From: Capsulimonas corticalis
GTDB taxonomy: Bacteria > Armatimonadota > Armatimonadia > Armatimonadales > Capsulimonadaceae
DNA length: 64,000 nucleotides
Assembly (NCBI RefSeq): GCF_003574315.2
Contig: NZ_AP025739.1
Coordinates: forward strand, 2,170,001 to 2,234,000
Reading direction: 5' to 3'
The position numbers were made by a program, and so were the translations under genes. A model generated the notes under the pieces. It saw only the letters and a list, made by a program, of their open reading frames with translations, did no database searches and had not been told where the DNA came from. This document shows, one piece after another, positions 1 to 64,000 of this stretch. How positions within the stretch are numbered: the first letter of the stretch is position 1; every line of letters starts with the position of its first letter.

Positions 1-1
1 T

Positions 2-43
2 GGGCGGGCTTACTTTCACGAGGAACAGGAGGCGGCCCAATGA
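2..43 (+). CDS. C-terminal end of an upstream gene, probably a sigma factor (partial)
   Basis: An open frame enters from the left edge and stops at the TGA at 41-43, reading GRAYFHEEQEAAQ. It shares ATGA with the next start codon (4-base overlap), the usual arrangement for coupled genes. The next gene looks like an anti-sigma-type membrane protein, and an Arg-Gly-Arg tail would suit the end of an ECF sigma factor. Only 13 residues are visible, so the identity is inferred from context. Confidence 0.35.
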   Translation, partial: GRAYFHEEQEAAQ

Positions 44-1731
44 CCACCCCGCAAGAACAGCGCTTGCAGTCATTTCTGTCCGATGCGTTCCCGGCGGCTC
101 CGGCGCCCGATGCGCTGAAAGCGCGAGTCGCGGCGCTGGCCGCGCAACGCGAGCGCCGCGACTCCCGAGATTCTTCTCGAGCCCGGCGCCTGAGACTTGG
201 CTTCGCCGGCGCCGCGTTCTGCGCCGCCGTGGCGGCCATTGTGTCGATCCAGCCCCAATGGAGCGCCGCGCAGGCGCTGCGGCGCATGGACGCCGCTATG
301 GCCGGAGCGCGCAGCTGTCAGTCGACGTTCTGGATCAGCCGTCCCGACGGGACGCCCTACGATAAAGGCCGCACATGGAGCCAGGATGGAAAGTGGAGAA
401 ACGAAAGCCTTCTGCGAACGCCAGAAATAGAGATCTACGCCAATGGCCGCGTTTGGCGATATCATCGCTCCGAGAATATCGTACGCGTTCGGAAGGCGGA
501 CGGCCCGGCGGAGCATAACGCCAGTGGTTTCACGATCCAATCCATGACGCATGATTACGCGCTGATGGGCCTTCATGAGACGATCCGCCTGGGCTCGAAA
601 TCCACGGTCGCGGGCCGGCCTGTGCACACTGTATTTCTCGAAACGGACCGCGCCGATCAGCCTGAGCGACAGGAATTCCTGGTGGACACCGCCACCGATC
701 TGCCGGTTTCCGAGTGCCTTTATGTGAAGCAAAACGAGAAATGGATCCTTTGCGGCGCGGGGACAATGGTGTATAACCAGACCCTCCCCGCGTCCCTCTT
801 CACCCCTGTATTCCCGACGGGGACTCGCGTTCTCGACGTGGACCAAAGCCGTGAAGAGTTGAGACGGCGCCTGGCGAAGGGAATCGAGACCAAAACCGTG
901 GCCGACCGGAAGATCGTCATTCGCGACCTCCAGGTCAACAAGAACGGGGATGTCTTTCTGCTCTACAGCGCCGGCAAACACCCCGGCGATCTGTTTCAAT
1001 GCCACAACCGTTACGCGGGCCGCGATTGGAAGATAGCGCTGACGGACGATCGGGGAGTGCGTTACTTGCCGCAGGGGTATCTGGGGCCGCTGGACGATCC
1101 GAATGCGGAACATCGGGAGATGTTCGTGTATGACGCAGAGCGACTGGAGGGGGATTGGTGGATCCCGGAGACGCCGCAAGCGCCCTGGAAGCCGCGCCGA
1201 TTCACCCTGACCTTCCATGTCAATTCCGTCAACCTGCACGGCGGCGAAAATAGTCCGAAGAAAACGGCGGATTACGCCGCGACCACCTCGTTCACGCTCG
1301 CGGCGGCGCGGCCTGAGGTCCAGGGCCTCCCGGAATATTTCACGGATCTTTCGCTGAACGACATCTCCGTGGATAGCGCGGAGTCCCAGGCGCGGCTGCG
1401 GAACGCCTGGGATCGCGCTTATACTGAGGCGGACGACGCCGAGCATCGCGCGCACGACTATCCCAGAGCGCTGGCGAAGTATCAGCAGGCAATCGTGCTG
1501 CAAGCGCAATTGGAGCGCTCCGAAGGCCGCAGTTATGGAACGAACAGTTGGATGTGGCTCGGAGTCTACCGCGTTCAATCCGCAATGCATCATCGCCCCG
1601 AAGCGCTCGCCGCCCTGCGCCACGCCGAAGAAGAGGCGTTGCGCGGGGCGGAAGCGATGAACTCCGATCCCGCTAAAGACTATCAAGTGAAGCGGGTGCG
1701 GGCGCTGATGAAGCAGGAGGGGATTGCGTAA
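40..1731 (+). CDS. Membrane-anchored anti-sigma-like protein with large extracytoplasmic region
   Basis: This 563-residue protein has a charged cytoplasmic N-terminus (about 1-48), one hydrophobic segment at about 50-68, and a long region that would lie outside the membrane. Just after the membrane segment it reads ALRRMDAAMAGARSCQSTF, which resembles the start of LolA/outer-membrane-lipoprotein-sorting-like domains that follow the anchor in some anti-sigma proteins. The last 100 residues contain a TPR-like helical stretch (DYPRALAKYQQAIVLQAQLE). The start is set by AGGAGG at 27-32, seven bases ahead of ATG. The 4-base overlap with the upstream frame suggests an operon. It may sense an envelope signal and hold the upstream sigma factor, but no diagnostic zinc-binding anti-sigma motif is visible, so the function is inferred. 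Confidence 0.6.
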   Translation: MTTPQEQRLQSFLSDAFPAAPAPDALKARVAALAAQRERRDSRDSSRARRLRLGFAGAAFCAAVAAIVSIQPQWSAAQALRRMDAAMAGARSCQSTFWISRPDGTPYDKGRTWSQDGKWRNESLLRTPEIEIYANGRVWRYHRSENIVRVRKADGPAEHNASGFTIQSMTHDYALMGLHETIRLGSKSTVAGRPVHTVFLETDRADQPERQEFLVDTATDLPVSECLYVKQNEKWILCGAGTMVYNQTLPASLFTPVFPTGTRVLDVDQSREELRRRLAKGIETKTVADRKIVIRDLQVNKNGDVFLLYSAGKHPGDLFQCHNRYAGRDWKIALTDDRGVRYLPQGYLGPLDDPNAEHREMFVYDAERLEGDWWIPETPQAPWKPRRFTLTFHVNSVNLHGGENSPKKTADYAATTSFTLAAARPEVQGLPEYFTDLSLNDISVDSAESQARLRNAWDRAYTEADDAEHRAHDYPRALAKYQQAIVLQAQLERSEGRSYGTNSWMWLGVYRVQSAMHHRPEALAALRHAEEEALRGAEAMNSDPAKDYQVKRVRALMKQEGIA

Positions 1732-1745
1732 ATCGAGAGAACGAA

Positions 1746-1769
1746 GGCGCGGGCTGTGAAGCCCGCGCC
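1746..1769 (+). terminator. Hairpin after the anti-sigma-like gene
   Basis: A perfect 9-bp GC-rich stem (GGCGCGGGC / GCCCGCGCC) with a 6-base loop lies 15 bases past the stop codon. No T-run follows, so it may be a weak terminator, an mRNA-stabilising hairpin, or part of the repeat cluster that begins just downstream. Confidence 0.4.
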
Positions 1770-1827
1770 GAATGTGTATTCAAGCCCGGATTACAAATCC
1801 ACGTTTTTCACGTGCGATTTCAAGATT

Positions 1828-1889
1828 TCCCGGTTATGAAACCCGGGCCTGGGAGCGGCAAGAGCCGCTAACCGTCCGTGCCGGACGGA
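1828..1889. repeat. Left 62-bp inverted repeat of the RAYT unit
   Basis: Exact reverse complement of 2354-2415 over all 62 bases. The transposase reading frame runs into this repeat and stops inside it at 1868-1870, so the last few codons are repeat-derived. Confidence 0.9.
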
Positions 1890-2326
1890 GGAGAAGATGT
1901 GGACGGTGGGGTGGTGATTTCTACGGAGGGCCAGAGTGTCTTTTGTTCGTGGTGCTGCTTTTGGTTTTTGATGTAATTGATGACTTTATCGCACTGTGTT
2001 TGGCTGAAGCTGAAGGCTCCGTAGCCTTCTTGCCAGCCAAAGAACTCGCCCTCATAAAGCTGATCCCTGGCGAATGCGGACGATACGCCTTTCACTTGCT
2101 GCATGAGCTTCGCCATACTCAGCGGCGTAGGCAGTGTTACGGCCAAATGGACGTGATCGGGCATTCCGCCTGTCGCCAGCACATTGCAGCCAAGGCGTAT
2201 GCTTTCCGCTTCAATGCATCGGAACAGCGCATCCTCTTTGTCCGGGGTAATCAGTGGATAACGCAAATACGTGCCCCAAACCAAATGTAGATAGACATGT
2301 ATCGAATTGCGCGGCTCCTGCGGCAT
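1868..2326 (-). CDS. REP-associated tyrosine transposase (Y1/HUH family)
   Basis: A 152-residue single-domain transposase of the IS200/IS605 Y1 superfamily. The HUH metal-binding motif is HVH at about 58-60 (MPDHVHLAV), and the probable nucleophile is Tyr118 in VINYIKNQKQHH. The family cleaves and rejoins single-stranded DNA at hairpins through a 5'-phosphotyrosine. The start was set at the ATG at 2326 because the N-terminus is then MPQEPRNSIHVYLHLVW, where such proteins usually begin; the frame upstream is open only because it reads into the inverted repeat. Key residues are intact, so it may be active on REP sequences elsewhere in this genome. Confidence 0.85.
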   Translation of the reverse strand: MPQEPRNSIHVYLHLVWGTYLRYPLITPDKEDALFRCIEAESIRLGCNVLATGGMPDHVHLAVTLPTPLSMAKLMQQVKGVSSAFARDQLYEGEFFGWQEGYGAFSFSQTQCDKVINYIKNQKQHHEQKTLWPSVEITTPPSTSSPPSGTDG

Positions 2327-2353
2327 AGTCCCGTCTCCGTGAAAATTCTTTCT

Positions 2354-2415
2354 TCCGTCCGGCACGGACGGTTAGCGGCTCTTGCCGCTCCCAGGCCCGG
2401 GTTTCATAACCGGGA
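2354..2415. repeat. Right 62-bp inverted repeat of the RAYT unit
   Basis: Perfect reverse complement of the left arm at 1828-1889. It holds the same three hairpins and lies just upstream of the transposase start, so it may also influence that gene's transcription or translation. Confidence 0.9.
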
Positions 2416-2452
2416 GATCATGTTATGCACAGTTATTCGCCGCGCGTCCCGC

Positions 2453-3310
2453 TCACGCCGCGACCGTGAACAGCGGCGTTTCGGATTGCGCCATCTTTTG
2501 CACGTCGGCGCGTTCGTCATCCGTCAACGGGGTGAAGGCGTCGGCGATGTCGAGGGCCATTCGGAAGAGGCGGATGTCGCCGGGCGGGATGGCGGCGGTG
2601 ATGGGCAGGGAGAGGCAGTAGCGCAGGGCTTTGGCGGCTTCGGTGCGGTCGGCGAGGGGTTCGTACCAGGGTTTGGGGTATTCGCTGCGATTGGGATCGC
2701 CGTCGCGCCAGGGGCCGCGCGCCATGCCTTTGAGCGCGAGGCGGGCGACGCCTCGGCGCTGGGCTTCTTCGAGCACCTGGGGGCCGAAACCGGCCTTCTC
2801 AAAGGTGACAAAGTTGAAGGGGAACAGAATACTGTCGAAGTCGAATTGGCCCATCAGGGACAGCGCCGCTTCGACGCTGTGGGCGCTGAAGCCGAGGCGG
2901 CGGACTTTGCCCTCCTCGCGCGCCTTGACGAACGTCTCCATCGCGCCGCCGGGAGCGAACACCTGCTGGACATCTTCGGCCGATGTCATGGCGTGCAGCT
3001 GATACAGATCGAAGTGATCGGTCTGGAGCTTGCGCAGCGACTCTTCCAGTTCCTCGCGCGCGCCGGCGGCGTCCCGCTTGCCGGTCTTGCAGGCGAGGAA
3101 GACATCGTCGCGGTACGGCGCCAGCGCCGGCCCGAGCATCTCCTCGGCGTTGCCGTAGGAAGGCGCGATATCGAAGTAGTTGACGCCGCGATCGATCGCT
3201 TCGCCGACGTATCTCGCCGCCTCATCGGTTGTGACATCCGTCACGATGATGGCTCCGAAGCCCAGAATGCTGAGGTTCCAGCCGGTCTGTCCAAACGGTC
3301 GTCGTTCCAT
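2453..3310 (-). CDS. Aldo/keto reductase
   Basis: A 285-residue NADPH-dependent aldo/keto reductase, a cytoplasmic TIM-barrel enzyme reducing aldehydes or ketones. The catalytic tetrad is visible: Asp47 and Tyr52 in FDIAPSYGNAEE, Lys75 in FLACKTGKRD, and His106 in LYQLHAM. The N-terminus MERRPFGQTGWNLSILGFG is the standard first strand of the barrel, and the length is slightly below the typical 300-330. A GAGGAG-type ribosome site precedes the ATG. The substrate cannot be told from sequence. It stands alone, divergent from larE across a 116-base gap. Confidence 0.9.
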   Translation of the reverse strand: MERRPFGQTGWNLSILGFGAIIVTDVTTDEAARYVGEAIDRGVNYFDIAPSYGNAEEMLGPALAPYRDDVFLACKTGKRDAAGAREELEESLRKLQTDHFDLYQLHAMTSAEDVQQVFAPGGAMETFVKAREEGKVRRLGFSAHSVEAALSLMGQFDFDSILFPFNFVTFEKAGFGPQVLEEAQRRGVARLALKGMARGPWRDGDPNRSEYPKPWYEPLADRTEAAKALRYCLSLPITAAIPPGDIRLFRMALDIADAFTPLTDDERADVQKMAQSETPLFTVAA

Positions 3311-3426
3311 AGTGCTCTCCTCGCCGATCTATCGGCTGTGGTCGATGCCCTATTGTACCCAGATGTTTTTCACAGTGCGAGTGCGGGTAAACTATCGACG
3401 CAAAGCGTTCCGAAGGGCCCACGAAA

Positions 3427-4332
3427 TTGCCGACACTTACCCGTTTTTTACCAGTCAATCAGGAGCCCGGCTCCGCCGCGATTCCCATCGAACAAAAGTA
3501 TGACGCCCTGCGCGCGCTGCTGCGCGGGCTTGGCTCGGTCGTGGTCGGCTTTAGCGGCGGCGCGGACAGCGCGCTGCTCATGAAGGCGGCGTACGACGAG
3601 CTGGGCGAAAAGGCGCTGGCGGTGATCGCGCTCTCCGAATCCTACGCGCGGCGCGAGCGCGATGAGGCGCTGGCGCTCGCGGCGCAGATCGGCGTCCCCG
3701 TGCTGACGGTGGAGGCGCGGGAGCTGGACAACGAAGACTACGCCTCCAACCCGTCCAACCGGTGCTACTTCTGCAAAACCGAGCTCTTTACGCATCTGGC
3801 GAAGGTCGCCAAAGAACACCAAATCCCGTGGATCGCCTACGGCGCGAACCACGACGATCTGGGCGATTATCGGCCCGGACAGCAGGCGGCGAGTGAGTTT
3901 GGCGTCCGCGCTCCGCTGCTGGAAGTGGGGCTGACCAAGGCGGAAATCCGGCATATCTCCAAACAACTGGGGCTTTCGACCTGGGATAAGCCCGCGATGG
4001 CCTGCCTGTCCTCGCGATTTCCCTATGGCGTGCGTATTACCGCTGAGCTGCTCGCGCGTTTAGATGCGGCCGAGGACTATCTGCGCCACGATCTGGGCTT
4101 CCGGCAGATCCGGGTTCGGCACCATGACACGATCGCCCGTCTGGAAGTGGATGTCGCCGAGATGCATCGCCTGCTGGACCCCCTCTTGCGCGAAGAGATC
4201 AGCGAGCGTCTCAAGTCGCTCGGTTACACGTATGTGGCGGTGGAACTGGGCGGGTACAAGAGCGGCAGCTTGAACGCAACGCTGAAGACGGCGGCGCTCT
4301 CGGCGCCAAACGGAGCGGCGAATGGACACTGA
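3427..4332 (+). CDS. larE: LarE, ATP-dependent sacrificial sulfur transferase for the nickel-pincer cofactor
   Basis: LarE activates the carboxylates of pyridinium-3,5-biscarboxylic acid mononucleotide by adenylation and inserts sulfur, in the pathway to the NPN cofactor of lactate racemase and relatives. The PP-loop SGGADS lies at 43-48 in the longest frame. The MACLSSRFPYG motif carries Cys193, at the place of the sacrificial cysteine in single-cysteine LarE proteins, and a CYFC pair is at 113-116. No ATG exists before the PP-loop. The longest frame opens with TTG at 3427, but homology-like sequence starts near residue 19 (IPIEQKYDALRALL), so the true start may be a rare codon near 3480. 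The gene overlaps larB by 11 bases. Confidence 0.9.
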   Translation: MPTLTRFLPVNQEPGSAAIPIEQKYDALRALLRGLGSVVVGFSGGADSALLMKAAYDELGEKALAVIALSESYARRERDEALALAAQIGVPVLTVEARELDNEDYASNPSNRCYFCKTELFTHLAKVAKEHQIPWIAYGANHDDLGDYRPGQQAASEFGVRAPLLEVGLTKAEIRHISKQLGLSTWDKPAMACLSSRFPYGVRITAELLARLDAAEDYLRHDLGFRQIRVRHHDTIARLEVDVAEMHRLLDPLLREEISERLKSLGYTYVAVELGGYKSGSLNATLKTAALSAPNGAANGH

Positions 4333-5074
4333 ACGCCTCGCCGAGATGCTCCGGCAAGTGCAGGGCGGCGATCTGAGCATTGAAGCCGCGCTCAGCGCGC
4401 TGCAATCCCTGCCCTACGAATCCGTGGGCGACTTCGCCCGGCTCGACCACCACCGCGCCATTCGGACGGGGATGTCCGAAGTCATCTATTGCCCCGGAAA
4501 AAGCGTGGATCAAACGGCCCAGATCGCCCTGCGTCTGTACGAGCGCACCGGGCGCGTCCTCGCCACCCGCGCGGCTCCCGAGCAGTTCGACGCCGTACGC
4601 GCGCTGATTCCCAGCGCCGTTTTCCATACGCTGGCGCGTTTGATCAGCGTGGGGGAATTCCCGGCGCCAAAGAACCCGGACCGTTACGTCGCCGTCCTGA
4701 CGGCGGGAACGGCGGATACTCCCGTTGGGGAAGAAGCGGCGCTCACATTGGAGTGGCAGGGAACGCGCGTCGAGCGGCTGTACGATGTGGGAGTGGCGGG
4801 GCTGCATCGCTTATTGGATCAACTGCCGATCGTCCAGGGCGCGGACGCCCTGGTCGTGGCGGCGGGAATGGAAGGGGCGCTGGTCAGCGTCGTCGCGGGC
4901 CTGGTTTCGCGCCCCGTGGTCGCCGTGCCGACCAGTGTCGGCTACGGCGCGGCGTTCGGCGGAGTGGCCGCCTTGCTGACGATGCTCAACTCCTGCGCCG
5001 GCGGGGTCGCCGTCGTCAATATTGACAACGGCTTCGGCGCCGCCTGTTACGCGCATCGGATCGTGAATGTTTGA
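4322..5074 (+). CDS. larB: LarB, pyridinium-3,5-biscarboxylic acid mononucleotide synthase
   Basis: LarB carboxylates the nicotinic ring of NaAD at C5 and hydrolyses the phosphoanhydride, giving P2CMN, the first committed step of nickel-pincer cofactor synthesis. The protein is 250 residues, the normal family length. The C-terminal half is PurE-like, with VVAAGMEGALVSVVAGL, AVPTSVGYGAAFGG and the ending NSCAGGVAVVNIDNGFGAA typical of LarB. Its ATG lies inside the end of larE (11-base overlap), so translation is coupled. larC is 6 kb away on the other strand, and no LarA-type racemase is present in this window. Confidence 0.93.
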   Translation: MDTERLAEMLRQVQGGDLSIEAALSALQSLPYESVGDFARLDHHRAIRTGMSEVIYCPGKSVDQTAQIALRLYERTGRVLATRAAPEQFDAVRALIPSAVFHTLARLISVGEFPAPKNPDRYVAVLTAGTADTPVGEEAALTLEWQGTRVERLYDVGVAGLHRLLDQLPIVQGADALVVAAGMEGALVSVVAGLVSRPVVAVPTSVGYGAAFGGVAALLTMLNSCAGGVAVVNIDNGFGAACYAHRIVNV

Positions 5075-5095
5075 CGAGCGGTCCTGGCGTGTTTT

Positions 5096-6220
5096 CTAGT
5101 AGTGGAAGTTCCCAGGGCCATATTGAAGCAGATTATATGCGCCGGCGCTCCACTCCCACTCGCGGTTGCTGAATATCCCCAGGCCGCCGCTGATGGTGGC
5201 TCCGTCCCCCATTACCCAGTTTCCGCCGCCGCCGCTGATTGCGGAAACATGACCGTCACTATAATTACCGTCGCCGCCCGCAACAGTCGCGGATTCTCCT
5301 GCGGCGTAGTTTTGCTCCCCTCCGCTCACTGAAGATTGGACGCCGGTGGTTAAGTTAAGCCAGCCGCCGCTGATCGATGACATTTTGCCGTCCGCTTCGT
5401 TCTGGTGGCCGCCGCTGACGGATGAGCTGTCGCCCACAGTCTTATTGTAAAGACCGCCGCTGACGGAAGAATTGGCTCCGGCGGAGGTGTTGCCATAACC
5501 GCCGCTCACGGTTGAAAAATCTCCGCTGGTGGTGTTGTACTGGCCCCCCAGAATTGAGGACCAGTGCCCATTGAGGTTGTTGTCCATGCCGCTGACGATG
5601 CCGCCAATGCTGGAGTAGTTCTGGAAGTCGCCGACGATAATATTGTGCGAACCGGTCCGGATGTTTTTATTGGCCGGGCCGTACTCATTGCGCATCTGGT
5701 TGTAGCCGACGATGAGATTTCCCAGTCCATTGACGTTTTGCCCGTTCGTGGTGTAGGGACTATTCGGCAGGCCGTTCGTGGCTCCCAGCCCATTAACGAT
5801 GTGCAGGTTGCCGGTGATCGTCAGATCCTTGAAATTGACCGACATCAAGCCGAGAATCTGCTGCTGCGCCGGCGTCAGTCCAACGCCGGATCCCGCGGCG
5901 CCCGTCGCTCCCTTGGGACCCTGCGGTCCGACCGGACCGATCACTCCTTGCGGACCCTGCGGTCCCGCCGGGCCTTGCGGCCCTGGGGTGGGATGCGTTT
6001 TGATATAATTGAGCGATGTGTTCAGTCCCACGATCGTGGTCTGCTGTGCGGCGACGGTGTTTTGCAGCGTCGTGACGGCGCCTTGCAGCGCCGTCACCTT
6101 CGCCGTAAGGTCGGAGAGAGCGTCGGCGTGGCTCGGGACGCCGGCGGCCAGCAGCAGTGCGGCGGCGGCGCAGAATTTGAGCGTGGCGGTGGAGCGATTG
6201 GTTTTGGGTGTCGCGTTCAT
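5096..6220 (-). CDS. Secreted collagen-like / beta-roll repeat protein, copy 1
   Basis: A 374-residue exported protein. It has a signal peptide (about 1-32), a heptad-like coiled coil (35-72), a Gly-X-Y collagen stretch (80-110, rich in GPQGP), a conserved globular core (120-215, with LTITGNLHIVNGLGATNG), then about nine 15-residue repeats of the form SSVSGGxxNxxxGxx (221-350). Coiled coil plus collagen plus YadA-head-like beta-roll repeats suggests a homotrimeric stalk with a beta-roll head at the cell surface, but no membrane anchor or autotransporter barrel is visible. AAGGA precedes the ATG. It is last in a three-gene tandem family read from 8621 to 5096. The receptor or role is unknown. 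Confidence 0.75.
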   Translation of the reverse strand: MNATPKTNRSTATLKFCAAAALLLAAGVPSHADALSDLTAKVTALQGAVTTLQNTVAAQQTTIVGLNTSLNYIKTHPTPGPQGPAGPQGPQGVIGPVGPQGPKGATGAAGSGVGLTPAQQQILGLMSVNFKDLTITGNLHIVNGLGATNGLPNSPYTTNGQNVNGLGNLIVGYNQMRNEYGPANKNIRTGSHNIIVGDFQNYSSIGGIVSGMDNNLNGHWSSILGGQYNTTSGDFSTVSGGYGNTSAGANSSVSGGLYNKTVGDSSSVSGGHQNEADGKMSSISGGWLNLTTGVQSSVSGGEQNYAAGESATVAGGDGNYSDGHVSAISGGGGNWVMGDGATISGGLGIFSNREWEWSAGAYNLLQYGPGNFHY

Positions 6221-6354
6221 GATATCTTTCCTTAAGCTGTGGTCATTGTTTGCTGAAGGGAGAATATCATTCGAGGGTGAGAGACACGTGAGAAAGCCGT
6301 GATAACTCAGTGATTATTCCGTGACTTCCGGAACGACTGCGCCAGCCGACTCAG

Positions 6355-6398
6355 CAGGCCGCTGCTCTCTCCGATGGCGGTGAGGGAGCAGCGGCCTG
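6355..6398. terminator. Long hairpin between collagen-like copies 1 and 2
   Basis: A 13-bp perfect stem (CAGGCCGCTGCTC at 6355-6367 with its complement at 6386-6398) and an 18-base loop, 40 bases past the end of copy 2. No T-run is seen on either strand, so termination is possible but not shown. Together with the 217-base gap it suggests copy 1 has its own promoter. Confidence 0.4.
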
Positions 6399-6437
6399 TG
6401 GGGTCAAGTTACGCGGGGCGATTCGGTCCGTATTCGT

Positions 6438-7499
6438 TTATGGGTAGTGGATATCTCCAGAGCCGGCGCCGACGGCGCCGTTGTATCCGCCGGCGCTCCA
6501 GCTCCAGTCATAATGGTCGTAAATTCCCATGCCTCCGCTGATGACGGATTTCACTCCGGTTTCGTAGTTGTCTTCCCCGCCGGTGATGACGGAATCGACG
6601 CCGTTGGCCTGATTGAAGTATCCGCCGGTGACGCTGGACGCCTCTCCCGCTGCGTAATTCGCTTCGCCGCCGCTCACGGAGGATTCGACGCCGAACGCTC
6701 GGTTGTTTGCGCCGCCGCCGACGGTGGAGAGATTCGCCCGTGTGTAATTGGCGTGGCCTCCGGCGATTGCGGACCAATCTCCCTGAGCGGTATTGTTAAG
6801 ACCGCCGCCGACGGACGAACTGACTCCGGTGGTGAGATTGCCGGCGCCTCCGCCGATCGAAGAGAAGGGGGCCTTGACGGTGTTATTTTGCCCGCCGGTA
6901 ATCGCCGACCACGGGCTGGCGAGTGTGTTGAACATGCCGTCGACGATTCCGCCGATGCTCGAATAGTTCTGGAAGTCGCCCAGAATGATATTGTGCGAGC
7001 CGGTGCGGATATTCTTGCCGGCGTCGCCATAGTTGTTGCGTGGCTGATTGTATCCGACGATCAAGTTTCCCAGACCATTGACGTTCTGCGCGACCGTACT
7101 GTAGGGGCTATTGGGCAGGCCGTTGGTGGCGCCCAGACCATTGACGATATGCAGGTTGCCGGTCAGGGTCAGGTCTTTCCCATTGACCGTCAGCAGATCG
7201 AAGATCGCCTGCTGGCTGGCCGTCAGGGAGGCGGCGGGGCCGACTGCTCCCGGGGGGCCTTTGGGACCTTGCGGTCCCGCCGGTCCCTGGGGCGCGGGGT
7301 GCGCCCTGATCTCATTCAGCGCCGCCGTGAGCGCTGTAATGGCGGCTTGCTGCGACCTCGTCAAATTTTCCAGCTTGGCGAGTCGGTCCGCCATATCCGG
7401 AGCCGCTGAGGCATATCCCGGCGCGCCTGCCGCCAGCAGTGCGGCGGCGCAAATGGTCATCGCGGCAATCGATCGGCTTTTTGTGAATTTCATCGTCAT
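6438..7499 (-). CDS. Secreted collagen-like / beta-roll repeat protein, copy 2
   Basis: A 353-residue paralogue of its neighbours. It has a signal peptide (about 1-30), a coiled coil (36-66), a shorter collagen stretch (70-89), the conserved LTLTGNLHIVNGLGATNGLPNSPY core, and a run of 15-residue SSVGGGxxN / SSVSGGxxN repeats, ending in a Trp-rich tail (YDWSWSAGGYN). The N-terminal 30 residues differ from copies 1 and 3, so this copy is older or recombined. It starts 38 bases after the end of copy 3 and is probably cotranscribed with it. ATG codons at 7499 and 7493 are both possible starts. Confidence 0.72.
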   Translation of the reverse strand: MTMKFTKSRSIAAMTICAAALLAAGAPGYASAAPDMADRLAKLENLTRSQQAAITALTAALNEIRAHPAPQGPAGPQGPKGPPGAVGPAASLTASQQAIFDLLTVNGKDLTLTGNLHIVNGLGATNGLPNSPYSTVAQNVNGLGNLIVGYNQPRNNYGDAGKNIRTGSHNIILGDFQNYSSIGGIVDGMFNTLASPWSAITGGQNNTVKAPFSSIGGGAGNLTTGVSSSVGGGLNNTAQGDWSAIAGGHANYTRANLSTVGGGANNRAFGVESSVSGGEANYAAGEASSVTGGYFNQANGVDSVITGGEDNYETGVKSVISGGMGIYDHYDWSWSAGGYNGAVGAGSGDIHYP

Positions 7500-7538
7500 T
7501 TTCCCCGTGAGTTATGGAGCGACATTGGATGCCGGCGC

Positions 7539-8621
7539 TCAATAAGATTGGAACTCCCCGAGGTTGCGGAGACCTTCAAAGTCTCCGCCGGCGCTCCAGT
7601 GCTTGGTTTGGGTGTTGTAAATTCCGGCGCCGCCGCTGATCACGGAGTAATCCCCGTCTTCATAGTTGTTGTATCCTCCGCTCACCGTGGATCTCTGAGC
7701 AGAGGTTTGATTGGCGTAACCGCCGCTAATGCTGGAGGACTCGCCCACCGTGAAGTTTTGTTCTCCGCCGCTGATGGTTGAGTGGACGCCGCACGCGTAG
7801 TTATAGAGACCGCCGCCGACCGAGGATAGCTGTGAGTACGCATTGTTTTTATGCCCGCCGGCCACTGTCGCCCAATCGCCTTTCGATGTGTTGAGCAGGC
7901 CGCCGGCGACGGTTGCGTTGATCCCAAGGGTGGTGTTGGTGTCCCCGCCGCCGATGGATGAAAAGGCTCCCACGGTGTGATTGTTCTGGCCGCCAAGGAT
8001 GGAGGACCAGGGGCCGTCCTGGGTATTGAATATTCCGCTGACGATGCCGCCGAAGCCGGTGTAGTTTTCCATATCGCCGATGATCAGGTTGTGCGAACCG
8101 GTGCGCTTGTTCGCGCTGCCTGCGCCCCCATTGCTCCGCGACAGGTTGTAGCCGATGATCAGATTTCCCAGGCCGTTCGTGGCCGTGATTCCGGTGGAGT
8201 ACGGATTTTTCGGCATCCCGTTAGTCGCTCCCATGCCGTTGATGATGTGCAGGTTGCCGGTCAGCGTCAGATCGCTTCCTGTGATGGAGAGCAGATTGAA
8301 GATCGACTGCTGAGTGGGGGTGAGCGCGGAGTTCGCGCCTTTCGGTCCGACGGGGCCTTGCGGTCCGGCGGGTCCCTGAGGGCCCGGCGTCGGATGAGCC
8401 TTCAGATAATTCACCGCCGCCGTCAGCGTCACAATGGCGCTTGCCTGAGTGTTGATGGTGTTCTGCTGAGTGACGGCGGTGCTTTCCAGCTGAGCGACTC
8501 GGGCGGTGAGGTCCGAGAGCGCGTCGGCGTGGCCTGGCGCGCCGGCGGCCAGCAGCAGTGCGGCGGCGGCGCAGAATTTGAGCGTGGCGGCGGAGCGATT
8601 GGTTTTGGGTGTCGCGTTCAT
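7539..8621 (-). CDS. Secreted collagen-like / beta-roll repeat protein, copy 3
   Basis: A 360-residue paralogue. Its first 32 residues (MNATPKTNRS...) and the DNA around its start match copy 1 almost exactly, which fixes the start at 8621 and rejects a 32-codon extension reading toward the IS end. Order: signal peptide, coiled coil (35-75), collagen stretch (80-97), conserved LTLTGNLHIINGMGATNG core, then 15-residue SSVGGG/STISGGEQN repeats. An IS3 element sits 45 bases upstream of the start codon, splitting it from the leader that copy 1 retains, so expression is probably altered. Confidence 0.73.
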   Translation of the reverse strand: MNATPKTNRSAATLKFCAAAALLLAAGAPGHADALSDLTARVAQLESTAVTQQNTINTQASAIVTLTAAVNYLKAHPTPGPQGPAGPQGPVGPKGANSALTPTQQSIFNLLSITGSDLTLTGNLHIINGMGATNGMPKNPYSTGITATNGLGNLIIGYNLSRSNGGAGSANKRTGSHNLIIGDMENYTGFGGIVSGIFNTQDGPWSSILGGQNNHTVGAFSSIGGGDTNTTLGINATVAGGLLNTSKGDWATVAGGHKNNAYSQLSSVGGGLYNYACGVHSTISGGEQNFTVGESSSISGGYANQTSAQRSTVSGGYNNYEDGDYSVISGGAGIYNTQTKHWSAGGDFEGLRNLGEFQSY

Positions 8622-8668
8622 GATATCTTTCCTTAAGCTGTGATCATTGTTTGCTGAAGGGAGAATAT

Positions 8669-8698
8669 TGAACTTGCCCTGGTAGGATAGACACCTCG
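8669..8698. repeat. Left terminal inverted repeat of the IS3-family element
   Basis: Thirty bases beginning TGAACTTGCCC, matching the reverse complement of 9978-10007 at 22 positions. The outermost nine bases differ at only one position. TAT just outside is the target duplication. Confidence 0.88.
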
Positions 8699-8760
8699 AA
8701 AAGCCTAATCTTAACATTAGGAAGCCATCTTAATGAATGCTTGATGGCGCGAGGAGTTTT

Positions 8761-9045
8761 ATGACGAACCGTAAATCTTACACCGAAGAGTTCAAACGCG
8801 AGGCGATCCGCCTGGCCGAGGAGAAGGGCAATCTCAGCGGCGCAGCACGCGATTTGGGAATTGCCGAAAGCTTGATCGCCAAATGGAAGAAGAGCTTGGA
8901 GGTCCAGCCTGAGAATCCTTTCCCCGGCAAAGGTAATCCCTCCGATCCCGAACTCGCACAGCTCAAACGCGAAAACGCCCGCCTCAAAGAGGAGAATGAA
9001 ATCCTAAAAAAAGCGGTCGGTATCTTCACGAACCGCCCGCAGTGA
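8761..9045 (+). CDS. IS3-family OrfA (helix-turn-helix DNA-binding subunit)
   Basis: A 94-residue protein with the HTH_Tnp_1 fold (RKSYTEEFKREAIRLAEEKG ... AARDLGIAESLIAKWKK) and a C-terminal leucine zipper (LKRENARLKEENEILKKA). It binds the IS ends and dimerises with OrfAB. The ATG at 8761 follows GAGGAG, so a TTG start at 8737 is not needed. Its stop shares GTGA with the orfB start, and an A-rich slippery run near its end allows a -1 shift into orfB. Confidence 0.93.
   Translation: MTNRKSYTEEFKREAIRLAEEKGNLSGAARDLGIAESLIAKWKKSLEVQPENPFPGKGNPSDPELAQLKRENARLKEENEILKKAVGIFTNRPQ
9006..9012 (+). promoter_or_regulatory. Probable -1 programmed frameshift site (A7) in the IS3 element
   Basis: Seven A residues are read by OrfA as ..A AAA AAA and followed by GCG. 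A one-base backward slip enters the orfB frame, which is open from here to 9977. IS3-family elements make their OrfAB transposase this way. The stimulatory RNA structure was not modelled. Confidence 0.75.
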
Positions 9046-9977
9046 GATACCGATTCATTCAAGACTATGCGGGACGATTTTCCGTGCAGATGCTCTGTGA
9101 GGTCATGGAGCTCAAAACCAGAAGCTATTACGCATGGCGCTCTGAGAAACGCGCCGTGCGTCGCCATGAAAAACAAGAGCGAGACTTGGCGTTGGTGGAC
9201 CAGATCCAGAAAGTACACCAGCAAAGCTACGACAGAAGCTATGGCAGCCCACGCATCCATTTAGAGCTGCGAGAGCAAGGGATTGCTTGTGGTCGCCATC
9301 GAGTGGCGCGCTTGATGCAGTCCCATCAGATTGTGGCGAAGAAGAGACGACGTTTCCGAGTGACAACCCAATCGGATCATGCGTTGCCCATCGCTCCCAA
9401 TGTGCTGGATCGACAGTTCACGGTGGCGTCTCCCAATCAATGCTGGGTGGGCGACATCACGTATCTGTGGACGCGTGAAGGCTGGCTGTATTTGGCGGTC
9501 GTCCTGGACTTGTTCAGCCGCCGTGTGGTCGGCTGGTCGATGCAGGCGACGATGGAAACCCGCTTGGTCTGTGACGCTCTCGAAATGGCAATCCAGCGGT
9601 GCTGTCCGCAGGCGGGGCTTGTTTACCATAGCGATCGAGGTGGGCAATACGCCGGCCTCGTTTACCAAGACAAACTGAATTGCCACGGCATGGTGGCCAG
9701 CATGAGCCGTAAGGGCAACTGCTGGGACAATGCCGTGGCGGAGAGTTTTTTCTCGACGTTGAAGACCGAGATGCTGCCTGCGCAAGTATCTCGAATGCAG
9801 GTATTTCGTACTCGGCAGGTATTTCGTACTCGGGAGGAAGCGAAAGCTTGTGTGTTCGAGTATATTGAAGTCTGGTATAACCGCAAGCGTCGACATTCGA
9901 CGCTTGGTTATATCAGCCCCGCTCAATTTGAACAGCGCCATTTTGAGCAACAGCAACAGCTCGCAAGAGCCGCTTAA
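9042..9977 (+). CDS. IS3-family OrfB (DDE integrase-core transposase)
   Basis: A 311-residue rve-type catalytic domain. The DDE triad is Asp138 (CWVGDITYLW), Asp198 (YHSDRGGQY) and Glu234 (WDNAVAESFF), spaced as in IS3. It starts at a GTG overlapping the orfA stop; the active enzyme is expected to be the OrfAB fusion made by frameshifting at 9006-9012. Residues 253-264 contain a duplicated six-residue unit (QVFRTR twice) produced by an 18-bp tandem repeat, between the catalytic Glu and the conserved YIEVWYNRKRRHSTLGY tail. Whether that insertion is tolerated is unknown. Confidence 0.93.
   Translation: MRYRFIQDYAGRFSVQMLCEVMELKTRSYYAWRSEKRAVRRHEKQERDLALVDQIQKVHQQSYDRSYGSPRIHLELREQGIACGRHRVARLMQSHQIVAKKRRRFRVTTQSDHALPIAPNVLDRQFTVASPNQCWVGDITYLWTREGWLYLAVVLDLFSRRVVGWSMQATMETRLVCDALEMAIQRCCPQAGLVYHSDRGGQYAGLVYQDKLNCHGMVASMSRKGNCWDNAVAESFFSTLKTEMLPAQVSRMQVFRTRQVFRTREEAKACVFEYIEVWYNRKRRHSTLGYISPAQFEQRHFEQQQQLARAA
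9797..9832 (+). repeat. 18-bp tandem duplication inside orfB
   Basis: Two exact, adjacent copies of an 18-base unit (9797-9814 and 9815-9832). The duplication keeps the frame and adds six residues to the transposase. It looks like recent replication slippage. Confidence 0.9.
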
Positions 9978-10007
9978 CGAAGTGTCTACAAAACCCGAGC
10001 AAGTCCA
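9978..10007. repeat. Right terminal inverted repeat of the IS3-family element
   Basis: Thirty bases ending CAAGTCCA, immediately after the orfB stop. It pairs with 8669-8698 and is followed by the TAT target duplicate. Confidence 0.88.
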
Positions 10008-10083
10008 TATCATTCGACGGTGAGGGACCCGTGAGAGGGGCGTAACGAAACCGTGATTTTTGCGTGAGACTTTTGGCTGAGGC

Positions 10084-10713
10084 TTAGCGTGGATTGGGAC
10101 GATCCAATCGCCAGTGACGGGAAACCGATGTCATCCATTCTTTCTCGCCGTGCGGCGAAAGAAAGAACCGGCTGATTGTGCGCTGGCCTCCTTCGTGGTC
10201 GCCGTAGAGCAGATCGATCGTCAAAGGATGGCGCTCAAGGATGGCGCTGCGCGCCTCGGCAAACGCCGGATCATTCGTATCACGCAGCGCGCCCTGCCAG
10301 AACCCGAGACTCCCGGCCGGCACGTAGATATCGCGTTTGAGGCGGCGGAAGAGACTCAGGTCTCGATAGCCGTCTCCGGCCGAGTGTCCTTGGGAAATGT
10401 CCCACCGGTCTAGCACGGCCAAGCCCTGGCCTACGTTTTGAAGGGAGATTGCGAGATAGATTACGTCTTCCGTCGCTTCGCAAAGCGCGCGCCCGCCGGG
10501 GACTTCCACCCAGCGATCGTCGACGAACCGGATCTTTTCGGCGGGATCCTGGATCCGCGACGGCGCGAGGACCGGGAGCAGTCCCGCAAGCAGCACTTTC
10601 TCGGAGGCGCGGGCGGTTCGGTTCGCCGACTGCACGGACATAAATGTGGCGACGGCAAGCGCGAGGGTGCCCGCCGCTGTCGCCAGCGAAGAGATTGTTA
10701 CCCAATCAATCAT
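10084..10713 (-). CDS. Membrane-anchored protein of unknown function, coupled to larC
   Basis: A 209-residue protein with one N-terminal hydrophobic helix (about 4-27, ISSLATAAGTLALAVATFMSV) and a soluble remainder. I do not recognise the family; related-looking proteins with a short anchor and a C-terminal beta-rich region occur as uncharacterised proteins. Its ATG overlaps the larC stop as ATGA (10710-10713), so it is probably translated with larC. Nothing in the sequence links it directly to nickel, and the position after larC is the only functional hint. Its end faces the IS element and displaced leader DNA, 74 bases away. Confidence 0.6.
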   Translation of the reverse strand: MIDWVTISSLATAAGTLALAVATFMSVQSANRTARASEKVLLAGLLPVLAPSRIQDPAEKIRFVDDRWVEVPGGRALCEATEDVIYLAISLQNVGQGLAVLDRWDISQGHSAGDGYRDLSLFRRLKRDIYVPAGSLGFWQGALRDTNDPAFAEARSAILERHPLTIDLLYGDHEGGQRTISRFFLSPHGEKEWMTSVSRHWRLDRPNPR

Positions 10714-11942
10714 GAATCCTCGCCTCCAATCAAATCCTTGTCTCCAATCAGCGCCGCCCTGTAGACCTGCGCCAGGGGAACTCCATGCGCCAATGCCGCG
10801 CGGCGGCAGTCTTCGTATTCCGGCGCGATTGTCATCGTTTCACCCCGCCACGCGCCGACCTTCAGACGAATCTCTCCATAAGGCGTGTTGGCCGTGCGCC
10901 ACGTTCGGGCGAGCGTGTATCGCTCTTGCGTACGATGCCGAACGCCGAAGGTGCTGGATTCGCGGAAGATGACGGCGGCGAGCGTTTCCGACAGATCTGC
11001 CGGGCAGAGGACGGTGAGGAGAGTGGCGGGCCGGTTCTTCTTCATCTGAATGGGGGTGAAGAAGACGTCGAGCGCGCCGGCGGCGAAGCAACGCTCCATG
11101 AGAAGATCGAAGGCTTCGGGACTCTGGTCGTCGAGGTTCGCTTCCAGGACGGCGACGGTTTGCGGCGTGGCGTCGCCGGAGGAGGCGTCGTGGCTGGACG
11201 GAGCGTCGTCGGTTTCGCCGATGACGATGCGCAGTAAGTTGGGCATGTCGGGCTTAAACTGCTTTTTACCCGCGCCGAATCCGTTGGTGAGGACGCGCAT
11301 TGCGGGCAGGCGGCCAGCGGTTTTGGGATCGGCCAGCGTCGTGATCAAAGCCGCCCCGGTCGGCGTGACCAGTTCGCCCCGGATATCCACGGAGTGTACG
11401 GGGAAGCCTTTCAGAAGCTCCATGGTGGCGGGGGCGGGCACGGGCATGATTCCGTGCTGGCAGGTGATCGTCCCATAGCCGCACGGGATGGAGGAGGAGG
11501 CGATGCGGTCCACGCCGAGCATCTCCAGCAGGATGCAGGAGCCGGCGATATCGACAATGGCGTCCACCGCGCCGACCTCGTGGAAGTGAATCGCGTCGCG
11601 CGTCGCGCCATGGATCTTCGCTTCGGCGTCGGCCAGGCGCGTAAAGACGGTGAGCGCCGTGGTCCGCACCCAAGAAGACAGGCCGCTGTTCTCCAAAATG
11701 GCGGCGATGTCCGCGAGATGGCGTCCGTGTCCCTGGTCGCGTTCGATCAGCCGGACATCCACATCGGTCGCGCTGATCCCCTCACGCGTCACGCGCTGGA
11801 TGGAAAGCTCGTAGCCGGGGAGATTGAGCGCCGCAAGGCGGCGGCGGAACTGCGTTTCGTCCGCCCCGTCGCAGGCGAGGAGCGCGCCGAGGGTCATATC
11901 CCCGCTGACGCCGGAGAAGCAATCGAAGTAGGCGATTTTCAT
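10710..11942 (-). CDS. larC: LarC, nickel insertion protein for the nickel-pincer cofactor (single uninterrupted frame)
   Basis: LarC uses CTP and inserts Ni into the dithiolated pincer nucleotide, the last step of NPN cofactor synthesis. The 410-residue product begins MKIAYFDCFSGVSGDM, the conserved N-terminus, and carries AIHFHEVGAVDAIVDIAG, SSSIPCGYGTI and PVPAPATMELLKGFPV. A 46-codon upstream extension reads non-conserved sequence and was dropped. In Lactiplantibacillus plantarum the protein needs a ribosomal frameshift (larC1/larC2); here it is one continuous frame. It is separated from larE-larB by the collagen-like cluster and the IS element, on the opposite strand. Confidence 0.93.
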   Translation of the reverse strand: MKIAYFDCFSGVSGDMTLGALLACDGADETQFRRRLAALNLPGYELSIQRVTREGISATDVDVRLIERDQGHGRHLADIAAILENSGLSSWVRTTALTVFTRLADAEAKIHGATRDAIHFHEVGAVDAIVDIAGSCILLEMLGVDRIASSSIPCGYGTITCQHGIMPVPAPATMELLKGFPVHSVDIRGELVTPTGAALITTLADPKTAGRLPAMRVLTNGFGAGKKQFKPDMPNLLRIVIGETDDAPSSHDASSGDATPQTVAVLEANLDDQSPEAFDLLMERCFAAGALDVFFTPIQMKKNRPATLLTVLCPADLSETLAAVIFRESSTFGVRHRTQERYTLARTWRTANTPYGEIRLKVGAWRGETMTIAPEYEDCRRAALAHGVPLAQVYRAALIGDKDLIGGEDS

Positions 11943-12007
11943 GGTGTGCTTATTTATACCCGTCTGGAGCGGGCCATGCACATCCGTGATCGCGGAAAAG
12001 TCGGTGG

Positions 12008-12091
12008 AAATAAAGGCGGCGCCGTCCAGGTCTTTCAACCCCCGACGCCGCCTCGATAGGCTCTTTCGTTCTTCCGGCAACTGGAAGACCT
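12008..12091 (-). promoter_or_regulatory. Candidate attenuator or structured leader upstream of larC
   Basis: On the minus strand, AAGACCT/AGGTCTT (12085-12091 with 12028-12034) can close a stem-loop domain that contains the small hairpin GCCT-ATCG-AGGC (12050-12061). A competing stem, GGCGGCG/CGCCGCC (12046-12052 with 12015-12021), is followed by TTTATTT like a terminator. The two folds exclude each other topologically and share bases 12050-12052. It lies between the 202-residue gene and larC, so it could simply be that gene's terminator. I do not recognise a known riboswitch class. Confidence 0.4.
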
Positions 12092-12097
12092 AAGGGA

Positions 12098-12706
12098 CTA
12101 TGACGACAGCGCGCTGGTCAGTGTCTGGTCGAACGACTTGAAGAGGTCCTCGACCTGGCTGCGGGCGCTCGCGCTGCTGGAGCTTGAGCTGCTTGTGCCG
12201 CTCGTACTTGTGCTGCTGGAGCTGGATGTCGAACTGCTCGAATCATCGGAGTCCGCGGGCGGCGGCGGAGGAGGTCCGCCGGCTCCATGATGATGGCCGC
12301 TATGCTTGCTGTAGGCGCTCAGGGCGGCGCCGGTCGCTCCATCCGCGCTCGTTTGGGGCTTCGGAGGCTGGAGGGCGGACAGGTCGCCGGTGTCGGCCGC
12401 GGTCTGGAACTTGGTCGCCAGATCGCTGAGGCGCTTGGCGCTGTCGCTGTCCGTATCCTTGGAGGCGAGGTCTTTCAGCTTCGTCGCCATATCCGACAGG
12501 ACCTGCTTGAACTTGGTCGGATCCTTCTCCTTGAGCTGCTCCAGCTTGGCGAGCATTTCGCCCGGCTTGGAGACATTCGTCGAGGTGGCGGCGGTTGCGG
12601 TCGTGTCGATGGACGCGGTGGTTGCGTCCGTGGACGAGGACTGAAGCAGCGAGGCGAGCGAGCTTGTGCTGTCAACGCTTGTACTGGTGAGAGTACTGAT
12701 CTGCAT
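12098..12706 (-). CDS. Ser/Thr-rich low-complexity protein of unknown function
   Basis: A 202-residue protein without a clear signal peptide. A Ser/Thr-rich N-terminus (1-45) leads to a helical region (about 50-110, LAKLEQLKEKDPTKFKQVLS...LSDLATKF), then a His/Gly/Pro linker (SGHHHGAGGPPPPPP), a run of about 40 mostly Ser/Thr residues, and a short amphipathic tail (SQVEDLFKSFDQTLTSALSS). I recall uncharacterised proteins with the same order in other bacteria but know no function; the His cluster could bind metal. It is divergent from the MarR gene with a palindromic site between them, so it is a plausible MarR target. Confidence 0.55.
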   Translation of the reverse strand: MQISTLTSTSVDSTSSLASLLQSSSTDATTASIDTTATAATSTNVSKPGEMLAKLEQLKEKDPTKFKQVLSDMATKLKDLASKDTDSDSAKRLSDLATKFQTAADTGDLSALQPPKPQTSADGATGAALSAYSKHSGHHHGAGGPPPPPPADSDDSSSSTSSSSSTSTSGTSSSSSSSASARSQVEDLFKSFDQTLTSALSS

Positions 12707-12751
12707 GCGTGTAACCCCTTAGTAGTTAACATGTGTAAATAGTTTCATTAA

Positions 12752-12763
12752 GTAACTAGTTAC
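12752..12763. promoter_or_regulatory. Palindromic operator candidate between the Ser-rich gene and marR-like gene
   Basis: GTAACTAGTTAC is a perfect 12-bp palindrome, 41 bases upstream of the MarR gene's -35 box and 46 bases upstream of the divergent gene's start. A related half-site (AGTTAAC) lies at 12724-12730. MarR regulators commonly bind such sites in divergent promoters. Binding is inferred. Confidence 0.45.
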
Positions 12764-12803
12764 AGTGCTATTATCGGGCGTTATACTGGGATCTTTAGGG
12801 TTG

Positions 12804-12832
12804 TTGACACAAATCTTTGAAAATTGTACAAT
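12804..12832 (+). promoter_or_regulatory. Consensus sigma-70 promoter of the MarR gene
   Basis: TTGACA at 12804-12809 and TACAAT at 12827-12832 are separated by exactly 17 bases. Transcription should begin near 12839, only a few bases before the ATG at 12843, so the mRNA would be leaderless or nearly so. Confidence 0.75.
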
Positions 12833-12842
12833 GAGAACGCCG

Positions 12843-13328
12843 ATGTCAAACACTATTGAACAAATTGTCTCCCAGGACCCCGTCGTGACGCAGAAGCTTC
12901 AGCAGGAGCTGCTGCGCGTGATGGTGTCTTTGATTGCGCCGGCCGACGCCGGATCCAGCTTTTTGGATCTTTCCATATTGGAAATCAAGTGCCTGCGAAT
13001 CATCGCCGAGCAGGAAGGGCAGAAGCTGCGCGAGGTCGCGGTCCATATGGATCTCTCCCTCCCCGGCGTGTCTCGTTTGGTGGACCGTCTGGTGAAGGAC
13101 GGCCTTGTCCTGCGCAAGATCGATCCGCTCGACCGCCGCGCCGTGCAGCTGGGCACCACGGAAAAGTCCCGCGCGATCCTCGAAGATCTGCGTCAGGCGC
13201 GCGAGGCGCACATCGCGTCCTGCACCCGTCATCTGGAGGCGGAGCAGATCCAAACGATCCTCGAAAGCCTGCGCCTGCTGGCGGACGCCGCCGAACAGGC
13301 GCAGCGCGAGACCAAGGAGAAGGGCTAG
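12843..13328 (+). CDS. MarR-family transcriptional regulator
   Basis: A 161-residue winged-helix repressor-type protein. The recognition helix region is LREVAVHMDLSLPGVSRLVDRLV (about 62-84), followed by the wing with DPLDRRAV (94-101). MarR proteins act as dimers that release DNA on binding small ligands or on oxidation. The start at 12843 was chosen because an upstream ATG (12831) lies within the -10 box. The gene ends against the next one: both stop codons are read from the same CTAG (13325-13328). Likely targets are itself and the divergent Ser-rich gene; control of the nearby efflux cluster is possible but unproven. Confidence 0.88.
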   Translation: MSNTIEQIVSQDPVVTQKLQQELLRVMVSLIAPADAGSSFLDLSILEIKCLRIIAEQEGQKLREVAVHMDLSLPGVSRLVDRLVKDGLVLRKIDPLDRRAVQLGTTEKSRAILEDLRQAREAHIASCTRHLEAEQIQTILESLRLLADAAEQAQRETKEKG

Positions 13329-14671
13329 CCGTCCCCGCCGTCCGGCGGGGGCGGCCCGCCCGGGCCGCCGTCCATGGGCGGTCCGCCGTCGCCGCCGCCA
13401 TCCATCGGCGGAGGACCTCCATCGCCGCCGTCCATCGGGGGCGGTCCGCCGTTATCGTCCCCGGGAGGCGCGCCGTCGCCGCCCTGCTGTCCGCCTCCGC
13501 CAAAGCCGCCTCCTCCGCCCGGGCCTCCGCCGAAGTTACCCTGCGAATTTGCTCCTCCGCGCCGGCCCCCGAAGCGTCCGAAGGGACGCGCGGGCGGGTC
13601 CACTTTCTTGTAGCCGCTGGGAACCGTGAAGAGCGTGTCGCTCAGCGCTTTTGTCGAGAGGGATTTGACCACCGTGGTCACCACCGTCTTGATCTCGATC
13701 GGCGCCGGCGGCGTCCCATCGCCGGTCGCGTCATCGCCCATGCTTGGGCGCGGCGGCATGGAGCGCGTGATCGTGATCTCGCTGCGTAGCGGAAGGTCTC
13801 CCTGCGCGTCGAGCGCATCCGCCAGCGGTTTGACCAGACCGAACGCCGTTACCGACGCCCACTGCGCCGAGGGCAGCGCCGTCGCGCCTTTACCGGAGGG
13901 CAGCTTGACCTTGTCCGAAAGCCAGACGTAGCCGGTTACTTTCGTCGCGGGGGGAGCCATCCGAGCGCCATTAGCACGGCCTCGGCCTCGACGGCGCGCA
14001 GAGTTTCCGCCGCCCTGGGCGTCGTCCTGGCCTCCTCCGGGCGCTCCGTCCGGCGGGCCTCCCCCGGGAGGTCCGCCGTTGAAATCTCCTCCTCCGGGCG
14101 GTCCGCCGCCATTACCGTCGCCGCCCATCGGCGGGCCGCCTCGAAATCCGCCGCCCCCGCCAAACCGTCCTCCAAATCCGAACCCGAACGAAAGTGAGCC
14201 GTCCACGGAGAATTTGGCGGCCTTCGCCGATGCAATGGTTTGTGTGTCATCCGTTTGTTTTAAGGTGATCTTACTGCTGGGCGGAGGCGTCGCCCCGGCC
14301 TGCGCGAATGGCGCCCGTCCCCCGGTCCCGATCTCGGAGAGCGATTGCACGTAATATGTCTTCTTGGTCGTGTCGAGCGTGTAGATTTTGCCGGCGGCGG
14401 CGTCATAGATGGTGACGGGCCCGCCCTTTTCCTCGGCGCGCGCCTTCGCGCCTTTGTAATAAATGCTGACCGTTTTGGGGAATTTCTGCGCCGCGCCGCC
14501 GAAACCCATGCCGGGACCCGGTCCCCGGTTGGGAGCGCCCGTGACATTCACGTCCGATACGATGCTCACATCGGCCCGTGTCGCCGCCGCGATCGCCGCC
14601 AGCGCAACTCCGATCGCGATGGTCAGCGCTCTCTGGCGGGTCCGGGGCGACAGGCCGCGATTGGTCTTCAT
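13325..14671 (-). CDS. Secreted protein with Gly/Pro-rich C-terminus
   Basis: A 448-residue exported protein with a signal peptide (about 1-33, ending AATRADVSIV). A beta-rich N-terminal domain follows (to about 135), with FPKTVSIYYKGAKARAEEK and IYDAAAGKIYTLDTTKKTYY, which resembles DUF4412-type secreted domains. A Gly/Pro/Arg-rich insert (about 150-230), a second folded stretch (240-350), and a tail of repeated GGPPPMDGGDG units complete it. The start was placed at MKTNRGLSPRT because the hydrophobic signal follows directly. Function unknown; the Gly/Pro-rich style is shared with two proteins of the adjacent export cluster. Confidence 0.6.
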   Translation of the reverse strand: MKTNRGLSPRTRQRALTIAIGVALAAIAAATRADVSIVSDVNVTGAPNRGPGPGMGFGGAAQKFPKTVSIYYKGAKARAEEKGGPVTIYDAAAGKIYTLDTTKKTYYVQSLSEIGTGGRAPFAQAGATPPPSSKITLKQTDDTQTIASAKAAKFSVDGSLSFGFGFGGRFGGGGGFRGGPPMGGDGNGGGPPGGGDFNGGPPGGGPPDGAPGGGQDDAQGGGNSARRRGRGRANGARMAPPATKVTGYVWLSDKVKLPSGKGATALPSAQWASVTAFGLVKPLADALDAQGDLPLRSEITITRSMPPRPSMGDDATGDGTPPAPIEIKTVVTTVVKSLSTKALSDTLFTVPSGYKKVDPPARPFGRFGGRRGGANSQGNFGGGPGGGGGFGGGGQQGGDGAPPGDDNGGPPPMDGGDGGPPPMDGGGDGGPPMDGGPGGPPPPDGGDG

Positions 14672-14837
14672 CACTGTCTCCTTGATGCCGTCAATACAGT
14701 CCATTTCCATGATAGGCAATGGGGGCTAAGACTATGATAACAAAGAAGGATGAAAAATAGATGAAGATGGCGGGGGGTTTTTGGGGATTTGAGTGACCTG
14801 CTCCCAGGGGCCAGTTCACAGGAGTAGGTTTTTCCGT

Positions 14838-14997
14838 CCCCGCATTGAAATACGGGGCTAGGGGTTGCTTCGCAACCAGTGCCCAAAGGGCGCCCACCGT
14901 CCCGGACGGAAGAGAGTTTACGACTGCGTTTCTCATTCTTCCGTCCGGTACGGACGGTCGGCGCGAAGCGCCCCCAGCCGGGTAATTTATTGCCCGG
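14838..14997. repeat. Transposase-less REP pair related to the RAYT ends
   Basis: The 385-base gap from 14672 to 15056 has no gene and is mostly this element. It contains hairpins CCCCG..CGGGG (14838-14857), GGTTGC-TTC-GCAACC (14863-14877) and CCGTCC..CGGACGG (14897-14909). Then, in opposite orientation, come CCGTCCG-GTA-CGGACGG (14941-14957), GGCGC-GAA-GCGCC (14960-14972) and CCGGG..CCCGG. Hairpin order and core sequences match the RAYT repeats at 1828-1889. Bases 15018-15056 add a GGGGCC..GGCCCC hairpin ahead of the TolC-like gene's end. Confidence 0.7.
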
Positions 14998-15056
14998 TAC
15001 GCGAAAAAACTACCCTTGTGAGCAGGGGCCAGGGCGGCTTTGCCCGGCCCCTGTCC

Positions 15057-16589
15057 CTAAGGCGACGCCACATCATTGCGTCCGATGGAGCGCTGGAGCT
15101 GGGCGTCGGCGATGTAGTAGTTGTAGACGGCGGTGACGTATTGGTTCTGCGCCTGGGTCAGAGTCGCCTGCGCGGTGGTGACGTCGAGCACGGTGCCGAT
15201 GCCTTCCTTGCGGGAGGCGATCACGGCGCCGTAATTGACCTGGGCGGCGGTGACGGCGCTTTGGGCGAGCTGGGCGGCTTGCTGGTTTTGATTGCGTGTG
15301 GAGAGAGTCTGTTCGACATCGCGCCGAATGTCCTGGCGCTGCTGCTCCAGGGTGTTGGTGTCGGAGTCCAGCGTGGCCTGCGCGATACGGACCGCGCCGC
15401 GCGCGCTGCCGGCGTCGAACAGGGGGTAGGAGCCGTTCAGGGTCAGCGCCGTGGTCAGACCCTTCGTGCCGACGTCGTTGGTCGCCTGGTAGGAAAGGGT
15501 GTAGTCGCTGGTGACATTGAATCCGGCGTTGCGACGGGCGAGCTGCAGGGCGGACCGATCGCTTTCGACATTCGCGGCCTGCTGGCGCAGGTCGGGACGG
15601 TTATCGTAAGCGGTTTTGAGGGCCGTGTCCAGAGTGAGCGGCGTCGTCTCCGCGGCCGGGGCGGGTGGAAGGGCGCCGGCTTCGCCGATGGGGGCCAGGG
15701 CGACGGCGTCCTGCGTGTCCACGCCGAGGGCGTTTTTCAGCGCGGCGCTCGACGTCACCACGGAGTTTTGGTTCTGAAGCAGCGTGACCTGGGCGTTGGC
15801 CAGGTCGGCATTCGCCTGATAGATATCTTTGGCGGCGGTTGTGCCCGCTTCGATCTGCGCTTTGGTGACATCGACCGTCTGCTGGAAGCGCGCGACCTGG
15901 GCCTGCGCCACTTTGACCAGATCCTCCGCGAGCAGCAGCTGATAGTACGCTTGGGTCACCGTCAGAATAGTCGATTGGCGGGTGTTGGCGTTGCCGTAGT
16001 TAGCCGCGTCCACGGCGCGGCGCGCCTGCGCGTTGCTCGCTTCCCGGGCGCCGCCGTCATAGATCGACTGGCTGAGATTGATCGAGAGGCCGCCGCCGCG
16101 CGTGGTCGTAAAGCTGCTGGAGCTTGTGGTAAAGGTCGTTCCCGTTGTTGTCCCGGTCGTGGATCCAGTGGTCGTCCCGCCGGTCGTGGTCCCGGTCGTC
16201 GTCCCGCCTGTTGTGGTTCCGGTGGTCGTCCCCGTCGTCGTTCCGGTTGTTGTTCCCGTCGACGTTCCGCCGGCGCCGTCGGTCGTCGTGAAGGTGCGCG
16301 TGGTCCCGCCGAAACTGCTTTGCGTATTGTTTTGGAAGCGATAGCTGGGCGTGACCGTGGGATAGTACTCGGCCTGCGCCTCCTGCTTGCGTCCCTTCGC
16401 CGAATTGATCTGATCCTTGGCGATATACTGCTGCGGCTGATGCGCCAGCGCGATGGCGATCGCCTGCGGCAGAGTGAGCGGCGACGGCAGCGTCTTCGGA
16501 GCGGGGGGAACGACCTGTCCAAACGCGGCGGTCGCCGTCATCACAAGGACCGCCAGGAGGACAGCGGGGGACAAAAAACGTAAGGTCAT
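15057..16589 (-). CDS. TolC-like outer membrane efflux protein with GTTT-repeat insert
   Basis: An outer membrane factor of about 510 residues forming the trimeric exit duct of an export pump. The signal peptide MTLRFLSPAVLLAVLVMTATAAFG is followed by TLPQAIAIALAHQP and long paired helices (AQARRAVDAANYGNANTRQ, ILTVTQAYYQLLLAEDLVKV, RNQNQQAAQLAQSAVTAAQ) with the two-fold repeat of the OEP family. About 50 residues of GTTT/GTTTG repeats (DNA near 16140-16265) interrupt the first half, where TolC has an extracellular strand. An alternative ATG at 16610 overlaps the ABC gene stop. The ABC ATPase, permease and adaptor just upstream complete the pump. Confidence 0.85.
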   Translation of the reverse strand: MTLRFLSPAVLLAVLVMTATAAFGQVVPPAPKTLPSPLTLPQAIAIALAHQPQQYIAKDQINSAKGRKQEAQAEYYPTVTPSYRFQNNTQSSFGGTTRTFTTTDGAGGTSTGTTTGTTTGTTTGTTTGGTTTGTTTGGTTTGSTTGTTTGTTFTTSSSSFTTTRGGGLSINLSQSIYDGGAREASNAQARRAVDAANYGNANTRQSTILTVTQAYYQLLLAEDLVKVAQAQVARFQQTVDVTKAQIEAGTTAAKDIYQANADLANAQVTLLQNQNSVVTSSAALKNALGVDTQDAVALAPIGEAGALPPAPAAETTPLTLDTALKTAYDNRPDLRQQAANVESDRSALQLARRNAGFNVTSDYTLSYQATNDVGTKGLTTALTLNGSYPLFDAGSARGAVRIAQATLDSDTNTLEQQRQDIRRDVEQTLSTRNQNQQAAQLAQSAVTAAQVNYGAVIASRKEGIGTVLDVTTAQATLTQAQNQYVTAVYNYYIADAQLQRSIGRNDVASP

Positions 16590-16599
16590 AGGGATAGTC

Positions 16600-17373
16600 T
16601 CAATTCTCATGCGCCGTCGCCAGCGGTGTTTCCATCGGCTCGTCATCCACCGGCGCCATCTCCGCCAGCGCCTTGTTGGCGTCGATCGGGTGCGCCACGG
16701 GCGAATCGCTGATCACAAGGCCGTCTTTGAAACGGATGATCCGCTCGGCGTGGTCGGCGATATCCTGCTCGTGGGTGACAACGACAATCGTTTTGCCTTC
16801 GCGGTGCAGGCGCTGGAAGATCGCCATGATCTCCTCGCCGGTGCGGGTGTCCAGCGCGCCGGTCGGTTCGTCGGCCATCATCACCGGCGGGTCGTTGACC
16901 AGGGCGCGGGCGATCGCCACGCGCTGCTGCTGGCCGCCGGAGAGCTGGGCGGGCGTGTGGCCCATACGGCTTTCCAGTCCGACCTGCCGCAGACAGTTGC
17001 GCGCGATCTGTTCCCGGTTGCGCGCTCCGGTATAAAACAGCGGCAGCTCGACATTTTGCAGGGCCGAGGTGCGCGCCAAAAGATTAAATGTCTGAAAGAC
17101 GAACCCGATCTTGCGGCTTCGAATCTCGGCAAGCTGGTCGTCGTTCAGTCCAGCGACTTCCACGCCGTCCAGCTTGTACGATCCGCCGGTCGGCTTGTCC
17201 AGGCAGCCGACCATATTCATAAAGGTCGACTTGCCCGAACCCGATGGGCCCATGATCGCGACAAACTCGCCGCGCCCGATCGTCAGGCTGACGCGCCGCA
17301 GGGCATGGACTTCCATCGCCTCCATGACGTAGGTCTTCACCATGTCCCGCGTTTCAATCAATGGATGGTCCAT
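16600..17373 (-). CDS. ABC transporter ATP-binding protein (MacB/LolD type)
   Basis: The cytoplasmic ATPase of the export system, 257 residues from the ATG at 17373. It contains Walker [10 protein letters not shown], the signature [15 protein letters not shown], Walker [13 protein letters not shown] and the H-loop [11 protein letters not shown]. LolD/MacB-type ATPases pair with FtsX-fold permeases and power extrusion by mechanotransmission. The permease gene is at 18304-19587, two genes upstream; a Gly/Pro-rich gene and a palindromic repeat element lie between. The C-terminus overlaps the possible longer start of the TolC-like gene by 11 bases. An N-terminal extension to 17412 is less likely because [15 protein letters not shown] is the usual family start. 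Confidence 0.92.
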
Positions 17374-17400
17374 GCCGTGCTGTGTCTTTCTTGGCGGAGC

Positions 17401-17568
17401 GGCGGCCCTCACCCCCCTCCACCCGCAAGCGGGTACCCGGCTCTCCCAAAATTGGGAGAGGGGGAGGCAGAGGGGATTTTCTAATTTGGATCAAAGATCC
17501 AATATCTTACTCCTAACCCTCTCCTAGAATTGGGAGAGGGTGGCCCGAAGGGCCGGGTGAGGGCCGCC
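17401..17568. repeat. Palindromic intergenic repeat element, copy 1 (168 bp)
   Basis: Bounded by a perfect 14-bp inverted repeat (GGCGGCCCTCACCC at 17401-17414 and its complement at 17555-17568). Inside are two hairpins of CTCTCCC..GGGAGAG type (17441-17460 and 17519-17538) and a central TTGGATC-AAA-GATCCAA palindrome. A 147-bp relative lies at 46598-46744 in the same orientation. Both copies sit just upstream of a minus-strand gene start. No ORF is present, so it is a MITE or REP-like element. Confidence 0.75.
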
Positions 17569-17575
17569 GTTTTTC

Positions 17576-18256
17576 TTACCGCGCCGTCGCGGACAGGGTC
17601 GCTACCAATTGGTCCAGTTCCTGCTGGGCGCGGCCGCGCTGCCGTTCGAAGGGCAGGGTGGACGGGTTGAGCGGGTTGTAGTCGTGCGGCGCGGAGATCT
17701 TGGAGGGATCGAAGCCGCCGGGACGTCCGCCTGGTCCGCCGCCCGGGCCTCCGCCGGGCCGGCCGCCGCCGAAGCCGCCGCCGCCAAATCCGCCGCCGGG
17801 GCGTCCGCCTGGTCCGCCGCCTGGACCGCCGCGTCGATCCGCCGACAGAGTGGCGAGCTTCTTGAGCTGCGGAATGCTCAGCGGCGCCGTGATCTGCTGA
17901 TTGACCTGCCGCGCCTGCGCGTCGGTCATCACCGGTCGATTGCGCCACGCTTTGAGGACGCCCAGGATCGCGCGCGCCTGAGGTTTCGTCAATTTGGTGC
18001 GCGGATCCTGCTCCAATGCGCTGATGGCCCGCACGCTGCGCTGCACGGAGCTGACATTCTTATGCGAATCGCGCCACTTGCGCCACGCCTGCATCTTCGC
18101 CCGCGCTTCGGGCGGCATCTGGAAGCCGCCGCCTCCCGGACCGCCGAAACCTCCCGGAGGCGGCGGACCGCCAAAACCTGGTCCCTGCGCGAACGCGCCG
18201 GTGCTGAGGGCGAGCAGCGCCGCCAGCGGAATGATCTGTTTGAAAGTTGCTTTCAT
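17576..18256 (-). CDS. Secreted Gly/Pro-rich protein in the export cluster
   Basis: A 226-residue exported protein with a signal peptide (1-23, ending LSTGAFAQ) and a GFGGPPPPGGFGGPGG stretch. A helical region (about 48-140, PPEARAKMQAWRKWRDSHKN ... LTKPQARAILGVLKAW) follows, then a second Gly-rich run (145-185, GGGPGGRPGG) and a helical tail. The helical segment loosely resembles small periplasmic stress proteins of the Spy/CpxP kind, which would suit an envelope-stress-linked pump, but this is weak. It lies between the permease and ATPase genes, on the same strand, and is likely cotranscribed. Confidence 0.55.
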   Translation of the reverse strand: MKATFKQIIPLAALLALSTGAFAQGPGFGGPPPPGGFGGPGGGGFQMPPEARAKMQAWRKWRDSHKNVSSVQRSVRAISALEQDPRTKLTKPQARAILGVLKAWRNRPVMTDAQARQVNQQITAPLSIPQLKKLATLSADRRGGPGGGPGGRPGGGFGGGGFGGGRPGGGPGGGPGGRPGGFDPSKISAPHDYNPLNPSTLPFERQRGRAQQELDQLVATLSATAR

Positions 18257-18303
18257 AGTTTCTTCCTTTGATGATTATGACTTGCGAAATCGGTTTGCAG
18301 ACC

Positions 18304-19587
18304 TTACTCGTATCTCAATGCTTCGATCGGATTCATCTGCGAGGCTTTGAACGCCGGGTAGAAGCCGAAGAAGACGCCGACAACGGCGGAGAAGCTGAAG
18401 GCGAGCAGGACGGTTTGCGGCTGAATCACGATGGTCCAGCCGTTTTTGATCTGGACTAACTGCGCGCCGCCGATGCCCATGGCGACGCCGAGCAGGCCGC
18501 CGACGAGCGAGAGCAGGAGCGCTTCCAGCAGAAATTGGGTCAGGATGTCCTTACGCTTGGCGCCGATGGCTTTGCGGACGCCGATCTCGCGGGTGCGCTC
18601 CGTCACGGACACCAGCATGATGTTCATGATGCCGATGCCGCCGACGACCAGCGAGACCACGGCAAGGTAGGTGATCAGGGACGAGAACGTATCCTGCTGA
18701 GCGTTCTGCGCCTGCGCCAGGTCGGCCTGGTTGAAGATGATGAAGTCCGGGTTGCCGTCGGAGGCGATCTTGTGCTGCCGCCGCATCACGGTGTCGATCT
18801 CGGTCTGCGCCTGGGTCATCAGCGTTTCCGTGCGCGCCTGGCAGGTGATCGTCTGGATGTTCTTGAGGCCGAAGAGGCGGCGCATCGCGGTGGAGATCGG
18901 CACGTACACGCCGTCATCGGGATTGCGGAAGCCCTGGCCGCCTTTCGATTGCAGCAGGCCCACGACCTTGAAACTCTGGCCCGCGATCTGCACCGTCCTG
19001 CCGACCGGGTTCTGCGTATCGAACAGGTTGGTCGAGGCGGTTGAGCCCAGCACCGCCACGCGGGCGTTGGAGTGGATATCCGCCTTCGTGATATACCGGC
19101 CGTCCGCAATCGGGTGATTGCTGATGATCGGATAATCCACCCCGGTGCCGTAGATGCTGGTGTTGGTGTTGTTGGCCTTGTACTTGACCTGGGCGTTTTT
19201 ATTGACCTGAGGGGAGACGCGCGCCACGGATGGGCAGTCTTTCAGGATGGCGTCGGCGTCCGCCAGCACCATGGTATTGGTCGAGCCCAGTCCCTGGCTG
19301 ACGCCGCCGCTGCGCTGCTGGCCGGGAAAGACGGTCAGGACGTTGGTGCCCAGCTTTTGCAGACTGGCCGCCACGGCGGCGCGCGAGCCCTGGCCGATGG
19401 CGATGGCGATGATGACCGCGCCGACGCCGATGATGACGCCCAGCATGGTCAGGAACGCGCGCAGCTTGTTCGCGCCCAGTCCCCGCAGCGCCATCGTTAA
19501 GTTGACCAGGCCCTTGTCGCCGAAGGTGATCTTCGACTCTCCCGCCATGTTCGCCGCCGCCGGGGACGGGATCTCTTCGACCGCCAT
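18304..19587 (-). CDS. MacB-like FtsX-fold ABC transporter permease
   Basis: A 427-residue inner-membrane permease. One N-terminal TM helix (about 44-66, FLTMLGVIIGVGAVIIAIAI) precedes a large periplasmic MacB_PCD domain (about 70-300). Three C-terminal helices (about 310-335, 355-380, 395-415) carry the FtsX signature VTERTREIGVRKAIGAKR and end FYPAFKASQMNPIEALRYE. It should couple the ATPase at 16600 to the adaptor at 19592 and the TolC-like duct. The gap to the upstream adaptor gene is four bases, so the two are cotranscribed. The substrate (drug, peptide or lipid) cannot be predicted. Confidence 0.93.
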   Translation of the reverse strand: MAVEEIPSPAAANMAGESKITFGDKGLVNLTMALRGLGANKLRAFLTMLGVIIGVGAVIIAIAIGQGSRAAVAASLQKLGTNVLTVFPGQQRSGGVSQGLGSTNTMVLADADAILKDCPSVARVSPQVNKNAQVKYKANNTNTSIYGTGVDYPIISNHPIADGRYITKADIHSNARVAVLGSTASTNLFDTQNPVGRTVQIAGQSFKVVGLLQSKGGQGFRNPDDGVYVPISTAMRRLFGLKNIQTITCQARTETLMTQAQTEIDTVMRRQHKIASDGNPDFIIFNQADLAQAQNAQQDTFSSLITYLAVVSLVVGGIGIMNIMLVSVTERTREIGVRKAIGAKRKDILTQFLLEALLLSLVGGLLGVAMGIGGAQLVQIKNGWTIVIQPQTVLLAFSFSAVVGVFFGFYPAFKASQMNPIEALRYE

Positions 19588-19591
19588 GGTG

Positions 19592-21388
19592 TTATCCTCT
19601 TCCGCCTCGTCCGCCGCCCGGGCCGCCTCGCCCGCCGCCCGTCGCGAACGGACTGCTTGCGCCGGTCGCCGCCGCCGGCGGGGCCGGCGTGATCGTCTGC
19701 GTCACGACCTTCTCCCCGGGCTTGAGGCCGCTGGTGATTTCCGTCGCGTCGTCGCCTTCCAGACCGATCTCCACCGCGCGATGCTCCAGCTTGACGCCGA
19801 CCAGGGTATTCGGATCCACGGCTGCGCCCGTTGTCGGATCGGCGGGCGCCTTGGCTCCGCCGGTGGCGACCTGGACGTAGGAGCCGTTGTCGTCGGACTG
19901 CACGGCCTCGCTTGGGACCGAGAGCACATCGCTCTTTTCGTCGATCATGAACTGGCAGTTGGCGTTCATGCCGGGCTTGAGCAGTCGATAAGTCGGCGTG
20001 GAGTTGTCGATCTCGACCCGGACATTGAACGTCGTGACATTGTTGGTCACCACGGCGAGGGGATCGATGCGCGATACTTTGCCCTCAAACGGAATGCCAG
20101 GATAGGCGTCAAAGTCCACTTCCACGGCTTGCCCCGAGTCCACGCTCGCCACATCCGTTTCGTCGACGGCGACGTTGACGTACATCCGGCTGATGTCGCC
20201 GAGCTGGACAATCGCCGTTCCCGTCGCGACCGACGACAGACCAGAGGTAATGATCGTGCCCTGCCCGACATACTTCGTGAGGATAATGCCGTCGGTGGGC
20301 GAGCGCACAACGGTCTGGTCGAGCGTGGTCGTCGCGTTGGTCAGCGACGCCTTGTTGGAAGCGATGCTGGCCTGGCTGACTTTGATATCGTCCTGCTTGA
20401 TGCCGTTGTTCGCCCGGTCGGCGATCGCCTGATTTAAGGCGACCTGCGCCTGGCTGACCTGCGCGGCGGCCTGCGCCAGCGCGGCCACGGCCTGCGAGAC
20501 GGCGTTGCGCTTGGTGGAGATATCCACGGAGCTCGCCTGCGCGCTTTGCAGGGCGGCCTTCGACTGAGCCACTTTGGCGTCGGCGGCCTGGACATTCGCC
20601 TGCTGCTCCGCGCCGATCGTCCGCAGCTTTTCCTGCGCGGACTGCGTCTGCGCGACATTGACATCATACGCGGCCTGCGCGGCGTCGAATGTCTGCTGCG
20701 ATACGTAGCCTTTTTGCAGCAGGCTTTGCTGCCGGGTCAGCTCCGCCTGCGCGTTTTTCTGATTGGCGACCGCCTGATCGTAGGCCGACTGCGCCGACGC
20801 CACATCCTGCTTGTTGGTGGAGCTGAGCGCCGTGCGCGCTTTGATCGACTGATCGAGATTGGCCTGCGCCTGCGCGATCGTCGCCGCCGTCTGGCTCGGC
20901 TGCGCCGCCGCCTGACTGCGGGCGTCGTTGAGCTTCGCCTGCGCGGACTGCCGGTTGGCCTGCGCCGCCTGGAGCGCCGCCTGCGCGTTCTCAATCCCGA
21001 TCTGGCTTTGCGTCACCTGGAGCCCGTATGTCTTCGCCGCCTGCTGCGTCTTGACAATCGCGCTGTCCATCTGCGCCTGCGCCGTGTTGACGGCGAGCTG
21101 GGTGTCCGACGGATCGATCTTCGCCAGCACCTGTCCGGCCTTGACGACGGAGCCTACGTCCACCAGCAATTGGTTAACGCGCCCGCCTGCCTTGGATTTG
21201 ATATCGACGGTTGACCAGGGCTGTAGCGTCCCGGTTGCCGAGATCGTCTTCTTGACGGAACCCGACGCCGCCTGCGTCACTTTGTACTTGACCTGCTGAT
21301 CCGGACTCGATCCGCGCAGCTTGGACGTCACAAACACCGCGCACACCACGAGCAGCGCCAGCGCGATCATCATCGGGAGTCGTTTCAC
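19592..21388 (-). CDS. HlyD/MacA-type periplasmic adaptor with long coiled coil and RGG tail
   Basis: A 598-residue membrane fusion protein. An N-terminal anchor (about 5-24) leads into the first lipoyl half (TLQPWSTVDIKSKAGGRVNQ), a very long Ala/Gln-rich helical hairpin (about 100-330), the second lipoyl half (TVVRSPTDGIILTKYVGQG) and beta-barrel and membrane-proximal domains. The hairpin reaches toward the TolC-like duct. MacA is about 370 residues; the extra length is mainly hairpin plus a C-terminal Gly/Arg tail (GGGRGGPGGGRGGRG). It is first in the export operon, 102 bases downstream of the sensor kinase gene. Confidence 0.9.
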   Translation of the reverse strand: MKRLPMMIALALLVVCAVFVTSKLRGSSPDQQVKYKVTQAASGSVKKTISATGTLQPWSTVDIKSKAGGRVNQLLVDVGSVVKAGQVLAKIDPSDTQLAVNTAQAQMDSAIVKTQQAAKTYGLQVTQSQIGIENAQAALQAAQANRQSAQAKLNDARSQAAAQPSQTAATIAQAQANLDQSIKARTALSSTNKQDVASAQSAYDQAVANQKNAQAELTRQQSLLQKGYVSQQTFDAAQAAYDVNVAQTQSAQEKLRTIGAEQQANVQAADAKVAQSKAALQSAQASSVDISTKRNAVSQAVAALAQAAAQVSQAQVALNQAIADRANNGIKQDDIKVSQASIASNKASLTNATTTLDQTVVRSPTDGIILTKYVGQGTIITSGLSSVATGTAIVQLGDISRMYVNVAVDETDVASVDSGQAVEVDFDAYPGIPFEGKVSRIDPLAVVTNNVTTFNVRVEIDNSTPTYRLLKPGMNANCQFMIDEKSDVLSVPSEAVQSDDNGSYVQVATGGAKAPADPTTGAAVDPNTLVGVKLEHRAVEIGLEGDDATEITSGLKPGEKVVTQTITPAPPAAATGASSPFATGGGRGGPGGGRGGRG

Positions 21389-21490
21389 GTTTGTCTTCCT
21401 CTGATCATGAGTCTACTTCTGAAAAATGAAAAAGATATGAAATCATGAAGTTTATAAATAATCTCAGGAATTATTAATAATTGAGGATTA

Positions 21491-22990
21491 CTACGCGCGG
21501 GGCAGCGTCACGCGGACGGTGGTTCCGGCGCCGAGGGTGCTTTCGATTGCGAGGGAGCCGTGGTGGAGGTCGACGATGGTTTGGCAGATGGCGAGGCCGA
21601 GGCCGGTTCCGCCGTGGGCGCGGGAGCGGGCGGCTTCGGCGCGGTAGAACCGTTCGGTGATGTGGGGCAGGTGGTCGGGCGCGACGCCTTCGCCGGTGTC
21701 GGCGACGGCGATGGTGACGCATTCTCCCTGCGCTTCGGAGGAAATGGTGATCTGGCCGTCCTGCGGGGTATAGCGCGCGGCGTTTTCCAGCAGGTTGCTG
21801 AAAAGCCGGACCAGGGCGTCGGGCTGGCCGCAGACGCGCATGTCCGGAGGATCCAGGCGGACGGCGACGGGGGCGTGGCTGGCGCTCTGGACGGAGGGCA
21901 GCGCCTGCTCGATGATCTCGGCGAGCGGGGTGGGGCGCAGATCGTAATCCATCTGGCCGGCGTCGGAGCGGGCGAGCAGGAGCAGGTCCTGGACGATGCG
22001 GTTCATGCGGTCGGCGGCCGTGTCCACGGTTTGCAGGGTCTTGCGCAGCTGTTCCTCGGTGCGCGCGCTGGTCAGCGCCAGGCTGGTGTTCGCCTTGATG
22101 ATCGTCAGCGGCGTGCGCAGCTCGTGGGAAGCGTCGGCAGTGAAGCGCTGCTGCTGCTGGAACGCCTGCTCCTGCCGCTCAAACGCCGTTTCCAGCCGCC
22201 CGAGGAGGCCGTTGAACGTCTCGGCGATCTCGGCGAACTCATCGTGCCCGATCACCGGCAGACGCTGAGAAAGATGCTCGGCCTCGATCTTGTTCGCGGC
22301 GTGCGCGATCTCACGGACCGGGCGCAAGGCGCGGTCCGTGAGGAAGGCGCCGCCGAAACCGGCGATCAAAAGGACGAACGGGATCAGCGTCATCAGGATT
22401 CGCTGCATGCGCGCCTGCTCCTCCTGAAAATGGGTGAGCGAATTGGCGCATTGGACAACGGCGAGGGTGACGCCGTTCTGCTGGAGCGGCAAGGAAAACA
22501 CGCGGACATCGCCGTCGCTGGCGTGTATAGTGGAATAGACGCCGGGCGCGCCCTGAACCACGCGTTTGAATCCGGTCCGATCCCAGAGCGGGGCGCCATG
22601 TAACAGCGCATTGCCCTTCAGATCGAACATGCGCGGGCGCATTTCGCCGAACCGCTCGTCGCCGGGCCCGTCTCCCGGCCCGCCGCCGGGCGGCGGGGTC
22701 TTGCTCTGCTTCTGCGGCGGCCCAAAGCGCTCGCCGAAATGCGGTGGGCGCGGATCGCGGCCAGCGAGGACATCAGCGGTCATGTCCGGCGGCATTCCGC
22801 CAAAGAAGTGCTGTCGGCCATGCGCCTTTTGCGCCAGCCCCTGATCCACGGCGGAGGCGACATTGGCCCGGAACGAGAACATAAAGACGGCCCCGAGCAC
22901 GATCAGCACAAACGCGAGGATGCCGACGTTCCAGAGCGTGATGCGCACCCGCACCGAGTTGAGCGAAAATCGAGGGCGTGAGATCGTCAT
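21491..22990 (-). CDS. Sensor histidine kinase of the export-cluster two-component system
   Basis: A 499-residue membrane kinase: TM1 at about 21-41, a periplasmic sensor region (42-196) rich in Pro/Gly/His (PPPGGGPGDGPGDERFG), TM2 at about 199-217, HAMP (219-270), HisKA with His289 in FTADASHELRTPLTII, and HATPase_c with N-box LFSNLLENAARYTP and G-box GGTGLGLAICQTIVDLHHG. It autophosphorylates and passes phosphate to the response regulator encoded just upstream, whose stop overlaps this start by four bases (22987-22990). Position before the MacAB-TolC genes suggests it controls them. Confidence 0.93.
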   Translation of the reverse strand: MTISRPRFSLNSVRVRITLWNVGILAFVLIVLGAVFMFSFRANVASAVDQGLAQKAHGRQHFFGGMPPDMTADVLAGRDPRPPHFGERFGPPQKQSKTPPPGGGPGDGPGDERFGEMRPRMFDLKGNALLHGAPLWDRTGFKRVVQGAPGVYSTIHASDGDVRVFSLPLQQNGVTLAVVQCANSLTHFQEEQARMQRILMTLIPFVLLIAGFGGAFLTDRALRPVREIAHAANKIEAEHLSQRLPVIGHDEFAEIAETFNGLLGRLETAFERQEQAFQQQQRFTADASHELRTPLTIIKANTSLALTSARTEEQLRKTLQTVDTAADRMNRIVQDLLLLARSDAGQMDYDLRPTPLAEIIEQALPSVQSASHAPVAVRLDPPDMRVCGQPDALVRLFSNLLENAARYTPQDGQITISSEAQGECVTIAVADTGEGVAPDHLPHITERFYRAEAARSRAHGGTGLGLAICQTIVDLHHGSLAIESTLGAGTTVRVTLPRA

Positions 22991-23673
22991 GGCGTGTCCT
23001 CGGGATGGGGCGCGCGCAGGGTGTAGCCGACGCCGTGTACGGTATGGATCAATTTTTCGGCATGACCCGAATGGAGCTTGCGGCGCAGCAAGCCGACATA
23101 CACGTCCACGGTGTTGGACAGGCTTTCTTCATCCTGCCAGACTTGTTCTAAAATCAGATCGCGCGTCAGCACCTGGCCCTCATGTCCGGCGAGCGCCTCC
23201 AGCAGCGCGTACTCGCGCGGCGTCAGCGTGATTTCCTGGCCGGCGCGCGTAACACGCCGCAGCCGCGTGTCGATCTCCAGGTCCGCGATCCGGATCACGC
23301 GGGTCTTGTGCATGCGGTCGCGGCGCAGCAGCGCCTGCACGCGGGCGATCAGCTCACTGAAGTCGAAGGGCTTGGGCAGGTAGTCATCGGCGCCGATCTC
23401 CAGACCGTGCACGCGGTCCTTCACGGCGTCGCGCGCGGTCAGCATCAGGATCGGCGTCGCGTTGCGCTCCTCGCGCAGCGTCTTGCAGATGGTCCACCCA
23501 TCCATTCCCGGCAGCATCAGGTCGAGAATGATCAGCGCGTACGTCCCCGACTGCGCCATATCCAGACCGACCCGGCCGTCGTCGGCCGCCTCGATCGTAT
23601 AACCCGCCTGCTCCAGACCCAGCGCGATCACCTCGGCGATCGGCCCCTCATCCTCAATCAATAGAATTCGCAT
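22987..23673 (-). CDS. OmpR/PhoB-family response regulator
   Basis: A 228-residue DNA-binding regulator. The receiver domain (1-115) has acidic pocket residues in LLIEDEG, phosphoacceptor Asp51 (LIILDLMLPGMDGW), Thr79 and Lys101. The C-terminal winged helix (130-222) ends in VDVYVGLLRRKLHSGHAEKL and IHTVHGVGYTLR. It pairs with the kinase at 21491-22990, to which it is translationally coupled. Likely targets are the efflux genes and the Gly/Pro-rich secreted protein genes downstream; no direct-repeat binding site was identified with confidence. Confidence 0.95.
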   Translation of the reverse strand: MRILLIEDEGPIAEVIALGLEQAGYTIEAADDGRVGLDMAQSGTYALIILDLMLPGMDGWTICKTLREERNATPILMLTARDAVKDRVHGLEIGADDYLPKPFDFSELIARVQALLRRDRMHKTRVIRIADLEIDTRLRRVTRAGQEITLTPREYALLEALAGHEGQVLTRDLILEQVWQDEESLSNTVDVYVGLLRRKLHSGHAEKLIHTVHGVGYTLRAPHPEDTP

Positions 23674-23721
23674 GATGTGCTGTTACCTTACCATTGAAAG
23701 ATGAAAAACTTCTGAACTTGA

Positions 23722-23764
23722 AAAACACAATGAAGGGGCGAAGCGGCTTGGCTTCGTCCCTTCA
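23722..23764 (-). terminator. Rho-independent terminator after the prepilin gene
   Basis: On the minus strand a 14-bp stem (TGAAGGGACGAAGC with GCTTCGCCCCTTCA, one G-T pair, 6-base loop) lies about 33 bases after the prepilin stop. The T-rich stretch TTGTGTTTTT follows. It separates the prepilin from the response-regulator operon. Confidence 0.7.
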
Positions 23765-23796
23765 TGATCGAACGATCCCGGCGTTTGACGGCGGCT

Positions 23797-24480
23797 CTAA
23801 TCGCCGACGCAGCCGGCGGCGTTGTCGGGATCCGCGCAGAACCACTTGTCGGGGGGCGTTTGTCCGATGTAAAACTGATCGAGGCGCATGGCCTTGACAT
23901 GCCCGTCCATAAAGGCGAGGTTGGCGCGCGAAAAATGACGCGCGGACGGGCGGGCGTCGAACTGGTCGTTAAGATCGACATCGGGCGCCGTCAGCTTATA
24001 AGCGCCGAGGCGCTGGGTGGTCACGTCGTTGAGATTCCCGATGGCCCCCACACCTAGCTCTCCAAGCATGACGGTGCTGGCGGGCGCTTGAAACTGCGCC
24101 AGGGTTTTCGGCGGGTCCTTGTCGGTATCGGTAAGATCCGAAAAGTTCATCTCACTCAGTCCGTAGGAATTGACGGTTTCTTGCCCATCCGATGGGCAGA
24201 AGCGGACTTGCCGATTCTTGACATAGCTCTCCAGCTCGTCGGGCCACAGGACGGTATTGCCGCCGCCATCCACAATCGCCGTGGGCGGCAATGTCTCGTC
24301 GTTGTCCTGAGCGTACATCAAGACGGCGAGCGAGAGCTGCTTCTCATTCGACGCGCACGCCGTTTGACGTCCCTTTTCCCGCGCCTGCGCGAAGGCGGGA
24401 AAGAGAATCGCCGCGAGAATCGCGATGACTGCTATCACTACGAGAAGCTCAATCAGAGTGAAGCCTCGGGACGTTTTCAT
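23797..24480 (-). CDS. Type II secretion/type IV-like prepilin with H-X9-DG motif
   Basis: A 227-residue pseudopilin-like protein. The type III signal peptide is cleaved after Gly6 ([20 protein letters not shown]) with the conserved Glu11 five residues after the cut. A TM helix (7-28) precedes a globular domain with the family phrase ARRKG-like [19 protein letters not shown] and, near the end, [18 protein letters not shown]. This N- and C-terminal pairing marks the large prepilin families of Planctomycetota, Armatimonadota and Verrucomicrobiota, often dozens per genome. The exact substrate or pilus is unknown. It is monocistronic, bounded by a promoter and a terminator. Confidence 0.88.
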
Positions 24481-24516
24481 AACTTTTCCTTGACGTGAAA
24501 CCGTTCGCTATTCTGT

Positions 24517-24522
24517 ATTATA
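24517..24522 (-). promoter_or_regulatory. -10 box for the prepilin gene
   Basis: A perfect TATAAT on the minus strand, 36 bases upstream of the start codon. No good -35 was found at the right distance. Confidence 0.4.
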
Positions 24523-24593
24523 CTGCGAATGATCGCCGCTCCGTCACACCGCCAATCCTGGGGTCCATCGAAAATTTTAAATCTGTGTAAAAA

Positions 24594-24659
24594 TTAACGT
24601 TAAAAATTTAACATAATCTCTTGACTCTGCCCTCGGTTTTATGTGTTAATTAATTAACA
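24594..24659 (+). promoter_or_regulatory. Promoter with overlapping TTAA palindromes, upstream of capA-vanX fusion
   Basis: TTGACT (24621-24626) and TGTTAA (24644-24649) are 17 bases apart. The -10 lies inside a perfect 16-bp palindrome TGTTAATTAATTAACA (24644-24659). Two more palindromic sites, TTAACGTTAA (24594-24603) and GTTAAA-AA-TTTAAC (24599-24612), sit upstream of the -35. This looks like a repressor-controlled promoter; the regulator is unknown. Confidence 0.5.
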
Positions 24660-24680
24660 TTGATTTGCGGGAGGCTGAGC

Positions 24681-26261
24681 ATGGGATGGAGTAGAGTTTG
24701 GCGAGTTTTGGCGGCGGCGTGTCTGATCCTCGCGGCCCTGGCCGGGCTGATCGCCGCGCCGCGCGGTCATGCGGGGAAGCTTTCGGATTCGGCGACTGCG
24801 GCGCAGGAGACGGCGATTACGATCAGCGCGGTGGGGGACTGCGTGCTGGGATCGGATGATCGGTTTCGCCCGGCGCTGTCTTTCAATCACTATCGCCGCG
24901 ATCTCGGGAAGCCCGACGATTACTTTTTCAGCGGCGTGCGGGAGGTTCTGGCGAAGGATGATTTGACCATCGCGAACGCCGAGTGCGTGATCGCGGGTTA
25001 TGACCGGCGTGTCGAGAAACCCAGCCAGCACGGCGGCGAGTTCTGGTTTCGCGGCGACGCCCAGAACGCGCGGATCTTTGCGGCGGGCAGCGTGGAGGCG
25101 GTGAACCTCGCCAACAACCATAGCTTCGATTACGGTGAGGAGGGCCTCAAAGAGACGATTTCCAACCTGGAGCGCGCCGGGGTGGCGCCGTTCGGGTGCG
25201 GGGTTTCGCAGATTTTGATCCGTAAAGGCGTCAGGATCGGCCTGCTCGGCTACTGTGTGATGGGGCCGCTGGAGCAAGGGGTGGATGAGGGGGCGCTGGA
25301 TGCTCAAATCGCCTCGGATCTCGCGTCGATGCGCGCGAAGGCCGACCTTATAATCGTGACGTTCCATTGGGGCGTGGAGAAAGATTATCAGCCGACCGAG
25401 CAGCAGCAGCGTCTCGGCCGCTTCGCGGTCGATCACGGGGCCGATCTGGTCCTGGGCCACCATCCCCACGTGCTCCAGCCGGTCGAAGTCTATAAAGGCG
25501 TCTCCATCGTCTATAGCCTCGGCGACTTCGTTTACGGCGGCTCATCGCGCGTCGGCGACCGCGCCACAATGATCTTCCAGCAGACGTTCGACTTCACCGG
25601 CGCGGGTTTTCGCCTGACGGGCCGATCGTCCCATCAAATCCCCTGTTTCGTCCACGAGGACGGCTGGAACGATTACCGTCCCATCCTCGCCTCGCGGCCG
25701 TCCGGCAGCCCCAATGTTGTAGAACCGACTCCGTCCGACTTCGTGCGCCTCGATACTTACGTTCCGAGCGTTGTTCTGGACCTGCGCTACGCCACGGACG
25801 CCAACGCTTACCATCACCGGTTCTATCAGCGCCCTCTCTGTTATCTGCGCCGCCCGGCGGCGGACCGTCTGCGTGTGGCCGCCGCAGCGGCGGCTCGCGA
25901 GGGCCTGCGTCTGAAAGTCTGGGACGCCTATCGCCCAGCGTCGACGCAGCGGCGGCTTCAGCGATATGTCTCCGACCCGCGCTGGATCGCGCAGGGCGTC
26001 TCCAATCATACTCGCGGCGTTGCGTTGGATGTGACGCTGATCGACGCCGCCGGTAAAGAGCTGGATATGGGAACGGGCTTCGATGAGTTCTCTCCGCGCG
26101 CCTGCTGGAACGCCGAAGATTTGACGCCGCTGCAAAGCGCAAACCGCTGGCGGCTGCTCGCCATCATGACCGGCGCCGGGTTCCACGCGCTTGCGACCGA
26201 ATGGTGGCATTTCGACGCCCCGGAGAGCCGGCGTTACCCGGCGGTGGATGTGTCGATTTGA
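24681..26261 (+). CDS. CapA-type metallophosphoesterase fused to VanX-type D-Ala-D-Ala dipeptidase
   Basis: A 526-residue exported protein; GGGAGG at 24669-24674 sets the ATG at 24681 and a signal peptide (about 1-34) follows. Residues about 45-330 are a PGA_cap/CapA domain: SAVGDCVLG, ANAECVIAG, AVNLANNHSFDYG, IVTFHWGVEKDY, VLGHHPHVLQPVE, IVYSLGDFVYGG. Residues about 345-526 are a peptidase M15D (VanX/DdpX) domain with SNHTRGVALDV for two zinc ligands and EWWHFD for the catalytic Glu and third ligand. The second domain would split D-Ala-D-Ala dipeptides; the first is tied to polyglutamate capsule or wall metabolism. The fusion suggests envelope remodelling or peptide salvage rather than glycopeptide resistance, as no vanHA genes are near. 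Confidence 0.88.
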   Translation: MGWSRVWRVLAAACLILAALAGLIAAPRGHAGKLSDSATAAQETAITISAVGDCVLGSDDRFRPALSFNHYRRDLGKPDDYFFSGVREVLAKDDLTIANAECVIAGYDRRVEKPSQHGGEFWFRGDAQNARIFAAGSVEAVNLANNHSFDYGEEGLKETISNLERAGVAPFGCGVSQILIRKGVRIGLLGYCVMGPLEQGVDEGALDAQIASDLASMRAKADLIIVTFHWGVEKDYQPTEQQQRLGRFAVDHGADLVLGHHPHVLQPVEVYKGVSIVYSLGDFVYGGSSRVGDRATMIFQQTFDFTGAGFRLTGRSSHQIPCFVHEDGWNDYRPILASRPSGSPNVVEPTPSDFVRLDTYVPSVVLDLRYATDANAYHHRFYQRPLCYLRRPAADRLRVAAAAAAREGLRLKVWDAYRPASTQRRLQRYVSDPRWIAQGVSNHTRGVALDVTLIDAAGKELDMGTGFDEFSPRACWNAEDLTPLQSANRWRLLAIMTGAGFHALATEWWHFDAPESRRYPAVDVSI

Positions 26262-26303
26262 CGCGTGAGCGCACCCATGGAGCGATTGCGGCGACGGCAA
26301 ACC

Positions 26304-26597
26304 TCAGTCCGCGTATTCCATCCCATGGCTCTTATCGCGAACCATCACGCTGGAGGTCTCCTCGGCGGTGGTGATCTGCAAGGTCGATCCGTCCTTCATC
26401 ACCAGCGCCAGCGTGGTTCCTTCCTGCTGGACTTTATCGACCGTTCCGCCGCTGGCGGCGCTGCTGCTGGAGCCGCCGGTCTGGACGGTCATCGCCGAGC
26501 CGTCGTCGAAGCCGATTGTCGCGACGCCGCCGGAGCTGGCGGAGCTTACGATCTTGCGCCCTTGAAGCAGGGTCGTCAGCTTGTGGTTGCTGATCAT
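26304..26597 (-). CDS. Small conserved protein of unknown function
   Basis: A 97-residue protein beginning MISNHKLTTLLQGRKIVSS, with two similar beta-hairpin-like units: ATIGFDDGSAMTVQTGG at about 25-41 and TLALVMKDGSTLQITTAEE at about 61-79, separated by a Ser-rich linker. No signal peptide or TM segment. Repeated DDGS/KDGS turns suggest a small beta-sheet fold, and I have no functional assignment. It lies 28 bases upstream of the secreted HNH-like protein's stop side, both on the minus strand but reading from separate starts. Confidence 0.5.
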   Translation of the reverse strand: MISNHKLTTLLQGRKIVSSASSGGVATIGFDDGSAMTVQTGGSSSSAASGGTVDKVQQEGTTLALVMKDGSTLQITTAEETSSVMVRDKSHGMEYAD

Positions 26598-26625
26598 CAG
26601 TGTGGATCCTCTCGCTCGCGCGCGG

Positions 26626-27351
26626 CTACTGTCCGGCGGCGGTAAAGCCCTGCTGGATAGCGTCTTTTTCGCTCATGTACTGGCCCTGCTTGGTCTTGCC
26701 GTAATAGCGAGCGCCCGGCTGGAAGTACTTGCCCGATTTTGTGTTGACCCAAACTTGTCCGGAGGGTGAATCCGGCGTCGTGGACATCGGCATCGGGGGC
26801 GTCTGTGTCTGTGGTATGCGCAGGTTGTACCAGTGGGAGCGGCTGTGATTCTTCGCGTGGGCTTTGGGAGCGGCGCTGGAAGGACTTGCGCCCATGTACT
26901 TCTTGTAGGCGCCGATCCAGTCCGTGGCGATGGCGTGCTGCGCGGCGGCGAGATCGAGCTGGCCGGAGCACACCAGGGCGTGCAGACGGTTCTCCAATTT
27001 ATCCTTGACGTGCGCGTTATAGGGCTTCGACTTGTAGGATTCCGGCCACAGGTTCTTGATGCTGTTCGAGCCGCCGAGCTCCAGTGAGATCAGGTGGTCG
27101 ACTTCGTAGTCGCCCGCCTTGTGGTGGGTGACGCCGTACTCCGCGTACACCTGATTCTTGACCGACTGCGGCACATTCCGCACTTTCTTCGTATATCCAG
27201 GGACACACAGGTCGTCTTTGGTGACCGGCAGCACGGCGCCGGGCGTTAGATTCGGGTTGGGAACGCTGGGCGTCGGCTGCTGGGCGCGCCCGGCGGCTCC
27301 GACGCCGCAGATCAGCGCCATCGCTCCGAGCGCCGTCAAAATCTTCTTCAT
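26626..27351 (-). CDS. Secreted HNH-nuclease-like protein
   Basis: A 241-residue exported protein starting MKKILTALGAMALICGVGAAGRAQ (signal peptide); the start at 27351 avoids a 20-codon extension without signal features. The central part (about 35-150) contains YEVDHLISLELGGSNSIKNLWPE, an HNH-type phrase in which His follows Asp and the downstream Asn and Trp fit the beta-beta-alpha-metal finger. The C-terminus (VWVNTKSGKYFQPGARYYGKT) is a short Tyr-rich module seen on many secreted proteins. It may degrade extracellular nucleic acid, but the third catalytic His is not certain and activity is unproven. Confidence 0.6.
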   Translation of the reverse strand: MKKILTALGAMALICGVGAAGRAQQPTPSVPNPNLTPGAVLPVTKDDLCVPGYTKKVRNVPQSVKNQVYAEYGVTHHKAGDYEVDHLISLELGGSNSIKNLWPESYKSKPYNAHVKDKLENRLHALVCSGQLDLAAAQHAIATDWIGAYKKYMGASPSSAAPKAHAKNHSRSHWYNLRIPQTQTPPMPMSTTPDSPSGQVWVNTKSGKYFQPGARYYGKTKQGQYMSEKDAIQQGFTAAGQ

Positions 27352-27471
27352 AAATCCCGCCTCCATTGATCGTTCCGTTATTATGCCCGATTCCATGTCC
27401 GCCACATGCATGGGCGCTCACAAAACCAGGTACACTTTCTTCGAACGACGCTGTGACGGGAAAGTGCGGGA

Positions 27472-27789
27472 ATGAAGATTTTTGGTAATAAACGGGCGCT
27501 GACGAGCGTGGTCGCCGCGCTGGCGCTCGTGCTGATTGGGATTTCGTCGCTGCTCGCGCCCCAGGACGTGCGGCTTATGCAGGCGGGATGCGCCTGCGGG
27601 CGCACGCTGCGCTGGCTGGAGCCGGCTGGCGGCGATCATACGACCCAGTACCGGCTGGAGGTGGTCGCCATCGGCGATCCCAAGCATGTCCACGAATACG
27701 ATCCACCGCAGACGATTGGGATCGAGCAGACGCCGCTCTGGCGGCTCTGGCGCATGAAACGCTCGCACGAACACCTCTTTGGTCGATAG
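27472..27789 (+). CDS. Small membrane-anchored protein of unknown function
   Basis: A 105-residue protein with one N-terminal hydrophobic segment (about 9-29, LTSVVAALALVLIGISSLLA), a Cys pair (GCACG at about 39-43), and a basic, Trp-rich C-terminus (WRLWRMKRSHEHLFGR). The N-terminal segment could be an anchor or an uncleaved signal. It ends 25 bases before the signal peptidase start and is probably cotranscribed with it. I recognise no family. Confidence 0.5.
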   Translation: MKIFGNKRALTSVVAALALVLIGISSLLAPQDVRLMQAGCACGRTLRWLEPAGGDHTTQYRLEVVAIGDPKHVHEYDPPQTIGIEQTPLWRLWRMKRSHEHLFGR

Positions 27790-27814
27790 ACCCCTGTCCA
27801 CTTTGGAAATCACG

Positions 27815-28342
27815 ATGACTACTGAAACGCCGGCGACGCCTCCGCCGCCAAAGAAGCCCGCCTCGCGCCGCCGCGAGAGACTCTTGATCCTGCTGCTCGT
27901 CCTGCTCGCCATCGCCCTGCGCGTCAACCTGCGCCAGGGCGGCGTATCCGGATCGTCGATGGAGCCGACCTACCACAACGGCGACACCGTGCTGGTCTGG
28001 AAGAGCTACCCGCGCGATCTGCTCAAGCCCGGCGACGTCATCATCTTCAAGGACACCAACGGCGACGAACTCATCAAGCGCATCGCCTTCGTGCGCCCCT
28101 GGCGTCCGGCCCCGCCCGCCGGCAGCTACCCCAACCCCAACGGCGGCAGGCTCATCCCATACAATTATCTCTTTACCGGCGACGAGCACTTCTTCTTCGA
28201 TCGGGTCGCGGCGGGAAAAATCCCCGCCCCGGCGGCCGACCGGGTGATCTACGTGCTCGGCGACAACCTCGCCAACTCCGACGACAGCCGCTTCATCGGC
28301 CCCATCGCCTACAAGCAAATCCTGGGGAAAGTCGTTCCCTAG
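27815..28342 (+). CDS. lepB: Signal peptidase I
   Basis: A 175-residue membrane protease that removes signal peptides from exported proteins. A basic N-terminus (KKPASRRRERL) precedes one TM helix (about 23-36), then box B SGSSMEPT with nucleophile Ser48, box D with the general base Lys88 (GDELIKRIAF), and box E GDNLANSDDSR. The start is placed at ATG 27815; an in-frame TTG at 27779 overlaps the previous gene and adds nothing conserved. It is short, single-TM and Gram-positive-like in form. The many exported proteins in this window are its expected clients. Confidence 0.93.
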   Translation: MTTETPATPPPPKKPASRRRERLLILLLVLLAIALRVNLRQGGVSGSSMEPTYHNGDTVLVWKSYPRDLLKPGDVIIFKDTNGDELIKRIAFVRPWRPAPPAGSYPNPNGGRLIPYNYLFTGDEHFFFDRVAAGKIPAPAADRVIYVLGDNLANSDDSRFIGPIAYKQILGKVVP

Positions 28343-28356
28343 CGCGCCGCATGAGC

Positions 28357-29025
28357 CTAACGCATCCGGCGCAAACGCCAGATCAGCAAAACGCCGCCGA
28401 CGGCGCCCAGCGCGATCCCCGCAAGCCGCCGCTTGCACATGGCGCAGGGAACGCACAGGGAGGGATCAAAATCCGGGTGCTGCATATAAGCTTGGACCGT
28501 ACGAAAAGAGCCGACAAGATCAAATGTCGCCTTTTGCATCATTGCGAGCCTGCGATACCCGTCAATACTGCTGGGATCGATTTCAATCGCTCGGCGCAGC
28601 GTCTTTATCGCCGCCGTACGTTTGCCTATGCGCCACTCCGTAAAGCTGAGAATTTCCAGCGTCGCCGCTTCGAAAGTGGGGCCGAGTGGTTGAAGCGTCA
28701 GCGCATGGCGGCAAAGGTCTTGCAGCTTGCGTAGTTCGGCTTTGTCATGGCTGGAGTAGAGAATGGAATATTGTCTTTGGATGAGAGCGTAATGGGCCTG
28801 AGAGTGGTTCGGGTCCAGACGGATTGCTTCCTGGTAATGCTGAATGGCTTCATCAGTATGGCCGGCCTCGTCAAGACCACAGCCGAGAGTGTAATGCTTG
28901 TCCGCGTCCTGCGGATCATCGTCCAAGAGCGCTCGCCATTCGCAAACCGCTTCCTCGAAGCGCCCGGCATTGTAGTGAGCCAATCCGTCTTCGAAATGCG
29001 GATCCGTTTCTTCTATGTCGAGCAT
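28357..29025 (-). CDS. TPR protein with C-terminal membrane anchor
   Basis: A 222-residue protein with at least three tetratricopeptide units: FEDGLAHYNAGRFEEAVCEW, KHYTLGCGLDEAGHTDEAI and the one ending AIKTLRRAIEIDP. A Cys motif (SLCVPCAMCKRR) lies just before a C-terminal TM helix (about 200-217), so it is a tail-anchored cytoplasmic scaffold. AAGGAGAG sets the ATG at 29025. It converges with the signal peptidase gene, 14 bases apart. Partners are unknown. Confidence 0.75.
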   Translation of the reverse strand: MLDIEETDPHFEDGLAHYNAGRFEEAVCEWRALLDDDPQDADKHYTLGCGLDEAGHTDEAIQHYQEAIRLDPNHSQAHYALIQRQYSILYSSHDKAELRKLQDLCRHALTLQPLGPTFEAATLEILSFTEWRIGKRTAAIKTLRRAIEIDPSSIDGYRRLAMMQKATFDLVGSFRTVQAYMQHPDFDPSLCVPCAMCKRRLAGIALGAVGGVLLIWRLRRMR

Positions 29026-29229
29026 CTGTTGTCTCTCCTTAACAAATCCATATTCCTTGAGATATGACACCTCGTTGTGCTGTTAGTTGCAAATAAATCT
29101 ACGAACAGTTATCCACAGGATGACGCCTTTGTACGATGGCGCGCGGCAATCCCCGTAAATTTGTCACTAACGGCGTTTGTCGTTTACGACGATCATTAAA
29201 CTGTAATAATTGATAGAGGATAATGATTG

Positions 29230-30369
29230 ATGAGAACGCGGCAGCATCTATGGACAGAGGATGAGGGGTGGGGAGAGGGGGCGGCGGGCGGACTTGGCGA
29301 CGCCGCGCAGCTGGCGTTGGTTTTTGGGGGGATGGCTGCGATTGAGGCGAGCGGCGCGTTTGCATGGGTGCGAAGCGCGTATCCCGCCGCCGCGATTTTT
29401 GGATGCACGACCTCGGGCGAGATCCATGGATGCACCGTTCAGGACGAGACTGTTTCGGTGACGGCGGTCCATTTCGAGCACACGCGACTGGCGTCGTTTC
29501 GCGCGAGCGTCTCCCGGCCGGATCTGAGTTTTGACGCCGGACAGGAGCTGGCGCGGAAGATCGACACGGACGAGCTGACGCATGTCTTTCTGCTCGCCGA
29601 AGGGCTCCAGGTCATCGGCAGCGACTTGCTGGACGGGGTCAACTCGATTTTGCCGGACCATGTGACGGTTTCCGGCGGCTTCGCCGGAGACGGCGATCGT
29701 ATTGTGGAAACGTACATCTGGAACGACGGCGAACCGCATCCCTGTACGGTGGCCGCGATTGCGTTTTATGGAGAACGGCTGCAAGTTTCAATCGCCGCCA
29801 GCGGCGAGTGGATGGGGTTCGGTCCCGAGCGGCTGGTGACGAAGTCGAAGAAGAATGTGGTGTATGAGCTGGACGGGCGCTCGGCGCTCGCCCTGTATAA
29901 GCAATATCTGGGCGAGGACGCCGCCGGACTGCCCTCCACCGGAATGATGTACCCGCTGGGCCTGCGCGTGCCGGGGACCGAGCGGCGGGTGCTGCGGTCT
30001 CTGCTCGCCGTCAATGAAGAAGACCAGAGCCTCACCTTTGGCGGCAATATTCCCGAGCAATCCCTGGCGCGTCTGTTCAACGGAAATTTCGAGCAGATGA
30101 TCGAAGGCGCCGACGCGGCGGCGCAGGTCATCCGCGAGGCGATCCCGGCGTCGGGATCCCAGCTCGCGATCCTGGTGAGCTGCTATGGCCGCCGGCTAAT
30201 TCTGCGGCAGCTGATCGAGGAAGAAGTGGAGGCCGTCGCCGAGGTCCTTGGCCCCGAGACCGCCCTGACGGGTTTCTATTCTTATGGCGAAGCGGCGCCC
30301 GTGACCTTAGGCGGCAAAGCGCAGCTTCACAACCAAACGGTGACGATTACCTGCTTCAACGAAGTGTAA
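29230..30369 (+). CDS. FIST-domain sensory protein
   Basis: A 379-residue protein with FIST_N (about 30-225; FGCTTSGEIHGCTV, SGGFAGDGDRI) and FIST_C (about 230-375; GRSALALYKQYLGE, CYGRRLILRQLIEEE, TGFYSYGEAAPV). FIST proteins are thought to bind small ligands such as amino acids and feed signals to kinases or methyl-accepting proteins. The length and the final GFYSYGE motif are typical. Six bases separate it from the histidine kinase gene, so the pair forms a signalling operon. ATG 29230 is preferred over TTG 29227. Confidence 0.9.
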   Translation: MRTRQHLWTEDEGWGEGAAGGLGDAAQLALVFGGMAAIEASGAFAWVRSAYPAAAIFGCTTSGEIHGCTVQDETVSVTAVHFEHTRLASFRASVSRPDLSFDAGQELARKIDTDELTHVFLLAEGLQVIGSDLLDGVNSILPDHVTVSGGFAGDGDRIVETYIWNDGEPHPCTVAAIAFYGERLQVSIAASGEWMGFGPERLVTKSKKNVVYELDGRSALALYKQYLGEDAAGLPSTGMMYPLGLRVPGTERRVLRSLLAVNEEDQSLTFGGNIPEQSLARLFNGNFEQMIEGADAAAQVIREAIPASGSQLAILVSCYGRRLILRQLIEEEVEAVAEVLGPETALTGFYSYGEAAPVTLGGKAQLHNQTVTITCFNEV

Positions 30370-30375
30370 AATACG

Positions 30376-31761
30376 ATGGATCCCAACCATTCACTGCTGC
30401 GACGGCAGCTGAAGCGGCATCTGCGCGGCGCCGATGTCCCGATGGATGCGCTGACGCCTTTGCTGGAGGCGGTCGATGCGGCCTACGCCGACTTTGACGC
30501 CGGCCGCCGCCGGCTCGAACGCGCCCTAGAACTGAGCTCTCGGGAGATCTTCCAGGCGAATTGCGAGATGCGCGGCGTGCTGCAATCCCTCCCGGATATG
30601 CTGCTGCGGGTGGACGCGGAAAATCAAATCACGCGCCTTAACCAGACCTCCGCCGACGGCGTTCCCGCGCTGCTGCGCGGCGGGGACGACGCCGGGGCGG
30701 ACGAGCACGCCAAAATCCGTCGTCAGTTTCGGGACGCCGCCCGGATGGTCCGGGAGACGAATCAGTCCGTCAGCTTCGAATATCAGGACTCCGCCAGCGG
30801 CTCGGAGCTTCTCTATGAGGCGCGCCTCCTCCCCTTTGTCGACGAAGACACCCTCGCGATTGTACGCGATATCACTCAGCGCCGTATCCTCGAAGCGCAG
30901 CTGGCCCAGGCGCAAAAGCTCGAGTCCATCGGGCATCTCGCCGCCGGCATCGCCCACGAAATCAACACTCCCGTGCAGTATCTGGGCGACAACACGCGCT
31001 TTCTGCGGGATTCGTTTCAGGATCTGCAAGGAGTGCTGGAAGCCTTTAACGTCTTGTTAGAGGCGGCCGCCACCAGTCCGGTCGCGCCGGAGGTTATTCA
31101 GGCGGCGCGGGACGCGGTCGAGGACGCCGATGTCGAGTATCTGCTCGGCGAAATCCCCACCGCGATCACGCAGTCTCTGGAGGGCGTCGCGCGCGTCGCC
31201 CAGCTGGTCGGCGCGATGAAAGATTTCTCCCATCCGGGCGCCGTGGAGAAGACGGCGGTCGATCTGAATCGGGGAATCGACAGTACGATCACCGTCGCGC
31301 GCAACGAGTGGAAGTATGTCGCGGATCTGACGACGGATTTTGACGCCGATCTGCCTCTGGTGCACTGCCTGCCCAGCGAAGTCAATCAGGTGATCCTGAA
31401 TATGGTGGTGAACGCCGCGCACGCGATCGCGGACGCCGTGGGGGAGACCGGCGCGAAGGGGCTTATCACCGTGGTCACGCGCCGCGACGGCGACTGGGCG
31501 GAGATCCGTATCTCCGACACGGGGGCAGGCATCCCCGATCATGTCAAAAACAAAATCTTCGATCCCTTCTTCACCACAAAGAGCGTGGGCAAGGGGACCG
31601 GTCAGGGGCTTGCGATCTCGCACTCCGTCATTGTGGATAAGCATGGCGGAACGATCGGCGTGGAAACCGAACTCGGTCAGGGAACGACGTTCCTCATTCG
31701 GCTGCCGATCCATCCCATCGAAGAGGGATTCACGGCGGACGCCCTGCGCCTCGCCGCTTAA
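30376..31761 (+). CDS. Soluble PAS-containing sensor histidine kinase, partner of the FIST protein
   Basis: A 461-residue kinase with no TM segment: an N-terminal helical region (1-65), a PAS-like fold (about 66-170, LPDMLLRVDAENQITRLNQT), a HisKA-type dimerisation domain with His194 in IGHLAAGIAHEINTPVQYL, and HATPase_c with NQVILNMVVNAAHAIAD, DTGAGIPDHVKNKIFDPFF and GTGQGLAISHSVIVDKHGG. It is likely to receive its signal from the FIST protein encoded six bases upstream. No response regulator gene adjoins, so the partner regulator lies outside this window or is shared. Confidence 0.92.
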   Translation: MDPNHSLLRRQLKRHLRGADVPMDALTPLLEAVDAAYADFDAGRRRLERALELSSREIFQANCEMRGVLQSLPDMLLRVDAENQITRLNQTSADGVPALLRGGDDAGADEHAKIRRQFRDAARMVRETNQSVSFEYQDSASGSELLYEARLLPFVDEDTLAIVRDITQRRILEAQLAQAQKLESIGHLAAGIAHEINTPVQYLGDNTRFLRDSFQDLQGVLEAFNVLLEAAATSPVAPEVIQAARDAVEDADVEYLLGEIPTAITQSLEGVARVAQLVGAMKDFSHPGAVEKTAVDLNRGIDSTITVARNEWKYVADLTTDFDADLPLVHCLPSEVNQVILNMVVNAAHAIADAVGETGAKGLITVVTRRDGDWAEIRISDTGAGIPDHVKNKIFDPFFTTKSVGKGTGQGLAISHSVIVDKHGGTIGVETELGQGTTFLIRLPIHPIEEGFTADALRLAA

Positions 31762-31763
31762 CA

Positions 31764-32480
31764 TCATTCGTCGTCCAGCGTGCAATAGCCCCACTCCGCG
31801 CCGAATTGCCGTGTGAGGTCCAAAAATTTCCGCAGGGACCGCGCCCCGGCGTAGACTTCCGGATGGACGCCGTCGCCACTGATGAACAGTGCTTGTCCGT
31901 CACGCACGAGCACCCGGTCCTTCCATACGCCGCCGATATGGAACGCTTCCCATGCGCCTTCGGCCTGCGCGATTTTGTCGGAGGACGCCGCTCCAACGCC
32001 ACAGTAGCGCATTCCGCCGTTCACGGCTTGCAGAAACAGCATCGCCGTGAGGAACTCGGAGAGCCGCGGCAGATCCTCCTCCCAAATCAGCGCGCTCACG
32101 TTGTCGGCGCGCAGAACTTTCGGATCTTCCACGCGGGGATCGTGGATATCGACTCCCCAAAAGCAAACGCTCTGGTTTTCGTCATAAAACGCCAACACGT
32201 CGCCGTGGCGCTCCATTTCGTCCGGCGTGAGCAGACGTTCAAAGACGGCGTTGATGTCCTCCCGCTTTCCCGCCAGCAGGTAAAACTCGCGCAGCAGGTT
32301 CGGCAGCCGGCATCCAATCCGCGCCTCCGCGCGCGCTATCTCCTCCTCTGAATACCCATCGCCCTTCTTCAAAACGGGCATCAAACGCTTGACGAGCGCG
32401 CGATAAAATTCCCAATAAGACTCCGCCAATCGATTTCTCCTCTTCGCGCAACTTTCTCCGCATCGCTGTGTCACATCCAT
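31764..32480 (-). CDS. SMI1/KNR4-like protein
   Basis: A 238-residue cytoplasmic protein with an SMI1/KNR4 (SUKH) style core: YSEEEIARAEARIGCRLPNL followed by LREFYLLAGKRED, then FYDENQSVCFWGVDI and DLPRLSEFLTAMLFLQAVNG. SUKH proteins often serve as immunity proteins against secreted toxins, or as generic binding domains. No toxin gene is adjacent, so immunity is not supported here. It converges on the kinase gene with two bases between stops. ATG 32480 is preferred over a TTG six bases upstream. Confidence 0.7.
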   Translation of the reverse strand: MDVTQRCGESCAKRRNRLAESYWEFYRALVKRLMPVLKKGDGYSEEEIARAEARIGCRLPNLLREFYLLAGKREDINAVFERLLTPDEMERHGDVLAFYDENQSVCFWGVDIHDPRVEDPKVLRADNVSALIWEEDLPRLSEFLTAMLFLQAVNGGMRYCGVGAASSDKIAQAEGAWEAFHIGGVWKDRVLVRDGQALFISGDGVHPEVYAGARSLRKFLDLTRQFGAEWGYCTLDDE

Positions 32481-32530
32481 CAGCAATCTATCGCTTGAGC
32501 GCGGATGTGGGGATCCAAGGATGAGGCGTG

Positions 32531-32851
32531 ATGAACAATTATGACGAAAACGTGTCGTTCTTTGGCGACGAAGTGCGGGAAGAGTGGCCGGAATGCCCTG
32601 GCTGCCGGTCCGTCATGCAGCCGCTCGCCACGTACGAACTGCCCAGCGCCAGCGAGTTTCCCGCCGTCGAAGCCGAGCTCTGGGAAATCCTGCTCTGGGG
32701 CTGGATGATCATCGTCGCCAATTTCCTGGTCGGCCTTCTCACCTACGGCGGACGCAAAGCGCTGCTGGCGAAGCTCAAACACGACATCCTGCCGCGCTTC
32801 CCCCACAGCCTCGTCTGCCCCCGCTGCCTCAAAGTCGAGCGCCGGCCCTAA
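32531..32851 (+). CDS. Small zinc-ribbon-like membrane protein
   Basis: A 106-residue protein with CPGC at about 22-25 and CPRC near the C-terminus, flanking one TM helix (about 51-70, EILLWGWMIIVANFLVGLL). The two Cys pairs could form one split zinc ribbon on the cytoplasmic face, though the intervening helix makes this uncertain. GAGG lies ahead of the ATG. It converges with the alpha/beta hydrolase gene, eight bases apart. No family is recognised. Confidence 0.5.
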   Translation: MNNYDENVSFFGDEVREEWPECPGCRSVMQPLATYELPSASEFPAVEAELWEILLWGWMIIVANFLVGLLTYGGRKALLAKLKHDILPRFPHSLVCPRCLKVERRP

Positions 32852-32859
32852 TCGGGTCG

Positions 32860-33753
32860 CTACGGCAGCTTCTTGAGCCAGTCGATGGCGGCGGGGATGC
32901 CGTCGGTCATCATGGAGTCGTTGTGGCCGCCTTTGTGGACTCGCATGAAGGTGACGTGGGTGTTGGTCTTGCGGACGGCTTTGACGAAGGGGAGAATGTC
33001 GGCGGTGGTGACATTGGTGTCGTCGTCGGCGTGGAAGAGAAAGAGCGGGCAGCGCAGTTTGGCGACGCGGGTGAGCGGGGAGCTGTGGCTGAAGAATGTG
33101 GCGATGTCGGGAACGAGCGGGCGGAGCAGGGGAGTCGCCTTGGCCTGGCGTCTTGGGACATCGCAAACTGGCGCGTAGGCGATGCAGGCTTTGATGCGCG
33201 GGTCGGTCTCCGCCGCCAGCAGAGCGAGCGTGCCGGCGGAGCTGTGGCCGGCGACATAGATCTTGTCCGGGCTGACTTGCGGCAGGTTCTTGCGGATGTA
33301 ATCGATCGCCGCGAAGGTGTCGGTGACGCCGGCGTGCGCCTTGCGGAACGCGGTCAGGCCCGCCAGAACATCGTCATCCGAGGGCTGCTCCACGACCGGG
33401 CCATCAATGGAGTACGCCACCACGGCAAATCCCTCGCGCACATACGGCATCTCCTCCGCCCGGTCTTCGTCGCTCAGATCCTTGCCGTAGATCAGTGGAG
33501 TGCCGGCGGGCGCGATCACCACGCACGGGAGGTTGTCGCCGGCGTTCGCCGGCAGATACACCCACAGAGTCGTCTCCGAATCCACCGATGTCGTCTGCGT
33601 TGTCTCGTAAAACTGCACGCCCGGCTCCAACTCTTTCGGGGAGTCGCTGTCCTGAGCGCGTCCCGGTAGGGCCGGAGACATCAGTACTCCAAGACAAAAT
33701 AGGAATGCGGCGTAGCGAAGAAGGCTGCGTACAGTGGAGACTCTTGCTTTCAT
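32860..33753 (-). CDS. Secreted alpha/beta hydrolase (dienelactone hydrolase / prolyl oligopeptidase-like)
   Basis: A 297-residue exported serine hydrolase. The signal peptide MKARVSTVRSLLRYAAFLFCLGVLMSPALPGRAQ fixes the start; the frame extends far upstream but is non-conserved there. The catalytic triad is visible as Ser in YVAGHSSAGTLAL, Asp in FLFHADDDTNV and His in VHKGGHNDSM, in family order. A likely role is cleaving esters or short peptides outside the cytoplasm; the substrate is not predictable. It is transcribed alone on the minus strand. Confidence 0.85.
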   Translation of the reverse strand: MKARVSTVRSLLRYAAFLFCLGVLMSPALPGRAQDSDSPKELEPGVQFYETTQTTSVDSETTLWVYLPANAGDNLPCVVIAPAGTPLIYGKDLSDEDRAEEMPYVREGFAVVAYSIDGPVVEQPSDDDVLAGLTAFRKAHAGVTDTFAAIDYIRKNLPQVSPDKIYVAGHSSAGTLALLAAETDPRIKACIAYAPVCDVPRRQAKATPLLRPLVPDIATFFSHSSPLTRVAKLRCPLFLFHADDDTNVTTADILPFVKAVRKTNTHVTFMRVHKGGHNDSMMTDGIPAAIDWLKKLP

Positions 33754-33800
33754 ATGGATATTATACCGTAGGAACAAGGCTGACGTACGTTGAGATTCGA

Positions 33801-34478
33801 TCAGACGCTGTCGCCGGTCCTTGGCGGCGGCGGCCAGACACTGGGATCCGGGGCCGCCTGGGGCGCCCCGTCTTTTCGATGGATCGACGCGATCGCCCCT
33901 TGCTCGTAAAGCCAGAGCAGCATTGCTTCCGATTCGATCATCGCTCCGCGCAGCGCCATATCCGCGCCGGAGAGCCCGAAACTCGTGATGGCCCATGAGC
34001 CGCAGCTCGCAAAGCCGACCAGCAGCAGCTCCCGCCATCCAAAGATGGCGCCGGCGAACCATGCGGCGAATGTGGCTGAGATGGAAAGACACCCAGAAGC
34101 CATGTTGAGATTTTGCTGGGCCGTGACAAACGCCAGCAGCGCGGCGGGAATCCCCAGCGCGAGCCGGCCATCGTGAGAAACGATGGCGGCAATCGCGAAC
34201 GCGGCGGCGATCCATGCGCCCGAATAAAGCGCGATCATCTGGATAATTTTGTTCGGTCCGGAGAGAATCGCCCTCGGAACACTGGGGCGATATCGCGTCC
34301 AAACGAGCGCATCGCCCTGGCGGCATGCGCTTGCGAATTCCTCGAACGTGGCGTATGGGAAATCCGGGATCTCGGACACCGCGCGCAGTGTCGCCGGCGG
34401 CGCCTGGCGGGGTGGAAGCTCCGATCTGTTGCTGGGTCCGTCCGAATTTTCCACGTGCGCCTCGCTTTCTTCTAGCAA
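33801..34478 (-). CDS. Multi-pass membrane protein of unknown function
   Basis: About 225 residues with a hydrophilic N-terminus (to about 70), then four or five hydrophobic helices (IIQMIALYSGAWIAAAFAIA, LALGIPAALLAFVTAQ, ISATFAAWFAGAIFGW, LLLVGFASCGSWAITSF), and a Pro-rich tail. The start is uncertain because no ATG exists near the conserved part: a TTG at 34478 follows GGGAGA at a good distance, and a GTG at 34454 follows GAGG. It is divergent from the csaA-like gene. No family is recognised. Confidence 0.5.
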   Translation of the reverse strand: MLEESEAHVENSDGPSNRSELPPRQAPPATLRAVSEIPDFPYATFEEFASACRQGDALVWTRYRPSVPRAILSGPNKIIQMIALYSGAWIAAAFAIAAIVSHDGRLALGIPAALLAFVTAQQNLNMASGCLSISATFAAWFAGAIFGWRELLLVGFASCGSWAITSFGLSGADMALRGAMIESEAMLLWLYEQGAIASIHRKDGAPQAAPDPSVWPPPPRTGDSV

Positions 34479-34535
34479 AACCACTCTCCCAATCGATATC
34501 GATCCTATGATAACATACCCTCGGGAGAAACGAAC

Positions 34536-34904
34536 ATGACGGAAATGCAAGACGCCGAATTGGAAGCGCCGGCGATGACGCCATTTGACGCCTTTGGCGT
34601 GCTGGACATGCGCGTGGGTCGCATTGTCAAAGCCGAGCCCAATGTGAAGGCGGTGAAGCCGGCGTATAAACTCTGGATCGACTTCGGAGCGCTGGGCGTC
34701 AAGACATCGAGCGCGCAATTAGCGGCGCTGTATCGGTCCGAGGATTTGGAAGGGCGGCTCATCGTCGCCGCCGTCAATTTGGGCGACCGCCGCATCGCCG
34801 GCTTCAAGTCCGAAGTGCTGGTGCTCGGCGCGCCCGACGACGAAGGCCGCGTCGTCCTGCTGGCGCTGGACCGCGACGTTCCGATCGGCGGCCGGATCTT
34901 TTGA
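34536..34904 (+). CDS. csaA: CsaA-like tRNA-binding-domain protein
   Basis: A 122-residue protein made of one tRNA-binding OB-fold of the CsaA/EMAP II type: FGVLDMRVGRIVKAEPNVKA, YKLWIDFGALGVKTSSAQL, GRLIVAAVNLGDRRIAGFKS and ALDRDVPIGGRIF. CsaA acts as a dimeric export-related chaperone in Bacillus; related proteins bind tRNA. GGGAGA precedes the ATG. It is transcribed alone, with a hairpin after it. Confidence 0.88.
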   Translation: MTEMQDAELEAPAMTPFDAFGVLDMRVGRIVKAEPNVKAVKPAYKLWIDFGALGVKTSSAQLAALYRSEDLEGRLIVAAVNLGDRRIAGFKSEVLVLGAPDDEGRVVLLALDRDVPIGGRIF

Positions 34905-34911
34905 CTAAGAA

Positions 34912-34950
34912 GCCCCGGCGCCCCTAACGGCCGCCGGGGCGTTTGCGTTC
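34912..34950 (+). terminator. Hairpin terminator after csaA
   Basis: A 9-bp perfect stem GCCCCGGCG / CGCCGGGGC (34912-34920 with 34932-34940), 11-base loop, then a loosely T-rich tail (GTTTGCGTTCT). It lies between convergent genes and may serve both. Confidence 0.55.
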
Positions 34951-35906
34951 TACGGAATCAGCGCGATCTTTCCGTGCGCGCCATCCTGCATCACCGCTTC
35001 GTGGGCGCGGGCTGCTTCGGCGAGGGGGATTTCCTGGCCGATGATGGGATTGAGCCCGCCGTTCTTCAGGCCCTCGCCGATTTCCGCGTGCATCGCCCGC
35101 AGATCGTCCGTGGTGGCGTTCATCAGGGTGACGCCGCGAATGTCCGTTTCTTTGGGCATGGTGCTGCGTGGATTGATCTCGACGCCGCCCCGGCTGCCCA
35201 CCACCGCCACGCGACCGTACTTCGCGAGCAGTTCCAGATCGTGCGGCAGGTTGACGTTCGCCAGCATCTCCAGGATCAGATCGACGCCTTTGCCGTCGGT
35301 CTCCGCCTTGATCTTGTCCAAATAATCCGGGTCTTTGTGATTGAACGCCTGATGCGCGCCTTCGTCGCGGATCATCGCCAGGCCCTTCTCGGTCCCGGCG
35401 GTGCCGAAGACGGTGAGGCCGGCGGCTCGGGCAAGCTGTACGGCCGCCGTGCCGACGCCGCCGCTGGCGCCGTGGATTAAGACGGTTTCGCCCGCCTGCG
35501 CCTTGCCCCGGTGGAACAGCGCCCGGTGCGCCGTTCCGTAGGGGACTCCGATGGCGGCGCCCTGCGAGAAGGTCAGCGTTTCGAGTAAGGGAAATGTCTT
35601 TGCGTGGTCGGCGAGGACGAGTTCGGCGTAGGTCCCCGGCGCGCCAATGACATAGACGCGCTGCCCGGGCGTAAACTCCGTGACGCCTTCGCCGACGGAT
35701 TCCACCATGCCGGCGGCGTCGACGCCCAGAATATTGGGCAGCGGGACCGGGCCGTAGATGCCGGCGCGGATATAAGTTTCAAACGGATTGACGCCGATGG
35801 CGCGCGTTCGGATCAATACTTGCCCCGGTCCGGGCGTCGGGTCGGGAGCGTCTTCGTATTTGAGAACCTCGGGGCCGCCGTAATCGTAAAATCGGATCGC
35901 TTTCAT
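34950..35906 (-). CDS. NADPH:quinone reductase-like zinc-independent oxidoreductase
   Basis: A 318-residue medium-chain dehydrogenase/reductase of the quinone oxidoreductase branch. The N-terminal GroES-like domain starts MKAIRFYDYGGPEVLKYED with VNPFETYIRAGIYGP, and the Rossmann domain has VLIHGASGGVGTAAVQLARAAG for NADPH. The structural-zinc Cys cluster is absent, as expected for this branch. It probably reduces quinones or enals in the cytoplasm. Its ATG overlaps the stop of the Nei-like gene upstream (35903-35906, four bases), so the two are coupled. Confidence 0.9.
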   Translation of the reverse strand: MKAIRFYDYGGPEVLKYEDAPDPTPGPGQVLIRTRAIGVNPFETYIRAGIYGPVPLPNILGVDAAGMVESVGEGVTEFTPGQRVYVIGAPGTYAELVLADHAKTFPLLETLTFSQGAAIGVPYGTAHRALFHRGKAQAGETVLIHGASGGVGTAAVQLARAAGLTVFGTAGTEKGLAMIRDEGAHQAFNHKDPDYLDKIKAETDGKGVDLILEMLANVNLPHDLELLAKYGRVAVVGSRGGVEINPRSTMPKETDIRGVTLMNATTDDLRAMHAEIGEGLKNGGLNPIIGQEIPLAEAARAHEAVMQDGAHGKIALIP

Positions 35907-36835
35907 CGTTGATGTGTCTCCTCATTGTCTTCAATCGCGGACGCCGCGCCTGTGTTCCCGGAGAACGGCGCGACGTTCTGGCATTGCGGACAATAATAGG
36001 TGGAGCGCCCGTCGAGTCCCTGGCGCCGCATCAAGATCGTCGTCCCGCACTGACGGCATGGCTCGCCGCTGCGTCCATACACCCAGAGGCGCTGGCTTTG
36101 ATCGAGGCCGAAGCGGGTGCGCCGCGCCCCATTCGTCTCATTCGCCCGCATCAATTTGTGACTTACGGCGATCACGGCGTCCAATTGTTCGTCGGGCAGA
36201 TCCTTGAGCGGCGCGAACGGCGAAAGCCGCTGCAGGAACATTACCTCGGATTTGTAGACATTTCCCACTCCCGCCATCGCGCGCTGGTTCATCAGCGCGA
36301 CTCCCAGAGGAACGTCGGCGTGACGGCGCAGGCGCGCTCTGGCTTCGCTCGGATCGAACGCCTCCGTCATGGCGTCCGGCCCCAGCGCCGCGAGCTGCGG
36401 ATGCCGCGCCGTCTCCCGCCCGGACAGCAGCTCCACGACCGGAGCGCTGAAGCACGGCGCCACGAAATCTTCCGTCGCCACCACGACCTTGGCGTAATGC
36501 GCGGGCTTGCGCCACGCCTCGCCCGGCCGGTAGATATGCCACGACCCCGTCATGCGGAGATGGGTATGCAGCACGAGGTCGCTTCGAAGCAAATCGAGCT
36601 TGAGAGCTTCGGGGACCGGCAGCGGCTCGGAGCCCATGTCCTGAGGATCGCGAAAGACGATCAGGAGATGCTTGCCGCGCGCCTCGACGGCGTGAATTGT
36701 CCGTCCGGGAATGGGTTGACGCGCCGCGACGCCGGCGACGAGCTCGACGGAGCTGTCGAAGCGAGTGACGGTCTTGTTCAACAGGGCGCGGCGCAGAACG
36801 GTCGCCGCGCGAAAAAGTGTGTCGCCTTCAGGCAT
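35903..36835 (-). CDS. Fpg/Nei-family DNA glycosylase (endonuclease VIII-like)
   Basis: A 310-residue base-excision repair enzyme that removes oxidised bases and nicks the strand. It begins MPEGDTLFRAATVLRRAL, with Pro2 as nucleophile after Met removal and Glu3 as catalytic acid. RGKHLLIVF, the H2TH segment AGVGNVYKSEVMF, and a C-terminal zinc finger (PCRQCGTTILMRRQG ... YYCPQCQ) complete the family. The MPEGDT start is typical of Nei rather than Fpg (MPELPE). The frame extends 71 codons upstream into non-conserved sequence. It is coupled to the quinone reductase by an ATGA overlap. Confidence 0.92.
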   Translation of the reverse strand: MPEGDTLFRAATVLRRALLNKTVTRFDSSVELVAGVAARQPIPGRTIHAVEARGKHLLIVFRDPQDMGSEPLPVPEALKLDLLRSDLVLHTHLRMTGSWHIYRPGEAWRKPAHYAKVVVATEDFVAPCFSAPVVELLSGRETARHPQLAALGPDAMTEAFDPSEARARLRRHADVPLGVALMNQRAMAGVGNVYKSEVMFLQRLSPFAPLKDLPDEQLDAVIAVSHKLMRANETNGARRTRFGLDQSQRLWVYGRSGEPCRQCGTTILMRRQGLDGRSTYYCPQCQNVAPFSGNTGAASAIEDNEETHQR

Positions 36836-37070
36836 AAGTACCGATACGGTTCCCGTTCGGCGAACGGTTTCAAACGTGAACGTTTGCGATTGTCGCGTTA
36901 CGTGAGATTTTCCATATTCTCCGCGCCGGAACGCGCCCGGCAAGGGGATGAGGGAGAAAAAATATGATATGATAACAGTCGAGCATCTGATTTTCGGCGC
37001 GATGTGCAAGGAACGCCGGAGTGGACAGATGCTCCCTCTGACAACCATCGCTCTCAGTCCTGGAGGACAT

Positions 37071-40000
37071 ATGTCGAAATCAAGACTTGCACTTTTGCTG
37101 GCGACGCTTGCCGTCGCCGCCCCCTCCTCGCCCGTCCATGCCGACGGCGCGGGACCTTCGCTTTATTCCATCACGGACCTTGGCGCCTTCTCCGCAAACA
37201 CGGTGAGCGTCGGCCTCGGTTTAAACTCGTCCGGCCAGGTCGCCGGTTATTCCCTCCAGCAGGGAGGATATCCGGTCGTCAAGCATTCCACGTTCTGGAG
37301 CCACGGCTCAGCCATTCTGCTTCCGACACTGGCGGGCCCCAGCGTCACCGGGTCGGAACTCGAGAGCGCCAACGCCGTCAGCAGTAGCGGCTGGGTCGTT
37401 GGCAGATCGGTAACCTCCAACGGCTCCCTGCACGCCTATCTCTGGACCTCGGCGAACGGCATTCAGGATCTTGGAGTCTTTCCGCAAGGGCGGTCGAGCA
37501 GCGCTTCCGGAATCAACGCCAGCGGCGCCGTCGTCGGCAGCGCGGATATTTACGGTCTGGACCACGCGTTTCTCTGGATCTCGGGCAACGGCTTGCAGGA
37601 CCTGGGCACATTTGGCGGCCAGTCCAGCTACGCCGCCGCGATCAACGCGACCAACCAGGTGGTCGGCGTCGCCGATACCTCCAACCAATATCAGCACGCC
37701 TTTTTGTGGAGCAGCGCTCACGGGCTTCAGGACCTGGGCGTGGAGCCGGGCGACTATGTCAGCTCCGCGTCGGCGATCAACGACTCCGGCGCGGTCGTCG
37801 GCAGCTCCGGGAGCGGCCAGTGGTGGCACGCCTTCCTGTGGGACTCCGCGCACGGCATGCAGGACCTGGGAACTCTGGGCGGCACATTCACCTTTGGATA
37901 TGGCGTCAACGCGAGCGGCCAGGCCGTCGGCTCCTCGCTGCCCGCCGGCAATATCGGCGCCTACAATGCGTTTGTGTGGGACGCCGCCCATGGCATGCGC
38001 GACCTCAACACGCTCATTCCGCCTTCGGAGTGGCATCTGACGCAGGCGAACGCGATCAACGCCAGTGGACAGATCACCGGCGTCGGAAGCATCAACGGAG
38101 CCACGCACGCCTTTCTGCTCACCCCTGCGCCGCCTCTCTCGCTGACGCTGACGCCCTCGACGGTGGTCAACGGCGCCAGCTCCACCGCCACGGTTTCGCT
38201 CAACGCCTACGCGACCACGGGGCCAAACCCCTTCGACGGCGGGGCAATCGAACCGGGCGTGTTCGTGCAGGTCGCCAGCAGTAAACCCGCCGCCATTCTC
38301 AGCGGCAATGTCTTCCTTGCCCCCGACGGCAAGACGTATGTTTACATTCCGCAGGGACAGTGGCAGGCGACCTTCACGATCTATACCAGCGTTGTCACGG
38401 CGAACACCACCGCGACGATCACGGCGTCATTCCCCGGAGGCTCGCGCACCGCGAATCTGACCATTACTCCGACGCCGATCCAATCGCTGACGCTCAGCCC
38501 GGCCTCGATTGTGAATGGCGGCCAATCGACGGGAACGGTCACACTGGTGGCGCCGGCGTACATTGGCCTCGATCCCAACGGCAATGTGCAGCCAGGCGCG
38601 TTTGTGAAATTGACGACTTCCAGCCCGGTGGCGAGCTTTGGCGGCGGCGCGTTTACTCTCGGGCCAAACCTCGCTTATGTCTATATCCCGCAGGGAAGCA
38701 CACAGGCGACGTTCACCGTTAATACGGGATATGCGGCGGCTTCGACGACCGCGAAGATCACGGCGGCGTTCGGGTCCTCATCGATGAGCGTAAATCTGGC
38801 CATCGCGTCCACGCTCGTGCAGTCGGTCACGCTCAGCCCGGCCTCCGTCGTGAACGGCGGCTCCTCGACCGGAACGGTGACACTCGCCTCTCCGGCGTTT
38901 CTGGGACCTGACCCCAATGGCGACATCGGTCCGGGCGTTTTCGTGAAGCTGACGACCTCCAGCCCGGCTGCGAGCTTTGGCGGCGGCGCGTTCACTCTTG
39001 GGCAAAATCGCAGCTACGTCTATATCCCGCAGGGAAGCACGCAGGCGACATTCACCGTCAACGCCGGGCTTGTGGCCGCATCGACGACCGCGAAGATCAC
39101 CGCGGCGAACGGCGCATCGGCCAAGACCGCGAACCTGACGATTACGCCGACGCTGGTACAGTCGATCGTGCTCAGTCCGACCTCGGTCCTCAATGGCGGT
39201 CAGGCGAACGCCACCATCACACTGGCGACGCCCGCGTTTCTGGGACCAGACCTGGGCGGCAATATCGGTTCGGGCGTTTTTGTAAAGCTCACCAGCGCCG
39301 CTTCCGCCGCGACATTCGGCGGCAATGTGATCAACAATCCCGGCGGAGCCTCCTACGTCTACATCCCGCAGGGGCAAACCCAGGCGACATTTACCATCAA
39401 TGCCGGCTGGGTTCCGGCGGCCAAGGCGGCGACCATCACGGCGTCTCTCAACACATCCTCGAAATCCGCGACGCTGACGATCAATCCGACGCTGGTGCAA
39501 TCGGTCGTCGTCAGCCCGACATCGGTCGTGAACGGCGACCAGTCCATGGGAACCGTAACACTGGCGATGCCCGCGTTTATGGGGCCCGATCTCGGCGGCA
39601 TTGTCGGCCCAGGCGTCTTTGTGAAGCTGACGACTTCCGCTTCCGCCGCGACATTTGGCGGCGGCGCATTCGCCCAGGGACCGAACAGCGCCTATGTCTA
39701 TATTCCGCAGGGAAGCACGCAGGCGACGTTCACCGTCAACGCCGGGTTTGTGGCCGCGTCAACTACGGCGACTATCTCCGCATCTCTGAGTAATTCCGTG
39801 AAGACGGCGAGTCTGAAGATCACGCCGACGCTCGTGCAGTCCATTGTACTGAGCCCGACGACAATCGCCGGCGGCGCTCAGACGAGCGCCACCGTGACAC
39901 TGGCCTCGCCGGCGTTCATCGGCGCCGATCTAGACGGTAATCTCAATCCCGGCGTGTACGTGAAGCTCGACAGCTCCAATATGGCGGCCTCCTTCGGCGG

Positions 40001-40169
40001 CAATGCGTTCGTCGCCTCCAACGGCAACGCCTATGTCTATATTCCGCAGGGAAGTACGCAGGCGACATTCCTCGTCGGGGCCTCCCCCGTGCCCGCCAAG
40101 ACCACGTCCGCCATCACGGCGTCGCTCAACGGCGCCGCCCACAGCGCGACCTTGACGATCACCCCGTAG
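37071..40169 (+). CDS. Secreted HAF-repeat and six-fold Ig-like repeat protein
   Basis: A 1032-residue exported protein starting MSKSRLALLLATLAVAAPSSPVHADG; GGAGG at 37062-37066 confirms ATG 37071. Residues about 30-360 carry HAF-type extracellular repeats (DLGxF...INASGAVVG...HAFLW), likely a beta propeller. Then come six tandem Ig-like repeats of about 108 residues, each opening SLTLSPASIVNGGQS-like, passing PGAFVKLTTSS, and closing YVYIPQGSTQATFTVN. No C-terminal sorting motif or TM is seen. The role is unknown, perhaps adhesion or surface-layer display. It ends in a strong terminator. Confidence 0.78.
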   Translation: MSKSRLALLLATLAVAAPSSPVHADGAGPSLYSITDLGAFSANTVSVGLGLNSSGQVAGYSLQQGGYPVVKHSTFWSHGSAILLPTLAGPSVTGSELESANAVSSSGWVVGRSVTSNGSLHAYLWTSANGIQDLGVFPQGRSSSASGINASGAVVGSADIYGLDHAFLWISGNGLQDLGTFGGQSSYAAAINATNQVVGVADTSNQYQHAFLWSSAHGLQDLGVEPGDYVSSASAINDSGAVVGSSGSGQWWHAFLWDSAHGMQDLGTLGGTFTFGYGVNASGQAVGSSLPAGNIGAYNAFVWDAAHGMRDLNTLIPPSEWHLTQANAINASGQITGVGSINGATHAFLLTPAPPLSLTLTPSTVVNGASSTATVSLNAYATTGPNPFDGGAIEPGVFVQVASSKPAAILSGNVFLAPDGKTYVYIPQGQWQATFTIYTSVVTANTTATITASFPGGSRTANLTITPTPIQSLTLSPASIVNGGQSTGTVTLVAPAYIGLDPNGNVQPGAFVKLTTSSPVASFGGGAFTLGPNLAYVYIPQGSTQATFTVNTGYAAASTTAKITAAFGSSSMSVNLAIASTLVQSVTLSPASVVNGGSSTGTVTLASPAFLGPDPNGDIGPGVFVKLTTSSPAASFGGGAFTLGQNRSYVYIPQGSTQATFTVNAGLVAASTTAKITAANGASAKTANLTITPTLVQSIVLSPTSVLNGGQANATITLATPAFLGPDLGGNIGSGVFVKLTSAASAATFGGNVINNPGGASYVYIPQGQTQATFTINAGWVPAAKAATITASLNTSSKSATLTINPTLVQSVVVSPTSVVNGDQSMGTVTLAMPAFMGPDLGGIVGPGVFVKLTTSASAATFGGGAFAQGPNSAYVYIPQGSTQATFTVNAGFVAASTTATISASLSNSVKTASLKITPTLVQSIVLSPTTIAGGAQTSATVTLASPAFIGADLDGNLNPGVYVKLDSSNMAASFGGNAFVASNGNAYVYIPQGSTQATFLVGASPVPAKTTSAITASLNGAAHSATLTITP

Positions 40170-40195
40170 CCTCCGTGTTCTTTGGGGACTCAATT

Positions 40196-40236
40196 AAAAA
40201 AACGCCGTCCAGCACGATTGCTGGACGGCGTTTTTT
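40196..40236. terminator. Strong bidirectional rho-independent terminator
   Basis: A perfect 11-bp stem CGCCGTCCAGC / GCTGGACGGCG (40203-40213 with 40220-40230), 6-base loop, flanked by A7 on the left and T6 on the right. It terminates both the HAF/Ig gene and the tubulin-like operon converging from the right. Confidence 0.93.
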
Positions 40237-40264
40237 ATCAACCATATTGCGATTCTCGTGATCT

Positions 40265-43200
40265 CTACATCTCTTTCAAGATCGCTTGGCGGCGCGTTTC
40301 GTATTCGTCTTGCGTGATGAACCCCTCGTCGAGAAGCTCTTTCGTTTCCAGAAGGCGCTCCTTTAGCGTGGCGCGCGCCGGGGCGGGGGCGGCGACGGGA
40401 GCTGGTTCGGGCGCCGCGCTGGGCAGGACGGCGGGGACGGCGGAGACTGTGGCTGGGATTGCCGTCGGCTGGCCGCCGCCGGCGTAGTTGATCTCTTCCA
40501 GGTAGTCCGTGAGGACCTTGTAGTATGGATCGTAGAAGTTGGGCGCGAGGCCCATCTTTTGATTGTTGGCGTGCTGGACGAGGCGAGCGCCGAGGGCGGC
40601 GGCGCCTTCGCTGCGCAGGCGTTCGTCGATTGCGGCGTTGATCTGGGCCTGCATCCGGCGGTCGTCGCAGAGGCGCTGGACGAGATCGCGGGCTTCGGCG
40701 GGCGGGCGGCCCGGCGCGGAGCCGGCGTCGGTCTTGAAGCCGGCGACGACGGATTCGACGCTGTTGAAGCCGCCGAGCGAGTCGCTTTTGGGCATGCCGA
40801 ACTTGTCCGTGTAGTTCGCGACGAAGCTGACGATGTCGCGGGTGCCGACGCTGGTGTAGCGCGATTCATGCTCTTCGTCGATTACGCCGGACGCCCAGCC
40901 GATCACGAATGTCCGCCACGCCGATTTCTGGTCCTCGGCCGACGGCGGCGAGATTCGGATCCAGTCCTTGATATCCGTGCGCGTGTGGATCGGGTTCGCC
41001 GCCGCGCCCAGGGACTTGACCTGATCGTAGGCGTACCGGTAAGACTCCATGCCTTGCAGCAGGCGCAGCGGGAAGGCGGCGCGCTCGCGTAAGAACAAGA
41101 CTTGGTGCGGTTCGTTGGAGTTCGAGATCTGCTGATCTTTGACGCCCTGGACCGTGTCCATGATCATCGTGCGGAACCGCTGCTCGCTTTCGGTGCGCGG
41201 CGCCGCGCCGTGCAGGACGCCGATGATGGTCTGCTCTTTGTTGATGTTGTGCGTGTAGTTCGGCGCATTCTCCTGAAGGTGCAGGAACGGCGTGGACAGG
41301 CTGCCGACGCGGCGCAGGGTTTGGATGGTGCGGTCCGTGTCGTGGCCGTATTTGCTGTAGAACTTGTCCAGCACGCTTTCTTCTTCCACAGGCTTGAAGA
41401 CCGCGCGCGTGTGCGAAAGGATCGTCCCCGCGATGCGTGGCAGCTCGCCGTCGCGCACGCCCCAGATATCCGCCTTGGTCCCCAGGGTCTCCAGAATGTC
41501 GGAGATCAGGTTATTCACGGTGGCGTTGTTGGTGTCCATCGCGTTGCCGACGTAGTGTCCGTAGCGGTCGTCGATATCGCCGCCGACATAGCGATCCGCG
41601 CCTGTCACCGGGTCGGTGTCGCGGCGGCCGGGGTTGAACAGCACCTCGCCGTTGACGTCCACCGGCTCCTGCACGGCTTCGCGCTCGGCGCGCGCAAAGC
41701 CGGCGCGCAGCGATTCGATCCGCTCGACATAGCGGTCCATCTCGGATTTCAGACTCGCCACGGTCGCCAGCAGGTGACGGTAGAAGACCAGCGCCGCCTC
41801 GCCGCCCCGGATATCCACCATCTCGGCGTCATACCGGCGGGCGGCGGCCAGGAAGTTGTCTTTCTCCCCATCGATCTCGCTGCGCTTGGCCTTCGCGATC
41901 AGGCTGAGCATAATGTCTCCGGCGTACCGGTTGATCTTCTGGAGGGCGGCGTCGCGTGTCTGGATCGTCGGCTGGAGGCCGTTCTTGCGTTCTTCCTGTG
42001 TCCGCTCCAGTTGCGTCATATACGTGCGGAACCGATCGGCCATCGTGTCCAGAGCCGCCGCCGCGACGCCGTGGCGATGGTTAGGATCGTTCACCTGCGC
42101 GCTCACCCAGTCACGCAGCGCTTTATCCTTGGCTTTGATGCCCGTACCCAGGTTCTGCTGAATCTGGAACACGGATTCGCCGAGGTTGGTCTTGCGCTTG
42201 GAGAGCAGGTCGGGATTGGGATCGGTGTCGATGACGCGCGCGTCGGATTCTTTCTGGCGCGCGACGAGATATTCAACCACCCGGTTGTGTCCCGGGTAGG
42301 AGGTCTCATACTGGCGATTCGCGCCGTTCCAGTAAGCCATCGACATATCGCGCAGCGTCTCGCCCGATTCCGAGTTGGCCGTCGTCACCAATCGCTCCAC
42401 GGCGTCGGTCGTCAGGCCCAGACGCGCCAGCTCCTGGTCCGTGAACGCGCCGATATTGACCACGCGCTCCAGCGGCTCGGTCCAGCGGCGCACGATATCG
42501 CCCGCCAATCGATTGGAGCAGGCCGTCATGACCTTGTCCTTGGGGAAGTAGATCGACGCCAGTCCGAAGCCCATATAGTTTTGGGCGCAGCCCAGGCCGT
42601 CCGAGGTAATCAAGAACTGGTCGAAGTTATTGCGATTCGACTTCTTCTGGCGCTGGAATTCGGAGGTCAGATCGAGGAAGATCGAGTGCCCGATCATCTC
42701 CACCAGATCCTTGACCGAGTCCAATTGCGCCGACGGCGAGGACGTATCCACCAGATAGGTGTACCGGAACGGCGGGTCGGCGTCCTCCATCGGCGGGATC
42801 TCCGCCTGATACTGGGCCGAGAAGGTCGTCGATGGGTCCGTGAAATGGTTCAGCTCCATCAGGGCCGCGTAGGCGTTGGGCCGGTTGTCCACCGCGACGG
42901 CCTCGGAGTTGGGCGGAATGCTGAACATCCCGACCATCTCCAGCATGCGCTGCGATTTGAACTTATTCCGCACCGTGTAGGCGAGATCCAGGAACATGCC
43001 CGATCCCGTGCCGCCGAGCATCGAGCCGACGATATAGACCGTCAGGCCTTCGCCCACTTGCAGGCCGTTGCGGATCGCCGTTTCCTTGCTGGAGTCGCGC
43101 GTCACCTTCAGCATCTCTTCTTCGAGCTTGCGCGCGATGGTCGCGTAGTTCCAGAAGTACGCAAGACGTCCGCGCGCGCGCACCGCGCCGGCGCCCTGAT

Positions 43201-43636
43201 CGATATCGCCGGTCAGCACGCGGGCGTCGAGCCAGGTGCGCAGATGGGGATGCTCGCGCAGGTTCTTGCGCAGATTGTCCACGCCATGCACGGACGTATG
43301 GATCTTATCGGCGTTGTCCAGATTGACGGCGTCGTCATAATCCGGGTTCTTGGAGAAGATCGCCTGGTCCGTGTCGAGAAGCATAAACCCGACGATCGGG
43401 ACCTTATCGAGCGACTCATACTTCTCGATCAGCCGCTTGCGGACATCCAGCAAAATCTGATGCCCCGTGCCGCCGACGCCGATAATAATCGACCGCGAAA
43501 TTCCCCGAAGCCGGCCATCGTCGGCTGTCGGCCCCGTGGTGGAAGCGGCTCCCGCCGGCGCCGAAATCGTCGGCGCGGGGGCCGGAGCGGGCGCGGGCTG
43601 AATAGGAAGAACAGGTGGAGTGATATTGTCTGCCAT
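40265..43636 (-). CDS. Large tubulin/FtsZ-like GTPase with SHOCT-like C-terminus
   Basis: A 1123-residue cytoplasmic protein. A Pro/Ala-rich leader (1-45) precedes a tubulin-superfamily fold: IIIGVGGTGHQILLDVRKRL (51-70) as first nucleotide loop, VGFMLLDTDQAIFS, then the tubulin signature loop VGSMLGGTGSGMFLDLAY (203-220, GGTGSG at 208-213) and FSIPPNSEA. The remaining 800 residues are helical, far longer than FtsZ, as in the tubulin-like family of large bacterial proteins. The last 33 residues (LKERLLETKELLDEGFITQDEYE...) match a SHOCT oligomerisation motif. It is the last gene of a five-gene operon with membrane vWA, Ig and coiled-coil proteins, suggesting a GTP-driven scaffold attached to a membrane complex. 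Confidence 0.88.
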   Translation of the reverse strand: MADNITPPVLPIQPAPAPAPAPTISAPAGAASTTGPTADDGRLRGISRSIIIGVGGTGHQILLDVRKRLIEKYESLDKVPIVGFMLLDTDQAIFSKNPDYDDAVNLDNADKIHTSVHGVDNLRKNLREHPHLRTWLDARVLTGDIDQGAGAVRARGRLAYFWNYATIARKLEEEMLKVTRDSSKETAIRNGLQVGEGLTVYIVGSMLGGTGSGMFLDLAYTVRNKFKSQRMLEMVGMFSIPPNSEAVAVDNRPNAYAALMELNHFTDPSTTFSAQYQAEIPPMEDADPPFRYTYLVDTSSPSAQLDSVKDLVEMIGHSIFLDLTSEFQRQKKSNRNNFDQFLITSDGLGCAQNYMGFGLASIYFPKDKVMTACSNRLAGDIVRRWTEPLERVVNIGAFTDQELARLGLTTDAVERLVTTANSESGETLRDMSMAYWNGANRQYETSYPGHNRVVEYLVARQKESDARVIDTDPNPDLLSKRKTNLGESVFQIQQNLGTGIKAKDKALRDWVSAQVNDPNHRHGVAAAALDTMADRFRTYMTQLERTQEERKNGLQPTIQTRDAALQKINRYAGDIMLSLIAKAKRSEIDGEKDNFLAAARRYDAEMVDIRGGEAALVFYRHLLATVASLKSEMDRYVERIESLRAGFARAEREAVQEPVDVNGEVLFNPGRRDTDPVTGADRYVGGDIDDRYGHYVGNAMDTNNATVNNLISDILETLGTKADIWGVRDGELPRIAGTILSHTRAVFKPVEEESVLDKFYSKYGHDTDRTIQTLRRVGSLSTPFLHLQENAPNYTHNINKEQTIIGVLHGAAPRTESEQRFRTMIMDTVQGVKDQQISNSNEPHQVLFLRERAAFPLRLLQGMESYRYAYDQVKSLGAAANPIHTRTDIKDWIRISPPSAEDQKSAWRTFVIGWASGVIDEEHESRYTSVGTRDIVSFVANYTDKFGMPKSDSLGGFNSVESVVAGFKTDAGSAPGRPPAEARDLVQRLCDDRRMQAQINAAIDERLRSEGAAALGARLVQHANNQKMGLAPNFYDPYYKVLTDYLEEINYAGGGQPTAIPATVSAVPAVLPSAAPEPAPVAAPAPARATLKERLLETKELLDEGFITQDEYETRRQAILKEM

Positions 43637-43699
43637 AGGTGTTATTCTTGAGTGAAGATCGGATTATTCGGACTTACTGTTTGTCGAAGGTAGTCTTGG

Positions 43700-44566
43700 T
43701 CACTGTCCCAGTCTTTGTACGTTCGAGGGAGATTCGAGCGGTGTAATGATAGACCGGACTTCCTCGCGGGCGTTCAGCGCGGCGTTGACTTCGGCGGAGA
43801 TTTGCTGGATGTTCGCCGAAAGCAGCGCGAAGTCTCCGCTTTCGTTCTGGTCGCTGAGCGTATGGCTTTCCAGGCTGACCTGCATCGCTTGAATCTGTGT
43901 CAGCACTTCTCCGCGCGCCGCTTCGCGACGACGGCGGAGCGTGGTCCGCTGGCTGGCGAGGGCCGCGCTTCCGCGCAGGGTTTCCGCCTGACGCCGCAGG
44001 CTGGCGGCGACGACGGGGTCGGTTTCGAGACGCGCCTTTTCTTCTGTCTCGTTCGCCTGACGCTGAATCGCGTCGGCGCTGCTGGATCCGCCTAAGCCCG
44101 GGGCGATGGAGAGGTTCTCGACCAGATCTCCGATGCCGCGCAGGGCTTCATGAATGTTGCGTTGGGCGCTTGCGCTCAGACCCTGCGCTTCGATGACGGA
44201 GCGCAGCAGGATCCCATAATTCGCTTCCAGCGTATCCTGGCCGACGCCGATCGTGTCCGCCTCCTGCACAGTGATCGGGGCGTTGCTGTCGATGACGCGG
44301 GCGACGGCGCCTCGGCCGCGCATGAACGCGAGCGGCAGCAGAAAAAAGAGAAGCCAGCTCCACTGGAGCAGATCGTGTCCGCCGTGGAACGCAAACAGCC
44401 CCAGGAACATGAACGGGAAGAAGCGAAAGCCTCGTCGCTCTCGGCGTTTTCTATCCTTCTTTAAGAACTCAGGAACGGTGACATCTTCCCGCTGTTCCGC
44501 GCCGCTTCGCATCCGCAGGAGCTTATCCCGATGGGCGGCGTCCAGATCTTGTGGCCGAACTTCCAT
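43700..44566 (-). CDS. Two-TM coiled-coil protein of the tubulin-like operon
   Basis: A 288-residue protein with a basic N-terminus (LKKDRKRRERRGFR), two adjacent TM helices (about 47-62 and 66-82, FFPFMFLGLFAFHGGH / WSWLLFFLLPLAFMRGRG), and a long helical C-terminal region (90-288) with heptad-like Leu/Ala pattern (AIQRQANETEEKARLETDP, SLRRQAETLRGSAALASQ). Helical hairpin anchoring plus a cytoplasmic coiled coil suits a membrane tether for the tubulin-like protein, whose gene starts 63 bases downstream. No catalytic motif is seen. Function inferred from context. Confidence 0.6.
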   Translation of the reverse strand: MEVRPQDLDAAHRDKLLRMRSGAEQREDVTVPEFLKKDRKRRERRGFRFFPFMFLGLFAFHGGHDLLQWSWLLFFLLPLAFMRGRGAVARVIDSNAPITVQEADTIGVGQDTLEANYGILLRSVIEAQGLSASAQRNIHEALRGIGDLVENLSIAPGLGGSSSADAIQRQANETEEKARLETDPVVAASLRRQAETLRGSAALASQRTTLRRRREAARGEVLTQIQAMQVSLESHTLSDQNESGDFALLSANIQQISAEVNAALNAREEVRSIITPLESPSNVQRLGQ

Positions 44567-44605
44567 GGCGGATCTCAGAATCGCGGCTTTTGGGGGCGCG
44601 ATCTT

Positions 44606-45268
44606 CTACTTTCGCGTGAACAGCACGATCAATATCGCCAGCGCGACGATGCCTCCGAGCACCATCATCAGCGGGCCGTAGTTGGCAAAGAACAGATAGA
44701 AGAACAGGGCGTAGGACGCCAGGACGCCGACGAGCAGGGCGACACGCGAGGCGGCCGCAGGATCGCCGCGCTTGTTCGCGGCGCGGGCGCCGACATACAC
44801 GACGAACGGCAGGAAGATCAGCGCAATGGCGGTTCCCACCAAAAAGATGATCCATTTGGTGATGGGGTTCGACGACACGAATTCAAAATCATTGTTCACC
44901 GTCGCGGGGAACCGCACGCTGCCGCCGGTGCTCGACACCGCCTCAAAGTGATAGTGGTATGTGCCCGAATTGGCCGGAGTGTAACTCCAGGTGACCGGAA
45001 TGCCCGCCGTGGCGTCGCCGCTGGGAATGGCGGCCGGTACGATGACCTCGCCGCCGGGCGTCTCCAGCACCATCTTCAGCGTTGTCGGCGCGTCGCCTTC
45101 GGACTGAATGTAGGTCAAATTGGCGACATACGTGCGGCCCTGCTGCACCTCGGCGGGAATCGGCGGCGTGTTGGCCGATGACAGCGTCGGCGGCTTGGCG
45201 GATGCGGCGAAGGCCAGGGAAAACAGCAATGCGGCGATGCACGCAATTCGAGAGCAGACAAGTTTCAA
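44606..45268 (-). CDS. Exported Ig-like domain plus multi-TM protein of the tubulin-like operon
   Basis: About 220 residues. A signal peptide (LVCSRIACIAALLFSLAFAASA) precedes an extracytoplasmic Ig-like beta domain (about 30-130, GTYHYHFEAVSSTGG), then three TM helices (ITKWIIFLVGTAIALIFLPF, VALLVGVLASYALFFYLFF, LMMVLGGIVALAILIVLF) and a short basic end. The start is uncertain: no ATG lies close to the signal peptide; a TTG at 45268 lies 10 bases after AGGAGG. The upstream ATG at 45349 would add 27 unlikely residues. It sits between the vWA gene and the coiled-coil gene, so it is probably a structural part of the same membrane complex. Confidence 0.6.
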   Translation of the reverse strand: MKLVCSRIACIAALLFSLAFAASAKPPTLSSANTPPIPAEVQQGRTYVANLTYIQSEGDAPTTLKMVLETPGGEVIVPAAIPSGDATAGIPVTWSYTPANSGTYHYHFEAVSSTGGSVRFPATVNNDFEFVSSNPITKWIIFLVGTAIALIFLPFVVYVGARAANKRGDPAAASRVALLVGVLASYALFFYLFFANYGPLMMVLGGIVALAILIVLFTRK

Positions 45269-45393
45269 AGAGACACGGCCTCCTGTGCCGACGAATTGGC
45301 GGACGCCTCGCAAAACAGCTTTGCAGGCCCGCCAATTATTGTGACACATAACATGGGAATTGGTTGCAGCGCGTTTCGCGGAGCGCCTTGCCG

Positions 45394-46590
45394 CTAGAAC
45401 GACGCTTCTTTGGGGTCGGCCACGCGCACCCGATGCTCGCGCTCGGGCGACGTTTCCGTCGCCGCCGTCACCAGCCGGATTTCATCGCCGGTCCGCACGG
45501 CCGTGGGGCCTTCCAGGCGGGCGCCATTATGGTAGACCTTGACTGTGTCGCTTCCCTTCACGGCGGGGATTAGCGTCAGGCCACCCTTCGCTTCGATGGC
45601 GGCGGCGGGCGCGGCAACTCCCGCCAGCGGAAATGTCTCGTCGCCCGGTCCCCCCGCGCCGATCGACCCGCCAAGCTGCACCCGGGATCCGGGGCGCAAT
45701 TGGAAGTCGACCGGGCGGCCCTTGTCGCCCAGCTTCAGCCGCAGCGGCTGCGGCCGGCGCAGCGCCGACATCGCCGCGAACGCGAGGATCGCCAGCAGCG
45801 CGACCGCGCCGCCGATGATCGCCGGCAGATTGCTCTGCGGCTTTTCGGGAGTCGAAGGCGTCAGCGTCGTCGGCGCCGTCGATTGATCGTCGCCGGCGTT
45901 ATCGTCCTGCCCCGGACCGACGGGAAGCCGTTCGATTGGCCGGCCGCTGGTGGCGATGCCGACGCCGACGCCATACTCCGTCAGTTTGTCCGAGGATTTC
46001 AGCGTGCGCAGCAGCCGTTCGTAATCGCGATTTTCCGAACTGCTCGGATAAACCGTCAGCCCCTTGAGCGTGTAGTAATTCAAATACGCCGGATAGTTCG
46101 GGTCGCTCTCCAGAGGCCGGTCGTTAAACGAATCGGTCAGGAGAACGACCACGCCGGGGTTTGGAAGATCCTGTTCGATCGCTTTGAGCGCCTCATGGTG
46201 CGGCTCGCGAATATTGGTTCCCGCCCCGGGCGTAACAGCCGACGGGATCTGATCGGTCAGCGCCGCCGCATCGGCGGCGTCGGTGATTGTCTTGTCGAAC
46301 ACCGTCTGCGTGCCCGTCCCGAAGCTTTTGAGGATCACATGGTCGCCGGGATCGCATCCCTGGCGAAGCAAGGTCGCGGTCGCCGCGCGCTCGCGTCCAA
46401 AGACGCCGCCGTGCCGTGTGCTGCCCGAAACATCAAAGACAAACACCACCGTCTTAGGATGGATCGCCTTGATCTGCGCCGCAAACTGCGGCAGAGACGC
46501 CTGAGACGGCGCATCCTGCGCGCATGCGGCGATGGGCAGAGCGCAGAGGGCGGCGAAAAGGGCAATATTGAGTTTTGTTCGCGATGTCAC
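45394..46590 (-). CDS. Exported von Willebrand A protein with TM and FHA-like C-terminal domain
   Basis: A 398-residue protein starting at GTG (46590). A signal peptide (1-24) leads to an extracytoplasmic vWA domain (about 45-215) with intact MIDAS residues: DVSGS (53-57), Thr in GAGTNIREP (about 125), and Asp in LLTDSFND (about 153). A linker, TM helix (255-277), and cytoplasmic beta-rich region (280-398; VDFQLRPGSRVQLGG, VKVYHNGARLEGPTAVRTGDE) follow, resembling an FHA fold without its standard phospho-threonine residues being certain. A palindromic repeat ends seven bases before the start codon, and its GAGGG may act as ribosome site. FHA-like plus a kinase-like gene next door suggests a phospho-dependent or degenerate signalling pair. 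Confidence 0.78.
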   Translation of the reverse strand: MTSRTKLNIALFAALCALPIAACAQDAPSQASLPQFAAQIKAIHPKTVVFVFDVSGSTRHGGVFGRERAATATLLRQGCDPGDHVILKSFGTGTQTVFDKTITDAADAAALTDQIPSAVTPGAGTNIREPHHEALKAIEQDLPNPGVVVLLTDSFNDRPLESDPNYPAYLNYYTLKGLTVYPSSSENRDYERLLRTLKSSDKLTEYGVGVGIATSGRPIERLPVGPGQDDNAGDDQSTAPTTLTPSTPEKPQSNLPAIIGGAVALLAILAFAAMSALRRPQPLRLKLGDKGRPVDFQLRPGSRVQLGGSIGAGGPGDETFPLAGVAAPAAAIEAKGGLTLIPAVKGSDTVKVYHNGARLEGPTAVRTGDEIRLVTAATETSPEREHRVRVADPKEASF

Positions 46591-46597
46591 GGAAAGA

Positions 46598-46744
46598 GGC
46601 CCTCACCCCCCCGGCCCCCTCTCCCAATTTTGGGAGAGGGGGAGCAAGAGTGTTTTTGTGCTTTTGGATCTTTGATCCTAAAATCCTAATCTTAACCTTC
46701 TCCCAGAATTGGGAGAGGGTGGCGCGGAGCGCCGGGTGAGGGCC
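46598..46744. repeat. Palindromic intergenic repeat element, copy 2 (147 bp)
   Basis: Terminal inverted repeats GGCCCTCACCC (46598-46608) and GGGTGAGGGCC (46734-46744) enclose two CTCCC..GGGAG hairpins (one is CTCTCCCAATTTTGGGAGAG at 46619-46638) and a central TTGGATC-TTT-GATCCTAA. It matches the element at 17401-17568 in order and orientation. It fills nearly the whole gap between the pseudokinase and vWA genes and may affect cotranscription. Confidence 0.78.
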
Positions 46745-46755
46745 ATTCCGCCCTC

Positions 46756-48414
46756 CTAATGCAGCAGCGCCACGCACGCCCCGACAATCCCGATCACCCC
46801 CGCGATCAGCGCCGGCGCGCAGCCGGTGGCGCTGGGGACCTGGCCGGCGGGGATGTCCTTCACCACGCGGACGCGGACGTCGCAGCGCATTTCGCGCCAG
46901 ACCATGCGGCTCCCCATCTCCGTCTTCTCTTCCACGCTGTTGACGAACGTGATGACTGCTTTATAATCTCCCGCCGTCAGCGAGGTGGCCGAGACCGAGA
47001 AGCCGAGAAACTGAGTGGCGCCGGGTTCGATCCAGAGCGGCTGAAACTCGCCGGGATAGGTCAGCCAGGACGGCGATGCGGCGACTTTGTCGATTCGAAT
47101 GCGTTCCGAACCGATGTTTCGGACGCCGATATGCAGCACTCCCTTTTGTCCATACCGAACTAAGCCCGGGTCCGGTTCCTGCGTGCAGGCGATCCCGTCG
47201 CCTTCGAGCGGCGCGCCGGGCGGCGCCGACGGCGGAGCAGGGGCGGCGTGCGGGAAGGGCGGCGGGGCGGCGTCCGGCGCTCCCTGGGTAGGCAGGCGCT
47301 CGGCGAGGGGCGGGGGCGATGCCGGGGCGGCGACGCCCTTGACGGCGACCGGGACCGCGACGGTCTGCTCGTGCCAGGGAGCGCCTGCGGGCGGCGTCAT
47401 CGTCTGCATGCCGCTGTTCGAGCGAATCTGGAGGTTCGCCCGGTAGTCGCCGGGCTGGAGACGGGCGCCCGAAAGGGTGAAGACGAGATCGATCTCGTCG
47501 TCCGGGGGCAGCACGAACGGGGTGAACCGCGTGTGGTAGTTGAGCCAGACGGCGTCCGACCCGACGGCTTCAACGTGTAGGGGCGTGTCGCCCTCGTTCC
47601 AGATCGTCAGCACGACGGACGTTCCAGCGCCCGCGTTGATCACCGCCGTCGTGGGCGTGACCATGCAGACGATCCGCGCGCCAAGCCGTCCCCGCTCTTC
47701 CTGAACGCCGCCCGCGCCGAAGCCGAGCAGGCCGGCCATGCGCGTGATTGCGTCGAGCTTGTAGCGCAGCTCTTCGGGAGTTGTGGTCGTCGCCTGCATC
47801 TCCGTCAGATTGCGCATCAGCCGCGTGCGCGCTTCGGCGCCGGCTTCGTCGTCGGGAGATCGCTCCGGGAGAAACTCTTTGTAAAGCTCGCAGAGGGCGT
47901 AGTAATCGGCGCGCGCCGTCGCCGCGCCGCCGGGTCCGAGCAGGGAGGGCGGGGCGTAGCGCGTGCCGGACGCGCCGCGACCGGCGCCGAAGTCCGTGAG
48001 ATAACTGGCGCCGTCGTCCGAGATCACGATGTTTTCCGGGGACAGCGCGCCGTGGGGAGCGCCCATGCGATGGGCGTAGTCGAGGGTGTCCAGAACCGGG
48101 TCCAGAAGGTCGCGCAGGCGGTCGAACGAGCGGTCCGCGCCATTCGCCAGGGTCGTGCGCAGGCTGCGGCCGGGAATCCAATCGCGGACCGTGTATAGCG
48201 CATCATCGTCGATCAGCCAGCGGCGCGCGGGCGCGATGCGGGGATGGCGCAGGCCCAGCGCCTGGGTCGCCCGTGTCTTGCCGAGGTCGCCCGAGCGGCG
48301 CTTGATCAGCACCTGGCGATCGCCGCCCGCTTCTCGCGCTCTCCAGCTGACGATTCCCGGACCGGCCGTGACGACTTCGGCGACGTCCTCAAACTGCGAG
48401 AGCACCCGATCCAT
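46756..48414 (-). CDS. Tail-anchored pseudokinase with Ig-like domains
   Basis: A 552-residue protein. Residues about 10-235 keep the protein-kinase fold: a Lys38 in VLIKRR, hinge-like VRDWIPGRSLRTTL, catalytic-loop position HGALSPENIVI (121-131) and DFG at 141-143. In place of HRDLKPEN the catalytic Asp is Ala123 and the Lys is Ser125, so phosphotransfer is unlikely. Two Ig/ASPM-like beta domains follow (about 250-365, 410-525), with a Pro/Ala-rich linker between, and a C-terminal TM helix (534-552). It is first in the tubulin-like operon. A role as binding or sensing scaffold, perhaps contacting the FHA-like tail of the vWA protein, is inferred. Confidence 0.75.
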   Translation of the reverse strand: MDRVLSQFEDVAEVVTAGPGIVSWRAREAGGDRQVLIKRRSGDLGKTRATQALGLRHPRIAPARRWLIDDDALYTVRDWIPGRSLRTTLANGADRSFDRLRDLLDPVLDTLDYAHRMGAPHGALSPENIVISDDGASYLTDFGAGRGASGTRYAPPSLLGPGGAATARADYYALCELYKEFLPERSPDDEAGAEARTRLMRNLTEMQATTTTPEELRYKLDAITRMAGLLGFGAGGVQEERGRLGARIVCMVTPTTAVINAGAGTSVVLTIWNEGDTPLHVEAVGSDAVWLNYHTRFTPFVLPPDDEIDLVFTLSGARLQPGDYRANLQIRSNSGMQTMTPPAGAPWHEQTVAVPVAVKGVAAPASPPPLAERLPTQGAPDAAPPPFPHAAPAPPSAPPGAPLEGDGIACTQEPDPGLVRYGQKGVLHIGVRNIGSERIRIDKVAASPSWLTYPGEFQPLWIEPGATQFLGFSVSATSLTAGDYKAVITFVNSVEEKTEMGSRMVWREMRCDVRVRVVKDIPAGQVPSATGCAPALIAGVIGIVGACVALLH

Positions 48415-48551
48415 TATCCTTTAGTATACCCTTCGGAGCGACGCCACGTTCTCTTCCTCTGGCAATCGACCCGGCAAGCCCCGAAAATCTTCGAAACAAC
48501 GGTAAAATACCAGGCATACATGATCTGCCGTTTGCTTCGGAAGGAAATAGG

Positions 48552-51500
48552 ATGATAAAACCGCGGATTCGCCGATGCACTACCCTCGCACCTCTTGGCA
48601 TCCTGGCGTTTGCCGCATTCGCGCTGCCCGCCGCGCGAGTCGACGCGGCGGGGTCTCCCGATCTTGTGTGGATGCGGCCGGGCGCAAAACACGTGGGCGA
48701 TGTCGCGGTTTCGCCGGACGGTAAACTCCTCGCCCTCGTGACTGGCGACGCCGCTTCCCCAAACATCAAGCTGATCCGGCGCGCCGACGGCGTGTTTCTG
48801 CACATGATCCGCCTGAGCTATCCCGCCCTCGCCGTCACGTTTTCACCGGACTCGCATACCCTGGCCGTACGCTGCCATGTCGCGGATTTCCAGACCGACA
48901 CGCCTTCCTATTATCTGTTTCGTGTTTCGGATGGAGGGCTGATCCGCGCGTTTCCCGCGCTCGGCCTGGAATCGGCGAATCCGCTGCGCGACGACCGGAT
49001 TACGTTCACTCCAGACGGGAAACAGCTCGTCACGGATGAACTGTCGTTCGACCAGAGCGTGGTGGCGACGAGCATTTACAACGTACTGGACGGTTCGCTT
49101 CAGCCTCCGGCCATCGCGGGCTATGCGCCGGGATCGCTGGCCGCCGATCTGGGCGGCAATCTCCTGAGCGGGGCCCAATCGACCCTGGCGCCCGACGGCA
49201 GCCTGCGCTTTAGTTTTCTTTCCGATGGAACGGCCGCCTTGTGGAGCCCCGCGAACGGCGCGTATCTCGGCTCTGGGAGCTTTCAGGTCTCGGGAGGCCC
49301 CTGGACCAATCCCGTTTATTTGAGCCCGCAGCTTGTGGCGTTCGGTGGCCCGCAGGGCCTCTCCACCCTGTCGCTCGCCTCCCTCTCCGGCGGCGCGCCG
49401 CCCCACGTCCCGGTCGCGTTCGACGCTTTTATGAACGCCAAGGCGCTCTGGACATCACCGGATGCGAACCGCACGACGCTTCTGGCGCTTGGTTCGGTGG
49501 GCGGCTCTCCGGATGTGCTGCGAGTCTATCGGAAATTGCCCGGCGCATCCATTCCCGCCCCGCTCGATCTGGATATTTCCGCCTTTGAGCCGCTCGGCGG
49601 CGCCGCAATCACCCCCGAGGCGTCTTCTTATTTTGTCTCCGGCGTCGCCCTCGGCTTTCCGTGCGTCTTCGAAATCAACGCGCTGGGCGGGCCAGGAAAC
49701 TCCAGCCTCATCGAAAGAAGCCTGCTGGCGCACGCCGCGCGGGCGAACGGCGTCGCGTATTCCCCGGACGGGCAGATTGTCGTGACCGGCGGGGACGATG
49801 GCCGGTTATGCCTGTGGAGCGCGGCCGACGGTTCGCTCATTCGGACCGATGGAATTCATGAACCGATAGAAGCCGTGGCAATCTCGCCCAGCGGTCGATT
49901 TGTGGCTTATGCCGTCTCGGACAAAGTGGTGACGCTGGACCGCACCAATAACAGTTCGACCTATGTCTCCGTCACGGAGCCGTTCCGTCTCGCCTTTTCG
50001 CCCGATGGAGGCTATTTGGTCGCCGTGACGGGAGAACCGCAGGTCCGGGTCTGGTCCACGAGCCAATTGGCGACAGGTGGAATGCTACAATTCTATGCGG
50101 TCGGTGGATTTGGAACCGTTCAGGACGCCGTGTTTTCCCCGGATAGCGCGACAGTCGCCATCAAAAGCCTGAATCAGCTCTACTTCTGGACGATTGGCGG
50201 ATCCTATCCTGCGCCGATCGATCTGGGATCGAATGCGGCGAATGGATTTGGTCTCGCGTATTCGCCGGATGGAAGCCGGCTGGCGGTCGGCGGAGATCGA
50301 GATGTTTCCCTCGTCGATACGGCGGCCCATACGGTGGTGAAAACGCTGCACGATCCCGTGGCCTATGGGACCGCGTATGTCAGCAGTGTCGCCTACCGGC
50401 CGGACGGCGGCCTTCTGCTCTCGGCGCACGCCGACGGCGCGGTGCGCGCCTGGAATGCGGCTGCGGGAACGCTCCTCCAGACCTACTCGGAGGATACCGG
50501 TGTCCGCAATAGCTTTGGGCTGCTGGGGATCGCCGCCGCTCCGAACGGCTGCGATTTCGCTTATTGCTGGGACGACGGCTCGGTCAGTCTGGCGAACATG
50601 CCGGGACCGACGCCGCTGAAGGTTACGCTGGATACGTCCGCGACGGCCGCCAGCGCGACTTACAGCTCGGTCCTGTTCCACTGGACGACCAACCTGCCGG
50701 CGGACAGCCAGTCCGATATCGGCCTTTCCTTGCCGCCTTATGAAGCCGGAACGCCGCTCGACAGCGCGCGCGTGACCACGCACACGCAGACCATGACCGG
50801 TCTGATCCCTGCGACGACTTATCACTATCGAGTCCGGTCGACGGACGCGCGCGGCGTCACGCGCGACAGTGAGGATGCGACGTTCACCACACGCGCCGCG
50901 CCGACGCCGTCCCAGGTCGTCTTCCAGGTTCCGTCGGGCTACGGCGGCGTGGCGACCGTCGTGGGCGTCACCCTGACGACGCCTGCCGATGAGAACGGCG
51001 TTCAAGTGGCGATGTCCAGCTCGGACGCCCAGATGATTCCGGCGGGGACAAAGCTCACGATCCCTCCGGGCGCATCGGGCGCGTGGCTGAAGATCGTTCC
51101 GACCGCCGTCTCCGCGAACACGGTCGTGTCGGTCTCCGCCACGCTGAACGCGGTGACGAAAACCGCCACGCTGCCCATCAATCCGCCGCTGCTGACCGCC
51201 CTCTCCACGATCGCGTCCGTTGCCGGCGGTCAGCCGCTGGCGGTCAAGGCGACTCTGCAAGGCGCCGCGCCGGCGGGCGGCCTGATCGTGCCGGTGTCGA
51301 GTCCTTCTTCGGCCATTATCGGCGGCTCCATCACCATTCCCGCCGGCGCGACCAGCGGAACGACGACGCTCGCCACGCGCCTGGTGAACGCCAATACGCC
51401 GGTGACGCTGACGGCGACGTCCAATGGGACTTCGCGGACTGTAAGTGTGACCGTCCAGCCGACGATCCAGTCGATCGCGTTTGCCGCCGCCGGCGGCTAT

Positions 51501-52310
51501 GGCGGGGTGAGCACGAGCGTGGGGGTTTCTCTCTATGTGCCGGCGGGACCGAATGGGGTGACGATTGCGTTGTCGAGCCCTGGATCGACGCTGTTCCCGG
51601 CGGGAACGACCGTGACGATTCCGGCCGGCGCTTACGGCGCGTGGATCCGATGCACGCCTGCTCCCGTCGCGTCCGCCACCGTCATCACCGCGACGGCGAC
51701 CCTGGGATCCGTGAGCCGGAGCGCGACATACGCCGTGAACGCTCCCGCTCTGACAAGCTTCGTTCCCGCCAGTTCCGTTCTTGGCGGCCAGCCGCTGTCC
51801 GCGCGGGTGACCCTGACCAGCCCCGCGCCTGCGGGCGGCGCCCTGGTCAGCGTCACAAGCAATTCTCCGGCAATCACGGGGGGCGCCGTCACGGTTCCCG
51901 CCGGAGCGACCACGGCGACGGCTTTGCTCACCACGCACCCCGTCAGCGCCGCCGCTTCCGTGACATTGACGGCGGCCTGGAAATCCGTATCCCTCACGGG
52001 GAATGTCGCCGTTCAGCCGTCGTTCCAATCGATCGTCTTCGCCGCGGCTTCTGGTTATGGCGGGGCAAGCACGAGCCTCGGCGTCGCGCTCTACACGCCG
52101 GCGGGCCCGGGCGGGCTGACCGTAACGCTCTCCAGTTCGGATACAAAAATGATCCCGGCGGGAACCACTCTGACGATCCCCACCGGCTCCTACAGCGCCT
52201 GGATGCGCGTGACGCCCTCGGTTGTCGTGTCGGATACCGCGGTCACCGCCACGGCGGCGCTGGGATCGTTTACCAAGAGCGCGACCTACACAGTGAAAAA
52301 GAATCCGTAA
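48552..52310 (+). CDS. Secreted WD40-like propeller protein with A-B-A-B-A Ig-like cassette
   Basis: A 1252-residue exported protein; GAAGGAAATAGG precedes the ATG. After a signal peptide (about 1-33) there are many WD40-like units (VAVSPDGKLLALVTGD, VAYSPDGQIVVTGGDDGRL, LAYSPDGSRLAVGGDRDV; about 45-690), probably two propellers. A fibronectin III-like domain (about 695-790, TYHYRVRSTDARG) is next. Five Ig-like modules close the protein: type A (GYGGVSTSVGVSLY, SSSDxxxIPAGT) alternating with type B (GGQPLxVKATLxGxAPAGG). The same five-module cassette ends the two proteins at 53701 and 57436. It is divergent from the pseudokinase gene across 137 bases. Function unknown; a surface scaffold is likely. 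Confidence 0.78.
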   Translation: MIKPRIRRCTTLAPLGILAFAAFALPAARVDAAGSPDLVWMRPGAKHVGDVAVSPDGKLLALVTGDAASPNIKLIRRADGVFLHMIRLSYPALAVTFSPDSHTLAVRCHVADFQTDTPSYYLFRVSDGGLIRAFPALGLESANPLRDDRITFTPDGKQLVTDELSFDQSVVATSIYNVLDGSLQPPAIAGYAPGSLAADLGGNLLSGAQSTLAPDGSLRFSFLSDGTAALWSPANGAYLGSGSFQVSGGPWTNPVYLSPQLVAFGGPQGLSTLSLASLSGGAPPHVPVAFDAFMNAKALWTSPDANRTTLLALGSVGGSPDVLRVYRKLPGASIPAPLDLDISAFEPLGGAAITPEASSYFVSGVALGFPCVFEINALGGPGNSSLIERSLLAHAARANGVAYSPDGQIVVTGGDDGRLCLWSAADGSLIRTDGIHEPIEAVAISPSGRFVAYAVSDKVVTLDRTNNSSTYVSVTEPFRLAFSPDGGYLVAVTGEPQVRVWSTSQLATGGMLQFYAVGGFGTVQDAVFSPDSATVAIKSLNQLYFWTIGGSYPAPIDLGSNAANGFGLAYSPDGSRLAVGGDRDVSLVDTAAHTVVKTLHDPVAYGTAYVSSVAYRPDGGLLLSAHADGAVRAWNAAAGTLLQTYSEDTGVRNSFGLLGIAAAPNGCDFAYCWDDGSVSLANMPGPTPLKVTLDTSATAASATYSSVLFHWTTNLPADSQSDIGLSLPPYEAGTPLDSARVTTHTQTMTGLIPATTYHYRVRSTDARGVTRDSEDATFTTRAAPTPSQVVFQVPSGYGGVATVVGVTLTTPADENGVQVAMSSSDAQMIPAGTKLTIPPGASGAWLKIVPTAVSANTVVSVSATLNAVTKTATLPINPPLLTALSTIASVAGGQPLAVKATLQGAAPAGGLIVPVSSPSSAIIGGSITIPAGATSGTTTLATRLVNANTPVTLTATSNGTSRTVSVTVQPTIQSIAFAAAGGYGGVSTSVGVSLYVPAGPNGVTIALSSPGSTLFPAGTTVTIPAGAYGAWIRCTPAPVASATVITATATLGSVSRSATYAVNAPALTSFVPASSVLGGQPLSARVTLTSPAPAGGALVSVTSNSPAITGGAVTVPAGATTATALLTTHPVSAAASVTLTAAWKSVSLTGNVAVQPSFQSIVFAAASGYGGASTSLGVALYTPAGPGGLTVTLSSSDTKMIPAGTTLTIPTGSYSAWMRVTPSVVVSDTAVTATAALGSFTKSATYTVKKNP

Positions 52311-52336
52311 CTCCCATTCATTGTCCGCGTGTTTCG

Positions 52337-52379
52337 CCCTCAAGCCTTCCGAACGGAAGCGTTTGGGGGCGTTTTTTTT
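52337..52379 (+). terminator. Rho-independent terminator after the WD40-like gene
   Basis: An imperfect stem (CCCTCAAGCCTTCCG with CGGAAGCGTTTGGGGG) with a 2-base loop, followed directly by GCG and T8 (52372-52379). Confidence 0.78.
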
Positions 52380-52430
52380 GCCGCGCGAAAACGTCCTTCC
52401 TACTTTCCGTAAGAATTTAGCAAGTGAGCC

Positions 52431-52459
52431 TTGACAGCGATGCGAGTATGCCATATGAT
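52431..52459 (+). promoter_or_regulatory. Sigma-70 promoter for the HAF gene
   Basis: TTGACA at 52431-52436 and TATGAT at 52454-52459 with a 17-base spacer. The expected start near 52466 gives a short leader to ATG 52482, supporting that start. Confidence 0.7.
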
Positions 52460-52481
52460 GTGATGGGCTCCAGGTATCCGT

Positions 52482-53636
52482 ATGCCTTTTTACGGATGGT
52501 TCACTCGTGGTCCGCAACGTTTTCTTTCTGGTTCCCATCGATTCACGCTTCGCGTCGCGGAAAGTTGTCCTGTTTTGAAGCTGCCGTACTTAGTTTTTAT
52601 TGCGTTCTTCGGATTTTGCTCCGCGCCGGCTCCGGCGGCGCCCGTCGCCGGCGCTCCGCAATACCAATTGACGGATCTGGGCGTCACCCCTTTTATCGCC
52701 GACAATACCTCGCTCAGCATTGACGCCGACGGTTCGGTGGGGCTGTGGCGCGCGGACGCGGAGGGCGCGGCGCAGGCCGCGCTTTGGCGCAATGGAGCGA
52801 CGGCGCTGTTTTTGCGAAACCCCGGCTATCGCAGCTCGGTCAGCCGCTCGCTGAGCGCCGGCGGGACGCTGGTCGTGGGATGGACAAGCACCTCCGGCAA
52901 CTCCGTGGACAGTCTGGCGACGACCCGGGCGTTCTTCGCGCGGGGCGGGAAGCCGGTCGTGCTGGGAACGCTCGGCGGCCGAGACAGCCAGGCGTTTGGC
53001 GTCAACGCGAAAGGGCTCATCGTGGGAGCCGCGCAGACCAAGGCGCGGGAGCGTCACGCCTTCGTGTTGTCTTCCGGCGGCGTCATGCGCGATTTGGGGC
53101 TGCTGCCGGCCGGCCGCTCCAGCGCCGCCTACGCCGTGAACGCCGCCGGAGCGATTGTCGGCGCCGCCGATGCGCCGCTGGCCGGGGCGAAGATTTTCAT
53201 GAACCACGCCGTGCTGTGGCGCGGCGGCAAAATGACGGATTTAGGGCTGCTGCCGGAGGGGCAGTGGGCCTACGCCACCGCAATTAATAGCCGTGGCGAT
53301 ATCGTGGGACTGGCCGGCGTCAAGGCCGACACGCGCGCCTTTTTGTATCGCGAGGGCCATATGATCGATCTCGGATCTCCCGGCGACGATCCCGTGAGCG
53401 CGCGAGCGATTGGCGACAATGGCGAGATTGTCGGAATGTTCGCGGTCAACGAGCGCATCCACCATGCGTTTCTTTGGAAGAACGGCGAGATCGCGGACCT
53501 CAATACATACCTGCCGAAAGGCTCGGGATGGACGCTGCTTCAGGGCGACGGCGTAAACGCGCGGGGCCAGATCGTGTGCCAGGCGCGCAGCGCGCAGGGC
53601 GAAATCCACGCGGTGCTGCTGACGCCCGTGCAATAA
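52482..53636 (+). CDS. Secreted HAF-repeat protein
   Basis: Up to 384 residues, essentially all HAF-type extracellular repeats after the export signal: QLTDLGVTPF, LGTLGGRDSQAFGVNAKG, RDLGLLPAGRSSAAYAVNAAG, TDLGLLPEGQWAYATAINSRG, IDLGSPGDDPVSARAIGDNG, each with HAFLW-like closing. This pattern builds a beta propeller. The hydrophobic signal (LPYLVFIAFFGFCSAPAPAAP) sits 33 residues in, so a TTG at 52575 is an alternative start; the promoter position favours ATG 52482. It is 64 bases upstream of the PQQ-like gene, and a fragment of its 3' end recurs at 57312-57372. Function unknown. Confidence 0.75.
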   Translation: MPFYGWFTRGPQRFLSGSHRFTLRVAESCPVLKLPYLVFIAFFGFCSAPAPAAPVAGAPQYQLTDLGVTPFIADNTSLSIDADGSVGLWRADAEGAAQAALWRNGATALFLRNPGYRSSVSRSLSAGGTLVVGWTSTSGNSVDSLATTRAFFARGGKPVVLGTLGGRDSQAFGVNAKGLIVGAAQTKARERHAFVLSSGGVMRDLGLLPAGRSSAAYAVNAAGAIVGAADAPLAGAKIFMNHAVLWRGGKMTDLGLLPEGQWAYATAINSRGDIVGLAGVKADTRAFLYREGHMIDLGSPGDDPVSARAIGDNGEIVGMFAVNERIHHAFLWKNGEIADLNTYLPKGSGWTLLQGDGVNARGQIVCQARSAQGEIHAVLLTPVQ

Positions 53637-53700
53637 GAGCATTTTTATTCAGATATAATCAACGGCGAATTCTTTGGGATAATCGCAGGAGAATGGTGAC

Positions 53701-56700
53701 ATGGATCGACGACGACTTGCAGGTAGATTTTCCCAATTGGCGTTCGGCGCGGCCGCCGCGCTGGCGCTTGGCTCGGCTGCGTCTTTTGGCGCGCCCGTCA
53801 CGGTGTGGACGCAGCACAATGACAACTCTCGCACCGGCCAGAACACGCAGGAGTCGGTGCTCAATGTCTCCAACGTCAATAAGAGCACGTTTGGAAAGCT
53901 TTTCAGCTATCCAGTCGACGATCAAGTTTACGCGCAGCCGCTTTACGTGCCGGGGCTGACCATGCCCGTTGACGGCAAAACACATAATGTGGTCTTCGTG
54001 GCCACCGTCAACAACTCGCTCTACGCATTTGACGCCGATAACCCCGCCGCCGACGGCGGACAGCCGCTCTGGAGCGTCAATTTCACTCCGGGGAGCTGCC
54101 GCCCGCCGATCAAGAGTGATATTGCCGGCTGGTACAACGACTTTGACAACAACATGGGTATCGTCGGCACCCCCGTGATCGATACGGCCTCGGGAACGCT
54201 TTATGTCGTCTCCCGCTGGACGGACGGCAGCGTCTTCAACCAGGATCTGCACGCGATCGATATCCATACCGGCGAAGAGCGGGCGAACAGCCCGCAGTCG
54301 ATCGATGCGGAGTATGTCGCGGGCGCAGTCACGACTGGCTTTGACGCGCGCCTGCAGAACCAGCGCCCGGCGCTGCTGCTGCAAAACGGCGTCGTCTATA
54401 TCGCGTGGGCGTCCCATGGCGACACCAGTCCTTACCATGGCTGGATTATCGGCTACAAGGCGTCGGATCTGTCTCAGGTCGCGGTCTGGAACTCCTCGCC
54501 GACCGGCGATATGTCGTCAATCTGGCAGTCTGGACAGGGCCTCACGACAGACGCCGCCGGCAATATCTATTTCATGACCGGCAACGGCACGTTCGATGGA
54601 ACAACGAACTTCGGCGAAAGCGTGCTCAAGCTGACGCCGTCCACGTCCGGGGCTCTTACCTTTAAAGACTTCTTTGCTCCCTCCAACTGGGATACGCTGA
54701 ACGCGTGGGACGCTGATCTGGGTTCGGCGGGCATCCTGGGCATTCCCGGAACCAAGCTGATCCTCGGCGGCGGCAAGGAAGGCAAGCTCTACCTGCTGAA
54801 CACGGACAACCTGGGGAAGGTGAACAGTGTTGACAATGTCGTGCAGGAGTTTCAGGCGACCTCGCCGGCCGCCGGCCAGACCGGGCATATTCACGGGACG
54901 CCTGTCTATTGGCGCAATCCATCCGGTCAGTACATCTATGTTTGGGGCGAGAACGATTATCTGCGCCAGTATCAGTTCCTGAACGGCGTGGACGCCAACC
55001 ACGGCTCGTTCAACACCTCCGCCATCGCGCACAGTCCATTCCGGGCGCCGCTGTACAACGGCGGAATGCCGGGCGGCTTCCTTTCGATTTCGTCGAACGG
55101 AAACGCCGCCAATTCAGGCATCGTCTGGGCGGCTACGCCCTACGACGACAACGCCAACCAGCAGACGGTCGCGGGAGTTCTTTCGGCGTTCGACGCCTCG
55201 AATGTCTCGCATGTGCTCTGGACCAGCAAGGACTTCCCATCGCGCGACGACATCGGCCGGTTCGCCAAGTTCGTTCCGCCCACGGTCACCAACGGCAAAG
55301 TCTATGTCCCGAGCTGGGGCGACGGCAATGGCGGTCCCTGCCAGTTGTGCGTCTACGGCCTGCTGCCCACGCCCGTGGGTGGCGCGGGACTGCGCGTCGA
55401 TTACTACAACGATTCGCCGGACTCGTCTTACCCGCTGTCGGATCCGTTCAGCGGGACGCCGGTTCTGACCCGTGTCGATTCCACGGTGGACTTCAATTGG
55501 GGCGCTAACTCGCCGACCCCGATTGTTACCACCGATCATTTCTCGGCGCAATGGCGCGGCCGTGTTCTCGCGCCGACGACCGGCAATTACACCTTATACA
55601 CCAACACCGACGACGGCGTGCGCCTCTGGGTCGGCGGCCAGCTGATGATCGATCAGTGGAACGACCAGGGGGCGACCGAGTACGCTACCCCGGTCATTTC
55701 CATGGTCGCCGGGCAGAAGTACGATATCGAAATGGATTATTTCGAGGATGTCGGCGACGCCGTCGCGCAATTGTCCTGGTCCGGTCCGAACATCGCCAAG
55801 CAGATCATTCCGCAGTCGCAGCTGTTTCTCCCGGCGACGCTGAAGACGATCGGGTTCAATGCGGTCTCTGGACCCGGCGGCGTGGCGGTGGGGGTGGGCG
55901 TGGCGCTGACTGATACGGCAAGCGCCGGCGGGACTTACGTGGCGATGTCCAGCTCGGACACCAGCGCGATTCCCCCCAACACGCTTCTGAAGATCCCCGC
56001 CGGCGCGACCAGCGCCTGGCTGGCCGTGACTCCCAAGCCGGTTACGTCCGACACCCAGATCACCGCGACTGCCTATGACGGCTATACAAGTAAGAGCGCA
56101 AGCTTCCTCGTCACCGCGCTGGCGCTCAAAACGCTGACAACCGCCTCCGTGGTTGGCGGGGAAAACCTCTCCGTGACGGCGACTCTGCAAGGGAAGGCTC
56201 CCGCCGGCGGCGCCACGATCCCGGTGAAAAGCAGCTCTCCAGCGATTGCCGGCGGATCGATCGTCATTCCCGCCGGATCGTCCAGCGGAACGGTGTCGCT
56301 TACGACGAATGTTGTCAAGACCGACACTGCGGTAACGCTCAGCGGAACCTACGGTGGCGCGACGATCACGACAAACGTCACACTCCGGGCCTCGTTCCAG
56401 TCGTTCAGCTTCGCAGCCCCCAGCGGCTACGGCGGCGTTCCCACATCGCTTGGCATAGGGCTCTATGGCCCCGCCGCCGCGGGCGGCGTCACCATCAAGC
56501 TCGCCAGCCCGGGTTCGACCCTGATTCCTGCGGGGACAACGGTGACGATCCCCGCCGGTTCTTCGGGCATCTGGTATAAAGTGACCCCGGCTCCGGTCAA
56601 TACGGATACCGTGATTACCGCGACCGCAACTCTGGGAGCCTTAACTCGTCAAGCCTCCTATACCGTGAAGGCGGCGGTGCTGCACAGCATCACCGCCGGC

Positions 56701-57237
56701 GCTACCGTGCCTGGCGGAACTCCGCTCACCGTCCATGCTACTTTGCTGAGCCCCGCGCCGACCGGCGGCGTGTCAGTCTCGGTAACGAGCAATTCATTGT
56801 CGGTAACCGGCGGCTCAATCGTCATCCCTGCGGGAGCGCTCACGGCGCAGGCGACATTCGCAACAAAGCCGGTCGGCGCCGATACACCGGTGATATTGAC
56901 TGGAACGTTCAACAGCGTCACGCAAACGGCGAATGTTACGGTTCAACCGGCGATCCAGAATGTCGCATTCAACGTTCCCAGCGGCAAAGGCGGGGTCGCG
57001 ACGGCGTTAGGAGTGGTTCTCTATGGACCCGCTCCCACCGGCGGCGTGGCGGTGAAGATCTCCAGTCCGAACACTGGGCTGATCCCCGCAGGAGCCACGC
57101 TGACGATCCCCGCCGGTTCGTCCAGCGCCTGGTATAAAATCATCCCGCCGGTGGTCACCACGAATACGATCATCACCGGGACCGCAACCATCGGTTCCGC
57201 CAGCAAAAGCGCAACGTATACCGTGACGCCTCACTAA
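53701..57237 (+). CDS. Secreted PQQ-like propeller, PA14 and Ig-cassette protein, copy 1
   Basis: A 1178-residue exported protein. The Arg-rich N-terminus MDRRRLAGRFSQLAFGAAAA could be a Tat-like or Sec signal (no full twin-Arg consensus). A PQQ/quinoprotein-like beta propeller follows (about 35-555; NNSLYAFDADNP, GKLYLLNTDNLG, YGENDYLRQYQF-like). PA14 (about 560-705; GLRVDYYNDS, NYTLYTNTDDGVRLWVGGQ, YDIEMDYFED) may bind carbohydrate. The end is the A-B-A-B-A cassette of Ig-like modules (about 710-1178) shared with 48552 and 57436. No heme site is seen, so dehydrogenase activity is doubtful; a sugar-binding surface protein is more likely. Confidence 0.8.
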   Translation: MDRRRLAGRFSQLAFGAAAALALGSAASFGAPVTVWTQHNDNSRTGQNTQESVLNVSNVNKSTFGKLFSYPVDDQVYAQPLYVPGLTMPVDGKTHNVVFVATVNNSLYAFDADNPAADGGQPLWSVNFTPGSCRPPIKSDIAGWYNDFDNNMGIVGTPVIDTASGTLYVVSRWTDGSVFNQDLHAIDIHTGEERANSPQSIDAEYVAGAVTTGFDARLQNQRPALLLQNGVVYIAWASHGDTSPYHGWIIGYKASDLSQVAVWNSSPTGDMSSIWQSGQGLTTDAAGNIYFMTGNGTFDGTTNFGESVLKLTPSTSGALTFKDFFAPSNWDTLNAWDADLGSAGILGIPGTKLILGGGKEGKLYLLNTDNLGKVNSVDNVVQEFQATSPAAGQTGHIHGTPVYWRNPSGQYIYVWGENDYLRQYQFLNGVDANHGSFNTSAIAHSPFRAPLYNGGMPGGFLSISSNGNAANSGIVWAATPYDDNANQQTVAGVLSAFDASNVSHVLWTSKDFPSRDDIGRFAKFVPPTVTNGKVYVPSWGDGNGGPCQLCVYGLLPTPVGGAGLRVDYYNDSPDSSYPLSDPFSGTPVLTRVDSTVDFNWGANSPTPIVTTDHFSAQWRGRVLAPTTGNYTLYTNTDDGVRLWVGGQLMIDQWNDQGATEYATPVISMVAGQKYDIEMDYFEDVGDAVAQLSWSGPNIAKQIIPQSQLFLPATLKTIGFNAVSGPGGVAVGVGVALTDTASAGGTYVAMSSSDTSAIPPNTLLKIPAGATSAWLAVTPKPVTSDTQITATAYDGYTSKSASFLVTALALKTLTTASVVGGENLSVTATLQGKAPAGGATIPVKSSSPAIAGGSIVIPAGSSSGTVSLTTNVVKTDTAVTLSGTYGGATITTNVTLRASFQSFSFAAPSGYGGVPTSLGIGLYGPAAAGGVTIKLASPGSTLIPAGTTVTIPAGSSGIWYKVTPAPVNTDTVITATATLGALTRQASYTVKAAVLHSITAGATVPGGTPLTVHATLLSPAPTGGVSVSVTSNSLSVTGGSIVIPAGALTAQATFATKPVGADTPVILTGTFNSVTQTANVTVQPAIQNVAFNVPSGKGGVATALGVVLYGPAPTGGVAVKISSPNTGLIPAGATLTIPAGSSSAWYKIIPPVVTTNTIITGTATIGSASKSATYTVTPH

Positions 57238-57250
57238 AAGAATGCGATCT

Positions 57251-57288
57251 CCCCGTCCCGCCTCTTTCTGAGAGGCGGGAAACCGGGG
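57251..57288 (+). terminator. Nested hairpin after copy 1
   Basis: An inner perfect 9-bp stem CCCGCCTCT / AGAGGCGGG (57257-57265 with 57271-57279) inside an outer CCCCG/CGGGG pairing. No T-run follows, so termination efficiency is uncertain. Confidence 0.45.
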
Positions 57289-57311
57289 CCGCGTACGCCG
57301 TCGGGGCAGTG

Positions 57312-57372
57312 TCGTGGGACTGGCCGGCGTCAAGGTCAAATCCACACGGCGCCGCTGACGCTTTTGCAACAA
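57312..57372 (+). pseudogene. Remnant of the HAF gene 3' end left by tandem duplication
   Basis: Bases 57312-57335 are identical to 53302-53325 inside the HAF gene. The next stretch (AAATCCACACGGCGCCGCTG ACG...) matches the HAF gene's last codons near 53603-53636, with the roughly 280 bases in between deleted. The leader after it also matches the leader of copy 1. So the duplicated unit was the HAF gene end plus the PQQ-like gene, and the HAF part then decayed. Confidence 0.75.
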
Positions 57373-57435
57373 GAGCATTTTTATTTGGATAAATCAACGA
57401 CGAATTCTTCGGGATAATCACAGGAGAACGGTGAT

Positions 57436-60400
57436 ATGGATCGACGACGGCTTGCAGGTAGATTTTTCCAGTTGGCGTCCGGCGCGGCGGCCGCGCTGAC
57501 ACTCGGCGCCGCCGCGTCGGGATCTCCGGTAACGGTCTGGACGCAGCACAACGATAACGCGCGTACGGGGCAGAACACCCATGAAACGACGCTCAATGTC
57601 TCGAACGTCAACAAAAATACGTTCGGCAAACTCTTCAGCTATCCAGTCGACGATCAGATCTATACCCAGCCGCTCTATATGCCGGCGCTGACCATGCCCG
57701 TCGACGGCAAGGTTCATAACGTGGTCTATGTCGCCACGGTCAATAACTCCCTGTATGCGTTTGACGCCGACGATCCGACGGCGAATGGCGGCCAGCCGCT
57801 GTGGAGCCGAAACTTTACGCCGTCCGGGATGCGTCCCCCGATCAAGGGCGACATCGCCGGCTGGTACAACGACTTCGACAACAATATGGGCATCGTCGGC
57901 ACCCCCGTCATCGACACCGCCGCCGGAGTGATGTATCTTGTTTCGCGCCACACGGACGGCAATGGGACCTTTGTCCAGCATCTCCACGCCATCAATATCC
58001 GCACCGGCGCGGAGCAGCCCAATAGCCCCGTCGTGATTGACGGATCGTTTACCGGCGGCGGAAACACCGTCACGTTCGACAACCGGCTGCAAAACCAGCG
58101 TCCGGCGCTGCTGCTCCAGAACGGCAATGTGTACATCGCGTGGGCGTCGCACGGCGACACCAGTCCCTACCACGGCTGGATCATCGGCTACCGAACCTCG
58201 GATCTGGCGAAGGTGACGGTCTGGAACACCACGCCCAGCGGCGATATGTCGTCGATCTGGCAGTCCGGCCAGGGATTGACGACGGACTCCGCCGGCAACA
58301 TCTACTTCATGACCGGCAACGGCACCTTCGACGGCGTGAACAACTTCGGGGAAAGCGTCATCAAGATGTCGTCGCACCCCGATGGCTCGCTGACCTACAC
58401 CGACTTCTTCGCGCCTTCAAACTGGGACACGCTGAACGCATGGGACGCCGACCTGGGCTCCGCCGGCGTTCTGGGCATCCCGGGAACCAAGCTGATTGTC
58501 TGCGGCGGCAAGGAAGGCAAGCTTTACCTGCTGAACACGGACAACCTGGGGCAGGTGAACAGCGTTGACAATGTCGTTCAGGAGTTTCAGGCGACCTCGC
58601 CGACGGCGGGGCAGTCCGGCCATATCCATGGCACGCCGATCTACTGGAAGACGGCCACGGGGCAGTATATTTACGTTTGGGGCGAGAACGACTACCTGCG
58701 CCAGTACCAATTTACGAACGGCGCGGACGCCAATCACGGCTCCTTCAATACATCGGCGACGTCGCACAGCCCGTTCCGAGCGCCGCTCTATAACGGCGGA
58801 ATGCCCGGCGGCTTCCTTTCGATTTCATCGAACGGAAACGCCGCCAATACGGGCATTGTCTGGGCGGCTACGCCTTATGACGACAACGCCAACCAGCAGA
58901 CAGTCGCGGGAATCCTCTCGGCGTTCGACGCTTCGGATGTCTCGCATGTGCTCTGGACCAGCAAGGACTTCCCGTCGCGCGACGACATCGGCCGGTTCGC
59001 GAAGTTCGTTCCGCCCACCGTCACCAACGGCAAAGTCTATATCCCGAGCTGGGGTGACAGAAACGGCGGGCCTTGCCAGCTGTTTATTTACGGCCTTGTG
59101 CCGCCGCCGGCGGCGGGGACCGGACTGCGCGCCGAGTATTTCAACGATCCGTCCAATAGCGCTTACCCGCTGACCAACCCGTTCACGAATCCTCCCGTCC
59201 TCACCCGGACCGATCCCACCGTGGACTTCGACTGGGGCAACGACTCGCCCAATCCCGTCGTCAATATCGACCAGTTCTCCGCGCGCTGGACCGGCGCGGT
59301 GGTTCCCCGGTATTCCGAAACGTACACATTCCATATGAACTCGGATAACGGCCGCCGGCTCTGGGTGAACGGCCAATTGGTCATTGATAAGTGGATCGAC
59401 GACTGGGGGATCGATTACACCGGCCAGATCGCCCTGCAAGCCGGCAAGAAATATGACATCCGGATCGAATATTTTGAAGACGGCGGCGGCGCCAACGTGA
59501 ACCTGCGCTGGGAAAGCCCCAGCCAGACCCTGCAAGTGATCCCGCAGTCGCAGTTGTTCCCGCCGGCGACGGCGCAGTCGATCGCCTTCAATACGCCCTC
59601 CGGCGACGGCGGCGTGGCGGTCGCGGTCGGCGTGACCATCGCCTCACCCGCGAAAGTCGGCGGCGTCCAGGTGGCGATGTCGAGCTCAGACGCCGGCGCG
59701 ATCCCGCCCGGAACGATGCTGACCATTCCTGAGGGAGCGACCGGCGCCTGGCTGCGCGTTGTCCCCAGCGCGGTCGCCTCGAACACCGTGATTACGGCGA
59801 CGGCGACCCTGGGGGGCGTCGCCAAGAGCGCGAACTTTACGGTGACGCCGCCCACGCTGCAAAGTCTGACGGCCTCCGCGACCACGGGCGGACAGCCCTT
59901 GATCGTCAAGGCGACGCTTCTGGGAGCGGCGCCGGCTGGCGGCGTTATGGTCCCGGTGGCGAGCAACTCCTCGGCCGTCATCGGCGGATCGGTCACCATT
60001 CCCGCCGGCGCGCAGTCCGCAACGGCGTCTCTCACCACGAAGGCGGTCTCGACCGACACTCCGGTCACGCTTACGGGAGCTTACGGCGGCGTGACGCAAA
60101 CGGCGAATGTGACGCTGCTCGCCGGCTTCCAGTCGATCGCCTTTGCCGCGCCGAGCGGCTATGGCGGGGTGAGCACGAGCGTGGGCGTTTCTCTCTATGC
60201 GCCGGCGGGGCCGAATGGGGTGACGGTGAACCTGTCGAGCCCCGGATCCACGCTGTTCCCGGCGGGAACGACATTGACGATCCCTGCGGGATCCTATGGC
60301 GCCTGGGTCCGCTGTACGCCCGCCGCTGTCTCGAACGACACTGTCATCACCGCGACCGCGTCTCGCGGATCGGCGGTGCGAAGCGCGACGTATCTGGTGA

Positions 60401-60969
60401 AGGCGCCCGTGCTCAAAAGCCTGACGGCGAATTCCACGGTTGCCGCCGGCCTCCCGCTGACCGTACGGGTCACGCTGCAAAGCCCCGCTCCGGGCGGCGG
60501 CGTGACGATCCCCGTCACCAGCAATTCGCCGGCGATTGCGGGAAGCGGCGTATCGATTCCCGGCGGCGGCATGACGGGATCGATTAACCTCAACACCAGT
60601 TCGGTCTCCGCCAATACGCCGGTCGTACTGACGGCGACCTACCGCTCGGCGACACAAACGGCGAATGTCACCGTGCAGCCGGCGTTCCAGACGATCGCCT
60701 TCGCGTCGCCCAGCGGTTACGGCGGCGTCGCGACGAGCGTGGGCGTTTCGCTTTACGCTCCGGCGGGACCGGGCGGACTGACGATCGCTCTGTCCAGCCC
60801 CGGCTCCAGTCTCATCCCGTCCGGCGCCACGCTCACGATCCCCGCCGGCTCCTACGGCGCCTGGTATCGGGTCACGCCGTCCGTGGTCGCTTCCGATACG
60901 GTCGTCACCGCGACCGCGACGCTGGGCTCCATGAGCAAGAGCGCGAATTACACGGTGAAGGCCCGCTGA
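57436..60969 (+). CDS. Secreted PQQ-like propeller, PA14 and Ig-cassette protein, copy 2
   Basis: A 1177-residue tandem paralogue of the gene at 53701 with the same order: signal (MDRRRLAGRFFQLASGAAAA), PQQ-like propeller (to about 550), PA14 (about 555-705; GLRAEYFNDP, FHMNSDNGRRLWVNGQLV), and the A-B-A-B-A cassette. The propeller is nearly identical to copy 1, including NNSLYAFDADDP and LGIPGTKLIVCGGKEG. The cassette is more divergent; its second A module is closer, even at the DNA level, to the WD40-like gene (51480-51560) than to copy 1, suggesting gene conversion. GGAGAACGGTGAT leads to the ATG. Function as for copy 1. Confidence 0.8.
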   Translation: MDRRRLAGRFFQLASGAAAALTLGAAASGSPVTVWTQHNDNARTGQNTHETTLNVSNVNKNTFGKLFSYPVDDQIYTQPLYMPALTMPVDGKVHNVVYVATVNNSLYAFDADDPTANGGQPLWSRNFTPSGMRPPIKGDIAGWYNDFDNNMGIVGTPVIDTAAGVMYLVSRHTDGNGTFVQHLHAINIRTGAEQPNSPVVIDGSFTGGGNTVTFDNRLQNQRPALLLQNGNVYIAWASHGDTSPYHGWIIGYRTSDLAKVTVWNTTPSGDMSSIWQSGQGLTTDSAGNIYFMTGNGTFDGVNNFGESVIKMSSHPDGSLTYTDFFAPSNWDTLNAWDADLGSAGVLGIPGTKLIVCGGKEGKLYLLNTDNLGQVNSVDNVVQEFQATSPTAGQSGHIHGTPIYWKTATGQYIYVWGENDYLRQYQFTNGADANHGSFNTSATSHSPFRAPLYNGGMPGGFLSISSNGNAANTGIVWAATPYDDNANQQTVAGILSAFDASDVSHVLWTSKDFPSRDDIGRFAKFVPPTVTNGKVYIPSWGDRNGGPCQLFIYGLVPPPAAGTGLRAEYFNDPSNSAYPLTNPFTNPPVLTRTDPTVDFDWGNDSPNPVVNIDQFSARWTGAVVPRYSETYTFHMNSDNGRRLWVNGQLVIDKWIDDWGIDYTGQIALQAGKKYDIRIEYFEDGGGANVNLRWESPSQTLQVIPQSQLFPPATAQSIAFNTPSGDGGVAVAVGVTIASPAKVGGVQVAMSSSDAGAIPPGTMLTIPEGATGAWLRVVPSAVASNTVITATATLGGVAKSANFTVTPPTLQSLTASATTGGQPLIVKATLLGAAPAGGVMVPVASNSSAVIGGSVTIPAGAQSATASLTTKAVSTDTPVTLTGAYGGVTQTANVTLLAGFQSIAFAAPSGYGGVSTSVGVSLYAPAGPNGVTVNLSSPGSTLFPAGTTLTIPAGSYGAWVRCTPAAVSNDTVITATASRGSAVRSATYLVKAPVLKSLTANSTVAAGLPLTVRVTLQSPAPGGGVTIPVTSNSPAIAGSGVSIPGGGMTGSINLNTSSVSANTPVVLTATYRSATQTANVTVQPAFQTIAFASPSGYGGVATSVGVSLYAPAGPGGLTIALSSPGSSLIPSGATLTIPAGSYGAWYRVTPSVVASDTVVTATATLGSMSKSANYTVKAR

Positions 60970-60993
60970 TCCGTCCGTTCGCTTCCCGATCTC

Positions 60994-61031
60994 TTCCCAG
61001 GAATGAGGCCCCCAAACCTCATTCCTGGGAA
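60994..61031. terminator. Long hairpin between convergent genes
   Basis: A perfect 15-bp stem TTCCCAGGAATGAGG (60994-61008) with its complement at 61017-61031 and an 8-base loop. It overlaps the last codons of the citrate synthase gene. No T-run, but the stem is strong and may stop transcription from both sides. Confidence 0.55.
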
Positions 61032-62149
61032 GGATATGTCCGTCCCCGCTCCCCCACATACTCCGATTGCGGCCGAATAATGCGTCCGGTGCGGCGCTGC
61101 TCGAAGCAGTGCGCGAGCCAGCCGGCGGCGCGTCCGGCGGCGAAGGTCGGCGTGAAAAGCCGTGTCGGCATGCCCAGTCCGTGCAGCAGCAGCGCGGTGT
61201 AGAATTCGACATTGGTTTGCAGGCGCCGGCCGGGCTTGTACTCCTCCAGCAGACGCAGCACGGTTTGTTCGACCTCCAGCGCGATGCGGTAAAGCGCGCG
61301 GTCGCCATCGCTCTGAAACAGGCGCTCGGCGGCGGACGCGAGCACATCAGCGCGCGGATCGCGCACTTTGTAGATCCGATGCCCAAACCCCATCATCCGC
61401 TCGCCGCGCTCCAGCTTTTCACGCAGGATCGGCTCGGCCCGCTCCGGAGATCCGATTTCAAAGACCATGTCCAGCGCCGGACCGGGCGCGCCGCCGTGCA
61501 GCGGCCCCTTCAGCGCGCCGACCGCTCCGGTCACCGCCGAGACAAGGTCGGACCCGGTGGCCGCAATCACGCGCGCGGTAAACGTGCTGGCGTTGAGCCC
61601 ATGGTCGGCGACGGCGTTCCAGTAAGTTTCCAGCGCGCGGACACGCTCCGGCGACGCCGGAGCGCCCGTGAGGCAGTAGAGATAATTCGCCGCATGCCCC
61701 AGGTCGGGGCGCGGCGCGATCGGCTCGTGTCCCTGGGACAGCCGTTCGTAAGCGGCGGCGATCACGGGAAAGCGCGCGATCACCGTGCGCGCCTGGTCCT
61801 CGTCGTCGGCGGGCGCATCCAGACTGAGCGTCGCCGCCGCCATGCGCAGAGCGTCCATCGGATCGGATTGCCGGGCGGCGGCGGCTCGCAGCAGATCCAG
61901 CGCGATCGAGGGCAAGGCGCGGCGCTCGGCGAGATCGCGCGCGAATGCATCGCGCTCTGGCGCGGTGGGAAGCGCATCGCGCCAGAGCAGCCAGATCATC
62001 TCCTCCGCCGTCGCGCGGCCGGCGATTTCCTCCAGCGCAAACCCCGCGATCGTCAGCCGCCCCGCTTCGCCATCCACATCGCTGATCCGGGTGCGCGCCG
62101 CGACGACGCCTTCCAGTCCTTCGGCGACCGTTTGTGTTGTCTCTCTCAT
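61019..62149 (-). CDS. Citrate synthase (type II-like, NVEFY variant)
   Basis: A 376-residue enzyme condensing acetyl-CoA (or propionyl-CoA) with oxaloacetate. Active-site segments: DHGLNASTFTARVIAATGSD, GPLHGGAPGPALDM with the catalytic His, GFGHRIYKVRDPRADVL, and TNVEFYTALLLHGLGMPTRL. In the last segment the usual catalytic Asp (NVDFYS in E. coli GltA) is Glu, as in several bacterial second citrate synthases. The ATG at 62149 follows GGGAGG and a promoter whose start site (about 62186) excludes the longer frame to 62209. Divergent from a citrate synthase-like regulator fusion. 2-methylcitrate synthase activity cannot be excluded. Confidence 0.9.
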   Translation of the reverse strand: MRETTQTVAEGLEGVVAARTRISDVDGEAGRLTIAGFALEEIAGRATAEEMIWLLWRDALPTAPERDAFARDLAERRALPSIALDLLRAAAARQSDPMDALRMAAATLSLDAPADDEDQARTVIARFPVIAAAYERLSQGHEPIAPRPDLGHAANYLYCLTGAPASPERVRALETYWNAVADHGLNASTFTARVIAATGSDLVSAVTGAVGALKGPLHGGAPGPALDMVFEIGSPERAEPILREKLERGERMMGFGHRIYKVRDPRADVLASAAERLFQSDGDRALYRIALEVEQTVLRLLEEYKPGRRLQTNVEFYTALLLHGLGMPTRLFTPTFAAGRAAGWLAHCFEQRRTGRIIRPQSEYVGERGRTYPSQE

Positions 62150-62192
62150 CGGATGTTCGACCTCCCAGCAGGAATGATTCGTGTTCATGGCT

Positions 62193-62222
62193 AATATGCA
62201 TGAGTTCAATACACATTGTCAA
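62193..62222 (-). promoter_or_regulatory. Promoter for the citrate synthase gene
   Basis: On the minus strand TTGACA (62222-62217) and CATATT (62198-62193) are 18 bases apart. Transcription would begin near 62186, about 37 bases before the chosen start codon. It lies in the divergent gap shared with the HTH-citrate synthase gene. Confidence 0.55.
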
Positions 62223-62257
62223 TATTGATTTGCGAATCGATCTATTGTGAGGGATGG

Positions 62258-63502
62258 ATGCCGTCGAAAGATTTCCTGACCGCCGCCGAAGCCGCCGCCG
62301 CTCTGGGGGTAAGTGTCCCAACACTGTATTCTTATGTCAGCCGGGGTATGCTGCGTTCAGAAGAAGAGGATGGCGCGAGGCGCTCCCGCCGGTATCCGGC
62401 GGCGGACGTGCTGCGTCTGCGCCAGCGCCGGGAGATGCGTCACGACCCGGATCAAGGCGTGAGCGACGCGCTGCACTGGGGTCTGCCGGTGCTGGAGTCG
62501 GCCCTGACGCTCGTCGAAGGCGGGCGCTGCTATTACCGGGGGCGTGAGGTCGCCGCGCTGGCGCGCGAGTGTTCTCTGGAGAGCGTCGCCGCCCTGTTCT
62601 GGACGGGCGACGGTGCGGCCGAAACGGAGCTGTTCGGATTCCCAAAGACGGCGCTGCCGTCGAGCTTCACGGCGCTGCGCGGCGCGATGCCCCGCGCCGC
62701 GCCGACGGAGCTGTTTCTTGGCCTTCTCCCGGCGGCGGGCGCGGAGGATGCGGCGGCGTGGGACCTGCGTCCGGCGCAGGTGGCGCGAACGGGAGCCAGG
62801 ATCGTTTCGCTGATGGCGGCGCTGGCGGCGGGGCGCGATACGCTGGGCGGGGAGGGGATCGCTCGCACGCTCGCCCAGGCGTGGGGATTGCCCCCGGAGG
62901 CGGAGACGCGGCTTGGCGCCGCCATGGTGTTATGCGTCGATCATGAGCTGAGCGTGTCGTCGTTCACCGCGCGCTGCGTGGCGTCGGCGGGCGCGACGGC
63001 GTATCACGCCGTTCTCGGCGGGCTCGCGGCCTTTCAGGGGACAAAACACGGCGGCGCGACGCGCCGGGTGGAGGCGCTGCTGCGCGAGTGCGCGGCGCCG
63101 GAGCAAGCGCGGGAGATGCTGGCGGCCCGGCTCCGGCGCGGCGAAGCCATCCCGGGCTTCGGCCACCATCTTTACCCGGAGGGCGACCCGCGCGGCCGAT
63201 TGCTGCTGGAGATGGCGAAAGAAGCCGCGCCGGGATCGAGCGCCAACGCGCTCGTCGACGCCGTCGTGCAGGAAGCGCGCGCCATGCTTGGCGAACATCC
63301 CACCATCGATCTCGGCCTGGTCGCGCTTTGCGGCGCGCTGGGCCTGCCGCCCGGCTCCGCGCTCACGCTGTTTGAATTGGGCCGATCCGTCGGCTGGATC
63401 GGCCATGCGATCGAAGAATACCAAACGGACAAACTGATCCGCCCGCGCGCCCGGTATCACGGGCCGCGTCCGGAATCCCGAGAATCTCAGGAGACACAAT
63501 GA
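62258..63502 (+). CDS. Citrate synthase-like protein with N-terminal helix-turn-helix
   Basis: A 414-residue fusion. Residues 5-50 are a MerR/excisionase-like HTH (FLTAAEAAAALGVSVPTLYS, then YVSRGMLRSEEEDGARRSRRY). Residues about 65-400 are a citrate synthase fold with DHELSVSSFTARCVASAGA, GTKHGGATRRVEALLRE, GFGHHLYPEGDPRGRLL and PTIDLGLVALCGALGLPPG. Both His regions are kept; the NVDFY segment is altered to TIDLGL, so catalysis is uncertain. Such HTH-citrate synthase proteins are known but not well characterised; a metabolite-sensing regulator of the divergent citrate synthase gene is plausible. ATG 62258 follows GAGGG. It overlaps the next gene by four bases. Confidence 0.85.
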   Translation: MPSKDFLTAAEAAAALGVSVPTLYSYVSRGMLRSEEEDGARRSRRYPAADVLRLRQRREMRHDPDQGVSDALHWGLPVLESALTLVEGGRCYYRGREVAALARECSLESVAALFWTGDGAAETELFGFPKTALPSSFTALRGAMPRAAPTELFLGLLPAAGAEDAAAWDLRPAQVARTGARIVSLMAALAAGRDTLGGEGIARTLAQAWGLPPEAETRLGAAMVLCVDHELSVSSFTARCVASAGATAYHAVLGGLAAFQGTKHGGATRRVEALLRECAAPEQAREMLAARLRRGEAIPGFGHHLYPEGDPRGRLLLEMAKEAAPGSSANALVDAVVQEARAMLGEHPTIDLGLVALCGALGLPPGSALTLFELGRSVGWIGHAIEEYQTDKLIRPRARYHGPRPESRESQETQ

Positions 63503-63861
63503 CATACAAAGAAGCCGACGCGCTGGCGCTCGACTGGATCGACGGCTGGAACGCGCACGATCTGGACCGGATACTCGCCCACTACGCCGAAGACGTGGTC
63601 TACGCCTCGCCATTAGCGGTCCAGATACTCAACGATCCAACAGGGGAGATGCGCGGCAAAGCCGCCGTGCGCGACTACTTCACCCGCGCACTCGCCGCGT
63701 TTCCCGATCTGCATTTTGAACTTTATCACGCCTTCGCCGGCGTGAACAGTCTGGTGATTTCTTACAAAAGCGTGCGGGATCTGATAGCGGCGGAGTACTT
63801 TGAAATCGGGGATGACGGCAAATTCACGCGCGTGCAATGCCACTATCGGGAAAGCGCGTGA
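63499..63861 (+). CDS. SnoaL/NTF2-like protein
   Basis: A 120-residue cone-shaped alpha+beta barrel protein of the SnoaL-like group: ALDWIDGWNAHDLDRILAHY, AEDVVYASPLA, GKAAVRDYFTRALAAFPDL and a closing beta sheet (NSLVISYKSVR, FTRVQCHYRESA). Family members are small isomerases, hydrolases or ligand carriers. Its ATG overlaps the stop of the HTH-citrate synthase gene (ATGA, 63499-63502), so it is translated with it and may act on or bind a related metabolite. The substrate is unknown. Confidence 0.8.
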   Translation: MTYKEADALALDWIDGWNAHDLDRILAHYAEDVVYASPLAVQILNDPTGEMRGKAAVRDYFTRALAAFPDLHFELYHAFAGVNSLVISYKSVRDLIAAEYFEIGDDGKFTRVQCHYRESA

Positions 63862-64000
63862 GGCGCCCAGGGGAAGCCGATGAATGACATGCGCTTTGCG
63901 TCCGTCGAACCCTAACGGGCGATGGAGAACCAGCACGTTCGCGGGTGGATGGACGCAGACGGCGCGGCTCCTGTTTGAATCGCTGCGTCCGGGAACTCGA
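63862..64000. other. Right-edge stretch without recognisable gene
   Basis: The final 139 bases contain no convincing start or conserved frame. A minus-strand frame enters from the right edge and stops (TAG) near 63914; it could be the end of a gene outside the window but cannot be assigned. Confidence 0.3.

Follow-up and report, generated by a model that had tools for sequence, protein, structure and literature searches.

Introduction

Tubulin-like proteins of the FtsZl1 (Tubulin_2) family are spread over many bacterial phyla and some archaea. The FtsZl1-vWA-kinase system was described by Makarova and Koonin (2010), who could not find the tubulin C-terminal domain in FtsZl1. The questions since then have been whether FtsZl1 forms filaments and how a tubulin in the cytoplasm is related to vWA proteins that the cell exports. 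Although the family has been known since 2010, no experimental study of FtsZl1/Tubulin_2 was found in the literature searched, nor any later work joining vWA, pseudokinase, FHA and tubulin; subscription journals were thinly covered and a paper may have been missed. A 2025 paper describes a methanogen that, on disturbance, up-regulates an operon coding for vWA proteins and for a tubulin-like protein annotated as CetZ. This operon, the tubulin-like gene of which need not belong to FtsZl1, is a possible link to cell aggregation.

Here, we describe a five-gene locus in a 64,000-nucleotide stretch of the genome of Capsulimonas corticalis, a member of the phylum Armatimonadota (hereafter the window, to which all coordinates refer). 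The locus shares with FtsZl1 systems a protein of about 1000–1200 aa with an N-terminal tubulin domain, a central helical or coiled-coil part and a helical C-terminal part, as well as an upstream vWA gene, a kinase, membrane proteins and occurrence beside a normal FtsZ. In contrast to FtsZl1 systems, the kinase is a pseudokinase that bears Ig-like domains and a tail anchor, the vWA protein has a transmembrane segment (TM) and an FHA-fold tail, the partners are an Ig-like 3-TM protein and a 2-TM helical protein, there is no OmpA or P-loop GTPase gene, and the C-terminal tubulin domain missed in 2010 is visible in a predicted model. The operon belongs to the FtsZl1-vWA-kinase system, of which it represents a lineage-specific version, and neither the tubulin nor its vWA partner is therefore new. 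Our analysis adds the co-occurrence of three membrane proteins (VWA, IG and CC) with the tubulin, both tubulin domains in the model, the consistent loss of a catalytic Asp from the kinase and an FHA tail lacking a phosphothreonine site.

Other described systems resemble parts of the locus. GAP1-N2 systems (Kaur et al., 2020; PMC7159879) combine a tubulin with coiled coil and an extracellular vWA on a TM protein, whereas in our five proteins Pfam detected none of the DO-GTPase, GAP1 and FNIII parts of those systems, nor a DO-GTPase or GAP1 in the scanned flanks. The type VIIb pair YukC/EssB and YukB/EssC likewise joins a membrane pseudokinase to FHA domains without a phosphothreonine site, but neither an ATPase nor WXG100 was found in the operon or scanned neighbours, and the FHA fold here lies on the vWA protein. 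ArnA and ArnB of Sulfolobus make up a regulatory module that contains both FHA and vWA domains; in contrast to the present operon, they are separate proteins forming a phosphorylation-dependent pair, with no tubulin.

Results

A five-gene membrane operon

An earlier note on this DNA had proposed a five-gene membrane operon, and all five open reading frames were confirmed at its coordinates on the minus strand. Their order is PK (46756–48414), VWA (45394–46590), IG (44606–45349), CC (43700–44566) and TUB (40265–43636), with intergenic gaps of 39–165 nt and a codon-position bias typical of genes. The run is flanked by a divergent gene (48552–52310) and a convergent gene (36948–40169), both on the plus strand. 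Among the scanned neighbours, Pfam and NCBIfam identified a WD40 protein with a weak fn3 match, a HAF-repeat protein, nei and a quinone oxidoreductase. The gap between PK and VWA holds a pair of REP-like palindromes (46609–46727, no strand), which is not part of the machine and may weaken co-transcription.

TUB has a predicted two-domain tubulin fold

TUB is a 1123-aa protein, of which residues 46–386 (42479–43501, minus strand, as for all features below) contain the GTPase domain and the following helices of the tubulin core. PF13809 (Tubulin_2) matches residues 50–382 with an E-value of 1.5e-69 (235.4 bits; Pfam cut-off 27). The T4 loop, already pointed out in the earlier note, lies at residues 208–213 (42998–43015); its sequence GGTGSG follows the pattern GGTG[ST]G and is invariant in 53/53 relatives. 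No clear conservation is seen for the catalytic residues of the T7 loop; D346 is present in 30 of the 53. NCBIfam has no model for TUB, and a sequence-profile search of the PDB for a solved Tubulin_2 relative returned only coiled-coil look-alikes.

The structural matches of TUB and VWA rest on predicted models. That of TUB has a pLDDT of 85.5, and its best Foldseek matches are tubulins. The closest solved fold is that of CetZ and canonical tubulin (Z = 25.0 to CetZ, with 303 of 342 residues aligned between positions 46 and 880 of the model), small proteins without the inserted arm seen here; the CetZ and tubulin alignments extend to model residues 875–908. Residues 801–880 (40997–41236), a beta-alpha-beta-beta-alpha unit, would form the other half of the tubulin C-terminal domain, judging by our assignment of its elements. 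The long helices of the inserted arm occupy residues 487–656 (41669–42178; helices 487–516, 521–573 and 581–656), and further helices are predicted at 980–1048, in keeping with the extended helical middle and C-terminus of FtsZl1. In the model, TUB thus comprises both tubulin domains, the C-terminal one split by a long helical arm. The tubulin fold suspected from the sequence is borne out by this model from residue 46 onwards, and given a complete fold, a GTP-driven polymer is plausible. A SHOCT domain had also been named; the C-terminal helix pair at residues 1099–1120 (40277–40342) is SHOCT-like, but the PF09851 match (E = 8.3e-5, 22.6 bits) falls below the Pfam cut-off of 27.

PF13809, the T4 loop, the helical extensions and a vWA gene three genes upstream, a trait that is typical of the family without strictly defining it, place TUB in FtsZl1/Tubulin_2, in agreement with the link to a published tubulin-like family with vWA partners made earlier. 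We also considered TUB as the division FtsZ and rejected this, because the genome has a separate canonical FtsZ adjoining FtsA and FtsZ was found in 19/19 genomes of the order.

PK is a tail-anchored pseudokinase

PK (552 aa) consists of a kinase-like domain, two Ig-like domains and a C-terminal tail anchor. PF00069 (Pkinase) matches above its cut-off (37.5 bits against 31.7; Pfam). The kinase-like domain, about residues 1–205 (47800–48414), retains VLIK and DFG and lacks the HRD Asp, which is replaced by G, A or S in 13/13 orthologues; the DFG Asp is kept in 13 and the beta3 Lys in 10. An active kinase has the beta3 Lys, HRD Asp and DFG Asp together, and PK does not. Judged by its motifs and by the criterion of PMC12599244, PK is a pseudokinase, as had been claimed. 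Hydropathy places the tail-anchor TM at residues 526–544 (46783–46839). A kinase-tubulin fusion occurs in planctomycetes.

The Ig domains of PK sit between an N-terminal kinase domain without signal peptide and the C-terminal anchor, and orthologues in six genomes are kinase-Ig proteins with no TM at all. The PK Ig domains are therefore cytoplasmic, and the view that all Ig domains lie outside the cell was rejected. Extracytoplasmic vWA and Ig sensors had been proposed earlier; the parts of the operon proteins predicted to lie outside the membrane are limited to the vWA domain and, in the 247-aa IG, the beta domain.

VWA, IG and CC at the membrane

VWA (398 aa) comprises a signal segment, a vWA domain, a TM and an FHA-fold tail. 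The vWA domain (residues 46–200; 45991–46455) is matched by PF13519 (VWA_2; 32.9 bits, Pfam cut-off 27), and the VWA model aligns with the vWA domain of CLCA1 (Z = 15.2, 141 residues, rmsd 2.8). The MIDAS residues D53, S57, T125 and D153, visible in the sequence from the outset, are all invariant in the first four orthologues; across 23 sequences from several phyla, D53, S57 and D153 are invariant and T125 nearly so.

The tail (residues 281–391; 45418–45750) is predicted as a beta-sandwich with pLDDT mostly about 90 or above and an FHA fold. Its Foldseek matches are the FHA structures of KIF1A, KIF13A and RNF8 (E from 4e-5 to 1e-4) and of Rad53. Pfam found no FHA family on the window copy, one of 10 tails matched (E = 0.0043), and a profile search against PDB sequences gave nothing convincing. 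A vWA-TM-FHA relative from Poribacteria scores above the Pfam FHA cut-off. In the alignment, the tail lacks the phosphothreonine-binding Arg and the Ser-x-x-His, with GG in place of GR and NG retained. The predicted topology, with the vWA domain outside and the FHA-fold tail in the cytoplasm, agrees with the earlier description of an exported vWA protein with an FHA-like cytoplasmic tail.

IG (247 aa) contains a signal segment, a beta/Ig-like domain and three TMs, and its TM pattern is retained in the orthologues. It has matches in 16/21 genomes searched, 15 of them within the order. CC (288 aa) is a predicted 2-TM hairpin with a helical cytoplasmic part and an N-terminal PQDL motif, with homologues in 15 of the 21 genomes. 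In the window copy, neither TM segment exceeds the strict hydropathy threshold, whereas in the closest orthologue both pass it. Multi-TM and two-TM architectures had been proposed for IG and CC, and these stand on the orthologues; the accompanying Ig and coiled-coil calls obtained no profile support, and NCBIfam had no model for CC and nothing convincing for IG.

Co-occurrence and looser linkage

The window genome, G001 and G006 each carry all five genes in a single locus, as does G014, which has additional IG and CC copies there. A PK-VWA-IG(-CC) block without TUB occurs in six genomes (G002, G004, G011, G012, G015 and G018) and VWA-IG-CC in three (G007, G008 and G010). The five genes had been taken as one machine; conserved gene order and co-occurrence agree with a single functional unit, but linkage is looser, TUB lying apart from the block in most of the order. 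Across the order, VWA, IG and CC accompany the tubulin even where their genes lie at a different site. VWA and IG are present in 15/17 tubulin-positive genomes of the order, and VWA, IG and CC are all missing from both tubulin-negative ones (Fisher p about 0.035 by our own arithmetic, with just two tubulin-negative genomes). The two TUB-positive genomes in which VWA and IG were not found, G016 and G017, are fragmented. Across many phyla, a vWA gene lies at most three genes upstream of the tubulin in 32/53 loci, compared with 0/281 background genes. TUB is nearly universal in the order, and its identity tracks that of FtsZ (rho = 0.86), as vertical inheritance would predict.

Discussion

We infer, with about even confidence, that the operon encodes one membrane-bound complex around the FtsZl1 GTPase, in which a phosphorylation-independent PK/FHA scaffold connects this GTPase to periplasmic vWA and Ig domains. 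TUB would bind GTP in the cytoplasm; with both tubulin domains present, it can probably form protofilaments by stacking, with the long helical arm projecting from them. CC and tail-anchored PK would hold it at the inner membrane, while VWA and IG would expose two domains on the outer side of the membrane, one of metal-ion-dependent adhesion type and one beta domain. Because phosphothreonine-binding and catalytic residues are missing, the FHA-fold tail most likely pairs with the pseudokinase without phosphorylation, as YukC (EssB) does with the FHA domains of YukB (EssC) in type VIIb secretion (PMC9600267, PMC11217815). A ligand or mechanical state sensed on the vWA/Ig side would then determine where or whether TUB assembles, and the assembly may shape or reinforce the envelope.

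TUB may instead be a non-polymerising GTP switch or scaffold, its nucleotide state recruiting partners to the vWA receptor and its arm serving as a binding platform. This option, already listed by the 2010 authors, would suit the lack of clear conservation of the T7 residues, and the large insertion in the predicted C-terminal domain could block filament contacts. We consider it rather unlikely, given that the two-domain fold appears complete in the model and that every characterised member of the superfamily makes filaments (Makarova and Koonin, 2010).

Kinship with GAP1-N2 would make the operon an anti-invader conflict system. The shared coiled-coil tubulin and membrane vWA speak for this, as do distant matches of PK to defence kinases in PADLOC; those matches are generic kinase-domain ones, PADLOC is blank for the other four proteins, and a Pfam scan of the five proteins and the neighbours covered revealed no DO-GTPase, GAP1 or effector. 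A gene nearly universal in the order and diverging with FtsZ is also unlike a patchy defence island, which makes this reading improbable. Slightly less probable still is an apparatus for secretion or envelope transport, in which TUB would serve as an assembly factor in the cytoplasm. Transport was suggested by a reviewer of the 2010 paper, and a pseudokinase-TM with an FHA-TM protein does recall EssB/EssC, but according to Pfam the operon lacks an FtsK/EssC-type ATPase, a WXG100 substrate and a channel protein.

Within the preferred reading of a membrane-bound TUB complex, a bolder version can be proposed tentatively, and we rate it as doubtful as the GTP switch: a transmembrane adhesion receptor on a tubulin-family filament. 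Periplasmic vWA/Ig domains would act, via a phosphorylation-independent pseudokinase-FHA adaptor, on a tubulin whose C-terminal domain is split and from which long arms project, in parallel to integrin-cytoskeleton coupling and generally in vWA-FtsZl1 systems across bacteria. For the family as a whole, the predicted complete tubulin with its helical arm means that the filament idea can now be tested. Together with the vWA-TM-FHA/pseudokinase bridge, the predicted fold offers a concrete physical model that is testable with a few purified pieces.

Gene set and genomic surroundings

The five open reading frames (ORFs) claimed in the earlier note are all real and share a single strand. On the minus strand they encode a pseudokinase-Ig protein (PK, 46756–48414), a vWA protein (VWA, 45394–46590), an Ig-like protein with three transmembrane (TM) segments (IG, 44606–45349), a two-TM helical protein (CC, 43700–44566) and a 1123-residue Tubulin_2 protein (TUB, 40265–43636), spaced by 165, 44, 39 and 63 nt, respectively. 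A divergent WD40-repeat gene (48552–52310, plus strand) and a convergent HAF-repeat gene (36948–40169, plus strand) bound the unit. These and the ORFs at 53701–57237 and 57436–60969 are very large and carry HAF repeats or WD40 and fibronectin-like repeats; the latter two both match a single gene directly downstream of TUB in two of the compared genomes (G006 and G002). The 24-nt palindrome CCCTCTCCCAAAATTGGGAGAGGG, present in pairs at 46609–46727 and 17438–17540, represents a REP-like family, with 155 forward and 135 reverse matches (≤3 mismatches) across the 7.65 Mb, single-contig host genome versus 0 for a reversed control. One such pair is located within the operon, in the PK–VWA gap.

A predicted tubulin fold split by a helical arm

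Pfam matched TUB to Tubulin_2 (PF13809; E = 1.5e-69) and only weakly to Tubulin itself. Tubulin_2 corresponds to the family that Makarova and Koonin described as FtsZl1 in 2010 (PMC2875224; equivalence given in PMC9871819). A single canonical FtsZ, separate from TUB, adjoins FtsA in the host genome. Built from 53 aligned relatives drawn from many phyla, the AlphaFold2 model of TUB had a mean pLDDT of 85.5 and a pTM of 0.71. Tubulins were its top Foldseek matches (E = 7.6e-6), and VIA-align superposed ~320–360 residues on tubulins and 303 of 342 residues of CetZ (3zid; Z = 25.0, rmsd 3.7), spanning residues 46–880 of the model and 1–346 of the chain. Because few CetZ residues are left unaligned, most of the CetZ C-terminal domain must be matched in the TUB model; as model residues 487–656 form long helices, the predicted domain must be interrupted by this arm. 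The order of elements suggests S7 at 354–363, H9 at 366–386, an insert at about 387–795, and then S8 at 801–808, H10 at 816–828, S9/S10 at 837–855 and H11 at 863–875. The family's conserved E-x3-FPL...Y...H pattern (TUB 851–884) falls within or beside the second half of the domain. The 2010 authors assigned no element confidently beyond H5, detected no similarity to the C-terminal domain and did not decide whether the family forms filaments (PMC2875224); in the TUB model, by contrast, most of this domain is matched. No prior description of a split but complete tubulin fold turned up in the literature searched.

Locus L113 from Alteribacter (19251–20747 and neighbours) encodes a tubulin and two large membrane proteins followed by a Csm6-like (HEPN) gene, hinting that some Bacillota FtsZl1 loci adjoin defence genes. 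In a Clostridia genome (L130, 7446–16233), a vWA gene precedes three tandem tubulin-like genes (796, 984 and 1126 aa). A further Armatimonadota family has an Ig-VWA-TUB locus with an HSP70-like gene (L044, 12015–13541) several genes upstream; DO-GTPase systems likewise bring HSP70 together with tubulin (PMC7159879).

Membrane partners and a degenerate kinase/FHA pair

VWA comprises a signal segment, a vWA domain with intact MIDAS, a TM segment (255–273) and a beta-rich tail. The pLDDT over most of the predicted tail is about 90 or higher, and its Foldseek matches include the FHA structures KIF1A 4egx, KIF13A 5djo, RNF8 2csw and Rad53. A relative from Poribacteria that shares the vWA-TM-tail layout scores 27.9 bits against Pfam FHA (cut-off 20.7), and tails of cyanobacterial vWA partners are alignable. 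Across 13 orthologues in the order Armatimonadales, the phosphothreonine-binding Arg is Gly and SxxH is missing, while Asn-Gly is largely retained. The FHA-like tail proposed earlier is thus right in fold, but its phosphothreonine site is degenerate.

All 13 PK orthologues have lost the HRD aspartate, with Gly, Ala or Ser in its place (HG[GAS]); the DFG Asp is retained, and the beta3 Lys is present in ten and Arg in three. By sequence, PK classifies as a pseudokinase under the criterion of PMC12599244. In four planctomycete relatives, an N-terminal kinase is fused to Tubulin_2; it retains HLDxKPQN and DFG, so that the kinase partner appears active in planctomycetes and dead in Armatimonadota. 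PK has no signal segment, its sole TM segment is at 526–544, and six genomes have orthologues without any TM segment; its Ig-like domains are therefore cytoplasmic, not the extracytoplasmic sensors previously envisaged. Two genomes of another family encode, immediately upstream of VWA, a TM protein formed by similar HYDIN/ASH-type Ig domains.

IG combines a signal segment with a beta domain and three TM segments that include a positive loop, and orthologues across the order share this pattern. Its 3-TM module type also adjoins VWA-TUB in another Armatimonadota family and, with a weaker match, in a Blastocatellia genome. CC evolves fast (about 60% identity within the genus versus 94% for TUB) and is multi-copy in some genomes.

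Linkage and co-occurrence

The expectation that the five genes recur together was borne out in part. All five share one locus in the window genome and three others, one with extra IG/CC copies (G014). In nine further genomes TUB is on a separate contig, often with its own CC; six of these carry a PK-VWA-IG(-CC) block and three a VWA-IG-CC block. Contig breaks limit the reading of linkage in fragmented genomes; one of the nine (G007, 98% complete, about 20 contigs) has TUB, PK and VWA-IG at three separate sites. TUB is present in 17 of the 19 genomes of the order. VWA and IG accompany it in 15 of the 17 and are missing from both TUB-negative genomes, which lack CC as well. This co-occurrence backs a single system, although at a Fisher p of about 0.035 (our own calculation) it is supportive rather than overwhelming. 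Across many phyla, a vWA gene lies within three genes upstream of TUB at 32 of 53 loci, compared with 0 of 281 genes further away. TUB identity tracks FtsZ identity across the order (Spearman 0.86), which suggests vertical descent.

A possible envelope-spanning system

The tubulin-vWA-kinase system is already known from comparative genomics, and the operon is a lineage-specific variant of it; we found no prior description of the degenerate kinase/FHA pair in the literature searched. Gene content, predicted folds, lost residues and co-occurrence are what the analysis shows; the working of the system is a proposal built on them. In such a system, TUB would assemble with GTP and be tethered to the inner membrane by CC and PK. 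The FHA-fold tail of VWA could pair with the pseudokinase independently of phosphorylation, by analogy to the YukC pseudokinase and the YukB FHA domains, which co-purify and pair without phosphorylation (PMC9600267; PMC11217815). Outside, the vWA and Ig domains may bind an envelope ligand and thereby control which state the assembly in the cytoplasm adopts. Makarova and Koonin put forward membrane remodelling as the role; a reviewer of their paper suggested transport or signalling, objecting that the tubulin is cytoplasmic and its partners periplasmic (PMC2875224). For the Armatimonadota lineage studied here, a TM-linked vWA-FHA protein offers an answer to this topological objection.
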